Source: Saprospiraceae bacterium (GTDB lineage: Bacteria; Bacteroidota; Bacteroidia; Chitinophagales; Saprospiraceae). From it: a stretch of DNA of 64,000 nt. How positions within the stretch are numbered: the first letter of the stretch is position 1; the number at the start of each line of letters is the position of its first letter. This document shows positions 1-64,000 of this stretch, piece after piece. The translations under genes were made by a program, and so were the position numbers. Where the stretch lies: positions 1-64,000 of the forward strand of contig JAHDGU010000008.1 of assembly GCA_020627535.1 (NCBI GenBank), written 5' to 3'. The notes beneath the pieces are model-generated. The model worked only from the letters and a program-made list of their open reading frames with translations, was not told the origin of the DNA and made no database searches.

Positions 1-79
1 AGGCTTCATTCACAAATAGTCCATTCTGAAGAACTAAATCCACGGATTTAGACCATTTCTTACGTGGCGCAAAAACGTT

Positions 80-490
80 TTGGACAGGTGTGACTACAAT
101 TCGACTTTTTCAGTCGAAAGAATTGAAAATGGAATTGCCAAGCCAAATAATGTTTTTTGGATAAATTTTGCAAACCGGCTACCGGTTGGTTACGCAAAAC
201 TTAAATTGAATTCCAAGTCAGAGTTTATCGACTCGACAAATATTTGCCAACTTCAAAAAATATACATCTTGAAAGATTTTATGTCAATGAAAATTGGATG
301 GAAATTACAAAATTTGCTCTTGAAAAAAGCACAGGATCTGGAGTTTGAAGAAATTTGGCTCTCTGTACTAAACAGAAACGAACGAGCAATAAAATTTTAC
401 AAGAGGAGCGGATTTGAAAAAATCGGTAATCACGACTTTCAAATTGGAAAGGAGAATTTTGAATTTATGGCAATGAGAAAAAAACTATAG
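80..490 (+). pseudogene. GNAT-family N-acetyltransferase, N-terminally truncated
   Basis: The reading frame opens with a TTG at 80 and resembles the C-terminal two thirds of a small GNAT acetyltransferase. It has the beta4/alpha3 segment (LQKIYILKDF, then IGWKLQNLLLKKA) and the typical ending, in which an N-x-x-A-I-x-F-Y-x-x-x-G-F motif (NERAIKFYKRSGF) precedes the last strand. The roughly 40 residues that normally precede FSVERI are missing; upstream in frame there is only unrelated sequence back to a stop at 35-37. The acetyl-CoA pyrophosphate loop, usually Q/R-x-x-G-x-G/A, reads MSMKIG and lacks its first glycine. The DNA is visibly A+T-rich compared with the later part of the window. Most likely a decayed cassette or a recombination remnant. 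A short protein from the TTG cannot be excluded, but it would lack part of the fold. Confidence 0.6.
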
Positions 491-496
491 AATACA

Positions 497-574
497 GTGG
501 CTAACTATAGGTGATGACAGCATATCTCTCCTATCGTCGATAGACGCTGTATGCCATCATCCGCTAGCTCTCAC
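497..574. repeat. 78-bp imperfect palindrome, attC-like
   Basis: An imperfect palindrome begins six bases after the stop codon of the acetyltransferase remnant. Its outer 7-mers are GGCTAAC (499-505) and GCTAGCT (563-569), its intermediate arms are 513-525 and 549-561 (10 of 13 positions complementary), and its centre is CTATCGTCGATAG (531-543). Position just behind a small A+T-rich GNAT frame, imperfect pairing and outer 7-mers loosely like the integron simple sites all suggest an attC recombination site. The 7-mers do not match the GTTRRRY consensus exactly. A palindromic repeat of another kind, or a terminator without a T-run, is possible. Confidence 0.45.
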
Positions 575-590
575 TAAATTACCTGCGTGT

Positions 591-1015
591 ATGAAGGACA
601 TGTCATTAATTGCTTTGCTTGTATTATTTTGTGGGAATTGTTGCGCACAGGACCTTTCTCATCCAAGTTATACATATTGTGATCGAGCACTTGAGCACTA
701 CGATCATGGACAGTACAACAAAGCTTTGATTGCTATAGATTCTGCTTTGAGTCTTAATTCTCAAGAGCCGTATTTTTATGATGTAAAGAGTTTTATCTTA
801 ATATCAATGCAGGAGTTTGACCAGGCGGGTAGAGTGATAGATCTGGCATTGACTAAATTTCCAACGGATCCGTATACTCATTGTACTAAAGGAGATTATG
901 ACTTCTTTATGGCTGAGCCAGAGAGAGCTTTGTTATCTTACTGAAGTCTTCACTTACAGGAAGTCTTGACTTGACAGAGCGGCATGAGGCAATAGATCTG
1001 CCCGAAGAGTTATAA
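591..1015 (+). pseudogene. secreted TPR protein, frameshifted and truncated
   Basis: The first 117 codons encode a signal peptide (hydrophobic core ending CCAQ) followed by TPR-like helices with Y-x-x-A-L and A-L-x-L-N patterns (about residues 30-115). The frame stops at 942-944 with TGA. Reading from 941 in another frame continues plausibly (LKSSLTGSLDLTER) to a TAA at 1013-1015, so a small indel near 940 has broken the gene. Even the repaired product would be only about 140 residues, short for this kind of TPR lipoprotein or secreted protein, so the 3' end may also be missing. Function unknown; TPR domains mediate protein-protein contacts. Confidence 0.6.
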
Positions 1016-1053
1016 TTGGTCAACCAATTCTGAGTATTTTGTATTTTAGGCGT

Positions 1054-3495
1054 ATGAAGATGACCAATCCAGCCTTGAATGATGCTACTCGAGTGCTAGC
1101 TCTATGTGTTCTATTAGTGGCCTCAGCCAAGAGCTACGCTCAGCTGGTGCACAACACGGCAGAGCTCACCGATGCTATTGAGAATGCAATCCCAGGTACC
1201 ACGATTACTCTTTCAGATGGCAGGTGGGATGATGTTTTCATTGATCTCGACAAGGACGGCGAAGTGGACAATCGCATTACCATTACAGCTCAGAGTCCTG
1301 GTGCAGTAATCATGACGGGTAACTCACGGGTGTACCTGGAAGGATCCTATTTGACGGTCTCGGGACTTGTCTTTCGCGATGCTGACAACTTGGTGACATC
1401 TAGTAGTACGATTGAGCCAGTCATCGAGCTGAAGCGATGTGACTATTGTCAAGTACTCAATAATCTTATTGATGGATATAATGGGACCGAGGCCCAGAAA
1501 GAACTTACGTTCAAATGGATATTGACAGATGGACAGTACAACGAAATCGCCTACAACTCATTTATCGGAAAATACGGCGTCGGAAGTATCATCAATGACA
1601 ACCGCAATAGTTCAGAGCCAGACTATCTGAGCATTCATCACAATTACTTCGCAGATCGCACACCGATCAATGAGGTCAATGAGGATAATGATCAAGACGC
1701 AATACGGATAGGCAACAGTGGCACTTCACTCAACGATTCTTACACCGAGGTATACAGCAATTATTTTGAAAATTTCTTTGGTGAGATTGAGGTGATATCC
1801 AATAAGTCAGGAAGTAATAAATACTACAATAACACCTTTAGAAATTACTCAGGGACTCTCACCCTACGCCATGGAAACAACTGTGAAGTATATGGCAATT
1901 ATTTCTTTGCTGAGGACAATGTATATAGTGGTGGTGTCCGTGTGATAGGAGAAGGTCACAAGGTGTACAACAATTACATTGAAGGTGTCAATTCGCGTAA
2001 GCCCAACGGCTCAACTTCCAATGCTACGGGAGGCATCAATGTGTCAAATGGCCGCTTAAATTCCGCTCTGAATGGCTATTATCAAGTCATAGATGCGGTG
2101 ATTGTCCATAATACGCTAGTCAATTGTGATTATGGTCTTCGGATAGGTACCACTGTAAGTAGTGATCTAGATCAAGCGCCCAAGGATATAGTAGTCGCCA
2201 ATAATATTATGTACAATATCACAGAGGAGGACTATCAGATCAGAACCAACCCGATAGGTAATTCGATCTCGGAGGGAAACATGGAAGATCTTGCTCTGAG
2301 TGCTTTGGAAAGTGATGACGGCCTCTATCGATTGACCTCAGGTGCTGAGCCAATCGATGCGGGCTTAGGATCTTATGACTTTCTGAGTCTTGATGCCTTG
2401 GGTGGAATGCGGGATGCCATTCCCGATGCTGGGTCTGAGGAGTATGGAGCAAATGGAATGAATTATCCATTTGATGATTTAGATATTGGTATTACACTTG
2501 GGTTTGGGGCTATTTCTGAGCCTACTCTTTCTTCAAATCCAACTGTGATCACCTTTGGCAAGTACAAGGAAACCATGGGCTTCAAGGTAATATCCAATGT
2601 GGATTGGTTCATCACCGAAGACATACCCTGGTTAGAGCTAGATCCATCATCTGGAACAGGCACCATGGATATCATGGCCATGACAGATGCTAATGAAACA
2701 GGAGAGGACAGAGAAGGTACGATTACCATTCGCCAGCAGGCAGGAGCTGATGACTTGAGCGCTGAGATTTTGGTCATCCAGACCAATTCTTTCATTCCAG
2801 GTGAAATTGATATTGTCGGAAGTTCAAGCAAGGGTGCGCAAGACAAAGAAGGAATTGAAGAAGAGAATGCCTATGACGATGACCTTAGTACATACTGGAC
2901 TGGAAATCCGGATACCGCGGCGGAAGTGTCAATTACTTTGGATCTAGATTGTCGTCATGTTCTGACAGAAATTGGGATCAACTTCTGGAAGGCTGATGAG
3001 AGGACCACCACGTTTTCAATTGCTATTGGGGATGATGCTGAAGGACCTTTTATGACGATCCTAGACAATGTGAGCTCTGCTTCGGATGGCGTGACCGTAG
3101 ACACTGAACAGCTCTTTGATTTGGAGAATGTAGTGGCTCGGTATGTCAAGTTTATTGGTATCGGGAATAGCTCATCCACCAACTGGACAAGCGTTGCCAA
3201 TATCAATATCTATGGAGATGCACAGTGCGAGCCAATAACCAATGTCATAAATTATCCTCTGATTGAGGATCAAGTCAACGTCTATCCGATTCCAGCTCAA
3301 CAAGCATTCATAAACGTTTCTGCTGAATCTGAGATCAGTGCCATTGAAATTTTTGGGATTGATGGTCTACCAGTTTTGGAGTATTATGTAAATCCAGCTA
3401 AAAACCATCGCTTAAATATCCAAGACTTGGCATCAGGAACATATTTTATAAGAGTGAATAATACTCGAGTATATCCTCTTATTGTGCTGCGATAA
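1054..3495 (+). CDS. secreted polysaccharide lyase family 6 (alginate lyase/chondroitinase B-like) with BACON, F5/8C and T9SS domains
   Basis: An 813-residue extracellular enzyme predicted to cleave uronic-acid polysaccharides such as alginate or dermatan sulfate by beta-elimination. After a signal peptide (ends KSYAQ, about residue 30), residues 30-450 form a right-handed beta-helix of PL6 type with the family motifs HHNYF, GEIEVISNKS and LRHGNN. The Lys of SNKS and the Arg of LRHG correspond to the catalytic base and acid of chondroitinase B. A BACON-like domain follows (about 480-575), then an F5/8 type C carbohydrate-binding domain (about 590-735), then a type IX secretion sorting domain starting at VYPIPAQQ and ending GTYFIRV...VLR. 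ATG 1054 is preferred over the TTG at 1039. The neighbouring broken GH30 gene hints at a former polysaccharide-degradation cluster. Exact substrate cannot be read from sequence. Confidence 0.88.
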   Translation: MKMTNPALNDATRVLALCVLLVASAKSYAQLVHNTAELTDAIENAIPGTTITLSDGRWDDVFIDLDKDGEVDNRITITAQSPGAVIMTGNSRVYLEGSYLTVSGLVFRDADNLVTSSSTIEPVIELKRCDYCQVLNNLIDGYNGTEAQKELTFKWILTDGQYNEIAYNSFIGKYGVGSIINDNRNSSEPDYLSIHHNYFADRTPINEVNEDNDQDAIRIGNSGTSLNDSYTEVYSNYFENFFGEIEVISNKSGSNKYYNNTFRNYSGTLTLRHGNNCEVYGNYFFAEDNVYSGGVRVIGEGHKVYNNYIEGVNSRKPNGSTSNATGGINVSNGRLNSALNGYYQVIDAVIVHNTLVNCDYGLRIGTTVSSDLDQAPKDIVVANNIMYNITEEDYQIRTNPIGNSISEGNMEDLALSALESDDGLYRLTSGAEPIDAGLGSYDFLSLDALGGMRDAIPDAGSEEYGANGMNYPFDDLDIGITLGFGAISEPTLSSNPTVITFGKYKETMGFKVISNVDWFITEDIPWLELDPSSGTGTMDIMAMTDANETGEDREGTITIRQQAGADDLSAEILVIQTNSFIPGEIDIVGSSSKGAQDKEGIEEENAYDDDLSTYWTGNPDTAAEVSITLDLDCRHVLTEIGINFWKADERTTTFSIAIGDDAEGPFMTILDNVSSASDGVTVDTEQLFDLENVVARYVKFIGIGNSSSTNWTSVANINIYGDAQCEPITNVINYPLIEDQVNVYPIPAQQAFINVSAESEISAIEIFGIDGLPVLEYYVNPAKNHRLNIQDLASGTYFIRVNNTRVYPLIVLR

Positions 3496-3536
3496 ACTAT
3501 TCCGATGAAATAGTCTTCAGTGCTGAAATTGTCATT

Positions 3537-4028
3537 ATGAATTTTAAGTGGGTTTTTCTTACGGTTGTCATTTGGGGATTGGGATTTTCTTGTGTTGATT
3601 CGGCACAAGAAGGAAACAGCACAGCACAAAAGCTGAGTTCGGAGAAATCTCTTATTCTGGAATGTCTGAATAATGAGACAAAATCAGCATTTGCCAGAGA
3701 CTATGATGATTGGTCCAAGTACTGGGTGTACAGGAATGATATCTCAAAGACATACATCAACTATCCTGATAGCAGTTTTTCAGAGTCTTTAGGTTGGCTT
3801 GAAATTAGTCAATTCGTCAAAGATTTCATGGCCGAGAATCCTGATCCAGAACCTCCTCCAAGACCTATAGATGCTATTCAGGTCTACTTATACGATAGTG
3901 GTGCCTGGGTGAGTTATGAGCAGCAAGACAGTCTCAGAGGACGTAAGCGAGAGACGAGGCTGATGGAGAAGCAAAATGGCCAATGGAAAATAGCCGGAAT
4001 GCATACCACCATATATGGCTTTCAGTAA
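3537..4028 (+). CDS. small lipoprotein with NTF2/SnoaL-like fold
   Basis: A 163-residue protein with a lipoprotein-type leader (GLGFSC, cysteine at about 19). The rest resembles a SnoaL/DUF4440-like NTF2 domain: an initial helix (ECLNNETKSAFARDYDDWSKYW), the phrase W-x-x-I-x-x-F-x-x-D/F in the middle, and a final sheet with GAWVSYEQ, the basic strand RKRETRLMEKQNGQWKIAGMHTT and a short tail. In this family the ending in which a charged strand precedes W-K-I is very typical. Such proteins are often ligand-binding or enzyme-like domains; no catalytic residue can be assigned. It lies 41 bases after the lyase and may be co-transcribed. Confidence 0.6.
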   Translation: MNFKWVFLTVVIWGLGFSCVDSAQEGNSTAQKLSSEKSLILECLNNETKSAFARDYDDWSKYWVYRNDISKTYINYPDSSFSESLGWLEISQFVKDFMAENPDPEPPPRPIDAIQVYLYDSGAWVSYEQQDSLRGRKRETRLMEKQNGQWKIAGMHTTIYGFQ

Positions 4029-4190
4029 TATCTGAATTTCATCGAAGGAAAAAGATAATGAGACTGATTTGAGGATGCACCTGGGGCTGTGTATGTGCTT
4101 TTGAGTGAAAGGAAGAAGTCCTTCAGTTTTCATGAAATCATCTGATCAAACGCCAAGCATTATACGCTCCAATTTAAAGTGAATACCAAT
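4029..4190. other. intergenic spacer
   Basis: About 160 bases between the NTF2-like gene and the broken GH30 gene. No open frame with a convincing start, no hairpin with a T-run and no clear TAnnTTTG promoter were found. Confidence 0.5.
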
Positions 4191-5768
4191 ATGATTGAAA
4201 CCTGTCTGCGCTTTTCTTTTTGGCTTTTAATCTTGTGTTCATGTCGCTCGACCGATCCACTTGGTCGCTATGAATTAGAGGTATATGAGACCTCTGAGAG
4301 CGGAAAGAGCTTTCGTCTCACCACGGCTTATGATGATACCACAGGTACTGGAAGAGTAGCATCCCTTACAATTGATGTATCTCAAGAATATCAAGAAATC
4401 ATTGGATTTGGAGCATCATTTACAGAATCTTCTGCTTGGAACCTGGCTACAATTTCTAAGGCGGATCGCGCACAGATTCTTAAGCGCTTATTTGATCCAC
4501 ATAGCGGCGCAGGCTTCAGTCTTTGCCGTACTCATATCAATAGTTGTGACTATTCCAATAATCACTACACTTATGTTGAAGATGGAGACACCTCTCTCAG
4601 CAGCTTCAGTATATTCGAAGATAAGAGGGGTTTTTCAGGTCTGGAAAATGAGCAGGTCAAGAATATTCAACTGATAGACGCTACCTACGATTTGATACCC
4701 ATGATTCTGGAGGCTAGAAGTGTAACTGGAGCAGAGTTCAGAATTATTGCTTCACCCTGGAGTCCTCCTTCCTGGATGAAGGAAGGAGAGACGGCACCAA
4801 TGACCAATGGCAAGCTGCTTAAGGAAAATTATGCCATTTGAGCGAAGTACCTTTCTAGATATGTATCGGCCTACAAAGCAGAGGGTATTGATATCTGGGC
4901 AATCACTCCTCAAAACGAGCCATTGCATGCACATGACGCGAGATGGGATAGTAATGGCTTTACTCCCGAAGATGCGCGGGACTTTTTACGAGATTTTTTG
5001 GGTCCTCAATTGGTTGTCGATGGTCACCTGGACCCAGAAGACCTAGACCGTGGGCTAAAAGTCTTGATTTATGATCACAACAAATCGACCATGAACGACT
5101 ATGTATCTCCGACCTACGCTGACCCTGAGGCAAGTAAATACGCTTAGGGGACGGCTTTTCATTGGTATGCAAGTTCCGATTTGGCCTCTCATCAGTGGTA
5201 CGGCGAAGACCTCGGAGTTCATTGAAGCAAATGGCCTGACAAGGGATTAATACATACAGAGTCCAGCATAGATATTGAAAAGAATGATCCCATTGGTCAG
5301 TATTGGAGAGAATGCCGAGATTATGCTGGCGTATTTCTTCCTTTTGACACTTATGTCTACGATATAATGACTGATCTCAACCATGGGACACAAGGCTATG
5401 TCGAGTGGTGTATGATCCTGAGTCATGAGGGTAAACCCAATCCTTATGACAACTTCAATAGTGCTCCTGTCCTTATCAATCCTCATACAGGTGAAGTCAC
5501 CTATACTCCCTTGTACTATATTTTAAGTCATTTCAGCAAGTTTATGCGGCCGGGAGCTGTCAGAATTGATATTTCTGGAGATGATGTAGATGGTGTCATA
5601 TGTACATCGGTCAAAAATCCTTATGGTTCGATCTGCCTTGTTACATTCAACTCGAATAGAGATGCAGTTCATTTTATTTATACCTTGGAAGGGCACGACT
5701 ATCACGTCACTCTCAATGGGCGAACTCTACAAACACTGTACTTTAAACCCCAGACGACACACCAATGA
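4191..5768 (+). pseudogene. GH30-family glycosidase lipoprotein with three in-frame stop codons
   Basis: One continuous reading frame of about 525 codons encodes a complete GH30 enzyme (glucosylceramidase/beta-1,6-glucanase type), interrupted by TGA at 4839-4841, TAG at 5145-5147 and TGA at 5223-5225, with no frameshift. The start has a lipoprotein leader (LILCSC). The family motifs are intact: GFGASFTESSAWNL, the ASPWSPPSWMK region, TPQNEP with the acid/base Glu (codon 4917-4919), FHWYA, and IHTES with the nucleophile Glu (5259-5261). The C-terminal beta-sandwich is present. The first stop replaces a position that is usually Trp (YAI*AKY) and could be TGG to TGA; the second also fits a TGG change. 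Every other gene here uses TGA and TAG as normal stops, so recoding is unlikely. Probably a recently inactivated gene. Confidence 0.85.
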
Positions 5769-5871
5769 GCTGGAGGAGAATAATAGCCGCTTTATGATAT
5801 ATCAACAGACTGCCAAAAAACGGCACGAGGAGATATCAAATTGACCTGTTTGACTTTCTAATCCGAACAAT

Positions 5872-6765
5872 ATGAATACTTCACCGATACGCCATTTAAA
5901 CACTTTTCTAGCTAGCCTACTCTTAATTCTTATTGCTTGTAGCGATCAGAAGGCAGTAGAAACTCTTATTGACCCTAGTGATATTTCACCTTGGTGCATC
6001 ATTGGTTTTGATACTGAAAATAGGACGCCAGAGCAAAGAATAGAAATGCTCCAGGAGATGGGCATTAAGCAATATGGTTATAATAGAGGTAAGGCGGACT
6101 TCTCTTCCATGGCCCAGGAGTTTCAATTGGCAAGTGAAAACGATATCGATATCACTTCCGTATTTCTTTGGCTAAATGCAAAAAGTGATAGCATTGGTAA
6201 ATTGAGTCCATCCAATAGGGAATTGCTGAGCAATATCTCAGGTGCTGAACACAAACCTGCTATTTGGCTGAGTTTCAGCCATAACTTCTTTGAGGAGCGT
6301 GGGCATGCCGAGTCTATAGAATATTGTGTGGAGATGATTCAGTTTATCAAGTCTTATATCGGAGCTATGGACTGTGAGTTGGCTTTGTACAATCATCACG
6401 GGTGGTTTGGCAATCCAAATCACCAAATTGAAGTTTTGAAAGAGTTGAATGATGAGTCTATATCGATCGTCTATAATTTTCATCACGCGCAGGAATACGT
6501 GGATGAATTTGAAGAGCTAGCAGAGAAGATGTTGCCCTATCTGTCATTTGTCAATTTAAACGGTGTTAAGAAGGAAGGGCCGCAGATTATTCCCATCGGT
6601 CAGGGCAACCACGAGTATGATATGATTGTACACCTGAAGGATCTAGGCTATGACGGGCCGTGGGGAATTTTAGGTCATGTCAAAACCGAAGACGTGCAGA
6701 AAGTTCTTCGGGCTAACTTGGATGGATTGTCAGAATTAAATAAGCGTTATATCCTCCATAAGTAG
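5872..6765 (+). CDS. lipoprotein with sugar-phosphate isomerase/epimerase-like TIM barrel
   Basis: A 297-residue protein with a lipoprotein leader (LILIACSD, cysteine about 23). The body looks like an AP-endonuclease-2/xylose-isomerase-like TIM barrel as found in COG1082 sugar isomerases: RTPEQRIEMLQEMGIKQYGY near the first strand/helix, CELALYNHHGWFG in the middle, SIVYNFHHAQEYV, then PYLSFVNLNGVKKEG and the ending GHEY...LKDLGYDGPWGILGHV. His and Glu/Asp residues at the expected metal-ligand strands (NHHGW, FHHA, NLNG) are visible. Substrate unknown; many such lipoproteins sit in polysaccharide-use regions of Bacteroidota, which fits the lyase and GH30 neighbours. Confidence 0.7.
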   Translation: MNTSPIRHLNTFLASLLLILIACSDQKAVETLIDPSDISPWCIIGFDTENRTPEQRIEMLQEMGIKQYGYNRGKADFSSMAQEFQLASENDIDITSVFLWLNAKSDSIGKLSPSNRELLSNISGAEHKPAIWLSFSHNFFEERGHAESIEYCVEMIQFIKSYIGAMDCELALYNHHGWFGNPNHQIEVLKELNDESISIVYNFHHAQEYVDEFEELAEKMLPYLSFVNLNGVKKEGPQIIPIGQGNHEYDMIVHLKDLGYDGPWGILGHVKTEDVQKVLRANLDGLSELNKRYILHK

Positions 6766-7167
6766 CTATACTGGGCGAGGAAGGGATGATGATATCTCCT
6801 TTTCCCAGCGATTTTGACAGGCTAGTGAATCCAGTGCATATGAGTTTTGGCTGAGGAGCTAGGGCGTAGTGTTGGTCGTATTTGACAGGTCTTATCTTTG
6901 GAGGGATATGAGACTTCATCAACAGCATAATGTTCCGTGGAAACGATTACTAGAGCATCTGCCTTCCAAGAATGTTGGTGATTATAGTAAGTCAGAATAT
7001 CGTGGCTCTCACTCTTGGTCAGAAAAGAGTCTTACGTCCATTGATTTTTTTGCAGTGAGCTTAGGGGATACGCTGCTTGGCTTTGCAAGTACTGAAAGCG
7101 CCAAGTGGTCTATGACGATGAGATCCTGGTAGGAGAATTTTAGGAACTACAGCTATACAAGGGAGAA
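6766..7167. other. 402-bp region without a convincing gene
   Basis: The stretch between the TIM-barrel lipoprotein and the methyltransferase gene holds only short frames, the longest an 87-codon GTG-started frame at 6869-7132 with no recognisable domain, signal peptide or family motif. All frames contain scattered stops. Given the broken genes upstream, this is probably decayed coding sequence. No hairpin terminator or convincing promoter was found. Confidence 0.5.
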
Positions 7168-7779
7168 ATGAATAGTGACACAGAAGCATACTGGACAAAG
7201 AGATATCAAGAAGAGCAAACGGGATGGGATATAGGGGAGAGTTCAAGACCCATGCGTCATTATATCGATCAGCTGACAAACAAAGATCTTCGTATACTCA
7301 TTCCTGGTGCCGGCAATGCCTATGAAGCTGAGTATCTTCATCGTTTGGGATATAAGTCTATTCATATTCTAGATATTTCAGCGTTGCCATTGAATCAGTT
7401 CCAAAAGCGTGTGCCAGATTTCCCTTCGGATCACTTGCGGCATGGTGATTTTTTTCAGCACGAGGGAGAGTATGATCTGATCTTAGAGCAGACATTTTTC
7501 TGCTCGTTTCCACCAGTGGCAGAAACACGGAAGGCTTACGCCAAAAAAATGTTTGAGCTTTTATCTCCCAATGGCAAACTTGTTGGTCTTTGGTTTGATA
7601 TTCCTCTCACAGGTGATATGGAAAATCGTCCATTTGGTGGAGATCGATATGAGTACTTATCTTATTTTTCACCATACTTCATAGTAAGGTCATTCGAGTC
7701 TTGTTATAATTCAATTTCACCGAGGCAGGGCTCGGAGCTTTTTGGCATATTTCAAAGGAGATCTGAGCTTTCTTCATAG
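7168..7779 (+). CDS. TPMT-family SAM-dependent methyltransferase
   Basis: A 203-residue cytoplasmic protein of the thiopurine S-methyltransferase superfamily. It has the family start (YWTKRYQEEQTGWDIGESSRPMRHYIDQL), the SAM-binding motif I (RILIPGAGNAYEAEYLHRLGY) with the acidic residue after the next strand (IHILDIS), and the family stretch YDLILEQTFFCSFPP followed by R-x-x-Y. The usual length is about 190-230. Members methylate sulfur, selenium, tellurium or halide nucleophiles; the specific acceptor cannot be told. The start ATG at 7168 follows GGGAGAA, a plausible ribosome-binding site. Confidence 0.85.
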   Translation: MNSDTEAYWTKRYQEEQTGWDIGESSRPMRHYIDQLTNKDLRILIPGAGNAYEAEYLHRLGYKSIHILDISALPLNQFQKRVPDFPSDHLRHGDFFQHEGEYDLILEQTFFCSFPPVAETRKAYAKKMFELLSPNGKLVGLWFDIPLTGDMENRPFGGDRYEYLSYFSPYFIVRSFESCYNSISPRQGSELFGIFQRRSELSS

Positions 7780-7827
7780 ACCTCCTCCTTTTATCGTATT
7801 TGTGACCTGTCTGAGTACATTTGTCTT

Positions 7828-8979
7828 ATGAATGTGCAAGACATCTTAGCGGAGCTGGTTTCCTTTCCGGTATTTGGTGGGGAGAGCAATCTGGCCATTA
7901 TCGAATGGATCGAATCATACCTCCTTGACAGAGCTGTAGAGACCAATCGTGTCCCAAGTGCTGATGGCAAGAAGTCTTCCTTGCATTGTCGCATTGGTCC
8001 ATCAGCACCTGATGGATATATTCTGAGCGGACACACGGACGTCGTACCTGTTGCAGGGCAGGATTGGACATCAGATCCATTTATTCTTACAGATAAAGAC
8101 GATGGGAAGCTGTATGCTCGCGGAAGTTGTGATATGAAGGGTTTTATCGCATGCTGTCTGTCGCAAGTAGATCACATGGTACAAGCTGAATTGAAGAAGC
8201 CGATGTATTTTGCTTTTTCGTATGATGAGGAGATTGGATGTCTATCGGCTCCAGAGCTAGCCGCGTCTATCAGGCATCACTATGATCTTCCTCCACGATA
8301 CGCGATCATCGGAGAGCCCTCGATGATGCGTCCCACTACAGGTCAAAAAGGCATCTACATCCTGGATATCACGGTCAATGGATCTGCTGGTCATTCCTCG
8401 CGCATCAAGCAAGAAGTGAGTGCCATACATGAGTCGGCCAAGTTAGTCACATGGCTTGAAAATAAGATGAATGCTCTTGTTGCAGAAGGAAACTTGGATG
8501 ATCGATTTACACCACCACATAGCTCGCTTCATGTGGGTATGTTGCATGGCGGAATTGCACCGAATGTGATTGCAGACCGCTGTGATTTTAGTGTGGATAT
8601 TCGGACGATACCGAGTGATAGTCTCGATGCTATTGTTGCGGACTTTCAAGAGCACTGTCGTGCAAAAGAAACGATGCTCAGGAAGGTCTTTCCAGATTTC
8701 ATGATTGATATTCGGGAACATCACCCAGCAGTGCCGCCCTTGGATACAGCAGATGATGCGGCTATTGTGAAGCAGATTATATCCTTGACAGGCAATGCCA
8801 ATCTTGATGCTGTCTCTTATGCTGCGGAGGCAGGTCAGTTTGCACAGGCAGGCTTCCAGAGTATCATCTGTGGGCCAGGAAGTATCGCTCAGGCGCATCG
8901 AGCTGATGAGTACATCAGCAAGGAGCAATTGAGGCTTGGGGAGAAAATGATAGCCGATTTGATTGCCCATTGCTCATAG
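7828..8979 (+). CDS. argE: acetylornithine deacetylase (M20 metallopeptidase family)
   Basis: A 383-residue cytoplasmic hydrolase that most resembles ArgE, which removes the acetyl group from N-acetylornithine in arginine synthesis. The two-zinc M20 site is visible: SGHTDVVPV (His ligand plus Asp), the bridging Asp in GSCDMKG, the general-base Glu and adjacent Glu ligand in YDEEIGC, GEPS, and the C-terminal His ligand in QAHRADEYI. The dimerisation insert begins near ITVNGSAGHSS. Length fits the family (375-390). No other arg genes are adjacent, so the assignment rests on sequence alone; a related N-acyl-amino-acid deacylase, for instance one acting on succinyl-ornithine, is the main alternative. 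Confidence 0.82.
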   Translation: MNVQDILAELVSFPVFGGESNLAIIEWIESYLLDRAVETNRVPSADGKKSSLHCRIGPSAPDGYILSGHTDVVPVAGQDWTSDPFILTDKDDGKLYARGSCDMKGFIACCLSQVDHMVQAELKKPMYFAFSYDEEIGCLSAPELAASIRHHYDLPPRYAIIGEPSMMRPTTGQKGIYILDITVNGSAGHSSRIKQEVSAIHESAKLVTWLENKMNALVAEGNLDDRFTPPHSSLHVGMLHGGIAPNVIADRCDFSVDIRTIPSDSLDAIVADFQEHCRAKETMLRKVFPDFMIDIREHHPAVPPLDTADDAAIVKQIISLTGNANLDAVSYAAEAGQFAQAGFQSIICGPGSIAQAHRADEYISKEQLRLGEKMIADLIAHCS

Positions 8980-9064
8980 CCCCATTTTGACTCGGGTAGT
9001 TGGATTGAGCTGATAATTTTCTGCACTCTGCAAACGTTCTCCAGAGGTAACATTCCATTGCCTT

Positions 9065-10270
9065 ATGCTTAGATTATCTCTGATCAGTTACTATACCCTT
9101 GTTTTATGTTCGATTTGTTGTGGCCAGCAGGTGGACTTTTCTTTTGATCTTGAGTCACAGTTTTTTGATCATGAGAGGAAGATCTACGTGCATCTTCCAG
9201 AATACTACCATGACAATCCTACAGACTCTTTGGGAGTTGTCTTTGTGCTTGATGCACAAGCTGAGTCATTTTATCAAAATGCCAAAGGAATTGTAGACTA
9301 TCTGGTCTGGTCTCATGAGATCATGCCTTTGATCGTAGTGGGAGTGCATTCCCAAAATCGAGGTACAGAATTTATCCCCAAAGATGATCGCCTAGACGAA
9401 GATCATGAAGACAATAGCGGTCAGGCTGATAAGCTTCGGGCACATATTCGAGATGATATCATTCCACTATTGGAGGACAGTTTCCGTATCAATGGCTTTC
9501 GCGCATTAGTCGGACATTCACGTGGTGGTGCATTTGTAGCCAATACACTTTTTGGCAAAAGCCGTGATCTCTTTGATGCATACATCGCAATCAGTCCAGG
9601 AATGCATTACTTAGATAATCAGATCCTAGATCAGGCGACTACTGCACTGCAGTCTAGAGATGATTTTCACAAGTTTTATTACTGTTCCTATGGCACCGTC
9701 GGTGAGCTAGAAAAGTATTTTAAGCCCCAGGTGGATTTGCTTGACTCTTTGATAAGAGTTCATGATGTACAATCTATCGAGTGGCGTAAAAAAGTACTTG
9801 AAGGTAAGTCTCATTGGAGTCAGGTTGCTATGTCCCTTGCAGACGGCTTGGTGGAAATGTCAAGGGCTTATTTAGTAGATCAATACCTCGTGGAGAAATG
9901 GGTGTCAGAAGGAAAGGACATTGCTACTACCATTGAGACCTATGAAGCTACACAGAGAGATAAACTGAATTACTACATTCCTGTTTCAAGTAGTTTCTTG
10001 CGCTATTTTGGGACACAATATTTCGAACTTGAGGACTATCAATCAGCCGAGAAAATACTCAAGGTGGCCGTCCAGCGAGATCCTCAGCATTGGCGTAGTT
10101 ATTCTTCTCTGGCATATGCTCAGCATATGGGTGACAATAGCGAGGCAGCTCTTGATACGATCAACTTGGCTCGAGAGCAACTCCTGTCCAGTAATCTCTC
10201 AGAAGACGAGAAGCTCAAATGGCAAGGAAAGTTTGACAATGTTCTAAAGGAGCTTGGATTAGACAAATAA
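9065..10270 (+). CDS. secreted esterase (Fes/IroE-like alpha/beta hydrolase) with C-terminal TPR
   Basis: A 401-residue exported protein: signal peptide (ends CSICCGQ, about residue 21), then a putative-esterase domain of the COG2819 type with ERKIYVHLPEYY, GVVFVLDAQAESFY, IMPLIVVGVHSQNRGTEF, the nucleophile elbow VGHSRGGAFV (Ser about 155) and a late GKSHWSQV that carries the catalytic His. Residues about 310-390 are TPR-like (YFELEDYQSAEKILKVAV, then HWRSYSSLAYAQ). Family members hydrolyse siderophore esters or feruloyl/acetyl esters; nothing nearby fixes the substrate. The gene converges on susD, with a shared terminator between them. Confidence 0.8.
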   Translation: MLRLSLISYYTLVLCSICCGQQVDFSFDLESQFFDHERKIYVHLPEYYHDNPTDSLGVVFVLDAQAESFYQNAKGIVDYLVWSHEIMPLIVVGVHSQNRGTEFIPKDDRLDEDHEDNSGQADKLRAHIRDDIIPLLEDSFRINGFRALVGHSRGGAFVANTLFGKSRDLFDAYIAISPGMHYLDNQILDQATTALQSRDDFHKFYYCSYGTVGELEKYFKPQVDLLDSLIRVHDVQSIEWRKKVLEGKSHWSQVAMSLADGLVEMSRAYLVDQYLVEKWVSEGKDIATTIETYEATQRDKLNYYIPVSSSFLRYFGTQYFELEDYQSAEKILKVAVQRDPQHWRSYSSLAYAQHMGDNSEAALDTINLAREQLLSSNLSEDEKLKWQGKFDNVLKELGLDK

Positions 10271-10276
10271 AAAAAA

Positions 10277-10300
10277 GAGGCTCCGAATTCTCGGAGCCTC
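10277..10300. terminator. bidirectional hairpin terminator
   Basis: A perfect 10-bp stem (GAGGCTCCGA / TCGGAGCCTC) with an ATTC loop lies between the convergent esterase and susD genes. The A-run at 10267-10276 becomes a U-run after the stem for leftward transcripts, so it should end the susC-susD message; rightward it lacks a strong T-run. Confidence 0.9.
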
Positions 10301-10329
10301 CATTGAATTTCAATGAGCTATATTTCCTT

Positions 10330-11634
10330 CTATTGGTTTTCGGCCAATGGGATCGGAAACTGTGTATGAATGATATCACCCGGTCTGTCAATGGGTAGAT
10401 TGGCATCATTCAATCGTCCATAGGTCCGAAGATCAAACATCAATTTCGCTTCACCCCAAAAAGAGTATCCTCTCTGGAATAGATACTCATCAATCATCTC
10501 TTCCATACTAGTGCCACCAGAGTAGTCGTCGAGGCCATTGGCTTGACGTATCACGTTCATGGCAGTGACGAAGTTGCCTGCATTGTTAAGATTCATCTGC
10601 GCTTCGGCGTAGATGAATATGAGTTCCTCGTTACGTATGATATCAATAGGGCTTACATTGCTTGGATAGAGTGCAGTCTGATGTGTCCCATTGAGACTAT
10701 CAAGACTGGTCGGAATCGCTCGGGCAGAAAACTTACCCAAACGAGAGTCTCCTGAGATCGCATCTTCGATAAAGCGATTGTGCACCACAAGCTGATTTCC
10801 ATTTTCATTTGGGACACGAAAGACCGGATTTTGGATATCGCCACTGCTAAGACTAAATACCATCTTAGGTCCAGTCGTAAGATTGCCATTGAGATCATAA
10901 AATGAAGAGCTCAATGTGCCTTCGACTGCCTCATAGAGTCCAGCTCGTGCAAGAGCTCGAGCAGCAAGTGCGCGATTCACTTGTAGGAAGCCGGCTGGAT
11001 CACTGAAGCCCGACCAGCCATCATTCAATGTAAAGGCAAAGGATGCACCATTGAGATGATCTGCTGCTTGATCGAAGAGTACTTGTATTCTTTGCCAGCC
11101 CTCAGCTTCTGATAAAAATGGTCCAAGAATCTCTGGATCCGATACATCAAATCTGATACCATTTGATCCAAGCATATTCAGGACTTGGGTATACATCAGT
11201 CCTTGAATAGTCCTAGCAAATCCTCGGTAGCCTTCTTTTTCTGCTTCTGTTACACTCGTTGTATTATTCAACGCATCAAGGAGCACATTGGCTGTCTTGA
11301 TGACACGATAGCGTGAATTGTATGGGCTGGTGAGGTAAAAAGTATTATTGTCCAGACCTACACCATCTTTGCCAAGAAGGTCTTCTGTATTTCGAGGGTC
11401 TGCGTCAAAGCGATACATCTCTCGAGCGATACTGCCGGGACCAGTCACATACTCACCGTAGCCAGTTCGCATGGAGGCGAGGATTCCGTTGACCAAAAGG
11501 TTTAATTCCTGAGGTGTTGCATTCTCCGCTACTGAGTTCAGAGAAGGGGCATTGGGATCTACTTGCTCATCAATCTCGCAGGAGACAGTGATCAAGCAAA
11601 ACAATACGAGGATATATAAAAATTTATTTTTCAT
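10330..11634 (-). CDS. SusD/RagB-family outer-membrane lipoprotein
   Basis: A 434-residue surface lipoprotein that would cap the adjacent SusC-type transporter and bind its ligand. It has a lipoprotein leader (ITVSCEID, cysteine about 19), a short SusD N-terminal part (DPNAPS...LNLLVNGILASMRTGYGEYV), TPR-like helices, and the family C-terminus NVSPIDIIRNEELIFIYAEAQMNLNN...FVTAMNVIRQANGLDDYSG...EMIDEYLFQRGYSFWGEAKLMFDLRTYGRL. It starts 20 bases after susC and is surely in the same operon. No glycosidase gene accompanies the pair, so the imported compound (oligosaccharide, peptide or other) is not evident. Confidence 0.92.
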   Translation of the reverse strand: MKNKFLYILVLFCLITVSCEIDEQVDPNAPSLNSVAENATPQELNLLVNGILASMRTGYGEYVTGPGSIAREMYRFDADPRNTEDLLGKDGVGLDNNTFYLTSPYNSRYRVIKTANVLLDALNNTTSVTEAEKEGYRGFARTIQGLMYTQVLNMLGSNGIRFDVSDPEILGPFLSEAEGWQRIQVLFDQAADHLNGASFAFTLNDGWSGFSDPAGFLQVNRALAARALARAGLYEAVEGTLSSSFYDLNGNLTTGPKMVFSLSSGDIQNPVFRVPNENGNQLVVHNRFIEDAISGDSRLGKFSARAIPTSLDSLNGTHQTALYPSNVSPIDIIRNEELIFIYAEAQMNLNNAGNFVTAMNVIRQANGLDDYSGGTSMEEMIDEYLFQRGYSFWGEAKLMFDLRTYGRLNDANLPIDRPGDIIHTQFPIPLAENQ

Positions 11635-11654
11635 TTCCTTGATTTTTGATCAGA

Positions 11655-14528
11655 TTAAAAGTCAAATCCTACGTGAAAGTAAAGTTGCTTGGAAGTCGGA
11701 AATGGTGTCACCTCGATACCAGTAGATAGACCTGTTCCTCCCTTGGTAGATGTCTCAGGATCGTAGCTGCTATAGTTTGTGATAGTGAGCAGATTGCGTC
11801 CAGATACGCCTAGACGTATACCATCAATGATATTGCTATTTAGCTTGAGCTTGTATCTCAAGCCTACCTCTCTAAGTCTGATATAGCTCGCATCCTCGAT
11901 GAATCCTTCCAGATCATCAAGTTCTTGAGGAGTAGTGCCACCGATATTTGTCAATAGTCTTGATAGATTGAGCACATCACCACCTTGTTTCCAATGCAGC
12001 AGGAAGTTGAAGTCAAAGTCCTTGGCGAAATTGATCTGATTGAACCAGCCAAGCTGGAAATCAGGTTCAGTCTCTCCGATGATTTCGGGTCCAGCCTCAC
12101 CATTACCCCAAAGGGCCGTGATGGACGATCCTTGATCAATAAAAAATGAACCAAGCCCGAGCCCAAATGCTGTTCCAGGAGGAACGAAGCTTGGCACTCC
12201 AAGATCTTCTACAGTGGATCTATTAAACCAGAAATTGACGCCAGTTTCCCAGTTAAGGTTGCTGGTCGCAATAGGATTATATCTGATACCAACTTCAAGA
12301 CCAGTATTCTGGAGTTCTAGATCTTGGCGAATTTCATTACTAAATCCTGAGGACGTTGGGAGAGAACGATTGTAAATTAGGTTCTCGACATTTCTGATGT
12401 AGTAAGTGATCTCAAATCCAAGCTTGTTGTCAAGTAGACTGATGTCTGTTCCGAATTCAAGTTCTGATGAGCGCTCTGGCTCCAGATCAGCTTTGCCCTG
12501 TAAGCCATTGACGGAAAGACCCGCTGATCCATCAATATTGACAGTTCCGAAGCTGGTAAATAGTGAGCCAAACTCCGCACTGGATCCTGTCTGTCCATAA
12601 GCAACTCTGAGCTTGAATTGATCAAACATATCACTAGACCAAAAATCAAAGTTGTTGAGATTCAGCGCCAAAGAAGCTCTTGGAAACGCATACATTTTAT
12701 TAGGGTCTCCATTGAGGCTTGACTTATCAAATCTGACACCCAAGTTGGCAATAATGCGATCGTTCCAGTTGATTTCTTCTTGAACGATGATTCCAAAGTC
12801 TTCTTCCGTCTCGATGGTCTGGCTGGTTTCTTGTGTACCACCTTGTGAAAGATTGGTCTGACCTGGATTGAGCTGCGTCGTCTGTGCGAAGGTGAAATCT
12901 CTGTCAAACTTCAGATAGCTCATTCCTGCCTGTGTGGTAAATCTGATACCATTGCTAGCATACAGGTCATGCACCAAAAATGACTGGAAGTTTCTATTAC
13001 TGAACTTGTTTCTACCAACACCGATAAATCCATTGTCATTTCCGACTTGCGACTGGTGTAGCTCAGGGACATAAACAAATGTCTCATTGAGGAAAAAATC
13101 TGCTCCACCGCTTGAAGCCCATCTGAGAACCTGATTTGACTTTTGCATCAGCGTGATGTCAAGATTCAGTCCCGTGATAAATCTATTATTGGTCTCTTCG
13201 TTTCTTGCTTGGTCTCTGACAAAAATTGGATTTCCAGCATAGGTTGGATTATTTGGGTAGACACCATTTTCATCTGGGAATAGATCATTCCAGTCACGGG
13301 TAAATGCAAGTGTATAACCATAGCTCAGACCTCCTTCATTTTCATTTCCTGTGAATGAGCGGCTGGCGGAACTATTGACATAGTTGGAGTTGATACCAAT
13401 CTTGACCTTGTCTGATATTTTGTGATTGACATTGAGTCGGATGGAATTCCTTTCAAAACCTGTGTTTTTTATGATGCCATTTTCATCACGACGGCCACCA
13501 CCTAGGAAAAATGAAGTCTTATCATTGCCACCTGTCACTGAAAGACGCGTGTCCAAAATTCCTCCAGTCTCACCATAGATCTCATCTTCATAGTCAAAGA
13601 TGCGACCAGCAGCTTGAGCAGCATCAAATCTTGCTTGCTCCTCCGCGCCGAATCTGTCGAAAACGTCCTGAGAAGTATATTGGCGTCGACCTACTTTTTT
13701 GATGATGGTGTTAAAGCCAATATCCTGATCTAGACTGATCTTTGATTTGCCAGATTGTCCTTTTTTGGTAGTGACAATGACCACACCAGCATTCGCTCGT
13801 GTACCATATATAGCAGCTGCGGCTGCACCTTTAAGTACTTCGATGCTTTCGATGTCATTTGGGTTAAGATCCGCAATCCGGTTGGATGCACCTTCCTCTG
13901 AGCCACTATTCGCCCCACTCGCAAATCGACTTCCACTTGGAATCTCTGCATTGGACATATAGACGCCATCGATAATCCAGAGTGGCTGATTGTTACCACT
14001 CAGAGATGAGATTCCTCTCAGTCTCATGGCGATACCACCACCCGGAGCACCATTGCTGGATACGATATTGACACCTGTCATCTTACCATACAGGGCTCCA
14101 TCCACAGTCTGCTGTGTTGTCACACCTGTCAGCTCTTTGCTCGACACTGATGCCACGGTATTGGCAAGGTTGGATCGCTTGACTCCTGTCGCAAGTCCCG
14201 TGACCACCACCTCTTCCAGCTCTGTGAAGTCCTCTGCCATCGTCACATTGTTGACAGGGCTGTCTGAGGTCACTGTAAGCTCCTGGACTTTGTAGCCGAT
14301 GTAGGAAAACTCCAGTGTGGCTTGATCGGTAGGTACTCCGATACTGTAGTCACCATTAATGTCGGTACTGACCCCGATGGCCGTACCCTTGACGATGACA
14401 GTCACACTGATCAGTGGCTCTCCGCTGGAGTCTGTCACCTTACCTCTGGCATCGTACTGTGCGCTGACCATCCCCATCGCGGATAGCCACACGAGTGCAA
14501 TTAGCCAATTGCGTTTCATTACTTTCAT
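11655..14528 (-). CDS. SusC/RagA-family TonB-dependent outer-membrane transporter
   Basis: A 957-residue outer-membrane beta-barrel receptor powered by TonB. Order: signal peptide (MGMVSAQ), carboxypeptidase-regulatory-like domain (about 22-100; ARGKVTDSSGEPLISVTV...YSIGVPTDQATLEFSYIGYK), plug domain with the SusC signature region (GKMTGVNIVSSNGAPGGG, LRGISSLSGNNQPLWIIDGV, IESIEVLKGAAAAAIYGTRANAGVVIVTTKKG), and the barrel ending with aromatic FHVGFDF. ATG 14528 is preferred; the frame also opens at a GTG at 14564. It forms a two-gene uptake unit with the following susD. No anti-sigma, ECF sigma or hybrid two-component gene lies next to it. Confidence 0.93.
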   Translation of the reverse strand: MKVMKRNWLIALVWLSAMGMVSAQYDARGKVTDSSGEPLISVTVIVKGTAIGVSTDINGDYSIGVPTDQATLEFSYIGYKVQELTVTSDSPVNNVTMAEDFTELEEVVVTGLATGVKRSNLANTVASVSSKELTGVTTQQTVDGALYGKMTGVNIVSSNGAPGGGIAMRLRGISSLSGNNQPLWIIDGVYMSNAEIPSGSRFASGANSGSEEGASNRIADLNPNDIESIEVLKGAAAAAIYGTRANAGVVIVTTKKGQSGKSKISLDQDIGFNTIIKKVGRRQYTSQDVFDRFGAEEQARFDAAQAAGRIFDYEDEIYGETGGILDTRLSVTGGNDKTSFFLGGGRRDENGIIKNTGFERNSIRLNVNHKISDKVKIGINSNYVNSSASRSFTGNENEGGLSYGYTLAFTRDWNDLFPDENGVYPNNPTYAGNPIFVRDQARNEETNNRFITGLNLDITLMQKSNQVLRWASSGGADFFLNETFVYVPELHQSQVGNDNGFIGVGRNKFSNRNFQSFLVHDLYASNGIRFTTQAGMSYLKFDRDFTFAQTTQLNPGQTNLSQGGTQETSQTIETEEDFGIIVQEEINWNDRIIANLGVRFDKSSLNGDPNKMYAFPRASLALNLNNFDFWSSDMFDQFKLRVAYGQTGSSAEFGSLFTSFGTVNIDGSAGLSVNGLQGKADLEPERSSELEFGTDISLLDNKLGFEITYYIRNVENLIYNRSLPTSSGFSNEIRQDLELQNTGLEVGIRYNPIATSNLNWETGVNFWFNRSTVEDLGVPSFVPPGTAFGLGLGSFFIDQGSSITALWGNGEAGPEIIGETEPDFQLGWFNQINFAKDFDFNFLLHWKQGGDVLNLSRLLTNIGGTTPQELDDLEGFIEDASYIRLREVGLRYKLKLNSNIIDGIRLGVSGRNLLTITNYSSYDPETSTKGGTGLSTGIEVTPFPTSKQLYFHVGFDF

Positions 14529-14652
14529 AGATATATGATTTGGTTTGAGTAAATCGTTTTTCACGTCTTGGTTTGACCGAAGATTATTGGTTTATCGGGG
14601 TTTGGGGAACCCTTTCTGTCAATTCATCAAGGTAAATAGAATATTGTTTCAG

Positions 14653-14677
14653 TAGTTCATGTGCTGAACTATTTTTT
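14653..14677 (+). other. inverted repeat with T-run upstream of sucA
   Basis: TAGTTCA and TGAACTA form a 7-bp stem around TGTGC and are followed by six T residues on the plus strand. It lies in the divergent susC/sucA spacer. It could be a weak terminator facing sucA or a regulator-binding palindrome; sequence alone does not decide. Confidence 0.35.
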
Positions 14678-14751
14678 CGGTGCATTTGGCCGCAAGGCCG
14701 CAAGTCATAGGAGTAATACCGCAAAGACTCCTCTTCCAAGCTCTGAGTGGC

Positions 14752-14759
14752 TAACTTTG
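14752..14759 (+). promoter_or_regulatory. candidate -7 element of the sucA promoter
   Basis: TAACTTTG matches the Bacteroidota -7 consensus TAnnTTTG and lies 22 bases before the sucA start codon. No clear -33 TTG is present at the usual spacing, so the call rests on the -7 match and position. Confidence 0.5.
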
Positions 14760-14781
14760 GGCGCAATTTTTTGAGATCCAT

Positions 14782-17499
14782 ATGAAAGACTATTCCTATG
14801 TATTCAATGCGCACCCCTCGTACATCGACGAGATGTATGCGCGCTATAGTAAGGACGCTCAGAGCGTAGAAGATGGTTGGAGAAGCTTTTTTGAAGGCTT
14901 TGAATTTGGCAGCTCGCAAAATGGTGAGTCAGTCAATGTCTCGGACACCAGCGAGTTTGCCGTGCTTTTTATCATCAACGGTTTTCGTACCCGAGGCCAC
15001 TTGCTCTCTACGACCAATCCTATCAGACATCGACGTGATCGACGTCCGCGACTAGATCTTGCTGACTATGGTCTCAGCGATGCGGATCTGAGTCGTCCCT
15101 TTCACGCTGGCTATGAAATCGGTATGAAAGGAGCCACGCTACAAGAGATCATCGATCGGCTCAAGGCGATCTACTGTGGCAATATCGGTTTTGAGTTTGC
15201 TTACATCGAGAGCCGTGAAAAACGGCATTGGCTACGAACTAAGATTGAGGAATATGCAGCCCAGAAGGACTATGGTCTCGATGTGGATACCAAAAAACGC
15301 ATTCTCGAGAAGCTCAATGGTGCTGTAGTGTTTGAGAGCTTCCTCAATAAGAAATATGTGGGGCAGAAGAGATTTTCGCTAGAGGGTGGCGAATCGACGA
15401 TTCCAGCTCTGGATGCGATCATCAATACAGGAGCAGCGCAAGGCGTCGAGGAAGTGGTCATCGGTATGGCCCATCGTGGTCGTCTCAATGTGCTTGTCAA
15501 TATCATGGGCAAGACCTACGAGCAGATCTTCAATGAGTTTGAAGGAGAGGTCATTCCAGATCTGAGCTTTGGAGACGGCGATGTCAAGTATCACTTGGGA
15601 TATAGTAGTCAGGTAGATACGCCTTCCGGCAAAAAGGTGCACCTCAAATTGGCACCCAATCCATCGCACCTAGAGTCTGTCGATCCAGTGGTCGAAGGAT
15701 TTTCGCGGGCCAAGGCGGATCTGCTGTATGGTAGTGACTATGATAAGATCTTGCCGATCTTGATCCATGGAGATGCCGCTGTAGCTGGACAAGGTGTGGT
15801 CTATGAGACCGTGCAAATGAGCAAGCTGCCAGGTTACTATACAGGCGGAACCATACATTTTGTGATCAACAATCAAGTCGGCTTTACCACGGACTTTGAT
15901 GATGCGAGGAGTGCAGTGTACTGTACGAGTGTCGCCAGTATGGTCCAGGCACCGGTCTTCCATGTCAATGGTGACGATCCAGAAGCTGTCATTTTTGCCG
16001 TAAGGCTCGCTACAGAATATCGACAGAAGTTCAACACAGATGTCTTCATCGATATGGTCTGCTATCGTCGACATGGACACAATGAGGGTGATGATCCCAA
16101 GTTTACCCAGCCAGAGATGTACGACATCATCAAGTCGCATCCTGATCCACGCAAGATCTATGTCGAGCGTCTCGTCCAGCGAAATGACATTGAGAAGAAA
16201 CTCGCAGAAGACCTTGAGACGAGCTTTTGGGATGATCTACAGCAGCGCCTTGATAGTGTCAAACAAAAGCCGCTGCCGTACACCTATCAGGAGCCGGAAG
16301 AGTCTTGGCGATCGCTGAAGAAGAAGACAGACGAGAAAGACTACGCCAAGTCACCAGCGACTGGAATCACCAAGAAAAATCTTGACCTACTCATCAAGCA
16401 CCTCATGCATGTGCCAGAGGAGTTCAATGAGCTGAGCAAGTTCAATCGCATTCTCAAAGGCAAGCAGAAGCTCCTAGACAATGATCAACTCGACTGGGCC
16501 ATGGCAGAGCTCTGCGCCTACGGAAGTCTCCTGCTAGAGGGACGCGATGTGCGCATGAGTGGTCAAGATGTGAAGAGAGGTACATTTGCCCATAGGCATG
16601 TCGTACTCCAAGATGTGAAGACAGACGAGGAGCTCAATCGCCTTCACAATATCCAAGAGGGTCAAGGGCAGTTTCGCATCTTCAATTCACTCTTGTCAGA
16701 GTTTGCAGTACTCGGCTTCGAATATGGGTATAGTCTGGCTAGTCCTGACAATCTCGTAGTGTGGGAAGCACAGTTCGGTGATTTTTACAATGGTGCACAG
16801 ACCATCGTAGATCAATATATCAGTGCAGCGGAGAGCAAGTGGCAGAGAATGAGCGGACTGGTGATGCTTCTACCACATGGCTACGAAGGTCAAGGTCCTG
16901 AGCACTCTAGCGCGAGACTGGAGCGCTTCCTCCAGCAATGTGCGGAGTACAATATGACCATTGCCAATGTGACGACACCGGCCAATTTCTTCCACTTGTT
17001 GAGAAGGCAAGTCGCAAGACCCTTCCGCAAGCCGCTCATCGTGATGTCACCCAAGTCGATGCTCAGACATCCAAGCTGTCTATCGACCAAGGCAGAATTT
17101 ACGGGCAAAAATGCCTTTCAAGAAGTCATTTTCCCAGATATGACCGCCAAGGCCAAGTCATCGCTCAAGAAGATCGTGTTTTCAACAGGTAAGCTCTACT
17201 ATGACCTCCTAGAGGCCAAAGAGACGAGAGGATCTAAGGATGTGGCACTCGTGCGTATCGAACAGCTATACCCATTCCCCAAAGATGCTGTCGAGGCATG
17301 GATCAAGGGGAGCAAAGCACAGCTTGTATGGGCGCAAGAAGAGCCAGGCAACATGGGAGCGGGAGACTTCTTCTGGAAGCAGATGCGTGATCACAAGATT
17401 GAGATCGTTGCTCGCAAGTCAAGCGCTTCACCTGCGACAGGCTTCAAGAAAGCGCACGAACAGCAGCAGAAAGATATCTTGGATCGGATCTTCTCCTAA
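14782..17499 (+). CDS. sucA: 2-oxoglutarate dehydrogenase E1 component
   Basis: A 905-residue thiamine-diphosphate enzyme that decarboxylates 2-oxoglutarate in the TCA cycle and passes the succinyl group to E2. The N-terminal E2-contact region (HPSYIDEMYARY...VEDGWRSFFEGFEF) is present. Diagnostic OGDH motifs follow: GMAHRGRLNVLVNIMGK, HLGYSSQ, LAPNPSHLESVDPVVEG, IHGDAAVAGQGVVYETVQMS, FVINNQVGFTT and RHGHNEGDDPKFTQP, then the pyrimidine-binding half with LVVWEAQFGDF and LPHGYEGQGPEHSSARLERFLQ. Length fits (E. coli about 933). The E2 gene (sucB) is not next to it, so the complex is encoded at separate loci. Confidence 0.95.
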   Translation: MKDYSYVFNAHPSYIDEMYARYSKDAQSVEDGWRSFFEGFEFGSSQNGESVNVSDTSEFAVLFIINGFRTRGHLLSTTNPIRHRRDRRPRLDLADYGLSDADLSRPFHAGYEIGMKGATLQEIIDRLKAIYCGNIGFEFAYIESREKRHWLRTKIEEYAAQKDYGLDVDTKKRILEKLNGAVVFESFLNKKYVGQKRFSLEGGESTIPALDAIINTGAAQGVEEVVIGMAHRGRLNVLVNIMGKTYEQIFNEFEGEVIPDLSFGDGDVKYHLGYSSQVDTPSGKKVHLKLAPNPSHLESVDPVVEGFSRAKADLLYGSDYDKILPILIHGDAAVAGQGVVYETVQMSKLPGYYTGGTIHFVINNQVGFTTDFDDARSAVYCTSVASMVQAPVFHVNGDDPEAVIFAVRLATEYRQKFNTDVFIDMVCYRRHGHNEGDDPKFTQPEMYDIIKSHPDPRKIYVERLVQRNDIEKKLAEDLETSFWDDLQQRLDSVKQKPLPYTYQEPEESWRSLKKKTDEKDYAKSPATGITKKNLDLLIKHLMHVPEEFNELSKFNRILKGKQKLLDNDQLDWAMAELCAYGSLLLEGRDVRMSGQDVKRGTFAHRHVVLQDVKTDEELNRLHNIQEGQGQFRIFNSLLSEFAVLGFEYGYSLASPDNLVVWEAQFGDFYNGAQTIVDQYISAAESKWQRMSGLVMLLPHGYEGQGPEHSSARLERFLQQCAEYNMTIANVTTPANFFHLLRRQVARPFRKPLIVMSPKSMLRHPSCLSTKAEFTGKNAFQEVIFPDMTAKAKSSLKKIVFSTGKLYYDLLEAKETRGSKDVALVRIEQLYPFPKDAVEAWIKGSKAQLVWAQEEPGNMGAGDFFWKQMRDHKIEIVARKSSASPATGFKKAHEQQQKDILDRIFS

Positions 17500-17507
17500 G
17501 TCAGAGG

Positions 17508-18092
17508 CTAGAACTCTGCAGCAGGCTCTTCGATCTTGTAGATGTAAAATAGCAAGGTGCTATTGGATGGGATGATCCCTAGATCTCGTTCGCCATATCC
17601 CAGTTCAGGAGAGATCTTGAATACTGCAAAGTCGCCGACCTCCATATTGGCCATGGCGAGAGCAAATCCCTTGATGACTCTCTCGTAGGTGCCTTCGAGG
17701 GCTTCATTTCTGTAAAATGAGCTGTCAAACTTCTTACCGTCGATGAGATGTCCAGCGTAGTGAACTTTGAAGGAGCGCTCCGCCACGAAGCTCGTCTCAA
17801 ATCCCTCTTTGGGTGCTTTCATGGTGGTATACAGGCCGTCTTTGATCTTGTTCCACTTGTACTTCTCTATAGACTTGGGTAGCTTTCCCTTGTACTTTTG
17901 ATCACCACTCACCACAGTGATCTTGCGGATCAGATGGTCATCGGTATACTGTATGGTGTACTGATTGCCATCTCCATCGGCCATCGTGTGTATCCCGATA
18001 GGCTCTTTGTCATCGGTATACTCACCGGTGCTCTCTTGAGCAAATAAAGGGATAGCTAGAAAAACGAGTAATATTGGTAGGATAAATTTCAT
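17508..18092 (-). CDS. exported FKBP-type peptidyl-prolyl isomerase
   Basis: A 194-residue protein with a signal peptide (AIPLFAQ). Residues about 20-90 form a beta-rich segment with GNQYTIQYTDDHLIRKITVV, and residues about 95-190 are an FKBP domain: VHYAGHLIDGKKFDSSFYRNEALEGTYERVIKGFALAMANMEVGD...ISPELGYGERDLGIIPSNSTLLFYIYKIE. The Trp usually found at the base of the pocket (VI-x-G-W) is Phe here, and the 80s loop is short, so activity may be low or chaperone-like. It probably acts in the periplasm. It converges with sucA, with eight bases between the stops. Confidence 0.85.
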   Translation of the reverse strand: MKFILPILLVFLAIPLFAQESTGEYTDDKEPIGIHTMADGDGNQYTIQYTDDHLIRKITVVSGDQKYKGKLPKSIEKYKWNKIKDGLYTTMKAPKEGFETSFVAERSFKVHYAGHLIDGKKFDSSFYRNEALEGTYERVIKGFALAMANMEVGDFAVFKISPELGYGERDLGIIPSNSTLLFYIYKIEEPAAEF

Positions 18093-18134
18093 CTGATTTA
18101 CGTACTATTTGTTGCCAAAGATAAACGGCCTATT

Positions 18135-20939
18135 ATGAGGATTATTTTCAAGAGGACATCAGCGTCGATGCATTGCTTATTGACTTGTCTCATCATGCTG
18201 ATGATCTGGATCAGTCTAGGTGCTCAGATTACAGATATGCCTTCCGGCAAAATGACCATGGATGAATCCGTCTATCACGATTGGAAGCGCATATCCAATG
18301 TACAAATTACCAAAGATGGTACTTGGGTACTCTATGATCTCATCCCTGGCTGGGGAAATCACACCCTCAAGATCTACGAGCGCAACACTGGAAATACCTA
18401 CAGCTTTGATCGGGCAGAGGCTGCGCGATTCAGTGCAGATGATAAATATGTTGTGTTTAAAATCGTACATGACAAGAAAGCCTTGCAAGATCTGAAGAGA
18501 AAAAAAACAAAGACAGAAGATCTACCCAAGGATAGTCTGGCCATTTATTTTCTTGAAGAAAAAAGATTGCAGAAAATACCTGATCTTCGGTCGTATGCCA
18601 CTGGTGAAGAATGGTCAAGTCATCTGGCGATGCAACTCGATAGTCCAGAACAAGATTCACTATATGGCAAGAAAGAGTCTGATGAAAATGGCTTTCATCT
18701 CACCGTCAAGAATGTCAATAATAATCAGGAGTCTTTTATTCCCTTTGTGACAAAGTATATGTTGGCCGAAGAAGAGCCCTCCCTATTTTATGCAACTACT
18801 GGTGATGACTCACTGATCCAGGCAGGAATCTATCACTATGATATCATGAAGGATGAGCATCACTTGATGAGAGAGACAGACGGTAAGATCTATCAATGGT
18901 CTGCTGATAAATCTGGGAGTCAGTTTTCTGTCATCATGGATGAAGATACGACCAAGATCCTGGTGAGACCCTATCAGCTTTTTTTGGCGAAAGCCATCAA
19001 GGATAATGCAAGTCTGGAAGAGTTCAATCTATCAAGGAATATTCCTGAAGAATATCTCCTGAGCTCAGATCAAAGACTGGGCTACAGCGAAGATGGATCT
19101 CACTTGTATTTTGGGATGAGGACGGTGCCAATGGTCCAGGATACTTCGCTGCTGGCGGAAGAAATTGTGGAAGTCGAAATCTGGAACTACAAAGATGGGA
19201 AGCTCTATACTCAGCAGGAAGTGCAGGCGAGTGATGAGAGAAAAAGAAGCTACGATTGTGTCCTCGATCTGAGGACGGAGGAGTTGACCATGTTGGAGAC
19301 AGTAGATCGGCCTAGTGTACTGGTCGATCGAGATATGGATCAGCGATATACAGTGAGCTACTCCGATCTCAAATACCAAAAGTATATCTCCTGGCTGGGC
19401 TTCAGTTATAATGATATTTATCTTACGGATCAAGCGACTGGAGAGACGAGTATGATCCTAGAGAGGTGTTCTGTGCGACCGAGTTTGTCTCCGGGTGCGA
19501 AATATATCTACTGGTATGAGAGAGAGAATCATAGCTGGTATGCCCTAGACTTGAGCACCGAGCAAAGAGTGACGCTAGTCAGCGAGAAGCAAGCAAAATT
19601 TTATGATGAGATCAATGACAGACCTATGGATCCGTGGCCTTACGGTATCGCAGGATGGTCTGCAGATGACGAATATATTTTTATTTATGATCGCTATGAT
19701 ATCTGGCAAGTCAGCCCATCAGGATCTAGAAAGCCCAAGCGGATTACCAAAGGAAGAAAAGACAAGCTTCGCTATCGATATCAGAGACTTGATCCTGAGC
19801 TCGATACGATACCAATGAGTGAAGATGTCCTCTTGACATTATTTGATGAGGATACCAAGGAGTCGGGATACATGTGGGCACGACTGGAAGAGGTCAAGTC
19901 TAGAGACCATTCCATGGGTGACTACCAGATCGGTCGACGATTTTATAAGGCAGAGGATGCTGATGTTTATGTCCACACAAGAGAGACTTTTGAGCAGTTT
20001 CCGGATTTGTTGTTGTCTGAGACCAATCTCAATGACTACCAAGTCATCTCCAAGGCCAATCCCCAACAAGCAGATTATCTCTGGGGTAGTGGATCACTAC
20101 ATCAATGGAAGTCCGATAACGGAGAGCAGATGACAGGTATGCTCTTTTTGCCAGAAGGCTTCGATGGTATTAAGAAATACCCTATGATTGTCAACTTCTA
20201 TGAGCGTAGTAGTGATGGTCTTCATCGACATCGTGCACCTGAAGCACATCGGAGTACGATCAACTATACCATGTATCTGAATAATGGATACGTCATATTT
20301 AATCCTGACGTACCATACGACATAGGATATCCCGGAAGGAGCTGTGAAGAGGCAGTGATTTCTGGAGTGAGGTCGGTATTAGATCTAGGATTTGTGGATC
20401 CAGCGCGAGTCGGAGTACAAGGACACAGTTGGGGCGGATATCAAGTAGCACATCTCTTGACCAAGACAGACATGTTTGCCTGTGCCGAGTCAGGTGCTCC
20501 AGTGGTCAATATGGTCAGTGCCTATGGAGGCATCAGATGGCGCTCTGGGATGAGTCGTATGTTTCAGTATGAGCGTACGCAGAGTAGACTTGGTGCGACT
20601 CTTTGGGAGCGCCCTGATTTATATATCGAAAATTCACCAGTATTTAATTCGGACAAGGTCAATACTCCTGTGCTTATTTTGCATAATGATAAGGATGGAG
20701 CAGTGCCATGGTATCAGGGTATAGAATATTTTGTATCTCTCCGGAGACTGGGAAAGCCAAGTTGGTTGCTCAACTACAATGAAGAACCACACTGGCCACT
20801 GAAATGGCAAAATCGTCTTGATTTTCAGACGAGGATGAAGCAATTTTTTGATCACTATCTACAGGGAGCTGAGATGCCGCGCTGGATGTCAGAGGGAGTG
20901 CCAGCGATACATCAAGGTATTGATACAGGTATGGACTAG
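18135..20939 (+). CDS. secreted prolyl-oligopeptidase-family (S9) serine peptidase
   Basis: A 934-residue exported peptidase. After a signal segment (LIMLMIWISLGAQ) comes a long beta-propeller-like region (about 35-640) with repeats such as GTWVLYDLIPGWGNHTLKIYERN and ARFSADDKYVVFK, followed by the alpha/beta-hydrolase domain. The catalytic Ser lies in VGVQGHSWGGYQVAHLLT, the Asp in LILHNDKDGAVPWYQGIEYF, and the His in NEEPHWPLKW. It most resembles dipeptidyl-peptidase/acylaminoacyl-peptidase-like S9 proteins of Bacteroidota, which digest peptides in the periplasm or outside. Substrate preference is not readable. The gene stands alone. Confidence 0.88.
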   Translation: MRIIFKRTSASMHCLLTCLIMLMIWISLGAQITDMPSGKMTMDESVYHDWKRISNVQITKDGTWVLYDLIPGWGNHTLKIYERNTGNTYSFDRAEAARFSADDKYVVFKIVHDKKALQDLKRKKTKTEDLPKDSLAIYFLEEKRLQKIPDLRSYATGEEWSSHLAMQLDSPEQDSLYGKKESDENGFHLTVKNVNNNQESFIPFVTKYMLAEEEPSLFYATTGDDSLIQAGIYHYDIMKDEHHLMRETDGKIYQWSADKSGSQFSVIMDEDTTKILVRPYQLFLAKAIKDNASLEEFNLSRNIPEEYLLSSDQRLGYSEDGSHLYFGMRTVPMVQDTSLLAEEIVEVEIWNYKDGKLYTQQEVQASDERKRSYDCVLDLRTEELTMLETVDRPSVLVDRDMDQRYTVSYSDLKYQKYISWLGFSYNDIYLTDQATGETSMILERCSVRPSLSPGAKYIYWYERENHSWYALDLSTEQRVTLVSEKQAKFYDEINDRPMDPWPYGIAGWSADDEYIFIYDRYDIWQVSPSGSRKPKRITKGRKDKLRYRYQRLDPELDTIPMSEDVLLTLFDEDTKESGYMWARLEEVKSRDHSMGDYQIGRRFYKAEDADVYVHTRETFEQFPDLLLSETNLNDYQVISKANPQQADYLWGSGSLHQWKSDNGEQMTGMLFLPEGFDGIKKYPMIVNFYERSSDGLHRHRAPEAHRSTINYTMYLNNGYVIFNPDVPYDIGYPGRSCEEAVISGVRSVLDLGFVDPARVGVQGHSWGGYQVAHLLTKTDMFACAESGAPVVNMVSAYGGIRWRSGMSRMFQYERTQSRLGATLWERPDLYIENSPVFNSDKVNTPVLILHNDKDGAVPWYQGIEYFVSLRRLGKPSWLLNYNEEPHWPLKWQNRLDFQTRMKQFFDHYLQGAEMPRWMSEGVPAIHQGIDTGMD

Positions 20940-21020
20940 TTTGTTAAATTTCTCTTAGCAAAATAAACGTCTGCTGGCACCCGGCTTCTAATCGATATAA
21001 CCATTAAAATTATATCCATT

Positions 21021-21422
21021 ATGAAAGCGCAAATCAGCATTCTCACCCTTGTTTCATTTTTGTTTTTTGCCTCATCCTTTACATTGCCAGAGGAGACGAG
21101 ATTTGACTGGAATCGACTAGGCTCCAAGAAAGTTTCCTATAGTCTCGATCGAGATGTACTTCACATAGGAGCCAATGATGGTTTGTACAGTAAGCTCAAA
21201 CTCGCAGTGACTGGAGGATCTGTCAATATGCATAAAATGGTGGTAGAGTATGGAAATGGAGCGAAGGATACAATCATGATAAAGCAAAATTTTCAGAAGA
21301 GAACCGACTCAAGAGTCATCGATCTACAAGGGAATAAACGAGTGATCAAGAAGATTAGCTTTTGGTACGATACGAAGAATCGATCGCAGAGACAAGCTAC
21401 TATGCATGTCTTTGGGAAGTAG
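21021..21422 (+). CDS. small exported DUF2541-like protein
   Basis: A 133-residue protein with a signal peptide (FLFFASSFTLP). The mature part follows a pattern seen in DUF2541-like proteins: W-x-x-L-G-S-K-K-V-x-Y-S-L-D-R-D-V, then the strand LKLAVTGGSVNMHKMVVEYGNG, and the ending RVIDLQGNKRVIKKISFWYDTKN...RQATMHVFG. It is a compact all-beta, basic domain of unknown function. A strong hairpin terminator follows, so the gene is probably expressed alone. Confidence 0.65.
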   Translation: MKAQISILTLVSFLFFASSFTLPEETRFDWNRLGSKKVSYSLDRDVLHIGANDGLYSKLKLAVTGGSVNMHKMVVEYGNGAKDTIMIKQNFQKRTDSRVIDLQGNKRVIKKISFWYDTKNRSQRQATMHVFGK

Positions 21423-21452
21423 CATAGGTACTCGACAAGGTGATATGATCTA

Positions 21453-21490
21453 TTGAGGGCGAGCAACATTTGCTCGTCCTCAATGTTTTT
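21453..21490 (+). terminator. rho-independent terminator
   Basis: A 14-bp stem (21453-21466 with 21470-21483, one G-U pair) closes a three-base loop and is followed by TGTTTTT. It lies 30 bases after the DUF2541-like gene. Confidence 0.9.
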
Positions 21491-21562
21491 GATCCCCGGA
21501 CTTGCTCTTTTTCTGCAGTCTAAGATTATATTCGTTTCCATCAACTACCCAGCTTTGAGCAT

Positions 21563-22156
21563 ATGATAGATGAGTCTCAGGAGGATTTTGAGCGTTTTAG
21601 AAAATCACTTTCGTCGAAGTATCAGCTCGATTTCGGGACTGTTCAGAATCTTTGGTCCCTCGGGCAAGTGAGTGACCATGGTAAGAAAGAGGTAATTCTA
21701 GATGAGCAAGGCATCTGTAGGAAGGTCTATTTTATTCTCTCTGGAATGCTAAAACGCGTCATCTGGGATCAAGAAGCAAATGAGAAAGTCCTTTGCTTTT
21801 GTCTAGAGGGAGAATTGAGCACTGATTTCAAAAGTCTCACGACCAGAGTTCCTTCAGAAATTGGCATAGTCACCACCGCTACTTCGAGATTATGGTCAAT
21901 AGATATTGATAGTCTGACGAAAGCTCAAGGAAAGGATGATAGCCTAGGGCATGCTGTGTATAAATTGTTGAGCCAAACACTGCTCAGTCATGAGGATCAA
22001 ATCCGCGTAAGCTCTTCCATATCTGCTGAGCAGAGATATCAGACTCTTCTCCAAGAAGCGAGCCCAATATTGCGATTGGCAAGTGTCTCAGAGATAGCGA
22101 GCTACCTAGGTGTGACAAGACGCACCTTGAGTCGCATCAGAAAAAACCTGAGATGA
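21563..22156 (+). CDS. Crp/Fnr-family transcriptional regulator
   Basis: A 197-residue cytoplasmic regulator. Residues about 20-125 are a cyclic-nucleotide-binding-type beta-barrel (KEVILDEQGICRKVYFILSGMLKRVIWDQEANEKVLCFCLEGELSTDFKSL). A dimer helix follows, and the C-terminal winged helix contains ASVSEIASYLGVTRRTLSRIRK as the recognition helix-turn-helix. The cAMP-contacting Arg-Ser pair of true CRP is not evident, and no Fnr-type N-terminal cysteine cluster is present. Such small Crp-like regulators in Bacteroidota often control an adjacent gene, here possibly the membrane protein that follows 63 bases later, though a weak terminator lies between. Confidence 0.88.
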   Translation: MIDESQEDFERFRKSLSSKYQLDFGTVQNLWSLGQVSDHGKKEVILDEQGICRKVYFILSGMLKRVIWDQEANEKVLCFCLEGELSTDFKSLTTRVPSEIGIVTTATSRLWSIDIDSLTKAQGKDDSLGHAVYKLLSQTLLSHEDQIRVSSSISAEQRYQTLLQEASPILRLASVSEIASYLGVTRRTLSRIRKNLR

Positions 22157-22166
22157 GCTTACATTG

Positions 22167-22184
22167 AGGACATTTGTCCTTTTT
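22167..22184 (+). terminator. weak hairpin terminator
   Basis: AGGAC and GTCCT pair around ATTT and are followed by TTTT, 10 bases after the Crp-like gene. The five-base stem is short, so termination may be partial. Confidence 0.45.
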
Positions 22185-22219
22185 ATTCAAAACATGAGAT
22201 CCAAGCTTTGTAGCCATAA

Positions 22220-22786
22220 ATGATTATTATGGTTTGGATTTTTGCATCAGTACTACTTGTGGCATTTGCTGCCTTGGCACTTTATGATGGTGTGTGGCTT
22301 CATCTATTCAAGTATGGTCTGTATCATCATGAAGAGAGTAAAATGGAACATGCAGTCCACACTGCAAGAGCTATATTGTTTGTACCCATTTTGCTATTGT
22401 TTTATCTGTCTGAGCCTGGGAGTACAGTATTTTATCTTGGCTTGGGAGTAGTACTTCTTGATATTTTCGTGGTACTGATTGATGCGAGGCTGGAAGAAGA
22501 CAGTAGGTCATTTATGGATGGTTTACCCAATGCCGAGTACATTCTACATCTTGTGGTCAATGGTCAGCACTTTGCTGGAGCAGCAGTTGTCATTTTCATT
22601 GCCATGATGAAGCATCAGGGTGTAGAATTTTCACAGGTTTTTTACGCTTATCACGAGACTTATGTCTGGATTGTGAAAAATCTTGTACCCGGAAGTGTTC
22701 TAGTGGCAGTTCTACACGTGTTGACTCTTTTTCGTGTGCCTGCGTGTTATTTGGCAGAGCAAAGAGCACGTATTGCTTGTTGTTAG
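22220..22786 (+). CDS. integral membrane protein of unknown function
   Basis: A 188-residue protein with five hydrophobic segments (about residues 4-22, 49-63, 67-88, 116-130 and 150-170). Conserved-looking histidines sit in the loops (YHHEESKMEHAVHTARA, NGQHFAGA, YHETY), which might bind a metal, but no family could be named. Upstream is a Crp-like regulator on the same strand. The stop codon directly abuts the stop codon of the convergent araC-type gene with no spacer. Function unknown. Confidence 0.65.
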   Translation: MIIMVWIFASVLLVAFAALALYDGVWLHLFKYGLYHHEESKMEHAVHTARAILFVPILLLFYLSEPGSTVFYLGLGVVLLDIFVVLIDARLEEDSRSFMDGLPNAEYILHLVVNGQHFAGAAVVIFIAMMKHQGVEFSQVFYAYHETYVWIVKNLVPGSVLVAVLHVLTLFRVPACYLAEQRARIACC

Positions 22787-23638
22787 TCAGGCATTGTTCA
22801 GTATTCTTTTTTGGTACTGCTTTGGAGTTTCGTTCATGATTTTTCGAAAGCACCTTGAGAAATAGGAGAGATTGTTAAATCCACTCGAGTAGCATGCATC
22901 AGAAACTGATGTCTCCGGATGAACCAATAGATTTGTCGCATTGGCTATACGAAACTCATTAACAATGTGTACAAAAGATTTTCCTGTTTTTTTCTTGATG
23001 AATTTGTAGAATGCTGACTCGGTGAGATTGACCAGATCTGCAATTTCTTTGATTCTGATTGGGTGCATATAATTTGCTCCTATATAATCATAGATGATTT
23101 TGATGCGAGCGAGCTGTCGATCATTCAAGCTGGTCAGATAGTCTTCTGAGCATATCATGTTGTATTCATGTGATTTACTCATGAGTCTGAGTGCTGCTAC
23201 TAAATTCAGCAGACTCCCGAGATTATCCTTCTGGTAGACCTTTTTGAGACGTTTCCGAATCTTACCATCATTATCTGGGAAGTACAGGCCCAGTCGAGCC
23301 TTATTGAAGAGGCGCGTTAGGCCCTTAAATTCTGGCTTTGATTGCATCTCGGAGCCTAGAAAATCAGGCATAAATTGAATGACGAGCTGCTTGCACGACT
23401 GATGTGTCGTAAACCCATGTGGTAGATTGGATCCCAAGAGTACGATATCACCCTCGGCATATTCTGATACCACATTTCCTACGAAGCGTTTTCCGTAACT
23501 CTTTGGGGTGAAGCAGATTTCGATTTCCTCATGATAGTGCCAAGCATTACTGATCAATGGTCTACTGTCGCGATGTACATACTTGACAGCAAAGGACTTC
23601 TCCAGCGATCCTTCTATATATTCATACTCTGGCCTCAT
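22787..23638 (-). CDS. AraC-family transcriptional regulator
   Basis: A 283-residue regulator with an N-terminal cupin-like sensor domain (NAWHYHEEIEICF...YAEGDIVLLGSNLPHGF) and a C-terminal pair of helix-turn-helix motifs (IRIKEIADLVNLTESAFYKFIKKKTGKSFVHIVNEFRIANA, then SVSDACYSSGFNNLSYFSRCFRKIMNETPKQYQ). The HYHEE and NLPHG patterns are typical of sugar-sensing members. It is divergent from the TonB receptor gene across a 151-base A+T-rich spacer, so it probably controls the receptor-hydrolase-symporter genes. Confidence 0.9.
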   Translation of the reverse strand: MRPEYEYIEGSLEKSFAVKYVHRDSRPLISNAWHYHEEIEICFTPKSYGKRFVGNVVSEYAEGDIVLLGSNLPHGFTTHQSCKQLVIQFMPDFLGSEMQSKPEFKGLTRLFNKARLGLYFPDNDGKIRKRLKKVYQKDNLGSLLNLVAALRLMSKSHEYNMICSEDYLTSLNDRQLARIKIIYDYIGANYMHPIRIKEIADLVNLTESAFYKFIKKKTGKSFVHIVNEFRIANATNLLVHPETSVSDACYSSGFNNLSYFSRCFRKIMNETPKQYQKRILNNA

Positions 23639-23789
23639 TTGGACATTAATATTATATATACTTATGAGATATTTGATAAAAGTATAGAATTGTGTTAATA
23701 GTTGGCAGGATTGTGCTATCTGTGCTCTTCAATGCTCGAGTACATTAGTGGCAGAAACCAAAGAATAAAAACCACTCAATTCTTGTAGT

Positions 23790-26390
23790 ATGAAAACAAA
23801 ATCTACTTTTTACCGGATCAGCTCATTGATCGGTAGCTTTTTTTTGCTCCTGAGTGTTTCTGCTCAGAGCACCATCAAGGGTCTAGTCACTGACGCTGAC
23901 GGTGAAGGCCTTATCGGAGTAAATATCAATGTCGTGGGCAGCTCATTCGGCACGAGTACAGATCTTGGAGGTATGTATATGATAGAGGTGCCTGCGGGCT
24001 CTGACCAGTTAGAGTTTAACTATATAGGCTACTCTAGAGTAGTGGTCAACGTAAGTGATGCCAGCGCGGGTCAGCTCAATGTTGTCATGAGTACTGATAA
24101 GCTAGCATTTGATGAAATACTCGTAACAAGTACATTCAGCGGAAGAACACAAAAAGATGCGCCCATGTCCATGACTGTTTTGGATGCTGCGAAGTTATCT
24201 AGGTTAGCAAGTAATTCGCAGGCAGATGTTCTCAGGACAGTGCCGGGTATCACTGCTGAAGGTGGAGGTGGTGAAGTTGCTACGAATCTATTTGTGAGGG
24301 GTTTTCCTTCTGGTGGACAGTATGCTTTCACACCTCTGCAGATCGATGGAATTCCCATCTTGAGTACATTCGGTCTCAATTCATCAGCTCATGATGTGTT
24401 TTTCCGTAATGATATTGGTTTGCGAAGCCTTGAATTTGTCAGAGGTGGATCCTCTACACTATTTGGAGCTGGAAGTGTCGCTGGAATCGTTAATTACAAT
24501 AGTATCAGAGGTAGCGATGATCCAGTCAACAAGGTGCAATTCGAATGGGCTCAGGGTGGCCGTGCCAAAGTTGATATGTTAAGTGCAGGTAAACTGGCTG
24601 ACAAGCTCTACTACGCTGTATCTGGATTTTACCGATATGACGAAGGTCCTCTAGAAACTGGTCTCAATACTCAGGGGTATCAGCTCAGGGGAAATGTGAA
24701 AAAGATCTTTAATGAGGGCAATAGTTCACTAGTTGTGAGTACCCAGATTATTGATGACAAGGTTCAATTTTATCTTCCGTACCCACTTGACAATAGTGCT
24801 GGCGAACGAGAGCGTCCTATCGGCAATGATGGCGAAGAAATCTTCACGATGCTGTCAGGACAGTTGAGAGATTTCTCGTTTGACACGCCATTCGGTAGAT
24901 TCAAGTCTCCAATAGGTGATGGAGTCTCCACCAAAGGTGGCTTTGCTATGATGGAGCTGAAGCATGGCTTCGGGAACAACTGGAGTCTTTCTGCAAAAGC
25001 AAAGGCTGCGTCCTATGAGCATTGGTTCAATTTGTTCCTCGATGGTGACGGTGTACACAATACCCCTGAAAATCAGGCGGGATATCTTGAAGACAGAGAG
25101 TTGCCAGACAATGCAAGCTTTTCCTACACAGACACAGGAGAGCCACTTGCAAATGATGATCTTCTCTTTGAAAATCGGGTGCTAGATCGTCAAAGAGACA
25201 TGGAAGAACTGGTAGCCGAAATCAATCTCACAAAAACAATCAATGAACACAACTTCACCGTCGGAACCTTCATGGCCAATACCACGGCTCTTGATAACAA
25301 TTGGATCCATAATGTGCTAGGTGATTTCAGCAACTCTCCACGTGCTGTTTCTATAGGCTATACAGATGCCGATGGTAATGATGTTTCCTATTCCAGTAGT
25401 GGGTATGTAGAGGGATCTGGCCGTAAGACGGCTAATAAAGTAATAGAGAGTGCTAAGATCGCTTTCTATGCTGCGGACGAAATCAAAATGGACAAATGGA
25501 ACTTTGACATAGGAGTCAGATGGGAGCGAGCATCAGGTCAAATCAGCTCAGAGTCTGGTATCGGATCGAACAATTTCAACAAGGCCGATGTGAGCGCTAA
25601 TGATTTCGCTGTTGCCATAGCGGCGCTCTACAAGATGCGTGATAATCTCAACATATATGCCAACTTCTCAAGAGGGTATTTCTTTCCTCAGCTAAGAAGT
25701 GTGAAGTTTTCTGCGCCAGGAACAGCACAGTCCTACGAAACTGAAAATGTTATTCAAGGCGAAGTAGGTGTCAAGATGGCTTCAGGTGATTTTTCTGCTA
25801 CTGGTGCAGTGTTTTTCAATAGTTTGACTGATCGTCGAAATGTTGACTTTGTCAATGACCCTAATGATCCGAGCAATGTCATAGAGTTTGTGCAGCTTCA
25901 AGATACTAGGACCTTCGGTATTGAGGCGAATGTCAACTATGCCATTACAAGTAATCTGGATTTTTATGGAAATTTCACCTGGCAAGATCACGAGTTCTCA
26001 ACTGTAGAGGGTAATCCTGAGCAAGAAGGGAATTCTATAGCGCGTATCCCAAATATTATGGGAATGGCAGGGTTAAGCTATGATGATGGAAGTTTTGATG
26101 CCAATCTTTCTTCTAATTTCCTGGGAAGTAAGTTCGCTAATAATAGCAATTCGGTAGAGCTTGATGGCTTCAATATTGTTCGTTTAGACTTAGGATATAA
26201 ATTCGGATTGAGCGATCAAAGCGATCAATCGGTGAGACTTGGATTTTCTGTATTCAACCTGCTAGATGCTGACGGTGTCACAGAGGGGTCTCCCAGACAG
26301 GGAAATAGTCAAGTTGCGGGTGGAGAGTTTTTTGTTGGAAGACCTATTCTTCCAAGAAGAATTTTTCTGCGAGCAACATTTGAGTTTTAG
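23790..26390 (+). CDS. TonB-dependent outer-membrane receptor
   Basis: An 866-residue outer-membrane transporter. Signal peptide (LLLSVSAQ), carboxypeptidase-regulatory-like domain (about 28-110; STIKGLVTDADGEGLIGVNI...LEFNYIGYS), plug (about 120-240; TFSGRTQKDAPMSMTVLDAAKL, DVLRTVPGI, VRGFPSGGQYAFTPLQIDGIPI, LEFVRGGSSTLFGAGSVAGIVNYNS) and a beta-barrel ending FLRATFEF. No SusD partner is present, unlike the pair at 10-14 kb. It is followed by a hairpin and then the GH63-type hydrolase and a sodium symporter, which suggests import of a small glycoside or oligosaccharide. Confidence 0.88.
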   Translation: MKTKSTFYRISSLIGSFFLLLSVSAQSTIKGLVTDADGEGLIGVNINVVGSSFGTSTDLGGMYMIEVPAGSDQLEFNYIGYSRVVVNVSDASAGQLNVVMSTDKLAFDEILVTSTFSGRTQKDAPMSMTVLDAAKLSRLASNSQADVLRTVPGITAEGGGGEVATNLFVRGFPSGGQYAFTPLQIDGIPILSTFGLNSSAHDVFFRNDIGLRSLEFVRGGSSTLFGAGSVAGIVNYNSIRGSDDPVNKVQFEWAQGGRAKVDMLSAGKLADKLYYAVSGFYRYDEGPLETGLNTQGYQLRGNVKKIFNEGNSSLVVSTQIIDDKVQFYLPYPLDNSAGERERPIGNDGEEIFTMLSGQLRDFSFDTPFGRFKSPIGDGVSTKGGFAMMELKHGFGNNWSLSAKAKAASYEHWFNLFLDGDGVHNTPENQAGYLEDRELPDNASFSYTDTGEPLANDDLLFENRVLDRQRDMEELVAEINLTKTINEHNFTVGTFMANTTALDNNWIHNVLGDFSNSPRAVSIGYTDADGNDVSYSSSGYVEGSGRKTANKVIESAKIAFYAADEIKMDKWNFDIGVRWERASGQISSESGIGSNNFNKADVSANDFAVAIAALYKMRDNLNIYANFSRGYFFPQLRSVKFSAPGTAQSYETENVIQGEVGVKMASGDFSATGAVFFNSLTDRRNVDFVNDPNDPSNVIEFVQLQDTRTFGIEANVNYAITSNLDFYGNFTWQDHEFSTVEGNPEQEGNSIARIPNIMGMAGLSYDDGSFDANLSSNFLGSKFANNSNSVELDGFNIVRLDLGYKFGLSDQSDQSVRLGFSVFNLLDADGVTEGSPRQGNSQVAGGEFFVGRPILPRRIFLRATFEF

Positions 26391-26419
26391 AGTTTTTCAT
26401 TGAAGTTCAAGCAGATAAT

Positions 26420-26447
26420 AGGGTGACTCGAAAGAGTCATCCTTTAT
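26420..26447 (+). terminator. hairpin terminator or attenuator after the TonB receptor gene
   Basis: A 10-bp stem (26420-26429 with 26434-26443, one G-U pair) closes a GAAA tetraloop and is followed by TTAT. It lies between the receptor and hydrolase genes. A GTG that opens the hydrolase frame at 26423 falls inside the stem, which argues for the ATG at 26465 as the real start. The short T-run suggests partial read-through, lowering expression of the downstream genes relative to the receptor. Confidence 0.65.
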
Positions 26448-26464
26448 CTATCTTTATTGTCATC

Positions 26465-27760
26465 ATGATACAGCAAGCCAAAGAGGTATTAGAAACCAAT
26501 TGGAGAGGTGGCTTTACAGTACCTACGGACAAATTGTACCCTTTTCAATGGAACTGGGACTCTGGCTTTGTAGCACTGGGATGGGCAAGATTGGACTTGT
26601 CACGCGCGATAGCCGAGCTGCGGTCTCTTTTCAGTGGACAATGGGGCAATGGTTTGTTGCCACACATTATCTTCCACTCTGAATCTGAAGAAACATACTT
26701 TCCCAATTTTGACTTTTGGAACAGCCAGATCAATCCTACAGCTCCTGAATTCCCCAAGTCATCTGGTATTACGCAGCCTGCTGTTCATGGATTTATTCTC
26801 GAGGAGCTACATCAGTTGCATCCGGATAGCCAAGAACTTAATGAGCTGATATCAGAATTGATACCAAAGATCTGTCTCTATCATTCATTTTTGTATGAAC
26901 ACAGGGACCCATATAATGAGGGTCTGATCTTTACGTATCATCCCTGGGAGAGCGGACGAGATAATTCACCAGTTTGGGATAGTGCACTTGATAGCATTGT
27001 AATCAAGCCGGGCGATATTCCAAGCTATTCTCGCCGGGACACGTCAATAGCCAATAGTGATGAGCGCCCGACACAAGACCAGTACGATCGTTATGTGTAT
27101 CTTTTAGAACTCGGCAAACGACATGCATATCAAGGACAAAGTCTTTATGAAGAGACGCCTTTTGCCATTCAAGATTGTATGATGAATGCCATCTTGTATA
27201 AATCCAATCAGAGTCTTCTCAGATTAGCTGAAAAATTTGACTATCCGCAAGAAGAGATCTTGACTTGGGTCTCGCGGACAAAGCAGTCATTCAATAAGAA
27301 ACTTTGGCACGACAAGATGGGATGCTGGGTCTCATATGATCTGAAAAGAGATGGTCAGATAGAAGAAAGGGAAATTGGTGGAATTATACCTGTTGCGACA
27401 GATCTCGCATCTCAGGATCAAGTGAATCGAATATCAGATTATTTGATTCGGCTAAAAAAAAGAGGTTTTTCTCTTTGCCCTTCCTATGATGTAGATAGTC
27501 CCAAGTTTGATTCTAAGCGATATTGGCGTGGGCCTATCTGGCCTCATATGAATGCACTGATTGCAGAAGGACTTGAGGCACAGGGTGAATCTGAATTGGC
27601 CAAGTTGATCGATCGAGATACCTTACAAATAGTCGATGAATATGGCTTCTTCGAGTATTTCGATTGCCAACAAGACGCGGGCATTAAATCAGGATACGGT
27701 GGTGATCAATTTTCATGGACAGCATCTAGTATCATCAGAATTTTAGAGCGAAGTCAGTGA
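26465..27760 (+). CDS. GH63/MGH1-like glycoside hydrolase
   Basis: A 431-residue enzyme with an (alpha/alpha)6 barrel like mannosylglycerate/glucosylglycerate hydrolases. It has YPFQWNWDSGFVALGWARLDLSRAIAELRSLFSGQWGNGLLPHIIFH near the N-terminus, with the Asp of NWDSGF as probable acid, and the late segments RGPIWPHMNALIAEGL and EYGFFEYFDCQQD, where a Glu acts as base in the family. There is no signal peptide from this start, so it is likely cytoplasmic and would act on an imported glycoside. Its stop overlaps the start of the next gene (GTGA). Alternatives are related alpha-glucosidase or trehalase-like activities. Confidence 0.8.
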   Translation: MIQQAKEVLETNWRGGFTVPTDKLYPFQWNWDSGFVALGWARLDLSRAIAELRSLFSGQWGNGLLPHIIFHSESEETYFPNFDFWNSQINPTAPEFPKSSGITQPAVHGFILEELHQLHPDSQELNELISELIPKICLYHSFLYEHRDPYNEGLIFTYHPWESGRDNSPVWDSALDSIVIKPGDIPSYSRRDTSIANSDERPTQDQYDRYVYLLELGKRHAYQGQSLYEETPFAIQDCMMNAILYKSNQSLLRLAEKFDYPQEEILTWVSRTKQSFNKKLWHDKMGCWVSYDLKRDGQIEEREIGGIIPVATDLASQDQVNRISDYLIRLKKRGFSLCPSYDVDSPKFDSKRYWRGPIWPHMNALIAEGLEAQGESELAKLIDRDTLQIVDEYGFFEYFDCQQDAGIKSGYGGDQFSWTASSIIRILERSQ

Positions 27761-29361
27761 ATGCCTTAGACTATACGATCATTGCAGTATACTTGCTTGG
27801 ATTCCTGGGTATAGGATATCTCTTCAAAGAAAATAAAAGCTCGGAGGATTATTTTCTGGGTGGTCGCAATATGGGGTGGTTGCCTCTCAGTCTATCGACA
27901 ATGGCAACTCAGTTGTCTGCCATTAGTTTCATTTCGGCTCCTGCCTTTGTGGGCTTGAAAGAGGGAGGTGGTCTTCAGTGGTTGAGCTACGAGTTTGGTG
28001 TACCACTAGCGATGATATTTCTGATGGTGGCACTCATGCCTACACTGTATAAGTCGCGAGTAGTCAGCGTCTATGAATATCTCGAGCAGAGATTTGATGC
28101 CTCATCAAGACTACTGATCAGTATCGTTTTTCAGATCAGTAGATCCGTAGCGACAGGCGTGATGGTCTACACGATGGCTTTGATCCTACAAGCTACAGTT
28201 GGTGTCGATTTTTGGAAATCTGTCTTGCTGATTGGAGTGATTACTTTGATCTATTCGTTTCAAGGAGGTATGAAGGCTGTCATTTGGGGAGATGTGATCC
28301 AGATGATCATCTTATTCTTGGGTATAGCAATCTGTCTCATTTTTGGTTTGAATGCTCTCGGTGGAATCGATGCATTTCTAGCCAATGTCGACCAGGATAG
28401 GATCACGGCAGTGAACTTTTCAAAACTGGGATTTAGCAATGCCGATGGCAATGATGAGTTTGGTTTCTGGCCTATGGTCATCGGTGGTTTTTTCCTATAC
28501 GCGTCATACTATGGGACAGACCAGACACAGTCTCAGCGACTTTTATCAAGTGGCAGTTTGCCCACTCTCAAAAAACTCCTCTTGGCCAATGGCTTGTTTC
28601 GATTTCCCATCACATTGACCTATTGTATCATGGGTCTCGTGCTTGGGACTCTCTTCTTCCAAGATGCCTCCTACCAAGAGATGTTAGATCAAATCTATCA
28701 AGCCAATATCGAATCTATTGAGGGGAAGAGAGCTGATCTACTCGTTCCAGTTTTTCTTCTGAAGTATCTGCCAAATGGAATTATTGGGATTTTGATCGTT
28801 GCGATCTTATCCGCCGCCATGTCTTCATTGAGTTCGACTGTCAACTCGCTGTCTGCAGTGAGTATGGAGGATTTTGTCAAAAGATTTAAGCCGAGTCTGG
28901 CTGGTGATAAGTATGTCTGGACGTCTAGACTCCTCTCCTTGTTTTGGGGTGTGGTTTGTCTCTTCTTTGCATTCTTCGCGGGAAATATTCAAGGGACTGT
29001 TATTGAAGTCATCAATAAGATTTCGTCCGTGTTTACTGGACCAATACTAGCGGCATTTATTCTAGCCATATTGACCCGGAAGACACATGCATTGGGAGCG
29101 AATATTGGGATCATCACAGGTGTCTTGTTCAATATTTACTTGTGGCTGTTTGTGCCATCAGTATTTTGGTTTTGGTGGAATGCCATTGGCTGTTTTGTGA
29201 CGATGTCAGTCGCTCTACTTTGTAGCGCATTGATCAAACGAAGAACGGAGGGACAATTGCAGCATAGCTATGACTATGGGACCAAAGAGATTTTGATCTT
29301 AGCAGGATACTTTGTATTGATAGTACTTGTCAGTATGAGTATACCGAGTCTGCTTGGATAA
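27757..29361 (+). CDS. sodium:solute symporter (SSS family)
   Basis: A 534-residue inner-membrane transporter with about 13-14 transmembrane helices. It has SSS/SGLT features: YLLGFLGIGYLFKENKSSEDYFLGGRNMGWLPLSLSTMATQLSAISFISAPAFVG, YSFQGGMKAVIWGDVIQM, GTDQTQSQRLLSS and AILSAAMSSLSSTVNSLSAVSMEDF. These match sugar- and nucleoside-type symporters most closely. The GTG start at 27757 overlaps the stop of the hydrolase gene by four bases, so translation is likely coupled and the two proteins probably serve one pathway: uptake, then hydrolysis. Confidence 0.9.
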   Translation: MNALDYTIIAVYLLGFLGIGYLFKENKSSEDYFLGGRNMGWLPLSLSTMATQLSAISFISAPAFVGLKEGGGLQWLSYEFGVPLAMIFLMVALMPTLYKSRVVSVYEYLEQRFDASSRLLISIVFQISRSVATGVMVYTMALILQATVGVDFWKSVLLIGVITLIYSFQGGMKAVIWGDVIQMIILFLGIAICLIFGLNALGGIDAFLANVDQDRITAVNFSKLGFSNADGNDEFGFWPMVIGGFFLYASYYGTDQTQSQRLLSSGSLPTLKKLLLANGLFRFPITLTYCIMGLVLGTLFFQDASYQEMLDQIYQANIESIEGKRADLLVPVFLLKYLPNGIIGILIVAILSAAMSSLSSTVNSLSAVSMEDFVKRFKPSLAGDKYVWTSRLLSLFWGVVCLFFAFFAGNIQGTVIEVINKISSVFTGPILAAFILAILTRKTHALGANIGIITGVLFNIYLWLFVPSVFWFWWNAIGCFVTMSVALLCSALIKRRTEGQLQHSYDYGTKEILILAGYFVLIVLVSMSIPSLLG

Positions 29362-29452
29362 GGGGATCTTCTCCTACATTTTTTTCGTTGGTGTCTGGGA
29401 ACTTCATGGACTCATTTGTGTTTCTCTCGTAGAGTAAGCACGATATTGTTAT

Positions 29453-30016
29453 ATGACACTCTTGATCGATAATGAGGATTCCTTTACGTACAATATTGTA
29501 GAGTTGGCGAGGAAGATTGTGGCTGATGAGCTTGATGTGAGATCGGCCACTGTGCTTAGGGTAGACGAGCTAGATGGCTATGACAAGATTGTGATCTCAC
29601 CAGGCCCTGGAAAGCCTTCCGACTTTGCGATTCTCACAGATGTGATCCAGCATTGTGAGCAAAATCACAAACCATTACTAGGAATTTGTCTTGGTCATCA
29701 AGCAATCTGTGAGTACTTTGGCGCTGCACTCTATCGTATGGAGCAAGTAGTACATGGCCAGCAAAAGCAAGTGAGGACAATAGCATCCAAGCTCTTTAGT
29801 GATACTTCAGCTCACATTTCGGTAGGCTTGTATCACTCATGGGCGATTCAAGAAGACAGCTTGCCAAGTTGCTTGAGGTCCACAGCGATATCCACCGACG
29901 ATATTCTCATGGCTGTCGAACATCAAGAGCGACCAATTTACGGCATACAGTTTCATCCAGAGTCATTCTTGACACTAAATGGTGCCGATATTCTATCCAA
30001 GTTTTTATTGAATTAG
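29453..30016 (+). CDS. pabA: aminodeoxychorismate synthase glutamine amidotransferase component
   Basis: A 187-residue class I glutamine amidotransferase that supplies ammonia for 4-amino-4-deoxychorismate in folate synthesis. Motifs: LLIDNEDSFTYNIVEL, ISPGPGKPSD, the nucleophile in LGICLGHQAICEYFG (Cys about 78), VGLYHSW, and the catalytic His-Glu in GIQFHPESFL. Its downstream partner is the PabB-type synthase, six bases away, so PabA is preferred over TrpG; a separate TrpG lies beside trpE in this window. Confidence 0.88.
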   Translation: MTLLIDNEDSFTYNIVELARKIVADELDVRSATVLRVDELDGYDKIVISPGPGKPSDFAILTDVIQHCEQNHKPLLGICLGHQAICEYFGAALYRMEQVVHGQQKQVRTIASKLFSDTSAHISVGLYHSWAIQEDSLPSCLRSTAISTDDILMAVEHQERPIYGIQFHPESFLTLNGADILSKFLLN

Positions 30017-30022
30017 ATTCAG

Positions 30023-30979
30023 GTGGACTACAGATCATTTGAGCGAAAGCTCACATCACTCGCTCTGGATAGCAGGCCATTTATCTTTCTCATAGATTTT
30101 GAAAAAAAGAAGCCTATGGTGTGGACGCTTGAGGAGGCAGAGGCTGAGGGCATATGTATGGAAATTTCATATGCACCGGGTGAGGTTAAGGCAGGAATAG
30201 ATATAGCCTATCATGGCATGGATAGGGAACAGTTTGAGCTACGCGTGAATCGAGCCATAGAGCATCTGGAACAAGGTGATACTTATCTCATCAATCTGAC
30301 ATTTCCGAGCGTAGTGGAAACTCAGTATAGTCTAGAGGATATTTTTCGACATGCTTCCGCCAAATACAAATTTTACAGACCAGATGATTTTGTGATTTTT
30401 TCTCCAGAAACTTTCGTCAAAATTTCTGAGAATCGTATCCACACTTATCCTATGAAGGGGACTATCGATGCATCTGTCGAGAATGCGTCCGATATATTGA
30501 TGAATGATGAAAAAGAAATCTGGGAGCACAATACGATTGTCGATTTGCTGCGCAATGATCTATCGATGGTGTCCCAAAATGTGTGTGTCGAGAAGTATAG
30601 ATATCAAGATCGTATCCTCAGTAGAGGAGTCGAATTGCTACAGACGAGTTCAGAGATCGTTGGAGAATTGACGGACAACTGGAGATCTCAACTTGCTGAG
30701 CTCCTTTGGTCCTTGACACCAGCTGGCTCCATCAGCGGTGCGCCCAAAAAAAGAACATTAGAAATTATTGGGTCACTAGAGCTTGACGAGCGTGGCTACT
30801 ATACAGGGATCTGCGGTCGCTATGATGGTGAGACTCTGGACAGTGCGGTATGTATCAGATATATCGAGCAGAGAGATGGGAAATTGTGGTACAGGAGTGG
30901 CGGAGGAATCACAGCCAATAGTCAAGTAGATAGAGAATATGACGAAATGCTGAGCAAAATTTATGTTCCCACTTTTTGA
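30023..30979 (+). CDS. pabB: aminodeoxychorismate synthase component I
   Basis: A 318-residue chorismate-utilising enzyme that adds ammonia to chorismate to give 4-amino-4-deoxychorismate. It carries the chorismate-binding motifs: FELRVNRAIEHLEQGDTYLINLTFPS, YPMKGTID, EHNTIVDLLRNDLSMVS, LTPAGSISGAPKKRTLEII, and YYTGICGRYDGETLDSAVCIRYIE with FRSGGGI-like WYRSGGGIT. The PIKGT-type motif reads PMKGT, consistent with PabB. It is shorter than E. coli PabB because the N-terminal domain is reduced, as is common in Bacteroidota. GTG start; the 3' end overlaps pabC by 17 bases. Confidence 0.88.
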   Translation: MDYRSFERKLTSLALDSRPFIFLIDFEKKKPMVWTLEEAEAEGICMEISYAPGEVKAGIDIAYHGMDREQFELRVNRAIEHLEQGDTYLINLTFPSVVETQYSLEDIFRHASAKYKFYRPDDFVIFSPETFVKISENRIHTYPMKGTIDASVENASDILMNDEKEIWEHNTIVDLLRNDLSMVSQNVCVEKYRYQDRILSRGVELLQTSSEIVGELTDNWRSQLAELLWSLTPAGSISGAPKKRTLEIIGSLELDERGYYTGICGRYDGETLDSAVCIRYIEQRDGKLWYRSGGGITANSQVDREYDEMLSKIYVPTF

Positions 30980-31565
30980 GACCGTAAGACTAGTGGATGG
31001 AGTCGTTCAAAATGCCCAGCTGCATCAAGATAGATTTGCCAAGGCTTATTTTCAGCACTTCCATAGAACTGCAGCTTTTGATATATTCGATCAACTTAGC
31101 ATTCCTTCTGAAGCGCATGATGGTACATGGAAGATGAAGATTCAGTATGATCTCAACGAAAGGCGATTTGAATTTTCTCCATATCAACGGAGTGTTATTT
31201 CAAGCCTTAGGCTCGTAGAGGCTCCCTTGAGTATAGACTACTCATTGAAGTATGCAGATCGATCGTTTTTGGATGAATTACTGACACGCAAGAAGGATGC
31301 CGATGATATACTGATTGTAAGGAATGGAAGACTTACGGACAGCAGCTACACCAATGTGTTACTCTCGCAGCAGGGCATATGGTATACACCTGTGGATCCG
31401 CTACTGCGAGGGACGATGCGTCAGTCTCTGTTAGATCGTGGACTGGTGTCTAGTCGTGAGATTTTTGTAGATGATCTAGAAATGTATGACGAGTATATCC
31501 TTGTCAATGCCATGAGGCCGATGGATGAACGAGACGCTCATAGCGTGACCAATATCTGCTGGTAA
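30963..31565 (+). CDS. pabC: aminodeoxychorismate lyase (class IV aminotransferase fold)
   Basis: A 200-residue PLP-dependent protein that in this context should convert aminodeoxychorismate to 4-aminobenzoate. It starts FPLFETVRLVDG, has the KM-K-I-QYDLNERRFEF region with a candidate Lys for PLP (the YSLKYADRSFLDELL segment), and the class IV signature ILIVRNGRLTDSSYTNVLL with later GTMRQSLLDRG. It is shorter than E. coli PabC (about 270), typical of the compact Bacteroidota type. Overlaps pabB by 17 bases, completing a pabA-pabB-pabC operon. Confidence 0.82.
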   Translation: MFPLFETVRLVDGVVQNAQLHQDRFAKAYFQHFHRTAAFDIFDQLSIPSEAHDGTWKMKIQYDLNERRFEFSPYQRSVISSLRLVEAPLSIDYSLKYADRSFLDELLTRKKDADDILIVRNGRLTDSSYTNVLLSQQGIWYTPVDPLLRGTMRQSLLDRGLVSSREIFVDDLEMYDEYILVNAMRPMDERDAHSVTNICW

Positions 31566-31569
31566 GCGC

Positions 31570-32580
31570 CTAGATTGTAAGCGCCAATTCACGAGTTTTA
31601 TGCATAGCGTCGATAAGTCTGCCACTCTGCTGATAGTTGAGTGTTTGTTGCCCATCAGAAAATGCTTTTTCAGGTTCATGGTGCACTTCCATGATGACGC
31701 CATCAGCTCCAGCCATCACACCTGCAAGTGCGAGTCGAGAGACATGATCTCTCAGCCCAATACCATGCGAAGGATCAACGACGACAGGAAGGTGTGATTT
31801 TTCTTTGAGCAGGATGACCGCATTGATATCCATTGTATTTCGATAAGCTTTTTCGTACGTTCGGATACCTCGTTCGCAGAGTATGATTTTCTCATTTCCA
31901 TTGGAGAAAATATACTCTGCCGCTTGTAGTAGCTCGTCAATGGTCCCGCTCATTCCTCTTTTCAGTAGGATGGGCTTATCGATTTCTCCCAGTGCATCTA
32001 GCAGATTGAAATTTTGGCTATTGCGCGCACCGACCTGAAAGATGTCGACATAGGGCAACATGCTCTCAATCTGTGAGACTTGCATGACTTCAGTGACGAT
32101 CTTGATACCAGCTTCTTGTGTCTGTTCGTGCCACATTTTAAGCCCATCGATGCCCAGTCCACGAAAGCTGTAGGGGCTACTTCTCGGCTTGTACACACCG
32201 CCACGCATGATCTTGATATTATTCTCCAAAAGATGCTGGATGGTGCTCCTGACTTGAGCTTCACCCTCGATACTACATGGTCCAGCCATGATTTGGAAAT
32301 CACCATTTCCTACGGCTAGGTCTTCTGATATCGGTACAGCGGTTTTGCCTACTTTCCACTTTGAGCTGACAAGTTTATAGGCGTCACTCACTCTGTGGAT
32401 ATCTTTGATTCCCGCCAAGCTTCCTATACGCCGAATGTCAAAATCTTTCTTTCCAATACAGACAAGATACTTTCCGTACTGGGTTGAGATTTCATTGTGC
32501 TTGTAACCTACGCCGTCGATTTTGTCGAGGATTTCTTGATAGCTATGTTCTTCGATATTTTCTTGCAGCTGAATGATCAT
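31570..32580 (-). CDS. aroF: 3-deoxy-7-phosphoheptulonate (DAHP) synthase
   Basis: A 336-residue enzyme of the type I-beta class that condenses PEP and erythrose 4-phosphate in the first step of the shikimate pathway. An N-terminal ferredoxin-like regulatory domain (about 1-75; IIQLQENIEEHSYQEILDKIDGVGYKHNEIS) precedes the barrel, with MAGPCSIEGEAQV, RGGVYKPRSSPYSFRGLG, VGARNSQNF, KRGMSGTIDELL and VDPSHGIGLRDHV. It is the last gene of the trp operon (four-base overlap with trpA), so supply of precursor is tied to tryptophan demand. Confidence 0.93.
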   Translation of the reverse strand: MIIQLQENIEEHSYQEILDKIDGVGYKHNEISTQYGKYLVCIGKKDFDIRRIGSLAGIKDIHRVSDAYKLVSSKWKVGKTAVPISEDLAVGNGDFQIMAGPCSIEGEAQVRSTIQHLLENNIKIMRGGVYKPRSSPYSFRGLGIDGLKMWHEQTQEAGIKIVTEVMQVSQIESMLPYVDIFQVGARNSQNFNLLDALGEIDKPILLKRGMSGTIDELLQAAEYIFSNGNEKIILCERGIRTYEKAYRNTMDINAVILLKEKSHLPVVVDPSHGIGLRDHVSRLALAGVMAGADGVIMEVHHEPEKAFSDGQQTLNYQQSGRLIDAMHKTRELALTI

Positions 32581-33350
32581 GGTCTGATGCTTGTGATAAA
32601 TTCTTCAATATTTGAGGATAGTTCTTTATCGCCTGTCAATGCTCTGATAAATGCTGATCCAATGATGGCTCCATTGGCATACTCACAGGCATTTTCATAG
32701 CTTGCCTGGTCGTGGATCCCAAAGCCGATTAGTTTATTTGTATCAGGCAGGAGCGATTGGATCTTTTCAAAATATGAGATCTGATCTTCTCCCAGATTTC
32801 CACTTTTTCCGGTGATGGATGAACTGCTGACTACGTATAGAAATCCTGTACTCAATTGTGCGGCAGTTTGACATCGAGCATCCGATGTTTCTGGGGTCAC
32901 CAAAAATGACATACTGAGATCACGTTCTTCAAACAGTGCTTGAAATTGATTGCTGTAGATTTCCATCGGTAGGTCAGGCAAGATGAGACCATCTACGCCG
33001 ACCTTGACGCAGCTGTCGAGAAATCTTTCTAGTCCATATTGGACGAGTTGATTGAAATATCCCATAAGTACGACAGGTACCTGAGTGTTTTCTCGCAAAG
33101 TGCTCAATTGCTGAAATAGCACATCCAGGTTCATACCATTCTCCAATGCGATCTGACTGCTATCTTGGATGGTCTTGCCATCAGCCATCGGATCCGAATA
33201 TGGCATCCCAAGTTCGATGATATCAACGCCAAGGCGATCTAGCTCTGTGATGATAGACATGGTGTCCTCTAGCTTGGGATAGCCAGCAGGAGCATAGATA
33301 TTGAGGATATCTCCTTGCTTCGTATCAAATAATTTTTGAAGTCGATTCAT
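32577..33350 (-). CDS. trpA: tryptophan synthase alpha chain
   Basis: A 257-residue TIM barrel that cleaves indole-3-glycerol phosphate and channels indole to TrpB. Motifs: YAPAGYPKLEDTMSII, DIIELGMPYSDPMADGKTIQDSSQIALENGM with the catalytic Glu (ELG) and Asp (PYSDP), VVLMGYFN, DGLILPDLPME, FLVTPETSD, FLYVVSSSSITGKSG and IGFGIHD. Start and stop each overlap a neighbour by four bases. Confidence 0.95.
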   Translation of the reverse strand: MNRLQKLFDTKQGDILNIYAPAGYPKLEDTMSIITELDRLGVDIIELGMPYSDPMADGKTIQDSSQIALENGMNLDVLFQQLSTLRENTQVPVVLMGYFNQLVQYGLERFLDSCVKVGVDGLILPDLPMEIYSNQFQALFEERDLSMSFLVTPETSDARCQTAAQLSTGFLYVVSSSSITGKSGNLGEDQISYFEKIQSLLPDTNKLIGFGIHDQASYENACEYANGAIIGSAFIRALTGDKELSSNIEEFITSIRP

Positions 33351-34531
33351 GATGCGAGATCTGCTTTGATATAGGTCGGAAGATCTTTATCTCCTCTCCC
33401 GGATAAATTGATGACGACGACATCCTCAGGTAGAAATTTTTTACGCTCGAGTACAGCAAATGCATGAGCGGTTTCGAGAGCAGGAATGATACCCTCGGTC
33501 CTCGCCAGTGAAAATGCCGCATCCATTGCTTGCTGATCAGTGATTGCTTCTACAGTGGCCCTGGCACTATGGATAAGATTAGCCAGCATGGGTCCAATAC
33601 CGGGATAGTCAAGACCGGCTGATATGGAGTACGGCTCGATGATTTGTCCATATTTATCCTGCATGAGCAGTGTATTGGCACCATGAATGATGCCAGGTTT
33701 GCCGAGAATACTCGTAGCCGCGCTGTGACCAGTCTCTACACCTAGACCGGCTGCCTCTGCAAAGACAAATTTGACATCCGACTGGTCGAGGTAGTGATAG
33801 ATAGCACCGGCAGCGTTACTGCCTCCACCTACGCATGCGATGATGTAATCGGGATTTTCTCGACCGATTTTTTCCTTCAACTGAATTCTTATTTCTTCGC
33901 TGATCACTGACTGAAATCGTGCGACCATGTCGGGGTATGGATGCGGTCCCACAACCGAGCCAATGATATAGTGTGTCTCCACTGGATTGTCAATCCAATC
34001 TCTGATAGCCTCATTGGTTGCGTCCTTGAGCGTTTTGCTTCCACTCTCCGCGGGTCTTACTTCAGCACCGAGCATCCGCATTCGACTCACGTTGGCAGCT
34101 TGACGCACTATGTCTACACTGCCCATGTATACGATGCACTCCATGTCCATGAGCGCACAGACGGTCGCCGTAGCTACTCCATGCTGACCTGCTCCTGTCT
34201 CAGCGATGATCCGTGTCTTGCCGAGTTCACGTGCGAGTAGGATTTGACCTATGGTATTGTTGATTTTATGGGCTCCGGTGTGATTGAGATCTTCACGTTT
34301 GAGATAGATTTGGCATTCATATTTTTCTGAGAGCCTTTCGGCAAAATACAATGGACTTGGACGACCTACATAGTCCTTCAGTAGCGCGTGAAACTTTTGC
34401 TTGAAGCTAGCTTTTGATGTAATCTCTAGATAGGAGTCTTTGAGTCGAGCAATATTCGAGTAAAGCATCTCTGGGATATAAGCACCACCAAATTGACCGT
34501 AGAATCCTTTTTGATTAATGTTATAAGTCAT
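33347..34531 (-). CDS. trpB: tryptophan synthase beta chain
   Basis: A 394-residue PLP enzyme that joins indole and serine. Motifs: FYGQFGGAYIPEML, RPSPLYFAERL, KREDLNHTGAHKINNTIGQILLA with the PLP lysine in HKINN, ETGAGQHGVATAT, GSKTLKDATNEAIRDWI, CVGGGSNAAGAIYHY and NLSGRGDKDLPTY. Length fits the family. The 5' end overlaps trpF by 11 bases and the 3' end overlaps trpA by four. Confidence 0.96.
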   Translation of the reverse strand: MTYNINQKGFYGQFGGAYIPEMLYSNIARLKDSYLEITSKASFKQKFHALLKDYVGRPSPLYFAERLSEKYECQIYLKREDLNHTGAHKINNTIGQILLARELGKTRIIAETGAGQHGVATATVCALMDMECIVYMGSVDIVRQAANVSRMRMLGAEVRPAESGSKTLKDATNEAIRDWIDNPVETHYIIGSVVGPHPYPDMVARFQSVISEEIRIQLKEKIGRENPDYIIACVGGGSNAAGAIYHYLDQSDVKFVFAEAAGLGVETGHSAATSILGKPGIIHGANTLLMQDKYGQIIEPYSISAGLDYPGIGPMLANLIHSARATVEAITDQQAMDAAFSLARTEGIIPALETAHAFAVLERKKFLPEDVVVINLSGRGDKDLPTYIKADLAS

Positions 34532-35129
34532 AGTCTCTGATTTCAGTGATAAAGGGATGTAGTGTGCCGGGATCTTTCTGACAAGGAGTGGTTTCGAAGC
34601 GACTATTAAGATCTATGCCTGCTAAAAAGGGATGAGGAATTTGAGCGATTTTGCTGGCGTCATCTGGTCCAATACCACCTGCCAAGAGAAAAGGAATATC
34701 TCCATCATACGCATGCAAGATCTTCCAGTCAAACTTAGCACCGCTGCCACCTAGTTCCTTCGTTTTGTAATCGAATAAATAGAAATCTATTCCATGGTAG
34801 TCAAGTCCAACAACGTCCTCCTCTGCAGCCACGGGAATGACCTTGATGATTCCTCCTAGAGAAGAGAGCTTGTTGATATAGGATTGGTCTTCTTGTCCAT
34901 GCAATTGGATAAAATCAAGCTCAAATTCTGCTGCAAGATTTTTCACGGTGCTGATCTCCTCATTGACGAATATACCAACGTGCTCTTTTTTCTTATCGCC
35001 GTGAAAGGAAGTCTTACCCACATACCTTTTGGAATCTGGGTAAAAGTTGAATCCTAGCCAATCCAAATCGAGTGAACACAATAGCTCATATTGGGACGCA
35101 CTAGTCACGCCACATACTTTAATGATCAT
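34521..35129 (-). CDS. trpF: phosphoribosylanthranilate isomerase
   Basis: A 202-residue TIM barrel catalysing the Amadori rearrangement of phosphoribosylanthranilate. Motifs: IKVCGVTSASQYELL with the catalytic Cys, LGFNFYPDSKRYVG, KKEHVGIFVNE, DFIQLHGQEDQSYI, FLFDYKTKELGGSGAKFDW with the catalytic Asp, FLLAGGIGPDDA and AGIDLNSRFE. It is slightly atypical because the usual GVVFA/LGF segment and ending are short, but all active-site elements are there. Confidence 0.93.
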   Translation of the reverse strand: MIIKVCGVTSASQYELLCSLDLDWLGFNFYPDSKRYVGKTSFHGDKKKEHVGIFVNEEISTVKNLAAEFELDFIQLHGQEDQSYINKLSSLGGIIKVIPVAAEEDVVGLDYHGIDFYLFDYKTKELGGSGAKFDWKILHAYDGDIPFLLAGGIGPDDASKIAQIPHPFLAGIDLNSRFETTPCQKDPGTLHPFITEIRDYDL

Positions 35130-35905
35130 AACTGGTCAATAAATTTTTTGCAAGCCAATGCTGGATTAGCGTCTTTCATAAAATATTCACCAATCAAAAA
35201 TCCTTGATAGCCAGCTGAGCGAAGAGTCCTAATGGCATCCACACTACTGATTCCACTCTCGCTGATTTTGACTGCGGAACTTGGTAAATGTTGGAAGCAT
35301 TCAAGGCTATTTTCTATCGATACCTCAAAGCTGCGGAGATCACGATTGTTAACTCCGATGAGATCAGGCGTGAAGCTTAGCTTTTCGAGTTCACGCGCTT
35401 CGTGTATTTCTACAAGTACCTCTAGATTGAGTGAATGAGCGAGCTGAAAATATTCTGTAAGTTGCTCGGGTGTCAATATGGCCGCGATCAGTAGGATAGC
35501 ATCTGCACCTATGCTCTTGGCTTCATGAATTTGATACGGATCTACTACAAAGTCCTTTCGTAGGATGGGGCAGTAGTTATACCTTCTAGCAGTCCTGAGA
35601 TCCTCATTGCTTCCACCAAAGAAGGTCTCATCTGTAAGCACGGATAGAGCACTTGCTCCCCCTTGCATGTAGCCGATGGATACAGGCTCGACTTGCGCAT
35701 GGAGGTTGATTTGATCCTTGGATGGAGATTTTCTCTTAAATTCTGCAATGATGCCTTTTTTGTCTGGCCTCAAGAGGTATTCACTCATCGACACTGTCGG
35801 TGCAGCATAGTGTATACTGTCCTGGATCAAGGCGAGGGGGTACTTTGCTGATCGCGCCTCAGTCTCTTTGATTTTATGTGCCTTTATTTTTTCAAGAATA
35901 TTCAT
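35126..35905 (-). CDS. trpC: indole-3-glycerol-phosphate synthase
   Basis: A 259-residue TIM barrel that closes the indole ring. Motifs: IIAEFKRKSPSKDQINL with the catalytic lysines, GGASALSVLTDETFFGGS, CPILRKDFVVDPYQIHEAKSIGADAILLIAAIL, LVEIHEARELEKL, IGVNNRDLRSFEVSIENS, KISESGISSVDAI and FLIGEYFMK. Overlaps trpD and trpF by four bases each. Confidence 0.95.
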   Translation of the reverse strand: MNILEKIKAHKIKETEARSAKYPLALIQDSIHYAAPTVSMSEYLLRPDKKGIIAEFKRKSPSKDQINLHAQVEPVSIGYMQGGASALSVLTDETFFGGSNEDLRTARRYNYCPILRKDFVVDPYQIHEAKSIGADAILLIAAILTPEQLTEYFQLAHSLNLEVLVEIHEARELEKLSFTPDLIGVNNRDLRSFEVSIENSLECFQHLPSSAVKISESGISSVDAIRTLRSAGYQGFLIGEYFMKDANPALACKKFIDQL

Positions 35906-36897
35906 GAGTTGATCAGTTTTTTAAATACGTCAAAGGCTGCACCGCTTTCGATGCTTTCTATTGCCATTTGATGGCAGTCTTCTAGAGATATTTCTGGATG
36001 ATATAGCTGTAGAGCGAGAGCTGCATTAGAGCACACGACGTTTTTTCGCGAAAGCGTGTCCTCATTTTTGAGTACCCCAACAAATATTTCGGCCGCATCA
36101 GCGACTGTCTCTCCACCATAGATATCCGTCTCTTGTAAACTTTCTACACCAAAGTCAAAAGCTGATAGTAGTCTTTCCTTACCATTTTGAGAGATCTTGG
36201 CATCGCTGGTCAGAGAGATCTCGTCATAGCCGCCAAGGCAGTGCACGATACACTCTTTGACATCGCGGGTCGCTAAGAGATACTGATAGAGACGCGCTAC
36301 CTTGAGATTAAATACACCCACGAGCTGATAGCCTGGTTGAGCAGGGTTGACCAGTGGGCCTAGCATGTTGAAGAAAGTTTTGACGCCAAGATCACGCCTT
36401 ATCGGACCTACAGACTTGAGTGCTGGATGGAATAGAGGAGCATGCAAGAATGTGATGTTGCAGGTATTGAGCTGTTTCTTGAGTCGATCCTCTTCATTGG
36501 AAAATTTATGGCCGAGATGCTCAAGCACATTACTACTTCCACAGACGCTGCTCACGCCGTAGTTGCCATGTTTGATGACTTTCTTACCGGCGCCAGCTAA
36601 AACAAATGCTGAGAGTGTGGAAATATTGAATGTATTTTTTCCATCTCCTCCTGTACCACATACATCAATGGCTTCAGCAGCCTCGAGGGAGATGGGGACA
36701 CAAAGCTCTAGTAAAGCCTCCTGAAATCCGCTGAGCTCCTCTACCGAGATACTTCGCATAAGATAGACACTGATAAAGGCAGCAATCTGAGATGCATTAT
36801 ATCGCTCTTCTGAGATGCCGATGAGGATAGATCGAGCTTCCGATCGATCGAGTCTCTCATGAGCATGTAGCTTGCTGAGTATTTCTTTCATCTTCAT
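35902..36897 (-). CDS. trpD: anthranilate phosphoribosyltransferase
   Basis: A 331-residue enzyme that transfers phosphoribosyl from PRPP to anthranilate. Motifs: DVCGTGGDGKNTFNISTLSAFVLAGAGKKVIKHGNYGVSSVCGSSNVLEHLG, the IGVRTFFN-like LGVKTFFNMLGPLVNPA, and VGVFNLKVARLYQYLL. The PRPP-binding GTGGDG and the anthranilate-site residues are intact. ATG at 36897 overlaps the trpG stop as ATGA, which supports that start over a second ATG two codons later. Confidence 0.95.
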   Translation of the reverse strand: MKMKEILSKLHAHERLDRSEARSILIGISEERYNASQIAAFISVYLMRSISVEELSGFQEALLELCVPISLEAAEAIDVCGTGGDGKNTFNISTLSAFVLAGAGKKVIKHGNYGVSSVCGSSNVLEHLGHKFSNEEDRLKKQLNTCNITFLHAPLFHPALKSVGPIRRDLGVKTFFNMLGPLVNPAQPGYQLVGVFNLKVARLYQYLLATRDVKECIVHCLGGYDEISLTSDAKISQNGKERLLSAFDFGVESLQETDIYGGETVADAAEIFVGVLKNEDTLSRKNVVCSNAALALQLYHPEISLEDCHQMAIESIESGAAFDVFKKLINS

Positions 36898-37460
36898 AAC
36901 GCAAGGAAATTTTGGAGGATCATTTTGCCGGAAGGCGTCATCACAGACTCAGGGTGATACTGCACACCATAGATCGGCAGTGACTGATGCTCGATGGACA
37001 TAATCTCTCCCGATTGATCTCTAGAAGTAATGATGATATTTTCATCAATCGTGCTCTCATCGATGACCCAACTATGATATCTTCCTGCGTCAAAATGATT
37101 CTTGATACCTTGATAAATCTTGGACTTTCCCGTCAATATCATTTGATCTTGCACACCGTGATAGACACGATTGAGATTTTTCAAGCTTGCACCAGATGCT
37201 TCTGCTATAGCCTGTAATCCAAGGCATACTCCGAAGATTTTTTTCGACTCCCAGCAGTGCTTTAGGACTGGCATGAGATTGCCCGACTCGGACGGAAGAC
37301 CAGGGCCAGGTGATAAAATGAGATGCGTATAAATCTCAGTCATTTCTGGCGATATTTCACCACTGCGATAGACATCTGGTCTCTTTCCATAAATCTCTTC
37401 GATCATATGAACCAGATTGTAACTAAAAGAATCGTAGTTGTCAATGAATAATATTTTCAT
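36894..37460 (-). CDS. trpG: anthranilate synthase glutamine amidotransferase component
   Basis: A 188-residue class I glutamine amidotransferase giving ammonia to TrpE. Motifs: LFIDNYDSFSYNLVHMIEE, LSPGPGLPSESGN, FGVCLGLQAIAEASGASL with the nucleophile Cys, AGRYHSWVI and YGVQYHPESVMTPSG with the catalytic His-Glu. It lies directly after trpE (four-base overlap), which separates it from the PabA paralogue at 29.5 kb. Confidence 0.93.
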   Translation of the reverse strand: MKILFIDNYDSFSYNLVHMIEEIYGKRPDVYRSGEISPEMTEIYTHLILSPGPGLPSESGNLMPVLKHCWESKKIFGVCLGLQAIAEASGASLKNLNRVYHGVQDQMILTGKSKIYQGIKNHFDAGRYHSWVIDESTIDENIIITSRDQSGEIMSIEHQSLPIYGVQYHPESVMTPSGKMILQNFLAL

Positions 37461-38806
37461 ATTCCCTCAGCGCTTTGTATAGCAGTCTTGAGGGCTGCTA
37501 GCTTATTTTCTACTTCTTGCAATTCACTTTCTGGTATCGAATCGATAACAATCCCAGCTCCTGCTTGATAGTGCAATGTTCCCGCTTGACTGAGTATAGA
37601 TCTGATGATGATGGCATGGTTCAGATCACCATTGAGATGAATCATGCCGATGGCACCACCATAAAAATCACGGTGATGCTTTTCATACTTTTCGATGAGT
37701 TCTAGCGCGCGATACTTAGGGGCGCCACTCAGGGTGCCTGCTGGAAACGTGCCACCAAATACATCGAAAACTCTGCTGTCTTTCCGGAGCTTGGCTGTGA
37801 CCTTGGATACGAGATGGATGACATGGCTGAAATACTGAACCTCCTTGTATTTGTCTACGGTGACTTGATTTCCATGCTTGCTCAGATCATTCCTTGCCAG
37901 GTCTACCAGCATGACGTGTTCTGAGTTTTCTTTTGGATCCGCAAGGAGTTTGTCCGCTCTCTGACGATCAACATCAGGATCGCCATCTCGACGAAATGTT
38001 CCGGCTATAGGATGTATCTCCGCCTTGCCATCTGAGATCACAAGATGTGCTTCAGGGCTGCTGCCAAATATCTTATAGGATCCATAATCGAAGTAGAAAA
38101 GATAAGGGCTGGGGTTGACCGATCTCAGAGCGCGATAAACATTAAATTCATCGCCAGAAAAACCTTGAGTGAATCTGCGAGAAAGTACCAGTTGAAATAC
38201 ATCTCCACGCTGACAATGCTCCTTGGCTTTCTTCACAAAATCAAGGAAGTCTTGATCTGTGGTGGGACTTGATTCTGCTCCATCAAGGGTAAAGCGAAAC
38301 TGACCAATGTCTTGACGTCTGATCAGTCGGAGCACTTGATCCAGCTGAGAAGTCTCTCCTTCAGGCGTGTATTCGCGGAGTACTAGGAGATTCCTGTAGT
38401 GATCGATCTCAATCACAAAGCGATAGAAGTCATACCGTAGAGCAGGCATATCCAGACCTTCTTTGCGATCATTAAGCACATATCCTTCAAAGCATGCCGC
38501 CGTCTCAAAGCCTGTGAAGCCATAGACTGCGTCACTGGCCGACTTACCTCCAACTACTTCGATTTGATCGACGAATGCTGCAATCCTTTCGCTGAGCTCT
38601 GAAGAGGAGCTTGGCATAGCACTTTTGGGCATCACAAGTGATTCCTGTACGCCAAAGCAGAGAAATGACGAGCTATTCTCCCGCAGACTGTAGTCCGAGT
38701 TCTCGAGGAGTAGCACTTGCGCATACTGCTCTCTGAGCCGGAGATAGAGCCCTACTGGTGTCACGAGATCAGCGAGCTGCTGTGTTTCAAGTAATGTGTA
38801 CTTCAT
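37457..38806 (-). CDS. trpE: anthranilate synthase component I
   Basis: A 449-residue enzyme that makes anthranilate from chorismate. The feedback-site region LLLENSDYS is present near residue 30. The chorismate-binding core has AKEHCQRGDVFQLVLSRRF, PSPYLFYFDYG, GSSPEAHLVI, PIAGTFRR, EHVMLVDLARNDLSKHG, FPAGTLSGAPKYRALELI and YQAGAGIV. ATG 38806 is chosen because the longer frame would start inside the attenuator hairpin. A three-codon ATG-GAA-TAA frame precedes the start. Transcription is probably set by the upstream Trp leader and attenuator. Confidence 0.95.
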   Translation of the reverse strand: MKYTLLETQQLADLVTPVGLYLRLREQYAQVLLLENSDYSLRENSSSFLCFGVQESLVMPKSAMPSSSSELSERIAAFVDQIEVVGGKSASDAVYGFTGFETAACFEGYVLNDRKEGLDMPALRYDFYRFVIEIDHYRNLLVLREYTPEGETSQLDQVLRLIRRQDIGQFRFTLDGAESSPTTDQDFLDFVKKAKEHCQRGDVFQLVLSRRFTQGFSGDEFNVYRALRSVNPSPYLFYFDYGSYKIFGSSPEAHLVISDGKAEIHPIAGTFRRDGDPDVDRQRADKLLADPKENSEHVMLVDLARNDLSKHGNQVTVDKYKEVQYFSHVIHLVSKVTAKLRKDSRVFDVFGGTFPAGTLSGAPKYRALELIEKYEKHHRDFYGGAIGMIHLNGDLNHAIIIRSILSQAGTLHYQAGAGIVIDSIPESELQEVENKLAALKTAIQSAEGI

Positions 38807-38814
38807 TTTATTCC

Positions 38815-38846
38815 ATAAAAAAAGGCTTGCCGAATCCGACAAGCCT
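38815..38846 (-). terminator. trp attenuator: terminator hairpin before trpE
   Basis: On the leftward transcript the arms 38846-38837 and 38832-38823 form a 10-bp stem (AGGCTTG...CAAGCCT, one G-U pair) with a GATT loop, directly followed by seven U residues and then the trpE start region. It lies between the leader peptide and trpE, as expected for a transcription attenuator. The 5' arm can instead pair with the end of the leader-peptide region (38883-38873 with 38848-38840). Confidence 0.93.
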
Positions 38847-38872
38847 GATGTTTATACTTTGATACAATACAC

Positions 38873-38944
38873 TCAGTGGCTCGAGATCCGACGATCGAGT
38901 TTAGCTCTGTGCCACCACCAAGATGTATGAATGTTTATTTTCAT
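38873..38944 (-). CDS. trpL: trp operon leader peptide with three consecutive Trp codons
   Basis: A 23-codon frame starts with ATG at 38944-38942, reads MKINIHTSWWWHRAK and ends with TGA at 38875-38873. Codons 9-11 are TGG TGG TGG (38920-38912). Downstream are a competing hairpin (CUC-GAUC...GAUC-GAG, 38899-38880), a 9-bp antiterminator pairing that includes the stop codon (38883-38873 with 38848-38840, two-base bulge), and the terminator stem before trpE. A ribosome stalled at the Trp codons would cover the start of the first hairpin, free the antiterminator arm and let transcription reach trpE. It is too short to appear in ordinary gene calls. Confidence 0.92.
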   Translation of the reverse strand: MKINIHTSWWWHRAKLDRRISSH

Positions 38945-38952
38945 TGCAAGGA

Positions 38953-38983
38953 CAAAGAAAGACATTCCTTTGGAAAATGTCAA
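38953..38983 (-). promoter_or_regulatory. candidate promoter of the trp operon
   Basis: On the minus strand TTG (38983-38981) is followed after 20 bases by TTTCTTTG (38960-38953), close to the Bacteroidota pattern TTG-N19-21-TAnnTTTG with one mismatch. It sits in the 46-base gap between tspO and the leader peptide. Start of transcription would fall only a few bases before the leader ATG. Confidence 0.5.
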
Positions 38984-38990
38984 GAGTTAT

Positions 38991-39482
38991 TTAGTTCAAC
39001 TGCCAGATAGAGTAGTTCAAGATGCTCGCAAAGCCGACCCAAAGTAGGTAAGGCAGCATCAGTATGCCAGCGAGCTTATTCTGTCGCCAGAAGCAGAGCA
39101 TCGTCATGAGGATCAGGATCCAAAGTGTGATGATTACTCCCAGTGCTAGAGACAGATTTTGAGCTCCGAAGAAGATAGGCGTCCAAGCCAGATTGAGCAA
39201 AAACTGGATTACAAACATCACCATGGACCTCTTAGCGACAAGTCCACCTTCGTCTTTGCGCTCCCAGATCAAAGCAAAAGCAAAGCCCATCATGAGGTAA
39301 AGCAATGTCCACATGGGGCCGAAGATCCAATTGGGTGGGTTGAAGCTGGGCTTATTGAGCTCCGCATACCATCCAGATATACTTCCTGCAGTGCTTAAGC
39401 CGCTTGCAGTGCCTAGTGCTAAGCATAGTGCACAGGAGATGAGGGCTTTCGCCCAAAAGGGCATCTTTGAGATCGCTGACAT
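38991..39482 (-). CDS. tspO: TspO/MBR-family tryptophan-rich membrane protein
   Basis: A 163-residue inner-membrane protein with five transmembrane helices. Family motifs: WYAELNKPSFNPPNWIFGPMWTLLYLMMGFA and the later FLLNLAWTPIFFGAQNLSLA. TspO proteins bind porphyrins and related ligands and act in tetrapyrrole or stress responses. The trp leader begins 46 bases downstream on the same strand, so tspO and trp could share a transcript. Two starts are possible, ATG 39482 or ATG 39464; the first leaves only 12 bases to the divergent HAD gene. Confidence 0.92.
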   Translation of the reverse strand: MSAISKMPFWAKALISCALCLALGTASGLSTAGSISGWYAELNKPSFNPPNWIFGPMWTLLYLMMGFAFALIWERKDEGGLVAKRSMVMFVIQFLLNLAWTPIFFGAQNLSLALGVIITLWILILMTMLCFWRQNKLAGILMLPYLLWVGFASILNYSIWQLN

Positions 39483-39494
39483 TCTGATACTTTT

Positions 39495-40211
39495 ATGACT
39501 CCTATGATGTCAAAACTACCACAATCAGTAGATACCATCGCATTTGACGCGGATGATACTCTCTGGGTGAATGAGGTCTTTTTTGCGGAAGCAGAAAAAG
39601 AATTTATAGCACTGATGAGTCCATACATGGATGAGAAGAAAGCGCATGATCTGCTATTCCAGCAAGAGATGAAGAATCTCAGCGATCTTGGATTTGGGAT
39701 CAAGGCATTCACCATATCTATGATAGAGACAGCTATGACCATCGTTGGAGATCATCTATCTCGAGATCTCCTCCAGAAGATCATTGCGATTGGGAAGGAC
39801 ATGTTGCACAAGCCGGTGGAGTTGATGCCGGATATAGTAGAGGTGCTTCAAGCGCTCAAGAATCAATATGATTTGATCGTATTGACCAAAGGAGATTTAC
39901 TTGATCAAGAGCGGAAATTGGAAAAATCTGGTCTGGTGGAATATTTTGATCATTTTCAAGTGATGTCTGATAAGAAGGTGGAAAACTATCGTGGTGTATT
40001 CAGCAATTTGGGTCTAGTGCCATCGCAGATCTTGATGATCGGAAACTCAATGAAGTCTGATGTCCTGCCTCTTTTGGAACTCGGAGCCCACGCGATTCAC
40101 ATACCTTTTCATACGGTATGGAAATATGAGCATGTGGAAGAAGATTGCGAGCATCAAAATTTTCAAAGAATAAAATCTGCAAAGGAATTACTTGATATCT
40201 GTATGGCATGA
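39495..40211 (+). CDS. HAD-superfamily hydrolase
   Basis: A 238-residue cytoplasmic phosphatase-like protein with the HAD motifs: FDADDTLW (Asp18 nucleophile, Asp20), the motif II/III Thr-Lys in LIVLTKGDLLDQERKLEKSGLVEYF, and IGNSMKSDVLPLLELGAHAIHIPF (motif IV acidic residues). The helical cap lies between residues 25 and 100. Substrate unknown; sequence type fits small phosphatases such as phosphoglycolate or nucleotidase-like members. Divergent from tspO with only 12 bases between start codons. Confidence 0.85.
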   Translation: MTPMMSKLPQSVDTIAFDADDTLWVNEVFFAEAEKEFIALMSPYMDEKKAHDLLFQQEMKNLSDLGFGIKAFTISMIETAMTIVGDHLSRDLLQKIIAIGKDMLHKPVELMPDIVEVLQALKNQYDLIVLTKGDLLDQERKLEKSGLVEYFDHFQVMSDKKVENYRGVFSNLGLVPSQILMIGNSMKSDVLPLLELGAHAIHIPFHTVWKYEHVEEDCEHQNFQRIKSAKELLDICMA

Positions 40212-40276
40212 ACGAGGAGAATCGCGAAGTGCTTGAGCAGTTGCTACAGATACCTACCAATATATGACAGAAGAGT

Positions 40277-42514
40277 ATGGCTAGATTATTTTTTATTTTA
40301 TTCATTTGTTTCTTTTTCTCTTGTTCTGAGCCGTCTGCAGGAGCAGTTGAATCTCAAGATGTATCGAGAGCAGAGACGCAGCAGATGATCGACGAGCTTA
40401 AAGCCATATCACAAGACCGATCTGATCCAGAGATGTGGCATCTCAATGCAGACAAGGCAAGGGCTTATGAAAAGGCCTCGGCAGAGACACAGGATGTAGG
40501 CCAACAGATCAGTCTCCGCTACAAGGCAGCCTATGAGTGGCTCAATGCGGGTGACTACAATCGTGCGATCCAGCTGCTAGGCACGATCGATAAATTTGTG
40601 ACGGAGCGCAATGTCAATTTGCCCCCGCAGGTTGCTATTTCTCTCAAGCAAGCTCTGGGTATCGCCTATCTCCGCAAAGGAGAAATAGAAAATTGTATAA
40701 AGCACCACAATGAATACTCCTGTATCCTGCCGATCGTCAAGGATGGTAAACATATAGAGCAAGACGGAGCGGCTTCCGCCAAAAAGATTTTTACAGAGCT
40801 GTCTGAGGTCTATCCAAATGATCCGCAGATACACTGGCTGAAAATGATCTCCGAGATGGCTCTTGGTGAATATGCTGGAACTGGAGATGCTCCCGCTGCG
40901 GTCTCCCTACCAGCGATGGCATCGGACATCGATTATCCTCGATTTAGGGATAAGGCAATGGGTCTAGGACTTGGCGTCAATGATATTGCTGGTGGAGTGG
41001 TGATTGATGACTTTAATGGAGATCACTACCTAGATATTATATGTAGTAGTTATGGTCTTGATGATCAATTGAGATATTTTGAAAATGATCGCTCAGGAGG
41101 ATTTGTAGATCGTACGATGGCCGCAGGCCTTGATGGCATGCTGAGTGGTCTCAATCTAGTCCAGGCCGACTATGACAATGATGGGCACCTCGATGTCCTG
41201 GTGCTCAGAGGAGCGTGGCTTGGGAAATACGGCAACCATCCCAATTCACTATTGAAAAATCTGGGAGATGGCAGATTCGTGGATGTAACACGAAGTGCCG
41301 GTCTGTATAGCAAATATCCCAGTCAGACGGCATCGTGGGCAGACTTTGACGCTGATGGCTATATCGACTTATTTATTGGTAATGAGCACTCCAGTGCGAT
41401 TGATGCTCCTTGTCAGTTGTATCACAATCAAGGCGACGGCACATTTATAGAATTGGCTTCCGCCAAAGGAATATCAGTAAATGATTTTATCAAGGCATGT
41501 AGCTGGGGCGATGTGAATAATGATGGCTATGCTGATTTGTATCTGAGTAGTGTAGTTGGTGACAACTATTTATTCGTCAATGGAGGTCCCACCAAGGATT
41601 TCAAATTTCAGAATGTGGCAGGGGCGCTTGGTGTGCAGGAGCCCAAATTGAGTTTTCCTTGTTGGTTTTTTGATTTTAATCAAGATGGATGGCAAGATAT
41701 CTTCGTGAGTGGCTTTGATTTTTCTCAGTTTGAATCTGCTGCCGGTCAGGTAGCGAAGGATTTTCTAGGCCTGGAGACTCAAGCCGAGCTGCCGCGACTA
41801 TATATCAATGATGGGAATGGAGGTTTTACTGAGCGAAGTGAGGCAGTCGGGATCGATAAAGTGGTTTACACCATGGGCTGCAATTTTGGTGATATAAATA
41901 ATGATGGATTTCCCGATGCTTATCTCGGAACAGGTACGCCGGATTTCAAGGCTTTGATACCGAATAAGTTCTTTTTGAATGACGGTGGGAAGAAATACTT
42001 GGACATTACAAGCTCAGCGGGTCTTGGCCATCTACAAAAGGGACATGGAATTGCTTTCGGAGATTTGGATCTAGATGGTGATCAAGATATTTATCATGTA
42101 CTTGGTGGATCTTATGACGGCGACAATTTTATGAATGCGCTTTTTGAAAATCCCGGAAATGATGGAAACTGGATCAGGCTAAAGCTCATTGGCAATAAGG
42201 CCAATCGATCAGCGATCGGCGCGCGCTTGAAAATAGTAGCAAGCAATTCATCAGGTCAATCAAAAATCTTCTTCAACCGTGTCAGCTCTGGCGGGAGCTT
42301 CGGTGCCAATACCTTGTGGGTAGAGCAAGGATTGGGTCAGTATTCAATGATTGAAAATATAGAAGTTACATGGCCCGGAGGTGCAAAGTCGAGCTATTCA
42401 AATCTTGAGAGCTCGGCTCACTACATCATAAATCAATCAAAGACGGAAGTTCAAAAACTGAGTTTGAGTGCTATCGAGTTTACTGAATCATCACACCATC
42501 ATCACGGACATTAA
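40277..42514 (+). CDS. FG-GAP/ASPIC-UnbV lipoprotein (CRTAC1-like) with TPR region and His-rich tail
   Basis: A 745-residue surface or periplasmic lipoprotein (leader FICFFFSCSE). Residues about 30-200 are helical, TPR-like. From about 225, FG-GAP/VCBS propeller repeats carry Asp-rich calcium-binding loops (DDFNGDHYLDI, ADYDNDGHLDVL, ADFDADGYIDLF, GDVNNDGYADLY, FDFNQDGWQDIF, GDLDLDGDQDIY). A C-terminal ASPIC/UnbV domain follows (GNKANRSAIGARLKIVASN...VEVTWPGG-like region IENIEVTWPGGAKSSY). The last residues are SSHHHHGH, possibly metal-binding. Such proteins bind ligands or partners at the cell surface; exact role unknown. It converges on the propeller gene at 42.5 kb. Confidence 0.85.
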   Translation: MARLFFILFICFFFSCSEPSAGAVESQDVSRAETQQMIDELKAISQDRSDPEMWHLNADKARAYEKASAETQDVGQQISLRYKAAYEWLNAGDYNRAIQLLGTIDKFVTERNVNLPPQVAISLKQALGIAYLRKGEIENCIKHHNEYSCILPIVKDGKHIEQDGAASAKKIFTELSEVYPNDPQIHWLKMISEMALGEYAGTGDAPAAVSLPAMASDIDYPRFRDKAMGLGLGVNDIAGGVVIDDFNGDHYLDIICSSYGLDDQLRYFENDRSGGFVDRTMAAGLDGMLSGLNLVQADYDNDGHLDVLVLRGAWLGKYGNHPNSLLKNLGDGRFVDVTRSAGLYSKYPSQTASWADFDADGYIDLFIGNEHSSAIDAPCQLYHNQGDGTFIELASAKGISVNDFIKACSWGDVNNDGYADLYLSSVVGDNYLFVNGGPTKDFKFQNVAGALGVQEPKLSFPCWFFDFNQDGWQDIFVSGFDFSQFESAAGQVAKDFLGLETQAELPRLYINDGNGGFTERSEAVGIDKVVYTMGCNFGDINNDGFPDAYLGTGTPDFKALIPNKFFLNDGGKKYLDITSSAGLGHLQKGHGIAFGDLDLDGDQDIYHVLGGSYDGDNFMNALFENPGNDGNWIRLKLIGNKANRSAIGARLKIVASNSSGQSKIFFNRVSSGGSFGANTLWVEQGLGQYSMIENIEVTWPGGAKSSYSNLESSAHYIINQSKTEVQKLSLSAIEFTESSHHHHGH

Positions 42515-42539
42515 TGGGATTGCTCTGGGTGCGATGACT

Positions 42540-45044
42540 TTACTGCAAGACAATTTTTTTGACAGCCTGTTTACCATTTTCATCAGAGATATTGAGCCAA
42601 TACCATCCTTTGGGCAAGTGGGCGAGATCTAGCAATTGGTTTTGTGATTTCAGTTGAGCGATGACGCTGCCTTTCTGATCCACCACCTGTACAGACGAAG
42701 ACTCTATTCCGCTGATGTTGATGATCCCAGTGCTTGGATTGGGATAAACTGCAATAGAGCTTTTATCCTCATTTTCTGTGGATGTGGCAGGTGAGATAAT
42801 TTCTTCGATGTCGTAGCTCTGCAAGGACCTCGCAAAGGTGGCTGCCACTAATTCTTGATTTGCAACATTAAACTCCAAATCAAATACTTTAATATTGGGC
42901 ATGTTGGTACCAAGTCTTTGCCAATTGATTCCTCCGTTGGTAGTGCCGTAGACACCATCATTGGTCCCTACAAAGATGACTTCATCTTTGGTATCAGGTA
43001 TGATATAAATGTCATTGATTGTGGCATCGGGAAGATCTCCAGAGATAGGCTCCCAGCTAAAGCCGTAGTTGTCTGTTCGGAATAAGATTGGGGAAAAATC
43101 ATTGTCATTGAATCCAGAGAATGAAGCAAAGGCAACTCCTGCAATATCAGGTGAGTATTTGACATCAGTCACATACTTTTTGGGTAGTTGATCGGAGACA
43201 TCTAACCAGCTACCATCAGGTCCTTGGATATGGACATAACCATTGTTGGTTCCAGCGATCAAGACTCCAAACTCTATCGGACTTTCGTGTAGACAGGTAA
43301 TTGTGGCCTGGCTGGTGATCACGGTTTCCCCGTATGTCAGATCATCAGAAATAGCTGTCCAGAATGGAAAGTATGAGTCTGTACTGATGTGGATCTTATT
43401 CGTACCGGTATACATGATATTGGGATCATGCGTACTCATCATATATTGCATATCCCAGTTTCGAGGTCCCTCCAGGCCTTCTGTTGCAGAGGATGGATAG
43501 CCATAGTAAAATTGGACAATATTACCTCTTTGTGTTTCAGCAAAAAATAAGGTAGGTTCGTCCGGATGAAATACCATTTGAAAGCCATCTCCTCCCCAGA
43601 TTCGTGGCCAGTCATTGATATTTTCGGCATTACCACCTGTTGATCCATTGTCTTGTGCACCACCATAGTATTCGTCTGGGGTGTGAGGATTATATGCCGT
43701 ACGATAAAATTGAGTAGTCGGAATATTTTCAATATCACTCCACGTGTACTCATCAATATTTTTCCTGTAGACACCACCGTCTGTGGCGAGGTACATCTCA
43801 CCATCGGACATGATTTGCAAGTCATGCTTATCGGCATGTACTTCATAGGTCCACCAGGGTGGAACCGCTTCGGTCCAAGTCAGTCCTGCATCTCTGGTCT
43901 CGTACATATCTATCCCGAGTACGAATATGTGATCTGGATCATTGGGATTTACATGTACCTTCCCAAAATACCAGCCAAATCCACCGAGTATATTGGGTGG
44001 TAAAGTATCAGTCGGAATCTCAGAAAAACTCGCCCCATAGTCTTCACTTCGATAGATGCCTTCGAGGTTTCTAGTGGTATCTACGACGACTACGTAGACA
44101 TGATTGGGCTGTGTCCTGCAGACATCCATACCATGGCGACCGAGAATACCATCTGGCAGACCATCATCAATTTTGGTCCAGCTATCTCCTCCATCTACTG
44201 AGCGGTAAAAATTTGATCCTTCTCCTTCTACGATGCTGACGGTGGTGCTTCTCACTCGATCCCAAGTAGTCGCGTAGACGATATTGGCTTGTTCAGGATT
44301 GACGATGACATCGCTGAAACCTGTGCTATCTGATACAAATAGTACTTGCTCCCAGCTTGACCCTCCGTCGTTGGATCTGTAAATGCCTCGAGTGTTGTTT
44401 TTTTCAAAAGGGAGACCCATACTTGCTACGAAGAGCTGCTGACTATTCTCAGGATTCACCTCGATTTTGGAAATGATTCTCTGCTCTTCTAGCCCTAGTG
44501 ATTCCCAACTCGCACCTCTGTCATTAGAGCGGAAGATTCCATTACCAATATTGGGAAATCCCGTCAGATTTGGGTCACCTGTCCCGAGATATATGACATC
44601 GTCATCATTGGGATCTATTCCTACATAGCCTATGGATTGAAAAGCATTGTCATCGAAGATTGATTGCCAGTTTTCTCCACCGTCTTCTGTCTTGTAGAGA
44701 CCGCCACCACTGAATCCTGCATAGATTTCATCCTGATTGTTAGGATTGATGGCTAGTGTGTTGACTCGTGCACCGATATTGCCTGGGCCCTGAGTTTGCC
44801 ATTCTTTGTCAAATCCGGGCGAACGAAATTGAGTTTCGAGACGCAGCTGATTCAGCTTTTCTACTCGTTTGGCGTATGCTTCTACATCGATTGTCTCATT
44901 GGGATAGTTGTACTCGATATATCGATCGTAATAGGGATATGTCTTATCCAATAATTTATCTTCCTGAATTTCCGTACTATTTTCGGTTTGTTGGCAAGCA
45001 CTGAAAAAAAAGAACCCTGAGAGTAGTAGGAGTAGAATTCGCAT
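42540..45044 (-). CDS. BNR/sortilin-like propeller lipoprotein with T9SS sorting domain
   Basis: An 834-residue exported protein. The leader ends FFFFSACQQ. Most of the chain is made of BNR/sialidase-type repeats (S-x-D-x-G-x-x-W: KTEDGGENWQSI, RSNDRGASWESL, RSNDGGSSWEQV, RSVDGGDSWTKI, ETRDAGLTWTEA, RTDNYGFSWEPI, GTTNGGINWQRL), as in VPS10/sortilin and glycosidase-like propellers. No catalytic residues can be assigned. The C-terminus (VYPNPSTGIINISG...LPKGWYWLNISDENGKQAVKKIVL) is a type IX secretion sorting domain. ATG 45044 is preferred to the TTG two codons earlier. The co-occurrence of a lipobox-like Cys and a T9SS domain is unusual. Confidence 0.85.
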   Translation of the reverse strand: MRILLLLLSGFFFFSACQQTENSTEIQEDKLLDKTYPYYDRYIEYNYPNETIDVEAYAKRVEKLNQLRLETQFRSPGFDKEWQTQGPGNIGARVNTLAINPNNQDEIYAGFSGGGLYKTEDGGENWQSIFDDNAFQSIGYVGIDPNDDDVIYLGTGDPNLTGFPNIGNGIFRSNDRGASWESLGLEEQRIISKIEVNPENSQQLFVASMGLPFEKNNTRGIYRSNDGGSSWEQVLFVSDSTGFSDVIVNPEQANIVYATTWDRVRSTTVSIVEGEGSNFYRSVDGGDSWTKIDDGLPDGILGRHGMDVCRTQPNHVYVVVVDTTRNLEGIYRSEDYGASFSEIPTDTLPPNILGGFGWYFGKVHVNPNDPDHIFVLGIDMYETRDAGLTWTEAVPPWWTYEVHADKHDLQIMSDGEMYLATDGGVYRKNIDEYTWSDIENIPTTQFYRTAYNPHTPDEYYGGAQDNGSTGGNAENINDWPRIWGGDGFQMVFHPDEPTLFFAETQRGNIVQFYYGYPSSATEGLEGPRNWDMQYMMSTHDPNIMYTGTNKIHISTDSYFPFWTAISDDLTYGETVITSQATITCLHESPIEFGVLIAGTNNGYVHIQGPDGSWLDVSDQLPKKYVTDVKYSPDIAGVAFASFSGFNDNDFSPILFRTDNYGFSWEPISGDLPDATINDIYIIPDTKDEVIFVGTNDGVYGTTNGGINWQRLGTNMPNIKVFDLEFNVANQELVAATFARSLQSYDIEEIISPATSTENEDKSSIAVYPNPSTGIINISGIESSSVQVVDQKGSVIAQLKSQNQLLDLAHLPKGWYWLNISDENGKQAVKKIVLQ

Positions 45045-45246
45045 GGTCAAAGCAGTTAGATGATTGAATCAATTTCGTTTTTCTTAGCAAGCTAACTTCA
45101 ATAACGAAATGATTGTTGCAGCGGCTGCTTTACATGGATCGCTCAGAAAGGCTTGTGCATGAGATCAATCTTGCTTGCTGCGCGACATGTAAAATGTGAA
45201 CCATGGCGCTAGAAGGCGCGCGAGGAACGATGAATACATGAATTTT

Positions 45247-45281
45247 GGTCTACGGTCTACGGTCTACGGTCTACGGTCTAC
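45247..45281. repeat. five tandem copies of a 7-bp unit
   Basis: GGTCTAC is repeated five times without error at 45247-45281, just downstream (leftward) of a TAACTTTG promoter-like element and in the spacer before the propeller gene. Copy number is prone to slippage. Confidence 0.95.
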
Positions 45282-45282
45282 G

Positions 45283-45290
45283 CAAAGTTA
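45283..45290 (-). promoter_or_regulatory. candidate -7 element before the propeller gene
   Basis: TAACTTTG on the minus strand matches TAnnTTTG; its TAA is also the stop codon of the upstream ASPIC/UnbV gene. Transcription from here would begin in the 7-bp tandem repeats and cover about 230 bases of leader before the propeller gene. Confidence 0.4.
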
Positions 45291-48200
45291 CTTCCCCTTC
45301 CAGCGATAGACATCCATCTTGTCATCATTATTGGCGACCAAGATGATGGTGCTCTTCTTCGCTTCGACCATCTCTAGATCTCTGACATCACCTGTCATCG
45401 CCAGCCCCGTCTCCTTGGCACTTACAGCCTTGAAGCTACCCTTGCCATCTCCTGCGAGCAAGCAGCCCACTCCTGCGTCACTGCGTGTCGTCTCGACCTC
45501 GCGATTGTGATAGTTGCCTGCTACTAGGAGATCCATATTGCCATCTCCATTCCAGTCCTTGGGTAGGATCCCGAAGATGGGGGCAATCTGCGCCTCATTG
45601 GGCAACTTATGCACTTGCCAGCCATCTAGATCTACCCACACACTGCTAAACATCTTCGCCTCATGCACCACAGCTCCATCCATGCGCTCTGCTAGGACTT
45701 CTTCGATCGTCGCCTTGGAGAAGGTGTTGTAACTCGGAAACTTCTCCTTGATGAATGGCATCTGATCACTGCTGCACTGCCTGCCTCTCACCGGATAGCA
45801 GACGCCATCGTGATCATAGTAGCCGAGGTATACATCGTGTGTCCCATTTTCATCAAAGTCTTTGGCAAAGAGCTTGAAGGGTTCTTCCTCACTGGCCTTG
45901 TACTTGATATTGTGCCCCAGATTGCCAGCAATCAGCTCTTGATCACCGTCTCCATCCAGATCGGCAAGCTGTAGACGATTCCACCATCCGGTCGTGCCAT
46001 GCATGCCGATACTCTTGGTCTGATCGGTGAGCTTGCCACCATCATTGCTCCAGTAGCTGATCGGCATCCACTCTCCTGCGATGATGAGATCTTGATCTCC
46101 GTCGAGATCCACATCATGCCACAGGGCATCGGTCACCATGCCAAGCTTAGTTTCACTGCCCATGATCTGGGATGTCTGATTGACAAATTTGCCTCCTTCA
46201 TTGATCATGATGGCGCTCTCCGCAGGGAAGCCATATCGACCTGGGATCTGTCGACCACCGAGAAAGATATCCAGATCACCATCTCCATCGAGATCACCAG
46301 TAGCGACTGTGCCACCACTAGCACGTGGAGGATCAAAGTGAGAAGATGGTGCTTTGGTCCAGCTACCACCGTCATTGATATAGAGTCGATCCTGATAGCG
46401 TCTGTCGCCTTCGGCATATTCATTACCACCGGAGACGACAAGCAGATCTTGATCTCCGTCACCATCCGCATCAAAAAAGCTCGCATCGATGTCTTCACTG
46501 CTCGCATCTGAGGACCATGGCCCTGAGACCTTGTCACCAAACTGGCCATTGCGATCTTGGAGATACATCTGGCCAGGCTGTCCGATCGCTCCACCTACAT
46601 AGAAATCTGAGAGGCCATCACCATTGACATCAGCTGCGGCGATGCATGGGCCGAGCGTACTCATCTTGTGCGGGATGAGGATCTCACGTGCATAGTCATC
46701 ATACTCATTTTCTGCATGAGCAAAGTCCACTTGGGCAGACTCTGTTGCTGCCAGAAAACTGGTTTCAGTGTTCTGATTCATTTGGGCGACAGCCCCTAGT
46801 GATGGATCAAGTTTAATAACTTGATTGATCTTGACATCTGTCAGGACTTGCTCTTTGCCATCGAGCCACTTGATCTTCACCTCATCGACGATCTCAGTGG
46901 TGCCCAATCCAAAATGTATCGCAGCCTCGCTACAACTCATATATCCGCGTACTGGATGAAGCTCGGCAAACTGCTGCTCATCGCCATACTTGATACTGAC
47001 TTTGACACCGAAGTGCTGCACACTAAGCGAATTGCTCGCTGGCTCAAAGCGGAGGTAGCTGTTGTATCCGTTGTCAGCGGAACGATTGCGATAGAGATAG
47101 GGATAGTCATTGGTATTATTCACGACCATATCAAGATCTCCATCATTGTCAAAGTCTGCGTAGGCTGCTCCTTGGGAAAATCCTCTGTCTGTCAAGCCCC
47201 AAGTTGTCATCACCTCTTCGAATTGTAGATCGCCACCATTGCGATACATGTAGTTGGCGATAGGTGTAGATGGTGCATCTTTTACGACCTCGAGAAGACT
47301 GACACCTTCTCCTCTTTCTTGCTGCTCCGCAATCTTCTTCTTAGCTCTCTTGAGGTGATCATTGTCTCTGATATCCCGGACGATGCCATTGGTGATATAG
47401 ATATCGCGGTATCCATCATTGTCAAAATCGACAAGCAGAGGCGTCCAGCTCCAGTCCGTATTGGCGACACCTGCCATCTGGGCGATTTCGCTGAAGGTGT
47501 TGTTACCATTGTTGAGCTGAAGGGTATTAAACATGTACTGGAAGTGATATCCATTATCGGCGAGGCTCCAGAATTTCTCAGGATTCATCCCGCTCATATT
47601 GGTCTTGAGGCGGGCATTGTCATTGGCAACCATGTCCGCTGTGAAGATGTCCACCAATCCGTCATTGTTGATATCCGCCACATCTGCGCCCATGCTGAAG
47701 TTGCTGATATGCTTGACAGCCTGATTGATGTCATTGCGAAAACTTCCATTTCCTCGATTGATCCACATATAGTCAGGATCCTCAAAGTCACAGGGCACAT
47801 AGATGTCAGGCCAGCCATCATCATTGAGATCGCTCACACTGGCGCCTAGGCTGAAGGAATAGTTTTGTATGCCAGCTCCTTTGGTCGCAAGACCAAATAC
47901 CCCAGGACTCGTCTGTAGAAAAAACTGATCTGTGTAGGCATAGTCCATCTTCCCCTTGAGCTGATCTCGTCTTGTTTTGAAGTTGGGTGGCTGATTGGCT
48001 ACATAGATGTCGAGGTATCCATTCTTGTCGGCATCGAGGAAGGTAGCCTGGATGCTATAGCCAGGATCGTGGACTTGATACTGCTTGGCAACATCTGTGA
48101 AGCTCAGGTCTCCATTGTTCAAAAAGAGCTGATTTTCACGACTACGAGGATCTTCAATCAAAAATCGACTCACATAGATGTCATCATAGCCGTCATTATT

Positions 48201-48587
48201 GATATCTGCAATGGCGACACCTGTAGACCATCCTTGCTTCTTGGCGATACCAGCTTTCTGGGTGAAATCCTCAAATTGCATGTTGCCTTTGTTGAGGTAT
48301 ATCTTATCGCCGACTTGATTTCCAGCAAAATAGATGTCGGGTAGGCCGTCTTTGTTGAAATCACCAATTCCTACACCAGCGCCTTGAAAAAGTCCATCGT
48401 AGCTAAAGTGATTAAACTCTTCGCTTTCGTTGACCTGGTTGCGGAATCGCAAGTTGGACTCCGTCACTGGCACTGCTTCAAAGACTTGAAAGTCCGAAGG
48501 CATAGGATTGACTGTACTCTTGTCATCAGCACATGAGCACAATAGAAAGCAGGAAAATAGTAGCAGGTAAATGGTATTTGGACGCAT
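45288..48587 (-). CDS. large FG-GAP/ASPIC-UnbV lipoprotein
   Basis: An 1099-residue lipoprotein (leader FLLCSCADD). Two long blocks of FG-GAP/VCBS repeats with Asp-rich loops (GDFNKDGLPDIYFAG, ADINNDGYDDIYVS, DADKNGYLDIYVA, SDLNDDGWPDIYV, ADFDNDGDLDMVVNN; later AADVNGDGLSDFYVGG, FDADGDGDQDLLVVSG, GDLDGDGDLDIFLGG, HDVDLDGDQDLIIAGEW) surround a central ASPIC/UnbV domain (SIKYGDEQQFAELHPVRGYMSCSEAAIHFGLG...VKIKWLDGKEQVL). ATG 48587 is chosen because the longer frame starts within the promoter. This architecture is abundant in Saprospiria-like Bacteroidota and often accompanies nutrient-uptake systems; precise role unknown. Confidence 0.85.
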   Translation of the reverse strand: MRPNTIYLLLFSCFLLCSCADDKSTVNPMPSDFQVFEAVPVTESNLRFRNQVNESEEFNHFSYDGLFQGAGVGIGDFNKDGLPDIYFAGNQVGDKIYLNKGNMQFEDFTQKAGIAKKQGWSTGVAIADINNDGYDDIYVSRFLIEDPRSRENQLFLNNGDLSFTDVAKQYQVHDPGYSIQATFLDADKNGYLDIYVANQPPNFKTRRDQLKGKMDYAYTDQFFLQTSPGVFGLATKGAGIQNYSFSLGASVSDLNDDGWPDIYVPCDFEDPDYMWINRGNGSFRNDINQAVKHISNFSMGADVADINNDGLVDIFTADMVANDNARLKTNMSGMNPEKFWSLADNGYHFQYMFNTLQLNNGNNTFSEIAQMAGVANTDWSWTPLLVDFDNDGYRDIYITNGIVRDIRDNDHLKRAKKKIAEQQERGEGVSLLEVVKDAPSTPIANYMYRNGGDLQFEEVMTTWGLTDRGFSQGAAYADFDNDGDLDMVVNNTNDYPYLYRNRSADNGYNSYLRFEPASNSLSVQHFGVKVSIKYGDEQQFAELHPVRGYMSCSEAAIHFGLGTTEIVDEVKIKWLDGKEQVLTDVKINQVIKLDPSLGAVAQMNQNTETSFLAATESAQVDFAHAENEYDDYAREILIPHKMSTLGPCIAAADVNGDGLSDFYVGGAIGQPGQMYLQDRNGQFGDKVSGPWSSDASSEDIDASFFDADGDGDQDLLVVSGGNEYAEGDRRYQDRLYINDGGSWTKAPSSHFDPPRASGGTVATGDLDGDGDLDIFLGGRQIPGRYGFPAESAIMINEGGKFVNQTSQIMGSETKLGMVTDALWHDVDLDGDQDLIIAGEWMPISYWSNDGGKLTDQTKSIGMHGTTGWWNRLQLADLDGDGDQELIAGNLGHNIKYKASEEEPFKLFAKDFDENGTHDVYLGYYDHDGVCYPVRGRQCSSDQMPFIKEKFPSYNTFSKATIEEVLAERMDGAVVHEAKMFSSVWVDLDGWQVHKLPNEAQIAPIFGILPKDWNGDGNMDLLVAGNYHNREVETTRSDAGVGCLLAGDGKGSFKAVSAKETGLAMTGDVRDLEMVEAKKSTIILVANNDDKMDVYRWKGK

Positions 48588-48608
48588 CTCCGTAGTCGAT
48601 TTGAGATG

Positions 48609-48638
48609 CAAAATTACTGTTCTCCACTAGGTCCTCAA
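48609..48638 (-). promoter_or_regulatory. Bacteroidota-type promoter of the large ASPIC/UnbV gene
   Basis: TTG (48638-48636) and TAATTTTG (48616-48609) are separated by 19 bases on the minus strand, a full match to the Bacteroidota -33/-7 pattern. It lies at the end of the rhomboid gene and 22 bases before the chosen start codon. Confidence 0.7.
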
Positions 48639-49334
48639 CTGACCAGAAGCCTGGACATTGAGATCAAGGGGCTTGATGATCTTCCTGATGAGAATCCCAG
48701 CCAATAGGCCGAAAACAAATCCACCAATATGAGCCCACCATGCGACGCCCTGGGTCGCGGACGTTTCCACTGATAGACTACCGATCCCAGTGAGCAACTG
48801 CTGGCCAATCCAGAAGACTAGAAAGATGACGGCTGGTATTTTGAAACTGGTAAAAAGAAAGAGGACGATCATCTTGATCTTGCTCTTGGGATATAGGATC
48901 AAGTATGCGCCCAGACAGGCACTGATAGCGCCACTGGCGCCAATGCCTGGTATAGTGCTATTGGGATCGAGATAGATATGAGTCAGCGAAGCAGCAAGGC
49001 CACCAAGGAGGTAGAAAAGAAGGAAGTTGACATTGCCTATGCTCGATTCGATATTGTCGGCGAAGACCCAGAGAAAGAGCATATTGCCGATGAGATGCAT
49101 CCATCCTCCATGGATGAAGATACTTGTGAAGAGCGTATGAAGGTCTTGTCCACGCGTAATCTCGATGGGCAGTGCTCCGTAGGTCGTAAAAAATTCTCGA
49201 AGCCAGGCTTCCCCACCAGTCATCTGGAAAGACATCTGTATCAAAAAAACAAGGATATTGATCGCTATGAAGCTGTAGCTGAAAATTGGCTTCGCGCCAC
49301 CGACTACTTGATCATCACCTATCGGAAATACCAT
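48627..49334 (-). CDS. rhomboid-family intramembrane serine protease
   Basis: A 235-residue membrane protein with six predicted transmembrane helices. It has the family motifs WMHLIGNMLFLWVFADNIES, the catalytic Ser in GIGASGAISACLGAYL and the catalytic His in WWAHIGGFVFGLLAGILI. Rhomboids cleave membrane-spanning substrates within the bilayer. It follows the kdsD gene by 14 bases on the same strand and may be co-transcribed. Confidence 0.92.
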   Translation of the reverse strand: MVFPIGDDQVVGGAKPIFSYSFIAINILVFLIQMSFQMTGGEAWLREFFTTYGALPIEITRGQDLHTLFTSIFIHGGWMHLIGNMLFLWVFADNIESSIGNVNFLLFYLLGGLAASLTHIYLDPNSTIPGIGASGAISACLGAYLILYPKSKIKMIVLFLFTSFKIPAVIFLVFWIGQQLLTGIGSLSVETSATQGVAWWAHIGGFVFGLLAGILIRKIIKPLDLNVQASGQLRT

Positions 49335-49348
49335 GGTTCAAAGATAGC

Positions 49349-50455
49349 TCAGGCAAGCCCTTCTTCTAGGAGATCATGAAGATGTACCAAGCCGAGATAG
49401 TGCTCATGTTCAGTGACAAGGAGCTGCGAAATTTTTTTATTTCTCATGATGTCCAGCGCGGCTACAGCGGGACTGCTACTGGAGATTCTGCTTGGATTTT
49501 TTGTCATGATGGACTCTGCCTGCACATCCTTGAGTGTCGAGAGCTGGTTCATGTGACGTCTGAGGTCGCCATCCGTGATGACGCCCACGATCTTCTCACC
49601 GCTGAGCACTGCGACAGCTCCTTTGCGCTTGCTGGTCATTTCTATGATCACCTTATCCATAGGATCACCAGCTTGTACAGCAGGAGCTGCCTGGTCACTG
49701 ACAAATTGACCTACTGTCATGGTCAATCGTTTTCCTAATGATCCTCCAGGATGGATTCGAGCAAAGTCTCTGGCCTCAAAGCCTCGAGCAACTTGTAGTG
49801 CAAGTGCCAGGGCGTCGCCCATCGCGAGCTGTACAGAGGTGCTCGTAGTAGGTGCGAGATTGTTGGGGTCGGCTTCCTTGGGCACAGGTGTGAGTAGTAG
49901 ATGGTCTGCGGCTTTCGCCAAAAAGGACTCTGATGACGCACAGATTGCTACGATGGGATTCCCAAAGCCTCTGACAACACCCACGAGTGACTTGATCTCT
50001 GGAGACTCTCCAGATCGACTGAGGCAGATGAGCGTATCGGACGGTGCGATCGCTCCAAGATCTCCATGCATGGCATCCGCCGCGTGCAAGAATACACTGT
50101 GACTTCCAGTACTATTGAGCGTAGCAGAGATCTTTTGTCCGATGAGGGCACTCTTCCCGATACCGCTGACGATGATACGGCCTTTGATATTCAGTAGGTG
50201 CTCTACAACCGCCAAAAATTCTTGACCTAAGAGCTCACCCGCATTTTGCAGACATGCGCTTGCTTCAGAAAAAACTGACTTCGCGACTTGTAGTGATTCG
50301 ATATGTTTCTTCGTGATGATAACTATCCTCTTCTCGTGTTCTAGGTGTAAAGGTGAGACAAATATGCCTTTGTCAGATGATGCGCTCAGATCGGATAAAT
50401 CTTCAACAAAAGACCAACTCTTTGTCAGAATTTTTGTATTTTCAATAACTGTCAT
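49349..50455 (-). CDS. kdsD: D-arabinose-5-phosphate isomerase (KpsF/GutQ family) with N-terminal extension
   Basis: A 368-residue cytoplasmic enzyme that makes arabinose 5-phosphate from ribulose 5-phosphate for KDO synthesis. SIS domain (about 85-220): GRIIVSGIGKSALIGQKISATLNSTGSHSVFLHAADAMHGDLGAI, CLSRSGESPEIKSLV, PNNLAPTTSTSVQLAMGDALALAL and FARIHPGGSLGKRL. Two CBS domains follow (MDKVIIEMTSKRKGAVAVL..., MTKNPSRISSSSPAVAALDIM). About 45 residues before the usual family start (near KKHIESLQVAKSVF) are extra; the true start may lie further in. Divergent from recQ. Confidence 0.9.
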   Translation of the reverse strand: MTVIENTKILTKSWSFVEDLSDLSASSDKGIFVSPLHLEHEKRIVIITKKHIESLQVAKSVFSEASACLQNAGELLGQEFLAVVEHLLNIKGRIIVSGIGKSALIGQKISATLNSTGSHSVFLHAADAMHGDLGAIAPSDTLICLSRSGESPEIKSLVGVVRGFGNPIVAICASSESFLAKAADHLLLTPVPKEADPNNLAPTTSTSVQLAMGDALALALQVARGFEARDFARIHPGGSLGKRLTMTVGQFVSDQAAPAVQAGDPMDKVIIEMTSKRKGAVAVLSGEKIVGVITDGDLRRHMNQLSTLKDVQAESIMTKNPSRISSSSPAVAALDIMRNKKISQLLVTEHEHYLGLVHLHDLLEEGLA

Positions 50456-50503
50456 TTTTAGCCCCAATTGCCTTTAGAATCGCTAATTATTGACAAGAAA
50501 GGA

Positions 50504-52702
50504 ATGGATACAATAGGGACAGAGTATCATCTCGTGGATGAGCTCCAAAAACACTTCGGCTTCGATAGTTTCAAAGCGAAGCAGGAAGAAATCATACACA
50601 ACATACTTCAGGGCAGAGACACATTTGTCATCATGCCTACTGGAGGCGGTAAGAGCTTGTGCTATCAGCTCCCAGCACTTATGATGGATGGCACTGCACT
50701 GGTGATTTCGCCACTGATCGCCTTGATGAAGAATCAAGTAGATAGCATCAGAGCCTACAATGAGAATGAGGATGTTGCTCACTTTCTCAATTCGTCTCTC
50801 AACAAGCGTGATGAGCGACATGTGAGACACTGTGTGCTGAGCGGCAAGACCAAAATCCTATTCGTCGCACCAGAGACGCTGACCAAGGCCGAGAATGTAG
50901 AGTTCTTTCAGCAGGTAGATCTGAGCTTCGTGGCTGTCGACGAGGCTCACTGTATCTCAGAGTGGGGGCATGACTTCAGGCCAGAATATCGCAAGATTCG
51001 GAGCATCGTAGATGCCATAGGTGATCGTGTGCCGATCATGGCACTCACTGCTACTGCGACGCCCAAAGTACAGTCTGATATCCAGAAGAATCTTGCCATG
51101 ACCGAAGTGAATGAGTTCATCACCTCATTCAATCGGGACAATCTATACTACGAGATCAGACCCAAACAGTCTCCTGAGAAGACAATCAAGAATATCGTTC
51201 AGCTCATCAAGACGATGCCAGGTCAATCGGGAATTATCTATGTGCAGAGCAGAAAATCTACGGAGGAAATCGCCCAGCTGCTGCGTGTCAACGATGTCAA
51301 GGCAGTTGCCTACCACGCAGGACTTGATAGCAAGACTCGCTCCAAAGTACAAGACGACTTCCTCATGGAAAACGTCGACGTCATATGCGCTACCATCGCA
51401 TTTGGTATGGGTATAGACAAGCCCGATGTACGCTTCGTCATACACTACGATATTCCAAAGAGTATCGAAAACTACTACCAAGAAACTGGTCGCGCTGGTA
51501 GAGATGGTCTCAAAGGGCAATGTGTCGCATACTTCAGTCACAAGGATATCATGCGACTCGAGAAGTTTCTCAGAGACAAGACTGCCGCGGAGCGGCAGAT
51601 GGGAGCTCAGCTGCTCGATGAAATTGCAGCCTATTCTGAGACAGCAGCCTGCAGGCGCCAGTTTCTCCTTCAGTACTTTGGAGAGCAGTATCGAGAAGAT
51701 CACTGTAGAGATATGTGCGACAACTGTCGCAATCCTCGGAGCAAAGTAGATGCAACGCATGAGATGTTGCTTGCCCTCAAGGCCACAGACCAGCTCAAGG
51801 AAAACTACCAAATCAGATTGCTCTGCAATTTTGTCAGAGGTGCTAAGACCAAGGACATCACTGATTACAGATTTGATCAGAAGGAGCTCTTTGGACAAGG
51901 AAAAGATAAGTCGGAAAACTATTGGCAATCAGTCTTTCGCCATGCCTTGCTTGAGAAGCTGCTCGTCAAGTCTGTAGAAGACTATGGTGTCCTCAAACTC
52001 ACTGACAAAGGCCGAGACTTTATCTCTAGTCCTTACAAGGTGGAGATGGCAGAAAATCATGATTACTCTAGCTACGTAGTACAAGAGTCTTCCGGTGGAT
52101 CAGCTGTCCTAGATCAAGCACTCCTGACCATGCTCAAGGACACACGCCGCAAGATCGCCAAGCAAAAGCAGGTGCCACCATACATCATTTTCCAAGATCC
52201 ATCGATAGAGGAGATGGCCACTCGCTTTCCTTGCTCGATGGATGAGCTCTCCAAGATCTCTGGTGTCAGCCAAGGCAAAGCAGTCAAATACGGGCGACCA
52301 TTCGTCAATCTTATCGCTAGCTACGTGGAGGAAAATGACATCGAGAGACCGATGGACTTCGTCATGAAGCAAGTTGCGAATAAGAGCAAGAAAAAAGTAC
52401 AGATCATCCAAGCGATCGACAAGAAGATCCCTCTAGAGGATATCGCTGATGATAATGATCTTCGCATGGAGGAGCTCCTGCATGAGCTCTATCAGATCGT
52501 CTCCTCTGGCACCAAGGTCAATATCGACTACTATATCGAAGAGAATATCGATGAGTACAGTGCTGAGGATATATCGGACTATTTCATGGACTCTGAGAGT
52601 GATAGCGTAGACTCTGCCTTGGCTGAGCTAGAAGAAGATGACATCACACGGGAGGAGATCGAGATCGTACGGATCAAGTTTCTGTCGGATCACGCCAATT
52701 GA
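50504..52702 (+). CDS. recQ: ATP-dependent DNA helicase RecQ
   Basis: A 732-residue 3'-5' DNA helicase for recombination and repair. Helicase core: MPTGGGKSLCYQLPALM (Walker A, 46-51), VDEAHCISEWGHDFRPEYR (DEAH box), ALTATATPKV, GIIYVQSRKSTEEIA, AYHAGLDSKTRSKVQDDF, CATIAFGMGIDKPDVRFVIHYD and YYQETGRAGRDG. The zinc-binding cysteines of the RQC domain are present (CRRQFLLQYFGE, CRDMCDNC), followed by a winged helix and an HRDC domain (ALLTMLKDTRRKIAKQKQVPPYIIF). The C-terminus is acidic. ATG 50504 follows AAAGGA and is preferred to the TTG at 50468. Confidence 0.96.
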   Translation: MDTIGTEYHLVDELQKHFGFDSFKAKQEEIIHNILQGRDTFVIMPTGGGKSLCYQLPALMMDGTALVISPLIALMKNQVDSIRAYNENEDVAHFLNSSLNKRDERHVRHCVLSGKTKILFVAPETLTKAENVEFFQQVDLSFVAVDEAHCISEWGHDFRPEYRKIRSIVDAIGDRVPIMALTATATPKVQSDIQKNLAMTEVNEFITSFNRDNLYYEIRPKQSPEKTIKNIVQLIKTMPGQSGIIYVQSRKSTEEIAQLLRVNDVKAVAYHAGLDSKTRSKVQDDFLMENVDVICATIAFGMGIDKPDVRFVIHYDIPKSIENYYQETGRAGRDGLKGQCVAYFSHKDIMRLEKFLRDKTAAERQMGAQLLDEIAAYSETAACRRQFLLQYFGEQYREDHCRDMCDNCRNPRSKVDATHEMLLALKATDQLKENYQIRLLCNFVRGAKTKDITDYRFDQKELFGQGKDKSENYWQSVFRHALLEKLLVKSVEDYGVLKLTDKGRDFISSPYKVEMAENHDYSSYVVQESSGGSAVLDQALLTMLKDTRRKIAKQKQVPPYIIFQDPSIEEMATRFPCSMDELSKISGVSQGKAVKYGRPFVNLIASYVEENDIERPMDFVMKQVANKSKKKVQIIQAIDKKIPLEDIADDNDLRMEELLHELYQIVSSGTKVNIDYYIEENIDEYSAEDISDYFMDSESDSVDSALAELEEDDITREEIEIVRIKFLSDHAN

Positions 52703-52714
52703 TACCGGAGTTAG

Positions 52715-53215
52715 TTAGCTATTGAGTTGCCAGCGGAGATCGAGGATGCGTAATCTTTTCGACTTGCCGACCTTGAACTTGCGCCTTCCGGCAAATAGTC
52801 TGAGAATGCCTCCACCGGCGGCAGCGCCACCTCCAATGATGACATCACGAGTGGTCATAGTATAGATGTCTGCTACGTCTGCTATAGCTGCATATCCGAT
52901 CCACTGACCACCAAAGAGAAGCAAAGCATTGCTAAGTTTTTGCGGTGTTTGCTTTTTCCCTACTTTGCGCAGCCCAGAGACCTCCGAAATATTGATACTT
53001 CCATGTTCGAGAAATACCGTACCTGTCTCTGGATGTAGACCAGTGATCACGCCGAGATTCCATAGCTTATCATCTTGGAGTTTGTAGTGGATGGGATCAC
53101 CGACCACATATTCCATGACTCGCTTGGCATGATACCCCTCTAGGACCAAGTAGACCTGAGCCCGAAGCGCAAAGCTTGAGGAAGTGAGTAGCAGAGATAG
53201 CAGGAGTGTGCGCAT
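52715..53215 (-). CDS. exported protein of unknown function
   Basis: A 166-residue protein with a signal peptide (SSSFALRAQ). The first half of the mature chain is beta-rich (YVVGDPIHYKLQDDKLWNLGVITGLHPETGTVFLEHGSINISEVSGLRK); the second half has hydrophobic glycine-rich stretches (GGQWIGYAAIAD, DVIIGGGAAAGGGILRLF) that could be membrane-associated, and a basic tail. No family recognised. It lies seven bases after rnpA on the same strand and may be in that operon. Confidence 0.65.
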   Translation of the reverse strand: MRTLLLSLLLTSSSFALRAQVYLVLEGYHAKRVMEYVVGDPIHYKLQDDKLWNLGVITGLHPETGTVFLEHGSINISEVSGLRKVGKKQTPQKLSNALLLFGGQWIGYAAIADVADIYTMTTRDVIIGGGAAAGGGILRLFAGRRKFKVGKSKRLRILDLRWQLNS

Positions 53216-53222
53216 GCTACTG

Positions 53223-53630
53223 CTAACGTAGTGATTTTTCGGATGTGTTGTGGGCGATTAGCTTTCTTAAGATTTTAACCATCGATTTTTCGATGTGATG
53301 GTAATCCAGTATTTCCTTGCCCGTATAGATGAGCATCAAAGCGTATGCATGCTGCTCTTGATCCAGCTGCTCAATGAGCGGACTCTTGTGCAAGCGGTAG
53401 GCTTCGCGCATGCGGCGCTTGATGAGATTGCGCTTGACAGCAGATTTGTATCGTCGCTTAGGGGCAGTGAAGCCGGCTTGCACATTCACGCCATCCGGTA
53501 ACTTGTCGTCAAGCTTGATATACTTGAGCAATAGGGGATAAGCAGAAAAAGCCCTTCCGGATTGGAAGAGCTCTTCGATAAGTTTTTGACTTTTAAGTTT
53601 TTCCTTGCGTGGGAAGGAATATTCTGACAT
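53223..53630 (-). CDS. rnpA: ribonuclease P protein component
   Basis: A 135-residue basic protein that assists the RNase P RNA in tRNA 5' maturation. Family features: FPRKEKLKSQKLIEELFQSGRAFSAYPLLLKYI near the start and the RNR-like signature GFTAPKRRYKSAVKRNLIKRRMREAYRLHK. It follows rpmH by 15 bases, the usual bacterial order, although dnaA and the oxaA/yidC genes are not adjacent. Confidence 0.94.
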   Translation of the reverse strand: MSEYSFPRKEKLKSQKLIEELFQSGRAFSAYPLLLKYIKLDDKLPDGVNVQAGFTAPKRRYKSAVKRNLIKRRMREAYRLHKSPLIEQLDQEQHAYALMLIYTGKEILDYHHIEKSMVKILRKLIAHNTSEKSLR

Positions 53631-53645
53631 AGAGGATCAGGAAGA

Positions 53646-53801
53646 CTACTTCAATCTTCTCTCGTCAGATACGGTCAGCTTCTTGCGACCCTTAGCTCGT
53701 CTTCGAGCAAGTACTGCCTTTCCACCTTCTGAGTTCATGCGTGATCTGAAGCCATGCTTGTTTGATCTCTTTCTTCTGGAGGGCTGATACGTTCGTTTCA
53801 T
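53646..53801 (-). CDS. rpmH: 50S ribosomal protein L34
   Basis: A 51-codon gene (ATG at 53801-53799, TAG at 53648-53646) encoding [18 protein letters not shown]..., with the L34 core [25 protein letters not shown]. The ribosomal protein L34 is very short, so it falls below the usual ORF size cut-off. A TACTTTTG promoter element lies 34 bases upstream. First gene of the rpmH-rnpA pair. Confidence 0.97.
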
Positions 53802-53834
53802 CGTCCTTGCTTATAGTTTTCTAAAATCGGAGGG

Positions 53835-53842
53835 CAAAAGTA
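53835..53842 (-). promoter_or_regulatory. -7 element of the rpmH promoter
   Basis: TACTTTTG on the minus strand is an exact TAnnTTTG match, 34 bases upstream of the rpmH start. No clear -33 TTG is seen at the normal spacing. Confidence 0.6.
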
Positions 53843-53888
53843 CTGCAACTGCATGATTTTTACCCCTGTTTCTTGTATTTATTCGCTT

Positions 53889-55556
53889 CTAGCTATTCAT
53901 ACTGATGAGAAATTCATCATTGGTCTTGGTATGAAGCATGTACTTTCTGAGAAATTCCATCGCTTCTACTGGCTTCATATCGGCCAGGTGGTTACGCAGG
54001 ATAAAGAGTCTCTGAAGTACAGCATCATCCAAGAGTAGCTCCTCTCTTCGAGTACTCGACTTGGTGAGATTGATCGCCGGATAGAGACGCTTGTTGGCTA
54101 GGGCTCTATCGAGCTGCAGCTCCATGTTACCCGTTCCTTTAAATTCTTCGAAGATCACACCATCCATCTTGGATCCAGTATCGATCAAGGCTGTCGCCAA
54201 AATGGTGAGTGAGCCACCATTCTCTATATTCCGCGCAGCACCGAAAAACTTCTTAGGCTTGTGAAGGGCATTGGCTTCAACACCACCTGAGAGGACCTTG
54301 CCTGATGCAGGTGCCACAGTGTTGTAAGCTCGCGCTAGTCTCGTGATTGAGTCTAACAAGATGACCACATCATGGCCACTTTCAACCAGTCTTTTGGTCT
54401 TTTCCAATACGATATTGGCGACACGGACGTGGTTTTCAGCCGGTTCATCAAATGTCGAAGCAATGACCTCGGCATTCACTGATCGTCTCATGTCTGTGAC
54501 CTCCTCTGGTCTTTCATCGATGAGCAAAACGATCATGTAGCACTCAGGATGATTAGTGGCAATTGCATTGGCCACGTCTTTCAACAAGAATGTCTTACCT
54601 GTCTTGGGCTGAGCAACGATGAGTCCACGCTGACCTTTACCGATGGGGGCAAAGAGGTCAATCATTCGATTACCGTAGTCTTTGCCTCTAGGATCGGAGG
54701 TGAGCTTGAATTTTTCTTGCGGGAAGAGCGGGGTGAGATAGTCAAATGGCACTCTCTCTTTCACCTGCTCCGGCAACAAGCCATTGATACGCATGACTTT
54801 GAGCAGTGCGAAGTACTTCTCGCCTTCCTTGGGAGGTCTGATAGACCCATATACCGTGTCTCCAGTGCGCAGACCAAATAGCTTGATCTGTGATGGTGAT
54901 ACATATACATCGTCTGGGGAGGAGAGATAATTATAGTCACTGGACCTCAAGAATCCGTAGCCGTCGGGCATCATCTCTAAGATTCCTTCACCACTCACCA
55001 TGCCGTCCATCTCTGGATCAAATCTGATGGCAGGTGTTTTGTCCTGGTTTTGTTGATTGTTTCGATTGCCGCGATTGTTGCGATTTTGTTGATTGTCACG
55101 TCGACCATTTTGTCGGCGATCGTTCTGGCCATTGTTTTGATGGCGGTTTTGCTGCCTCTTTTGATCGTCTTGTGTCTTCTCTTTTTGCTGACCGCCGCTG
55201 CTCGGAGCTTCTGCCTCAGCCTCTACGGCAACTGTCTCCGTATTCTGCTTGGCCGGCTCTTTTTTGCGCGTTTCTTTGGGTGTTTCTTTGGCTTCTTGTT
55301 TCTCCTCTTTTTTGGCGGCTTGAGGAGCTCTTGAGCGTCTTTGTCGCTGTTGAGGTGCTTTTTCTTCTTTTTTGGCAGCAGGTTTCTTGTCTTCTGCCTT
55401 GGCAGCTGGTGCATCATTTTGCACTGCTTGGTGATCGAGAATCTTGTAGATCAACTCTTGCTTATTGAGCCTTTTATAACCTGTGAGGCCTTGTTTCTCA
55501 GCGAGTTGGCGAAGTTCTGCCACGAGCATGTCGCTCAATTGTAGTATGTCGTACAT
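53889..55556 (-). CDS. rho: transcription termination factor Rho with long disordered insert
   Basis: A 555-residue hexameric RNA helicase that ends transcription. Residues 1-45 are a Rho_N domain ([34 protein letters not shown]). About residues 50-175 are low-complexity: Lys/Glu/Ala-rich, then Asn/Gln/Arg-rich ([16 protein letters not shown]). The RNA-binding cold-shock domain ([45 protein letters not shown]) and the ATPase ([56 protein letters not shown]) follow. Such inserts in Bacteroidota Rho are known to drive phase separation. The mRNA has a leader of about 130 bases. Confidence 0.96.
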
Positions 55557-55691
55557 AGTGTAATGAGGAATGAAAAAAAGTCTAGTACTCTTCGTAAAGT
55601 CTTCTTGGGAAAAAAACTGCGGTTGAAATGATACTTTCGGCGGTCAAGTAGGAGAGACTCACAAGGATAGACCTTTTTTGCGAAAGCAGAG

Positions 55692-55699
55692 CAAAGGTA
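55692..55699 (-). promoter_or_regulatory. candidate -7 element of the rho promoter
   Basis: TACCTTTG on the minus strand matches TAnnTTTG. It would give a leader of about 130 bases containing long T-runs before the rho start, which leaves room for autoregulation of rho by early termination. No matching -33 TTG was found. Confidence 0.5.
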
Positions 55700-55756
55700 G
55701 TCATATGCAATCAAACAGTCTAGACAATCTCTTTGAGATCTCTACTCAGAGAAAGG

Positions 55757-57706
55757 CTAGAGAGTCCAGCGTATGCCACCTTGGAACCATCTTCCGGGCA
55801 ACTGGGCTCCGAAGATCTCCTGATACCTCGCATCAGAAAGATTAGTGACATTGACAAAGACACCCAATTGCTCGATCAGCTCTGCAGTAATCCGTAAGTC
55901 ATGGGTCCAAGTATTTTCTGGGATAAAAGCATTGACGCTTTCACCGAGTTCAGGGTTGCGCTTCTGATAGCGGCTCATCCATTGCAGACGCACAGCAGAG
56001 ACCTCCAGTCCTAGCCCAAGTATCAACTGGTGACTTGGATGATTGGCGATATACTTGGAGAGCGTCTCCAGATCAGTACGAGTTTCCAAGTAGGTGTACT
56101 GGAGACTAGGACTCAGTGCGAGCTTTTCGCCTAGAGCCATTTCCCCACTCCATGAGAATTCGATGCCTTTTACACTGCTTTCTGACACATTGGTCGCATA
56201 GAAGTAGAATCCATCTTGGAGATTGTCTTGATTGAAAATATCAGAAGAGGATGTCAAGGTGAAATCAATGAGATTTTCTGATTGACGCAAGAATCCAGTA
56301 ATTGAAGCTGACCAATTCTCACTCCCATAGTCTGCTCCCAGTTCGAAGCTCTGTGAACGTTCCTCTTGCAGATCAGGATTGCCAATATTGCGACCAGTGA
56401 CGAGCATTGGAATCTCGCTAGAGATGTAGCGCTCTGTGAAGTCACCTGCACGCACTGCGGAGCCAAATCCTGCTCTCAAGGTGAGACGGTCTAGTTGGTG
56501 AGCGATACTCATCTGTGGCACCAGAGATACACCATAGTTATCATCATGCTGCAAACGTAGGGTACTATTGATCCGGGTATGGTCTGTCACATCCCAGGCC
56601 GAACTCAGATATGCTCCTGAAGAGACATTGCTGTGATCACCGCGATCAGAGCTCTCGATCTCGCGGTACTCTGCCTGTAAGCCATAGGCAAGCGAGATCT
56701 TGTCTGAGATCCTTCTGCTCTGATTGGCCGTCAGTATATACTGCTGCATTGTATGCTCATTGGGCGTGAAGATGGGATTGAAGATGAAGAGATCTTCACT
56801 GCGCTTCCATCCGATCTGGACATCCGTCACAGAGGCGTCTCCGACAGTGTTATAGGCCAGCTGTGTCCATAGAGAAGAGGTCTCCTCGGTAGACTCATCA
56901 AAGGCACTCCTCGTGTAGAAATACTTGGCCGCAAATTCCCTCTGCTCATAGGCCAAGCGAGCATATATCGAACTGCGATCACTGAGCTCATATCTGACGG
57001 CTCCAGTGTATTGCTGCATGTCAAAGAAATTACTGTACTCCTCGATAGAGCTGATGCCTGCATCAAAGTTGGGATTGCGGTAGGTCTCTCCATCCGCACT
57101 TGCGTATCGCGCACCCAGACTCACTTGGAGTTTATCATCCGAGTGACTGATACTCGCATCTCCCAGGAGCAAGCCATTTTGACCCGCTCCCAATTCACCT
57201 GTCGAAGACCAGCCAGGCGCATGTCGATTGAGATAGGTCTTGGTCTTGATATGGATAAGACCCCCGACAGCATCCGCGCCAAAATTCGCCGTCGCTGGGC
57301 CGCGCACGATCTCAATGCTTGCAATCTCTGTAAGCGGTACCGGAATATTTTGATTGAAGTGACCCGTGAGTGGGTCATTGAGCCGGATGCCATCGACTAA
57401 GACAAGTACCTGAGAGAAGGTGCTGCCGCGGATGCCGATGTCATTTTGCACGCCAAATGCACCTCGTGTATTAGTATTGAGGCCGACTTGATAGCGCAGG
57501 AGCTCATCCACAGTATTGGCCGGACTCCTCTTGATCTCTTCCTGACTGATGACGGTGACACTGGTGCCAGTCTTTTTGGCGGCAGCTTCGATTCTTGTAG
57601 CAGTGACTAGGGTAGTGTCGCTCACGCTATACTGTGCTGAGGCGTTCACTGTGCATACTATGATCAGGGCTTTCGCCCAAATGTATCTGACTCTCCTGAG
57701 CATCAT
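55757..57706 (-). CDS. TonB-dependent receptor, BtuB-like
   Basis: A 649-residue outer-membrane transporter. Signal peptide (CTVNASAQ), plug domain with SDTTLVTATRIEAAAKKTGTSVTVISQEEI, DELLRYQVGLNTNTRGAFGVQNDIGIRGSTFSQVLVLVDGIRLNDPLTGHFN and IASIEIVRGPATANFGADAVGGLIHI, then a barrel ending GRWFQGGIRWTL. Length and plug sequence resemble vitamin B12/siderophore receptors (BtuB type) more than SusC proteins, and there is no carboxypeptidase-regulatory domain. No cobalamin riboswitch was recognised upstream. AAAGGAG lies directly before the first ATG; the second ATG is better spaced from it. Confidence 0.85.
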   Translation of the reverse strand: MMLRRVRYIWAKALIIVCTVNASAQYSVSDTTLVTATRIEAAAKKTGTSVTVISQEEIKRSPANTVDELLRYQVGLNTNTRGAFGVQNDIGIRGSTFSQVLVLVDGIRLNDPLTGHFNQNIPVPLTEIASIEIVRGPATANFGADAVGGLIHIKTKTYLNRHAPGWSSTGELGAGQNGLLLGDASISHSDDKLQVSLGARYASADGETYRNPNFDAGISSIEEYSNFFDMQQYTGAVRYELSDRSSIYARLAYEQREFAAKYFYTRSAFDESTEETSSLWTQLAYNTVGDASVTDVQIGWKRSEDLFIFNPIFTPNEHTMQQYILTANQSRRISDKISLAYGLQAEYREIESSDRGDHSNVSSGAYLSSAWDVTDHTRINSTLRLQHDDNYGVSLVPQMSIAHQLDRLTLRAGFGSAVRAGDFTERYISSEIPMLVTGRNIGNPDLQEERSQSFELGADYGSENWSASITGFLRQSENLIDFTLTSSSDIFNQDNLQDGFYFYATNVSESSVKGIEFSWSGEMALGEKLALSPSLQYTYLETRTDLETLSKYIANHPSHQLILGLGLEVSAVRLQWMSRYQKRNPELGESVNAFIPENTWTHDLRITAELIEQLGVFVNVTNLSDARYQEIFGAQLPGRWFQGGIRWTL

Positions 57707-57745
57707 CTCCTTTCTTTGAAAAACGGCGCGAAGGTAGAGCTATTA

Positions 57746-57854
57746 ACTGATTGACTGATCGACTGAATGATTGATTGAATTCAATCACTGCATCACTCAA
57801 TCATTGGATCATTCAATCACTCAATCACTGATTCACTCGATCATTGAATCATTG
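57746..57854. repeat. degenerate 7-8-bp repeats with central palindrome
   Basis: The spacer between cvpA and the TonB receptor gene is made of short related units (ACTGATTG, ACTGATCG, AATGATTG on one side; CAATCACT, CAATCATT, GATCATTC on the other). The two sides are roughly inverted around a perfect palindrome GATTGAATTCAATC (57773-57786). Confidence 0.85.
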
Positions 57855-57856
57855 CC

Positions 57857-58393
57857 CTAGTGCTCCTCTGGTCCCTCGATATTGTCCAAGACCTCCTTGG
57901 TCTTTTCCCAAAACTCTGAGAATATCGGCTTGAGATTGTCAAAGACACCGCTAGCCTGATTGGGCAATGCTGTGACGATCGGATAAGTGAATGACTCTTC
58001 GATCTGTGCTGGCTTTATGACCTCAAGCTCTGTAAGAAAACTCTCGGCCAATCCAAGAATGACAAGAAAAATCACACCATAGAGCAGCCCACCCGCGATC
58101 TTGTTGACAAAATTGAGCTGTATGCTCTGTAGAAATCTCTCCATGAGTCGACCAACATAGCTCAAGCCTGCAATCACAAGGCCCAGCGTCAGTAAGAATC
58201 CCAAAATCAAAGCCCAGCGAGGATCGAGCTTAAAGGCCGCTTCGATGAAGTTGATGATGAATGGTGACAGCTTCAGCGCGATCAAAATGCCGAGAATGAT
58301 GGATAGGATACCAAAAACAGTCTTGATCAGGCCCTTGGAGTAGCCGATGTAAAATCCAAGAGCTGCGACGACGAGTGCGATGATGTCTAACAT
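57857..58393 (-). CDS. CvpA-family membrane protein
   Basis: A 178-residue inner-membrane protein with four hydrophobic segments (about 1-20, 25-45, 60-82 and 98-120) and the family start MLDIIALVVAALGFYIGYSKGLIKTVFGILSIILGI. CvpA homologues are linked to colicin V production and membrane stress. ATG 58393 fits the family start better than the upstream ATG at 58429. Confidence 0.85.
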   Translation of the reverse strand: MLDIIALVVAALGFYIGYSKGLIKTVFGILSIILGILIALKLSPFIINFIEAAFKLDPRWALILGFLLTLGLVIAGLSYVGRLMERFLQSIQLNFVNKIAGGLLYGVIFLVILGLAESFLTELEVIKPAQIEESFTYPIVTALPNQASGVFDNLKPIFSEFWEKTKEVLDNIEGPEEH

Positions 58394-58500
58394 GCTGCTA
58401 AGATAAAACAGCATTTTGGCGAAAGCCATATCAATCGATCAAGCCGCGTACTGACTAGACATATGTCATGCCGGAGCGACATAAAGCAATACACCTTACG

Positions 58501-58508
58501 TATTTTTG
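58501..58508 (+). promoter_or_regulatory. candidate -7 element of the parE promoter
   Basis: TATTTTTG matches TAnnTTTG and lies 19 bases upstream of the parE start. No TTG is seen at -33. Confidence 0.5.
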
Positions 58509-58527
58509 TCATATATAAAGATGTGAG

Positions 58528-60387
58528 ATGGCAGAAGTAAGATATACCGAAGATGAGATCAAATCGCTGGACTGGAAGGAGCATATCCGACTCCGTCCTG
58601 GGATGTATATCGGTAAGCTTGGGGATGGAAGTGCCGTGGACGATGGGATCTACATCCTCATCAAAGAAGTCGTGGACAACTCCATGGATGAGTACTTCAT
58701 GGGCCATGGCAAGATCCTTGATATCAACATCGATGAGACCAAAGTCGAGATCAGAGATTATGGTCGTGGCATCCCACTAGGCAAGGTCGTAGAGTGTGTA
58801 TCTCGCATCAATACCGGCGGAAAGTATGACAGCAAAGCCTTTAAGAAATCTGTAGGTCTCAACGGTGTAGGTACCAAGGCCGTCAATGCGCTCTCCCTCA
58901 ACTTTGAGGTGCGTAGCTTCAGAGATGGGAAAGAGAAGATTGCCACTTTCAGGCGAGGTGAGCTGGTCGATCAATCGCGCATCAGGAAGTCATCAGAGCC
59001 CAACGGCACGCATGTCATCTTTGAGCCAGATCCGCAGATCTTCAAGAACTACGGCTTCCGCACTGACTATATCGAGAGCCAGCTGTGGAACTATGCCTAT
59101 CTCAATGCTGGCTTTAAGATCAAGTTCAATGGCAAGACTCTCGTCTCCAAGGATGGTCTGAAGGATCTTCTATCCAAGAAAACGCAGACCGAAGCTTTAC
59201 GCTATCCCATCATACACCTCAGAGGAGATGACATCGAAGTGGCCTTGAGTCATGGTGCGCAGTACAGCGAGCAGTACTACAGCTTCGTCAATGGGCAGTA
59301 CACGACCCAGGGTGGCACACACCTCAATGCCTTCCGCGAGGCGGTAGTGAAGACACTACGGGATTTTTATAACAAGAACTACGATAGCCGGGACATCCGC
59401 ACAGCGCTCATAGGCAGTGTCAGCGTACGTGTCGAAGATCCGATCTTCGAGTCTCAGACCAAGACGAAGCTTGGCTCGACACACATCGCGCCGGATGGCG
59501 AGACAATCAGGACTTTCGTCCAAAATTTCCTCAAGCGTGAGCTAGACAACTATCTCCATCGCAATCCTGAAGTGGCTCAGGAACTGCAAAAGCGTATCAA
59601 CCAATCGGAGCGCGAGCGCAAAGAGATCGCAGGCATCAAAAAACTCGCTAATCAACGAGCTAAGAAGGCCAATCTCCACAACAAAAAACTCCGTGACTGT
59701 CGAGCACACTTGAGTGATAAGCGTGGAGACGAAGAGCGCAAGCTTGCCACCACACTCTTCATCACTGAGGGTGATAGTGCCAGCGGCTCCATTACCAAAG
59801 CACGAGACGTACAGACCCAGGCGGTCTTCTCTCTGAGAGGTAAACCACTCAACTGCTTTGGGCTCAGCAAGAAGGTCGTCTACCAAAATGAAGAGCTCAA
59901 CCTGCTGCAGCATGCGCTAGATATAGAGGACGGTGTTGAGAATCTCCGATTCAATCGAGTGGTCATTGCCACGGATGCAGATATTGATGGGATGCACATA
60001 CGCCTGCTGCTGCTAACCTTCTTCTTGCAGTTTTTCCCAGATCTGGTGCGCCAGGGTCATCTCTACATCCTAGAGACACCACTCTTCCGTGTGCGCAATA
60101 AGAAGGAGACCATCTATTGCTACAGCGAAAAAGAAAAGCAGGCAGCACAAGACAAATTGCGCGGCACACCAGAGATCACCCGCTTCAAAGGTCTTGGAGA
60201 GATTTCACCAGGCGAGTTCAAAGACTTCATCGGTGATGATATCCGACTTGAGCCAGTAGTGCTCCGAGAAGACACCAATATCGAAGAGATCCTGGCCTAC
60301 TACATGGGCAAGAATACCCAGCAGCGTCAAGAATTCATCATCGAAAACCTAAGGGTAGAGGTGGATGAGATTGAGGAAGCGGCGTAG
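58528..60387 (+). CDS. parE: DNA topoisomerase IV subunit B
   Basis: A 619-residue ATPase subunit of a type II topoisomerase that separates daughter chromosomes. GHKL ATPase domain: [60 protein letters not shown]. Transducer domain with the QTKTKLGS motif. Toprim domain: [37 protein letters not shown], and the C-terminal [18 protein letters not shown]. Length and the Bacteroidota-type start ([18 protein letters not shown]) favour ParE over GyrB. parC, often the next gene, is replaced here by an A+T-rich ATPase gene. Confidence 0.93.
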
Positions 60388-60421
60388 GAGTATTTTAGTT
60401 CGACTGAATCAATTATAATTT

Positions 60422-61699
60422 ATGCAAAATAGAAAGAAACTCTCAGACGTGTACGGTACCACAAGGCGTATTCCCTTGACGTATCAGTCAAGAAAGAATG
60501 TCGATGAGAGATTTGTAAATGACTTGACGCGAGACAAGCACATCGCGATACACGGTAGTTCCAAGCAAGGTAAATCCTGTCTAAGAAAATATCATTTAGA
60601 GGATGATAAAGATTGTATCACTATACAGTGTACAAGAGATACAACTCGTGCTATTCTATATGAAATGGTCTTGAAAAAGGCAGGCTTGGACTATGAAATC
60701 ACAGAGTCAAAATCTATAACAGGAAATCATAAAGTCCAGGTTAGGATAGAAGGTGAGGGAAAGATTCCATTTGTCTCGAAAGCATCAGGTTCTGGTGAGT
60801 ACGAATATAATAGGGAGAATGAAGCTTCAACCGAAAAGAAATATCTACAAATTGATTTGGGGAATCCTAATGATATTGTCAGAGTCTTACAGCAGACAAA
60901 TTTTGACAAGTTTATTGTTATTGAAGATTTCCATTATCTAGACGAAGAGATTCAGCAGAATTTGGCTTTTGACTTAAAGGTTTTTTTCGACGTTTCTCAG
61001 ATTAATTTTATAATAATCGGAGTGTGGTTAGAATCCAACAAGCTCATATTGTTTAATGGGGATCTGGTCGGAAGAGTTACGTCGATAAACGCTGACAGTT
61101 GGACGCCTAGCGATCTCAATAAGGTGATCCGCAATGGATTTTCACTAATGAATATTTCTTTTCCAGATGATGTGGTGGAGTTGGCAACAGAAGCTTGTCA
61201 AGGCAACGTGGGATTGTTGCAAGAAATCTGCTATAAGATATGTGAGGAAAATGAGATTTGGACTACACAAGTAGAGCACAAGGTAATAGGGACTACAAAA
61301 GATGTAACTAGACTGGTCGCCCAGATCTCAGATGAGCATGCGGCTAGATACAAGAATTTTCTATCAAAATTTGGCGAAGGATTGGGTACAACTGAATTGG
61401 AAATGTATAAATGGATAGCCTGGAATGTTGTTAATTCTGAGATCAACGATCTAAAGAGAGGAATGAAGCCCAACGTAATATTTCAAAAGATAAGGAGTGA
61501 GCATCCGAAAAAAGACACGCTACAACAGAACAATGTTTCTGCTGCGCTAGAAAGAGTAGGCAAGGTTCAATATAAGCATAAGCTTCAACCAATAATCTTT
61601 GACTACACAAATGATGAGCTTGTTGTTGTAGATGCCAATTTTCTAGTTTTTATAGAGAATCATTCCAATGAGGAACTTACCACTATGATTGGACTTTGA
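60422..61699 (+). CDS. STAND/Orc1-like AAA ATPase of unknown function
   Basis: A 425-residue cytoplasmic P-loop protein. It begins LSDVYGTTRRIPLTYQSRKNVDERF, then Walker A GSSKQGKS (45-52) and Walker B KFIVIEDFHY (163-170). The winged-helix-like C-terminal part (about 270-400) contains EMYKWIAWNVV and NNVSAALERVGKVQ. The order resembles STAND or Orc1/Cdc6-like ATPases; no effector domain is fused. The DNA is clearly more A+T-rich than parE before it, suggesting transfer. Similar lone ATPases often occur in mobile or defence-type regions, so a defence role is possible but not shown. Confidence 0.7.
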   Translation: MQNRKKLSDVYGTTRRIPLTYQSRKNVDERFVNDLTRDKHIAIHGSSKQGKSCLRKYHLEDDKDCITIQCTRDTTRAILYEMVLKKAGLDYEITESKSITGNHKVQVRIEGEGKIPFVSKASGSGEYEYNRENEASTEKKYLQIDLGNPNDIVRVLQQTNFDKFIVIEDFHYLDEEIQQNLAFDLKVFFDVSQINFIIIGVWLESNKLILFNGDLVGRVTSINADSWTPSDLNKVIRNGFSLMNISFPDDVVELATEACQGNVGLLQEICYKICEENEIWTTQVEHKVIGTTKDVTRLVAQISDEHAARYKNFLSKFGEGLGTTELEMYKWIAWNVVNSEINDLKRGMKPNVIFQKIRSEHPKKDTLQQNNVSAALERVGKVQYKHKLQPIIFDYTNDELVVVDANFLVFIENHSNEELTTMIGL

Positions 61700-61782
61700 G
61701 GAAATTGTCAATTTCTTGACCATTCAGGACGCGTATCTGCTTTCTGTCTTATCAGAATTATAGCCTTAATTCATCGATTATA

Positions 61783-62447
61783 ATGCCAAGCGTCATACTC
61801 ATTCCCGGTCTAGGCTTTGATTGTCGCATATTTTTCAAAAGCTCAACTTATCTGTCGAGTCGCCGACTTTATTGAATTGGATAGAGCCGCTCGCTCGAGA
61901 GAGCTTGAGATCCTATGCTCTACGATTGTATGATGCTCATGTGCAGACTGACGAGAGGGTAGTGATCATTGGTCATTCTCTCGGCGGTATTGTCGCCCAG
62001 GAGATTGCCAGTGAGCGCGAGGTCGATAGGATTATTTTGCTGTCAAGCATCAAATCTAGGGCGGAGATGCCATGGATCTTTCGCAATGCTCGCCGACTTG
62101 GATTGACACATCTCTTCAATCGCGGATTGTCGCTGAGTACCTTCAGGTTTTGGGCTGTCAGGCATGGCTTTCGCCAAAATGAACAGCAAGAGCTCTTCCG
62201 AAGTATGCTACAGAGACAGAGCAATCACTATCTGAAGTGGGCGCTCAAGTCTCTCGCTTGCTGGAGGGCTCCCAGTATTCCTGCGGGCACGGAGCTAATC
62301 CAAATCCATGGTACAGACGATCTCACATTCCCTATCTCTAAAATCTCACATTGTCAGTACAAGATTCCTGATGGCACACACTTCATGGTCTACAATCTGG
62401 CCGAGCACATTTCCACCATCTTGAACGAGTACCTAGAAGTTCATTAA
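61783..62447 (+). pseudogene. alpha/beta hydrolase with a frameshift in a T-run
   Basis: ATG 61783 starts MPSVILIPGLGFDCRIF, a typical first strand and oxyanion-hole region, but this frame ends after 31 codons. The frame that continues from a TTG at 61821 gives FQKLNLSVESPTLLNWIEPL..., the nucleophile elbow VVIIGHSLGGIVAQEIA (Ser within GHSLGG), ELIQIHGTDDLTFP (Asp) and PDGTHFMVYN (His). Adding one T to the run of five at 61831-61835 restores a single 221-residue hydrolase. The break may be real, a sequencing error, or a slippage switch. The product resembles small lipase/esterase-like hydrolases of unknown substrate. Confidence 0.75.
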
Positions 62448-62449
62448 GC

Positions 62450-63334
62450 TTAGTTCTGAAGTGCGAGTTTGTCAAGATCAGTAATGTCTCTTTGGCCGGG
62501 CAAGATCCCTGAGTGAAGAAATTCTACGACTGTGGTGATGATACTTTCATCACGTAGCTTGTGACCAAGCCCCTTGGTGCTGAGTAGATGGGCGTCTGGC
62601 AGTATTTCATTGAGCACTTCAGATGCTCTGTGCGGTGTGCTTTCGTCTCCTTGATCATGGATTAGCAGACTTGTACTCTGTAGATTTTGAGCAAATCTGT
62701 CAATGCTAAAGTAGTCCACCACATTTCCCACATAAGCTGTAAAGTAATCTTCAAGGGACTTGATAGCGCGCTGATTGAGTCCTAGCGTCTTTTGGTAAAA
62801 ATCAAAGAAAGATCTCACGTCCATCGGCGGTGCAAGCGAGACAAGCTGTCTCGGTTGGTGATTATTCTTGAAGAGATAGTAAAGGACAGAAAAACTGCCG
62901 ATGGAGTGCCCCACGAAGGCGTCAAATTGCCCGACTTTACGCTCGATAGCGCGGATCGACTTCTCATAGAGCGGAACATTGCAGATGCGATTTCCAGAGT
63001 TGCCATGACCCGGTGCGTCAAATGCATAGACCGAGTAGCGCTTAAGATCTATCTTCTCGATGTAGCTCTTCCAGCGATAAGCATTGCTCTGCCATCCATG
63101 GACAAATAACACTTGTTCTTTTCCACTCCCCCAACGATATAGCCTGACAGGGATACGATCTACCGCGATCGTCTCTGAGTCTGCGGTGTCAAGGAAACTC
63201 TGTTGATCCGCCTTCAACTTGGCCTTGAAGGGATAGCAGAAAAATAAGAATCCCTGCTTTCCAGCAAGTTTCGGTGCCAAGAGTGAGAGGAAGTTGAGAT
63301 AAGCTCCAATGATTTTGGCGATGAATTTCTGCAT
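62450..63334 (-). CDS. alpha/beta hydrolase next to a TetR regulator
   Basis: A 294-residue cytoplasmic or membrane-attached hydrolase with a short hydrophobic N-terminus. Motifs: VLFVHGWQSNAYRWKSYIEKI, VYAFDAPGHGNSGNR, the nucleophile in FVGHSIGSFSVLYYLF, a late Asp in LLIHDQGDESTPHRASEVL and the His in KGLGHKLRDES. Resembles small acyl-chain or ester hydrolases of Bacteroidota. A 16-bp operator, identical to the one before the TetR gene, lies 16 bases upstream, so the TetR protein very probably represses it. The stop converges with the broken hydrolase gene. Confidence 0.85.
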   Translation of the reverse strand: MQKFIAKIIGAYLNFLSLLAPKLAGKQGFLFFCYPFKAKLKADQQSFLDTADSETIAVDRIPVRLYRWGSGKEQVLFVHGWQSNAYRWKSYIEKIDLKRYSVYAFDAPGHGNSGNRICNVPLYEKSIRAIERKVGQFDAFVGHSIGSFSVLYYLFKNNHQPRQLVSLAPPMDVRSFFDFYQKTLGLNQRAIKSLEDYFTAYVGNVVDYFSIDRFAQNLQSTSLLIHDQGDESTPHRASEVLNEILPDAHLLSTKGLGHKLRDESIITTVVEFLHSGILPGQRDITDLDKLALQN

Positions 63335-63349
63335 GATCCTGATATTTTG

Positions 63350-63365
63350 GATACCAATCGGTATC
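63350..63365 (-). promoter_or_regulatory. TetR operator (copy 1)
   Basis: GATACCAATCGGTATC is a perfect palindrome with arms GATACC/GGTATC, placed 16 bases before the start of the hydrolase gene and 16 bases after the stop of the TetR gene. The identical 16-mer (opposite strand) is found before the TetR gene at 63984-63999. Confidence 0.88.
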
Positions 63366-63381
63366 TTTTAAAACAAATTTT

Positions 63382-63975
63382 TTAGATGACCGTGATTCTA
63401 TCGAGTTCAGCCTTGAGATAGCTCAAACTTGCATTGAGATGATCTGGGCTGTCTGTGACTTTGAGCATCATGACGCCGCCTTCCAGTGCATTGATCATGA
63501 AGGAGGCAATCATGTCTTTTTCGATGTCTGCTCGGATTTGCCCATGCTTGATCCCATTGTTGAGGATGCGAACGATGCTGCTATGAAACTCATCGAAGAT
63601 ATTGATGACCACAGCTTTGAGCGATGGATTGGTGTCATCAGCCTCAATGGCGGCATTCATCACAGGACATCCGTAGGCGAAGGGTGCTTTGATTGCATAT
63701 TGCTCAAAGTACTGAATCACAGCCTCCAGCTTCGCTCTGGCATTGCCCTTCTCTCTGATTCTTTGACTGATGCTGCCCATCATCTTGTGGCATAAGAAGA
63801 GCAGTGCTTCTTTCTCGAGCTCAGACTTGTCCTTGAAGTGCTTGTAGATCGCACCTTTGGTCAGGGGTAGCTCACTCGTGATATCGCTGATAGACGTCGC
63901 TTTGTAGCCCTGCTTATTGAAGAGTTGGCTAGCCGTCTTCAGGATACTGAGTCTCGTCTGGTCCGGATCTCTCAC
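63382..63975 (-). CDS. TetR-family transcriptional repressor
   Basis: A 197-residue regulator. Residues about 5-50 form the TetR N-terminal helix-turn-helix (RLSILKTASQLFNKQGYKATSISDITSELPLTKGAIYKHFKDKSELEKEAL). The rest is a helical ligand-binding domain with FAYGCPVMNAAIEADDTNPS, a pattern seen in TetR_C-type members controlling acyl/ester or multidrug genes. GTG start at 63975. A palindromic operator nine bases upstream, matching that of the downstream hydrolase gene, indicates autorepression and repression of the hydrolase. Confidence 0.9.
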   Translation of the reverse strand: MRDPDQTRLSILKTASQLFNKQGYKATSISDITSELPLTKGAIYKHFKDKSELEKEALLFLCHKMMGSISQRIREKGNARAKLEAVIQYFEQYAIKAPFAYGCPVMNAAIEADDTNPSLKAVVINIFDEFHSSIVRILNNGIKHGQIRADIEKDMIASFMINALEGGVMMLKVTDSPDHLNASLSYLKAELDRITVI

Positions 63976-63983
63976 TGCACAAA

Positions 63984-63999
63984 GATACCGATTGGTATC
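63984..63999 (-). promoter_or_regulatory. TetR operator (copy 2)
   Basis: GATACCGATTGGTATC, the reverse complement of the copy at 63350-63365, lies nine bases upstream of the TetR start at the window edge. With flanking A and T the symmetric site is 18 bp (63983-64000). Confidence 0.88.
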
Positions 64000-64000
64000 T

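Follow-up and report, generated by a model that had tools for sequence, protein, structure and literature searches.

The window, a stretch of 64,000 nucleotides from a Saprospiraceae genome, carries on its minus strand eight consecutive genes running from trpE to a DAHP synthase, every one of which overlaps its successor (Table 1). The TrpE and TrpF matches lie below every curated cut-off listed, and the other six genes exceed at least one. As the trp operon genes are identified and overlap, it is plausible that trpEGDCFBA-aroF forms one transcript. The spacer between trpE and a TspO-like gene (38991-39482; profile match below the curated cut-off) holds a short minus-strand frame whose product begins MKINIHTSWWW...; an in-frame ATG at 38965 would extend it to 30 codons. 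The 179-nt leader RNA folds at -50.1 versus -36.1 kcal/mol (z -3.4), with none of 200 dinucleotide shuffles as good. The original prediction had read this spacer as a complete Trp attenuator, and its start codon, TGG run, stop codon, hairpin, antiterminator strand and terminator were all located where it had placed them. The Trp run was also tried as a genome-wide leader finder and rejected, since 122 matches to TGGTGGTGG against 95 with a reversed control are uninformative.

Table 1. Features of the trp leader and operon; positions are those of the window.
Feature	Position	Strand	Basis
Candidate -7 promoter box TTTCTTTG, one mismatch to TAnnTTTG, 3' end 8 nt before the leader ATG	38953-38960	-	sequence
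Leader peptide frame MKINIHTSWWWHRAKLDRRISSH, 23 codons, ATG 38944 to TGA	38873-38944	-	sequence
Segment 1, containing most Trp codons, pairs with segment 2	38914-38927	-	MFE fold; coordinates by eye
Three consecutive Trp codons TGG TGG TGG (TGGTGGTGG), codons 9-11, presumed stall site	38912-38920	-	sequence
Antiterminator helix A, 5' strand GATCT, with GGATT 38837-38833 (arm top and loop)	38884-38888	-	duplex prediction
Antiterminator helix B, 5' strand CGAGCC, with GGCTTG 38845-38840	38878-38883	-	duplex prediction; tests of region 2 against shuffled sequence
Segment 2 GCCACTGAGTGTA, including the leader stop codon	38868-38880	-	MFE fold
Leader stop codon TGA; can lengthen the antiterminator via TCA 38848-38846	38873-38875	-	sequence; MFE fold of the RNA that a stalled ribosome leaves free
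Intrinsic terminator, 10-bp stem AGGCTTGTCG/CGGCAAGCCT (38846-38837 with 38832-38823), loop GATT, T7 38823-38817	38817-38846	-	sequence, fold
trpE, first structural gene	37457-38806	-	best NCBIfam match trpE, below its curated cut-off
trpG, trpD, trpC, trpF, trpB, trpA, aroF-type DAHP synthase	31570-37460	-	profile matches

Control of the whole operon had been predicted to reach the supply of DAHP. The aroF-type gene does belong to the operon, but a second DAHP synthase-like protein is encoded on contig 10, fused to a chorismate mutase (matches below the curated cut-offs) and adjoined by a frame that we named by eye as tyrA-like, so that Trp would control the supply of DAHP only in part. A KDO8P synthase is found on contig 22, and no Phe-rich frame was detected in the 1500 nt upstream of the single PF00800 gene of the genome. 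Adjoining the end of the trp operon, in convergent orientation, the region 29453-31565 (+) encodes a TrpG/PabA-like amidotransferase, a second TrpE-like frame and a third frame, which we presume could serve para-aminobenzoate synthesis.

The T run of the terminator ends 10 nt upstream of the trpE ATG, and its stem is the longest among 12 terminator-like sites in 28000-44000, a number that is by itself uninformative against a shuffled mean of 10.7. The early hairpin CTCGATCGTCGGATCTCGAG that had been described at 38899-38880 is present; in the minimum free energy fold, however, it only caps a larger hairpin, which pairs 38927-38914 with 38880-38868. This 1:2 duplex reaches -15.9 versus -10.2 in shuffles (p 0.023), and the antiterminator duplex -14.3 versus -10.3 (p 0.072); in another shuffle test the two pairings gave p 0.07 and 0.08. 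Judged on this locus alone, the signal is no more than suggestive. As for the 9-bp antiterminator said to use the stop codon, its distal strand TCAGGCTTG lies at 38848-38840 as predicted, but the pairing can also include the terminator loop: helix A is followed by helix B, by a two-base bulge and by the pairing of TGA with TCA. In one fold, 10 pairs of this duplex involve the flank, 9 the arm and 3 the loop; another fold uses arm and loop. Helix A is weak in the window itself, where the leader end binds its own terminator loop no better (-4.9) than other loops (-5.2).

Conservation provides the decisive evidence. We searched TrpE in 150 genomes of the GTDB family of the window, 147 of which gave a match. 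Omitting three partial ones (G115, G039, G075) from the 118 matches above 300 bits left 115 regions, and dropping L019, with 23 nt upstream, left 114 family regions of at least 150 nt each. From 80 loci of named Bacteroidota, 77 were kept, L137, L148 and L174 being dropped for short upstream sequence. Of the 114 family regions, taken at 350 nt upstream of trpE, 103 contain a frame of 8-60 aa with WW, as do 30 of 2280 shuffled sequences. Within 450 nt, a leader with WW or WxW was found in 109/114 family and 73/77 named regions, and was accompanied by a terminator in 102/114 and 64/77, respectively; seven of the 114 family regions have a leader without a terminator under the rule used. Among the 166 leaders with a terminator, 134 carry WWW, 21 WW, 5 WWWW and 6 WxW. 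Three of the five leaderless family regions (G074, G059, G146) have a leader and terminator further upstream, L105 comprises only 167 nt, and G067 shows no leader. Lack of conservation of the WWW codons and of the terminator and antiterminator pairings had been set beforehand as the observation to count against an attenuator; it was not what we found, as leaders are present at the frequencies just given and the pairings exceed their controls as sets.

Region 2 pairs with the arm and loop of the terminator better than shuffled region 2 does, with means of -12.4 versus -9.4 in the family and -8.9 versus -6.5 in the named loci; at single loci, p was at most 0.05 in 33/102 and 21/64. It also prefers its own arm and loop to those of other loci (p 2e-8 family, 0.007 named), and the 1:2 pairing likewise exceeds swapped pairings (p 6e-11 and 3e-6), p-values here and below taking loci as independent except in the one-per-genus test. 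With the arm alone, the difference from swapped arms is weak (p 0.04 and 0.37) because the terminator arm is highly conserved. For the loop, we used 162 loci, namely 102 from the family and 60 named ones, the latter without L132 and L162, which match family contigs in length, and without L171 and L135, which were dropped for their Saprospiraceae title only. The leader end pairs with its own terminator loop at -7.9 versus -5.2 kcal/mol for swapped loops, and better in 144/162. With a narrower loop and no fixed position, the self value of -6.2 compares with -4.3 for shuffled loops (better in 138/162) and -4.5 for swapped ones (126/162), and with one locus per genus (n 77) with -6.3 versus -4.6 (54/77, p 1e-7). 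When 10 nt before the terminator were allowed, at least three flank pairs formed in 94/162 and at least three loop pairs in 140/162. The best duplexes often use the 5' flank too, so that loop pairing is an addition and not a replacement.

Covariation was analyzed in an alignment, A1, of 46 rows that we picked from 75 leaders. Every row was selected with WWW, hence the invariance of the Trp codons in A1 is no result. In a scan of 40 x 37 column pairs, 80-148 ranks first, 81-147 fifth and 82-146 sixth. These belong to a five-pair helix, 78-82/146-150, whose leader strand corresponds to the GATCT of helix A; 81.3% of its cells are paired and its covariation is 0.457, against at most 0.162 for slid versions. 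For three of five measures (covariation score, percentage paired, doubly changed cells), none of 500 shuffles does as well; the remaining two, pairs with changes on both sides (249/500) and further pair types (47/500), do not rise above shuffles. As these columns were chosen after the scan, this test is not independent of the choice, of which the self/swapped and spacing tests made no use. Column 150 pairs both with leader column 78 and with column 137 of the terminator arm, which indicates that one strand serves two mutually exclusive structures.

The position of the element adds a further regularity. It begins 16-24 nt past the last Trp codon in 137/162 loci (quartiles 18-20), against 78 (69-93) with shuffled and 92 (81-106) with swapped loops in 20 repeats. 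When loci were grouped by the distance from Trp to stop (4-16 codons), the element kept a median start of 17-21 nt in 10 of 12 groups, the two outlying groups, of two loci each, having medians of 23.5 and 28 nt. Relative to the stop codon, its position shifts from +5.5 to -28 across the groups. The distance is thus kept to the Trp codons and not to the stop, which anchors the element to the presumed stall site, immediately beyond where the ribosome is assumed to end.

We then have to consider that the terminator could be constitutive or under the control of a protein, the Trp-rich frame being incidental or serving only translation coupling. Consistent with this, RNAalifold returned the terminator only on the 46-leader alignment, and the finished terminator dominates at equilibrium in all modelled states. 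An incidental frame is nevertheless difficult to reconcile with the excess of WW frames over shuffles, with an antiterminator that keeps its distance to the Trp codons, and with hisG leaders that carry His runs instead. We therefore find this explanation hardly credible.

We favor instead, with a probability of about 0.9, that the trp operon is governed by a transcription attenuator that depends on the ribosome and works like the Bacteroid-trp leaders. A short frame with consecutive codons for the end product is present, as is an intrinsic terminator between the leader and the first gene. An exclusive antiterminator, freed by a stalled ribosome and hidden by a ribosome at the stop codon, was found by computation on the set of relatives. 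RNA polymerase would transcribe the leader while a ribosome translates it. Were charged tRNA-Trp scarce, this ribosome would stall on the three Trp codons and cover segment 1; the region thus freed could capture the nascent 5' arm and loop of the terminator, which would not form, and trpEGDCFBA-aroF would be transcribed. With plentiful Trp, the ribosome would reach the stop codon and mask the antiterminator strand, and the terminator would form. Without translation, the 1:2 hairpin, with the Trp codons inside, would tend towards termination. We infer the response to charged tRNA-Trp, the timing during transcription and the sign that the switch would have in the cell.

An occupancy model, which gives the share of arm and loop held by upstream sequence before the 3' arm is made, is in line with this scheme. 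In the family, the modelled occupancy was 0.29 with no ribosome, 0.63 with a ribosome stalled at the last Trp codon and 0.18 with one at the stop; the named loci gave 0.28, 0.56 and 0.14. The stalled value exceeds the stop value in 101/102 family and 60/60 named loci, and the value without a ribosome in 97 and 56, respectively. The window itself gave 0.59, 0.66 and 0.20, its untranslated state being poorly separated. At equilibrium, the finished terminator still dominates when the ribosome is stalled, with a mean of about 0.9 (0.43-0.79 in the window). Antitermination must thus be kinetic.

On the other hand, the helix with the strongest covariation involves the terminator loop, and this loop is accessible in the finished hairpin. 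One would then wonder whether the loop pairing is a pseudoknot on the completed terminator, stabilizing termination at the stall and thereby reversing the sign of the switch. Such a reversal would turn the operon off in starvation. Furthermore, the best duplexes continue along the 5' arm, which would disrupt the stem, with a mean of 8.6 arm pairs in the family, 6.6 in the named and 8.9 in the His loci and at least four in 100/102, 59/60 and 44/44, respectively, although duplexfold prefers long duplexes and these counts are not independent proof. Helix B exceeds its control in the family (75/89) and in the His leaders (18/26), but not in the named loci (28/58, p 0.29), and the double pairing of column 150, with the leader and with the arm, also speaks against a pseudoknot. 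Altogether, we judge it very unlikely and retain the antiterminator.

Upstream of the leader, the inverted repeat GACATT-N9-AATGTC (38981-38961) overlaps the presumed promoter. The consensus of the -7 box is TAnnTTTG. In 46/101 family loci (3.6 expected) and 43/57 named loci (2.6 expected), an exact TAnnTTTG is no more than 60 nt away from an in-frame leader ATG; the window has the box in a one-mismatch form only. Moreover, 38 of 89 exact boxes of Trp leaders lie at most 8 nt from an in-frame leader ATG, a measure biased to short distances by the use of the nearest of several ATGs. The boxes being so close to the ATGs, part of the Trp leader mRNAs may be nearly leaderless.

The overlap of this inverted repeat with the promoter leaves room for a repressor that would control the operon mainly at initiation, the leader contributing fine-tuning. 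E. coli uses both repressor and attenuation control. However, no match to the Trp_repressor family (PF01371) was found in the genome of the window, in a search in which the E. coli control was positive. This alternative appears unlikely to us, if somewhat less so than the two others, and attenuation remains our preferred explanation.

The comparison with known systems was made with Rfam and E. coli. At the gathering score, Rfam gave no match in the window. In an E-value search with 401 bases, RF01692 (Bacteroid-trp) aligned over the full model (positions 1-131) with 32.1 bits and E 0.067; as the gathering score is 49, the leader is not filed as a member under the Rfam rule. It nevertheless corresponds to the description of RF01692, a Trp-codon hairpin upstream of trp genes in Bacteroidota. 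The resemblance covers the alignment of the whole model, the Trp codons in a hairpin, the terminator 5' arm AGGCUUGUC and the position before trp genes in this phylum. It differs in that the model as printed stops at the terminator 5' arm and includes no antiterminator or terminator hairpin. Among the 150 family genomes, RF01692 was detected in eight at E 0.001, two of them above the cut-off and none being that of the window, with filters that, according to the tool, lose weak matches. The Rfam match of G128 is off the contig of its best TrpE match and stands before another trpE copy; this genome has two trpE-like genes on separate contigs (L033/L126 and L062), with WWW and WW leaders. Our own family model R1, built from 46 leaders, reached 144/150 genomes at E ≤0.01, a count that we set aside because it includes the training rows and because four of seven weaker or off-trpE matches that we read (L350-L353) are apparently plain terminators lacking a Trp leader. 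A search of 20 genomes also led us to reject the idea that the conserved core of the terminator, GGCTTGTC...GRCAAGCC, marks a wider signal: the genome of the window has it once, at trpE, and of five loci that we read in other genomes, three are trpE leaders and two (L212, L215) have no Trp leader.

Bacteroid-trp appears as a Bacteroidetes cis-regulatory candidate in a table of Weinberg et al. 2010 (PMC2864571), and in PMC6414381 it is located upstream of the Flavobacterium psychrophilum trp operon and compared to E. coli. For this species, PMC9723704 reports indications that amino-acid operons are preceded by attenuators of the leader-peptide type, and PMC7366714 mentions short frames resembling leader peptides in B. 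thetaiotaomicron. PMC4833913 cites a comparative survey, Lopatovskaya et al. 2010, which may cover Bacteroidota. The Trp attenuator is an ordinary, described kind of control element. For the loop-anchored rule, we found no description in the literature searched: no title on loop architecture, RF01692, Saprospiraceae attenuators or Bacteroidetes leader peptides pointed to such an antiterminator, which is a weak absence. Most leaders of this family fall under the threshold of the published model, and annotation therefore misses what is likely the main Trp control in a large group of environmental bacteria.

The original prediction had called the arrangement E. coli-type, and the logic fits, with tandem Trp codons in the leader as in trpL, 2:3 and 3:4 pairings and a terminator before trpE. 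The family antiterminator, however, also uses the terminator loop, whereas that of E. coli trp has 6 flank, 5 arm and 0 loop pairs. In a small comparison, the trp, thr, his, ilv and phe leaders of E. coli showed no loop pairing above shuffles (ranks 0.38-0.97). The E. coli his leader has three loop pairs in its best duplex, and leu has no terminator under the rule used. The two systems also differ in that E. coli gives a TrpR match.

An extension to another amino acid came from the genes for His synthesis. A search for HisG in 100 family genomes was positive in 60, and 59 upstream regions were read, of which 50 have a leader with a His run and 44 a terminator in addition. The genome of the window has such a leader on contig 10 (L216), MSLHHHHTAQRSMTPEW at 327187-327240, with a terminator at 327266-327296, before hisG. 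The family His leaders resemble the Trp ones in their codon run, terminator and loop-plus-arm antiterminator, and differ in their His codons and in the operon, that of hisG. Their loop pairing is -6.5, versus -4.4 for shuffled loops (better in 35/44, p 2e-6) and -4.8 for swapped ones (24/44, p 0.01), and the modelled stalled value exceeds the stop value in 43/44. Of 17 strong loop helices, 16 have their start 14-22 nt downstream of the final His codon. In the first 21 His loci, the self versus swapped difference gave p 0.08, and a start at 16-24 nt was seen in 8 against 6.5 shuffled, which is not above the control.

A hypothesis that would unite these data is an attenuator design proper to Bacteroidota, serving at least two amino acids, Trp and His, in which the antiterminator would nucleate on the nascent terminator loop. 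Its element would be set at a fixed distance, about 19 nt past the last Trp codon or, in the strong His cases, 14-22 nt past the last His codon, and would thus lie just outside the stalled ribosome wherever the stop is, so that the ribosome could act as a ruler; capture of the loop before the 3' arm is made could give a kinetic advantage, and some lineages would stack two or three units. We give this proposal an even chance, having set its odds slightly lower on account of the His position test. An antiterminator anchored in the loop and evenly spaced is a precise, testable rule, with which many His leaders also agree. Leader peptides are missed by gene finders, and the rule could aid their annotation.

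A scan of 193 upstream regions, of up to 1200 nt, detected complete Trp attenuators (leader and terminator) in tandem upstream of trpE, two in L111, L145, L180, L195, L204 and L206 and three in L112. In G091, where a leader precedes trpE, a second Trp leader, MIKNTNNWCWWHLFYLPTK, with a terminator lies downstream of trpE (L347; contig 64, 20242-20095, minus strand) and precedes a frame that by eye is TrpD.
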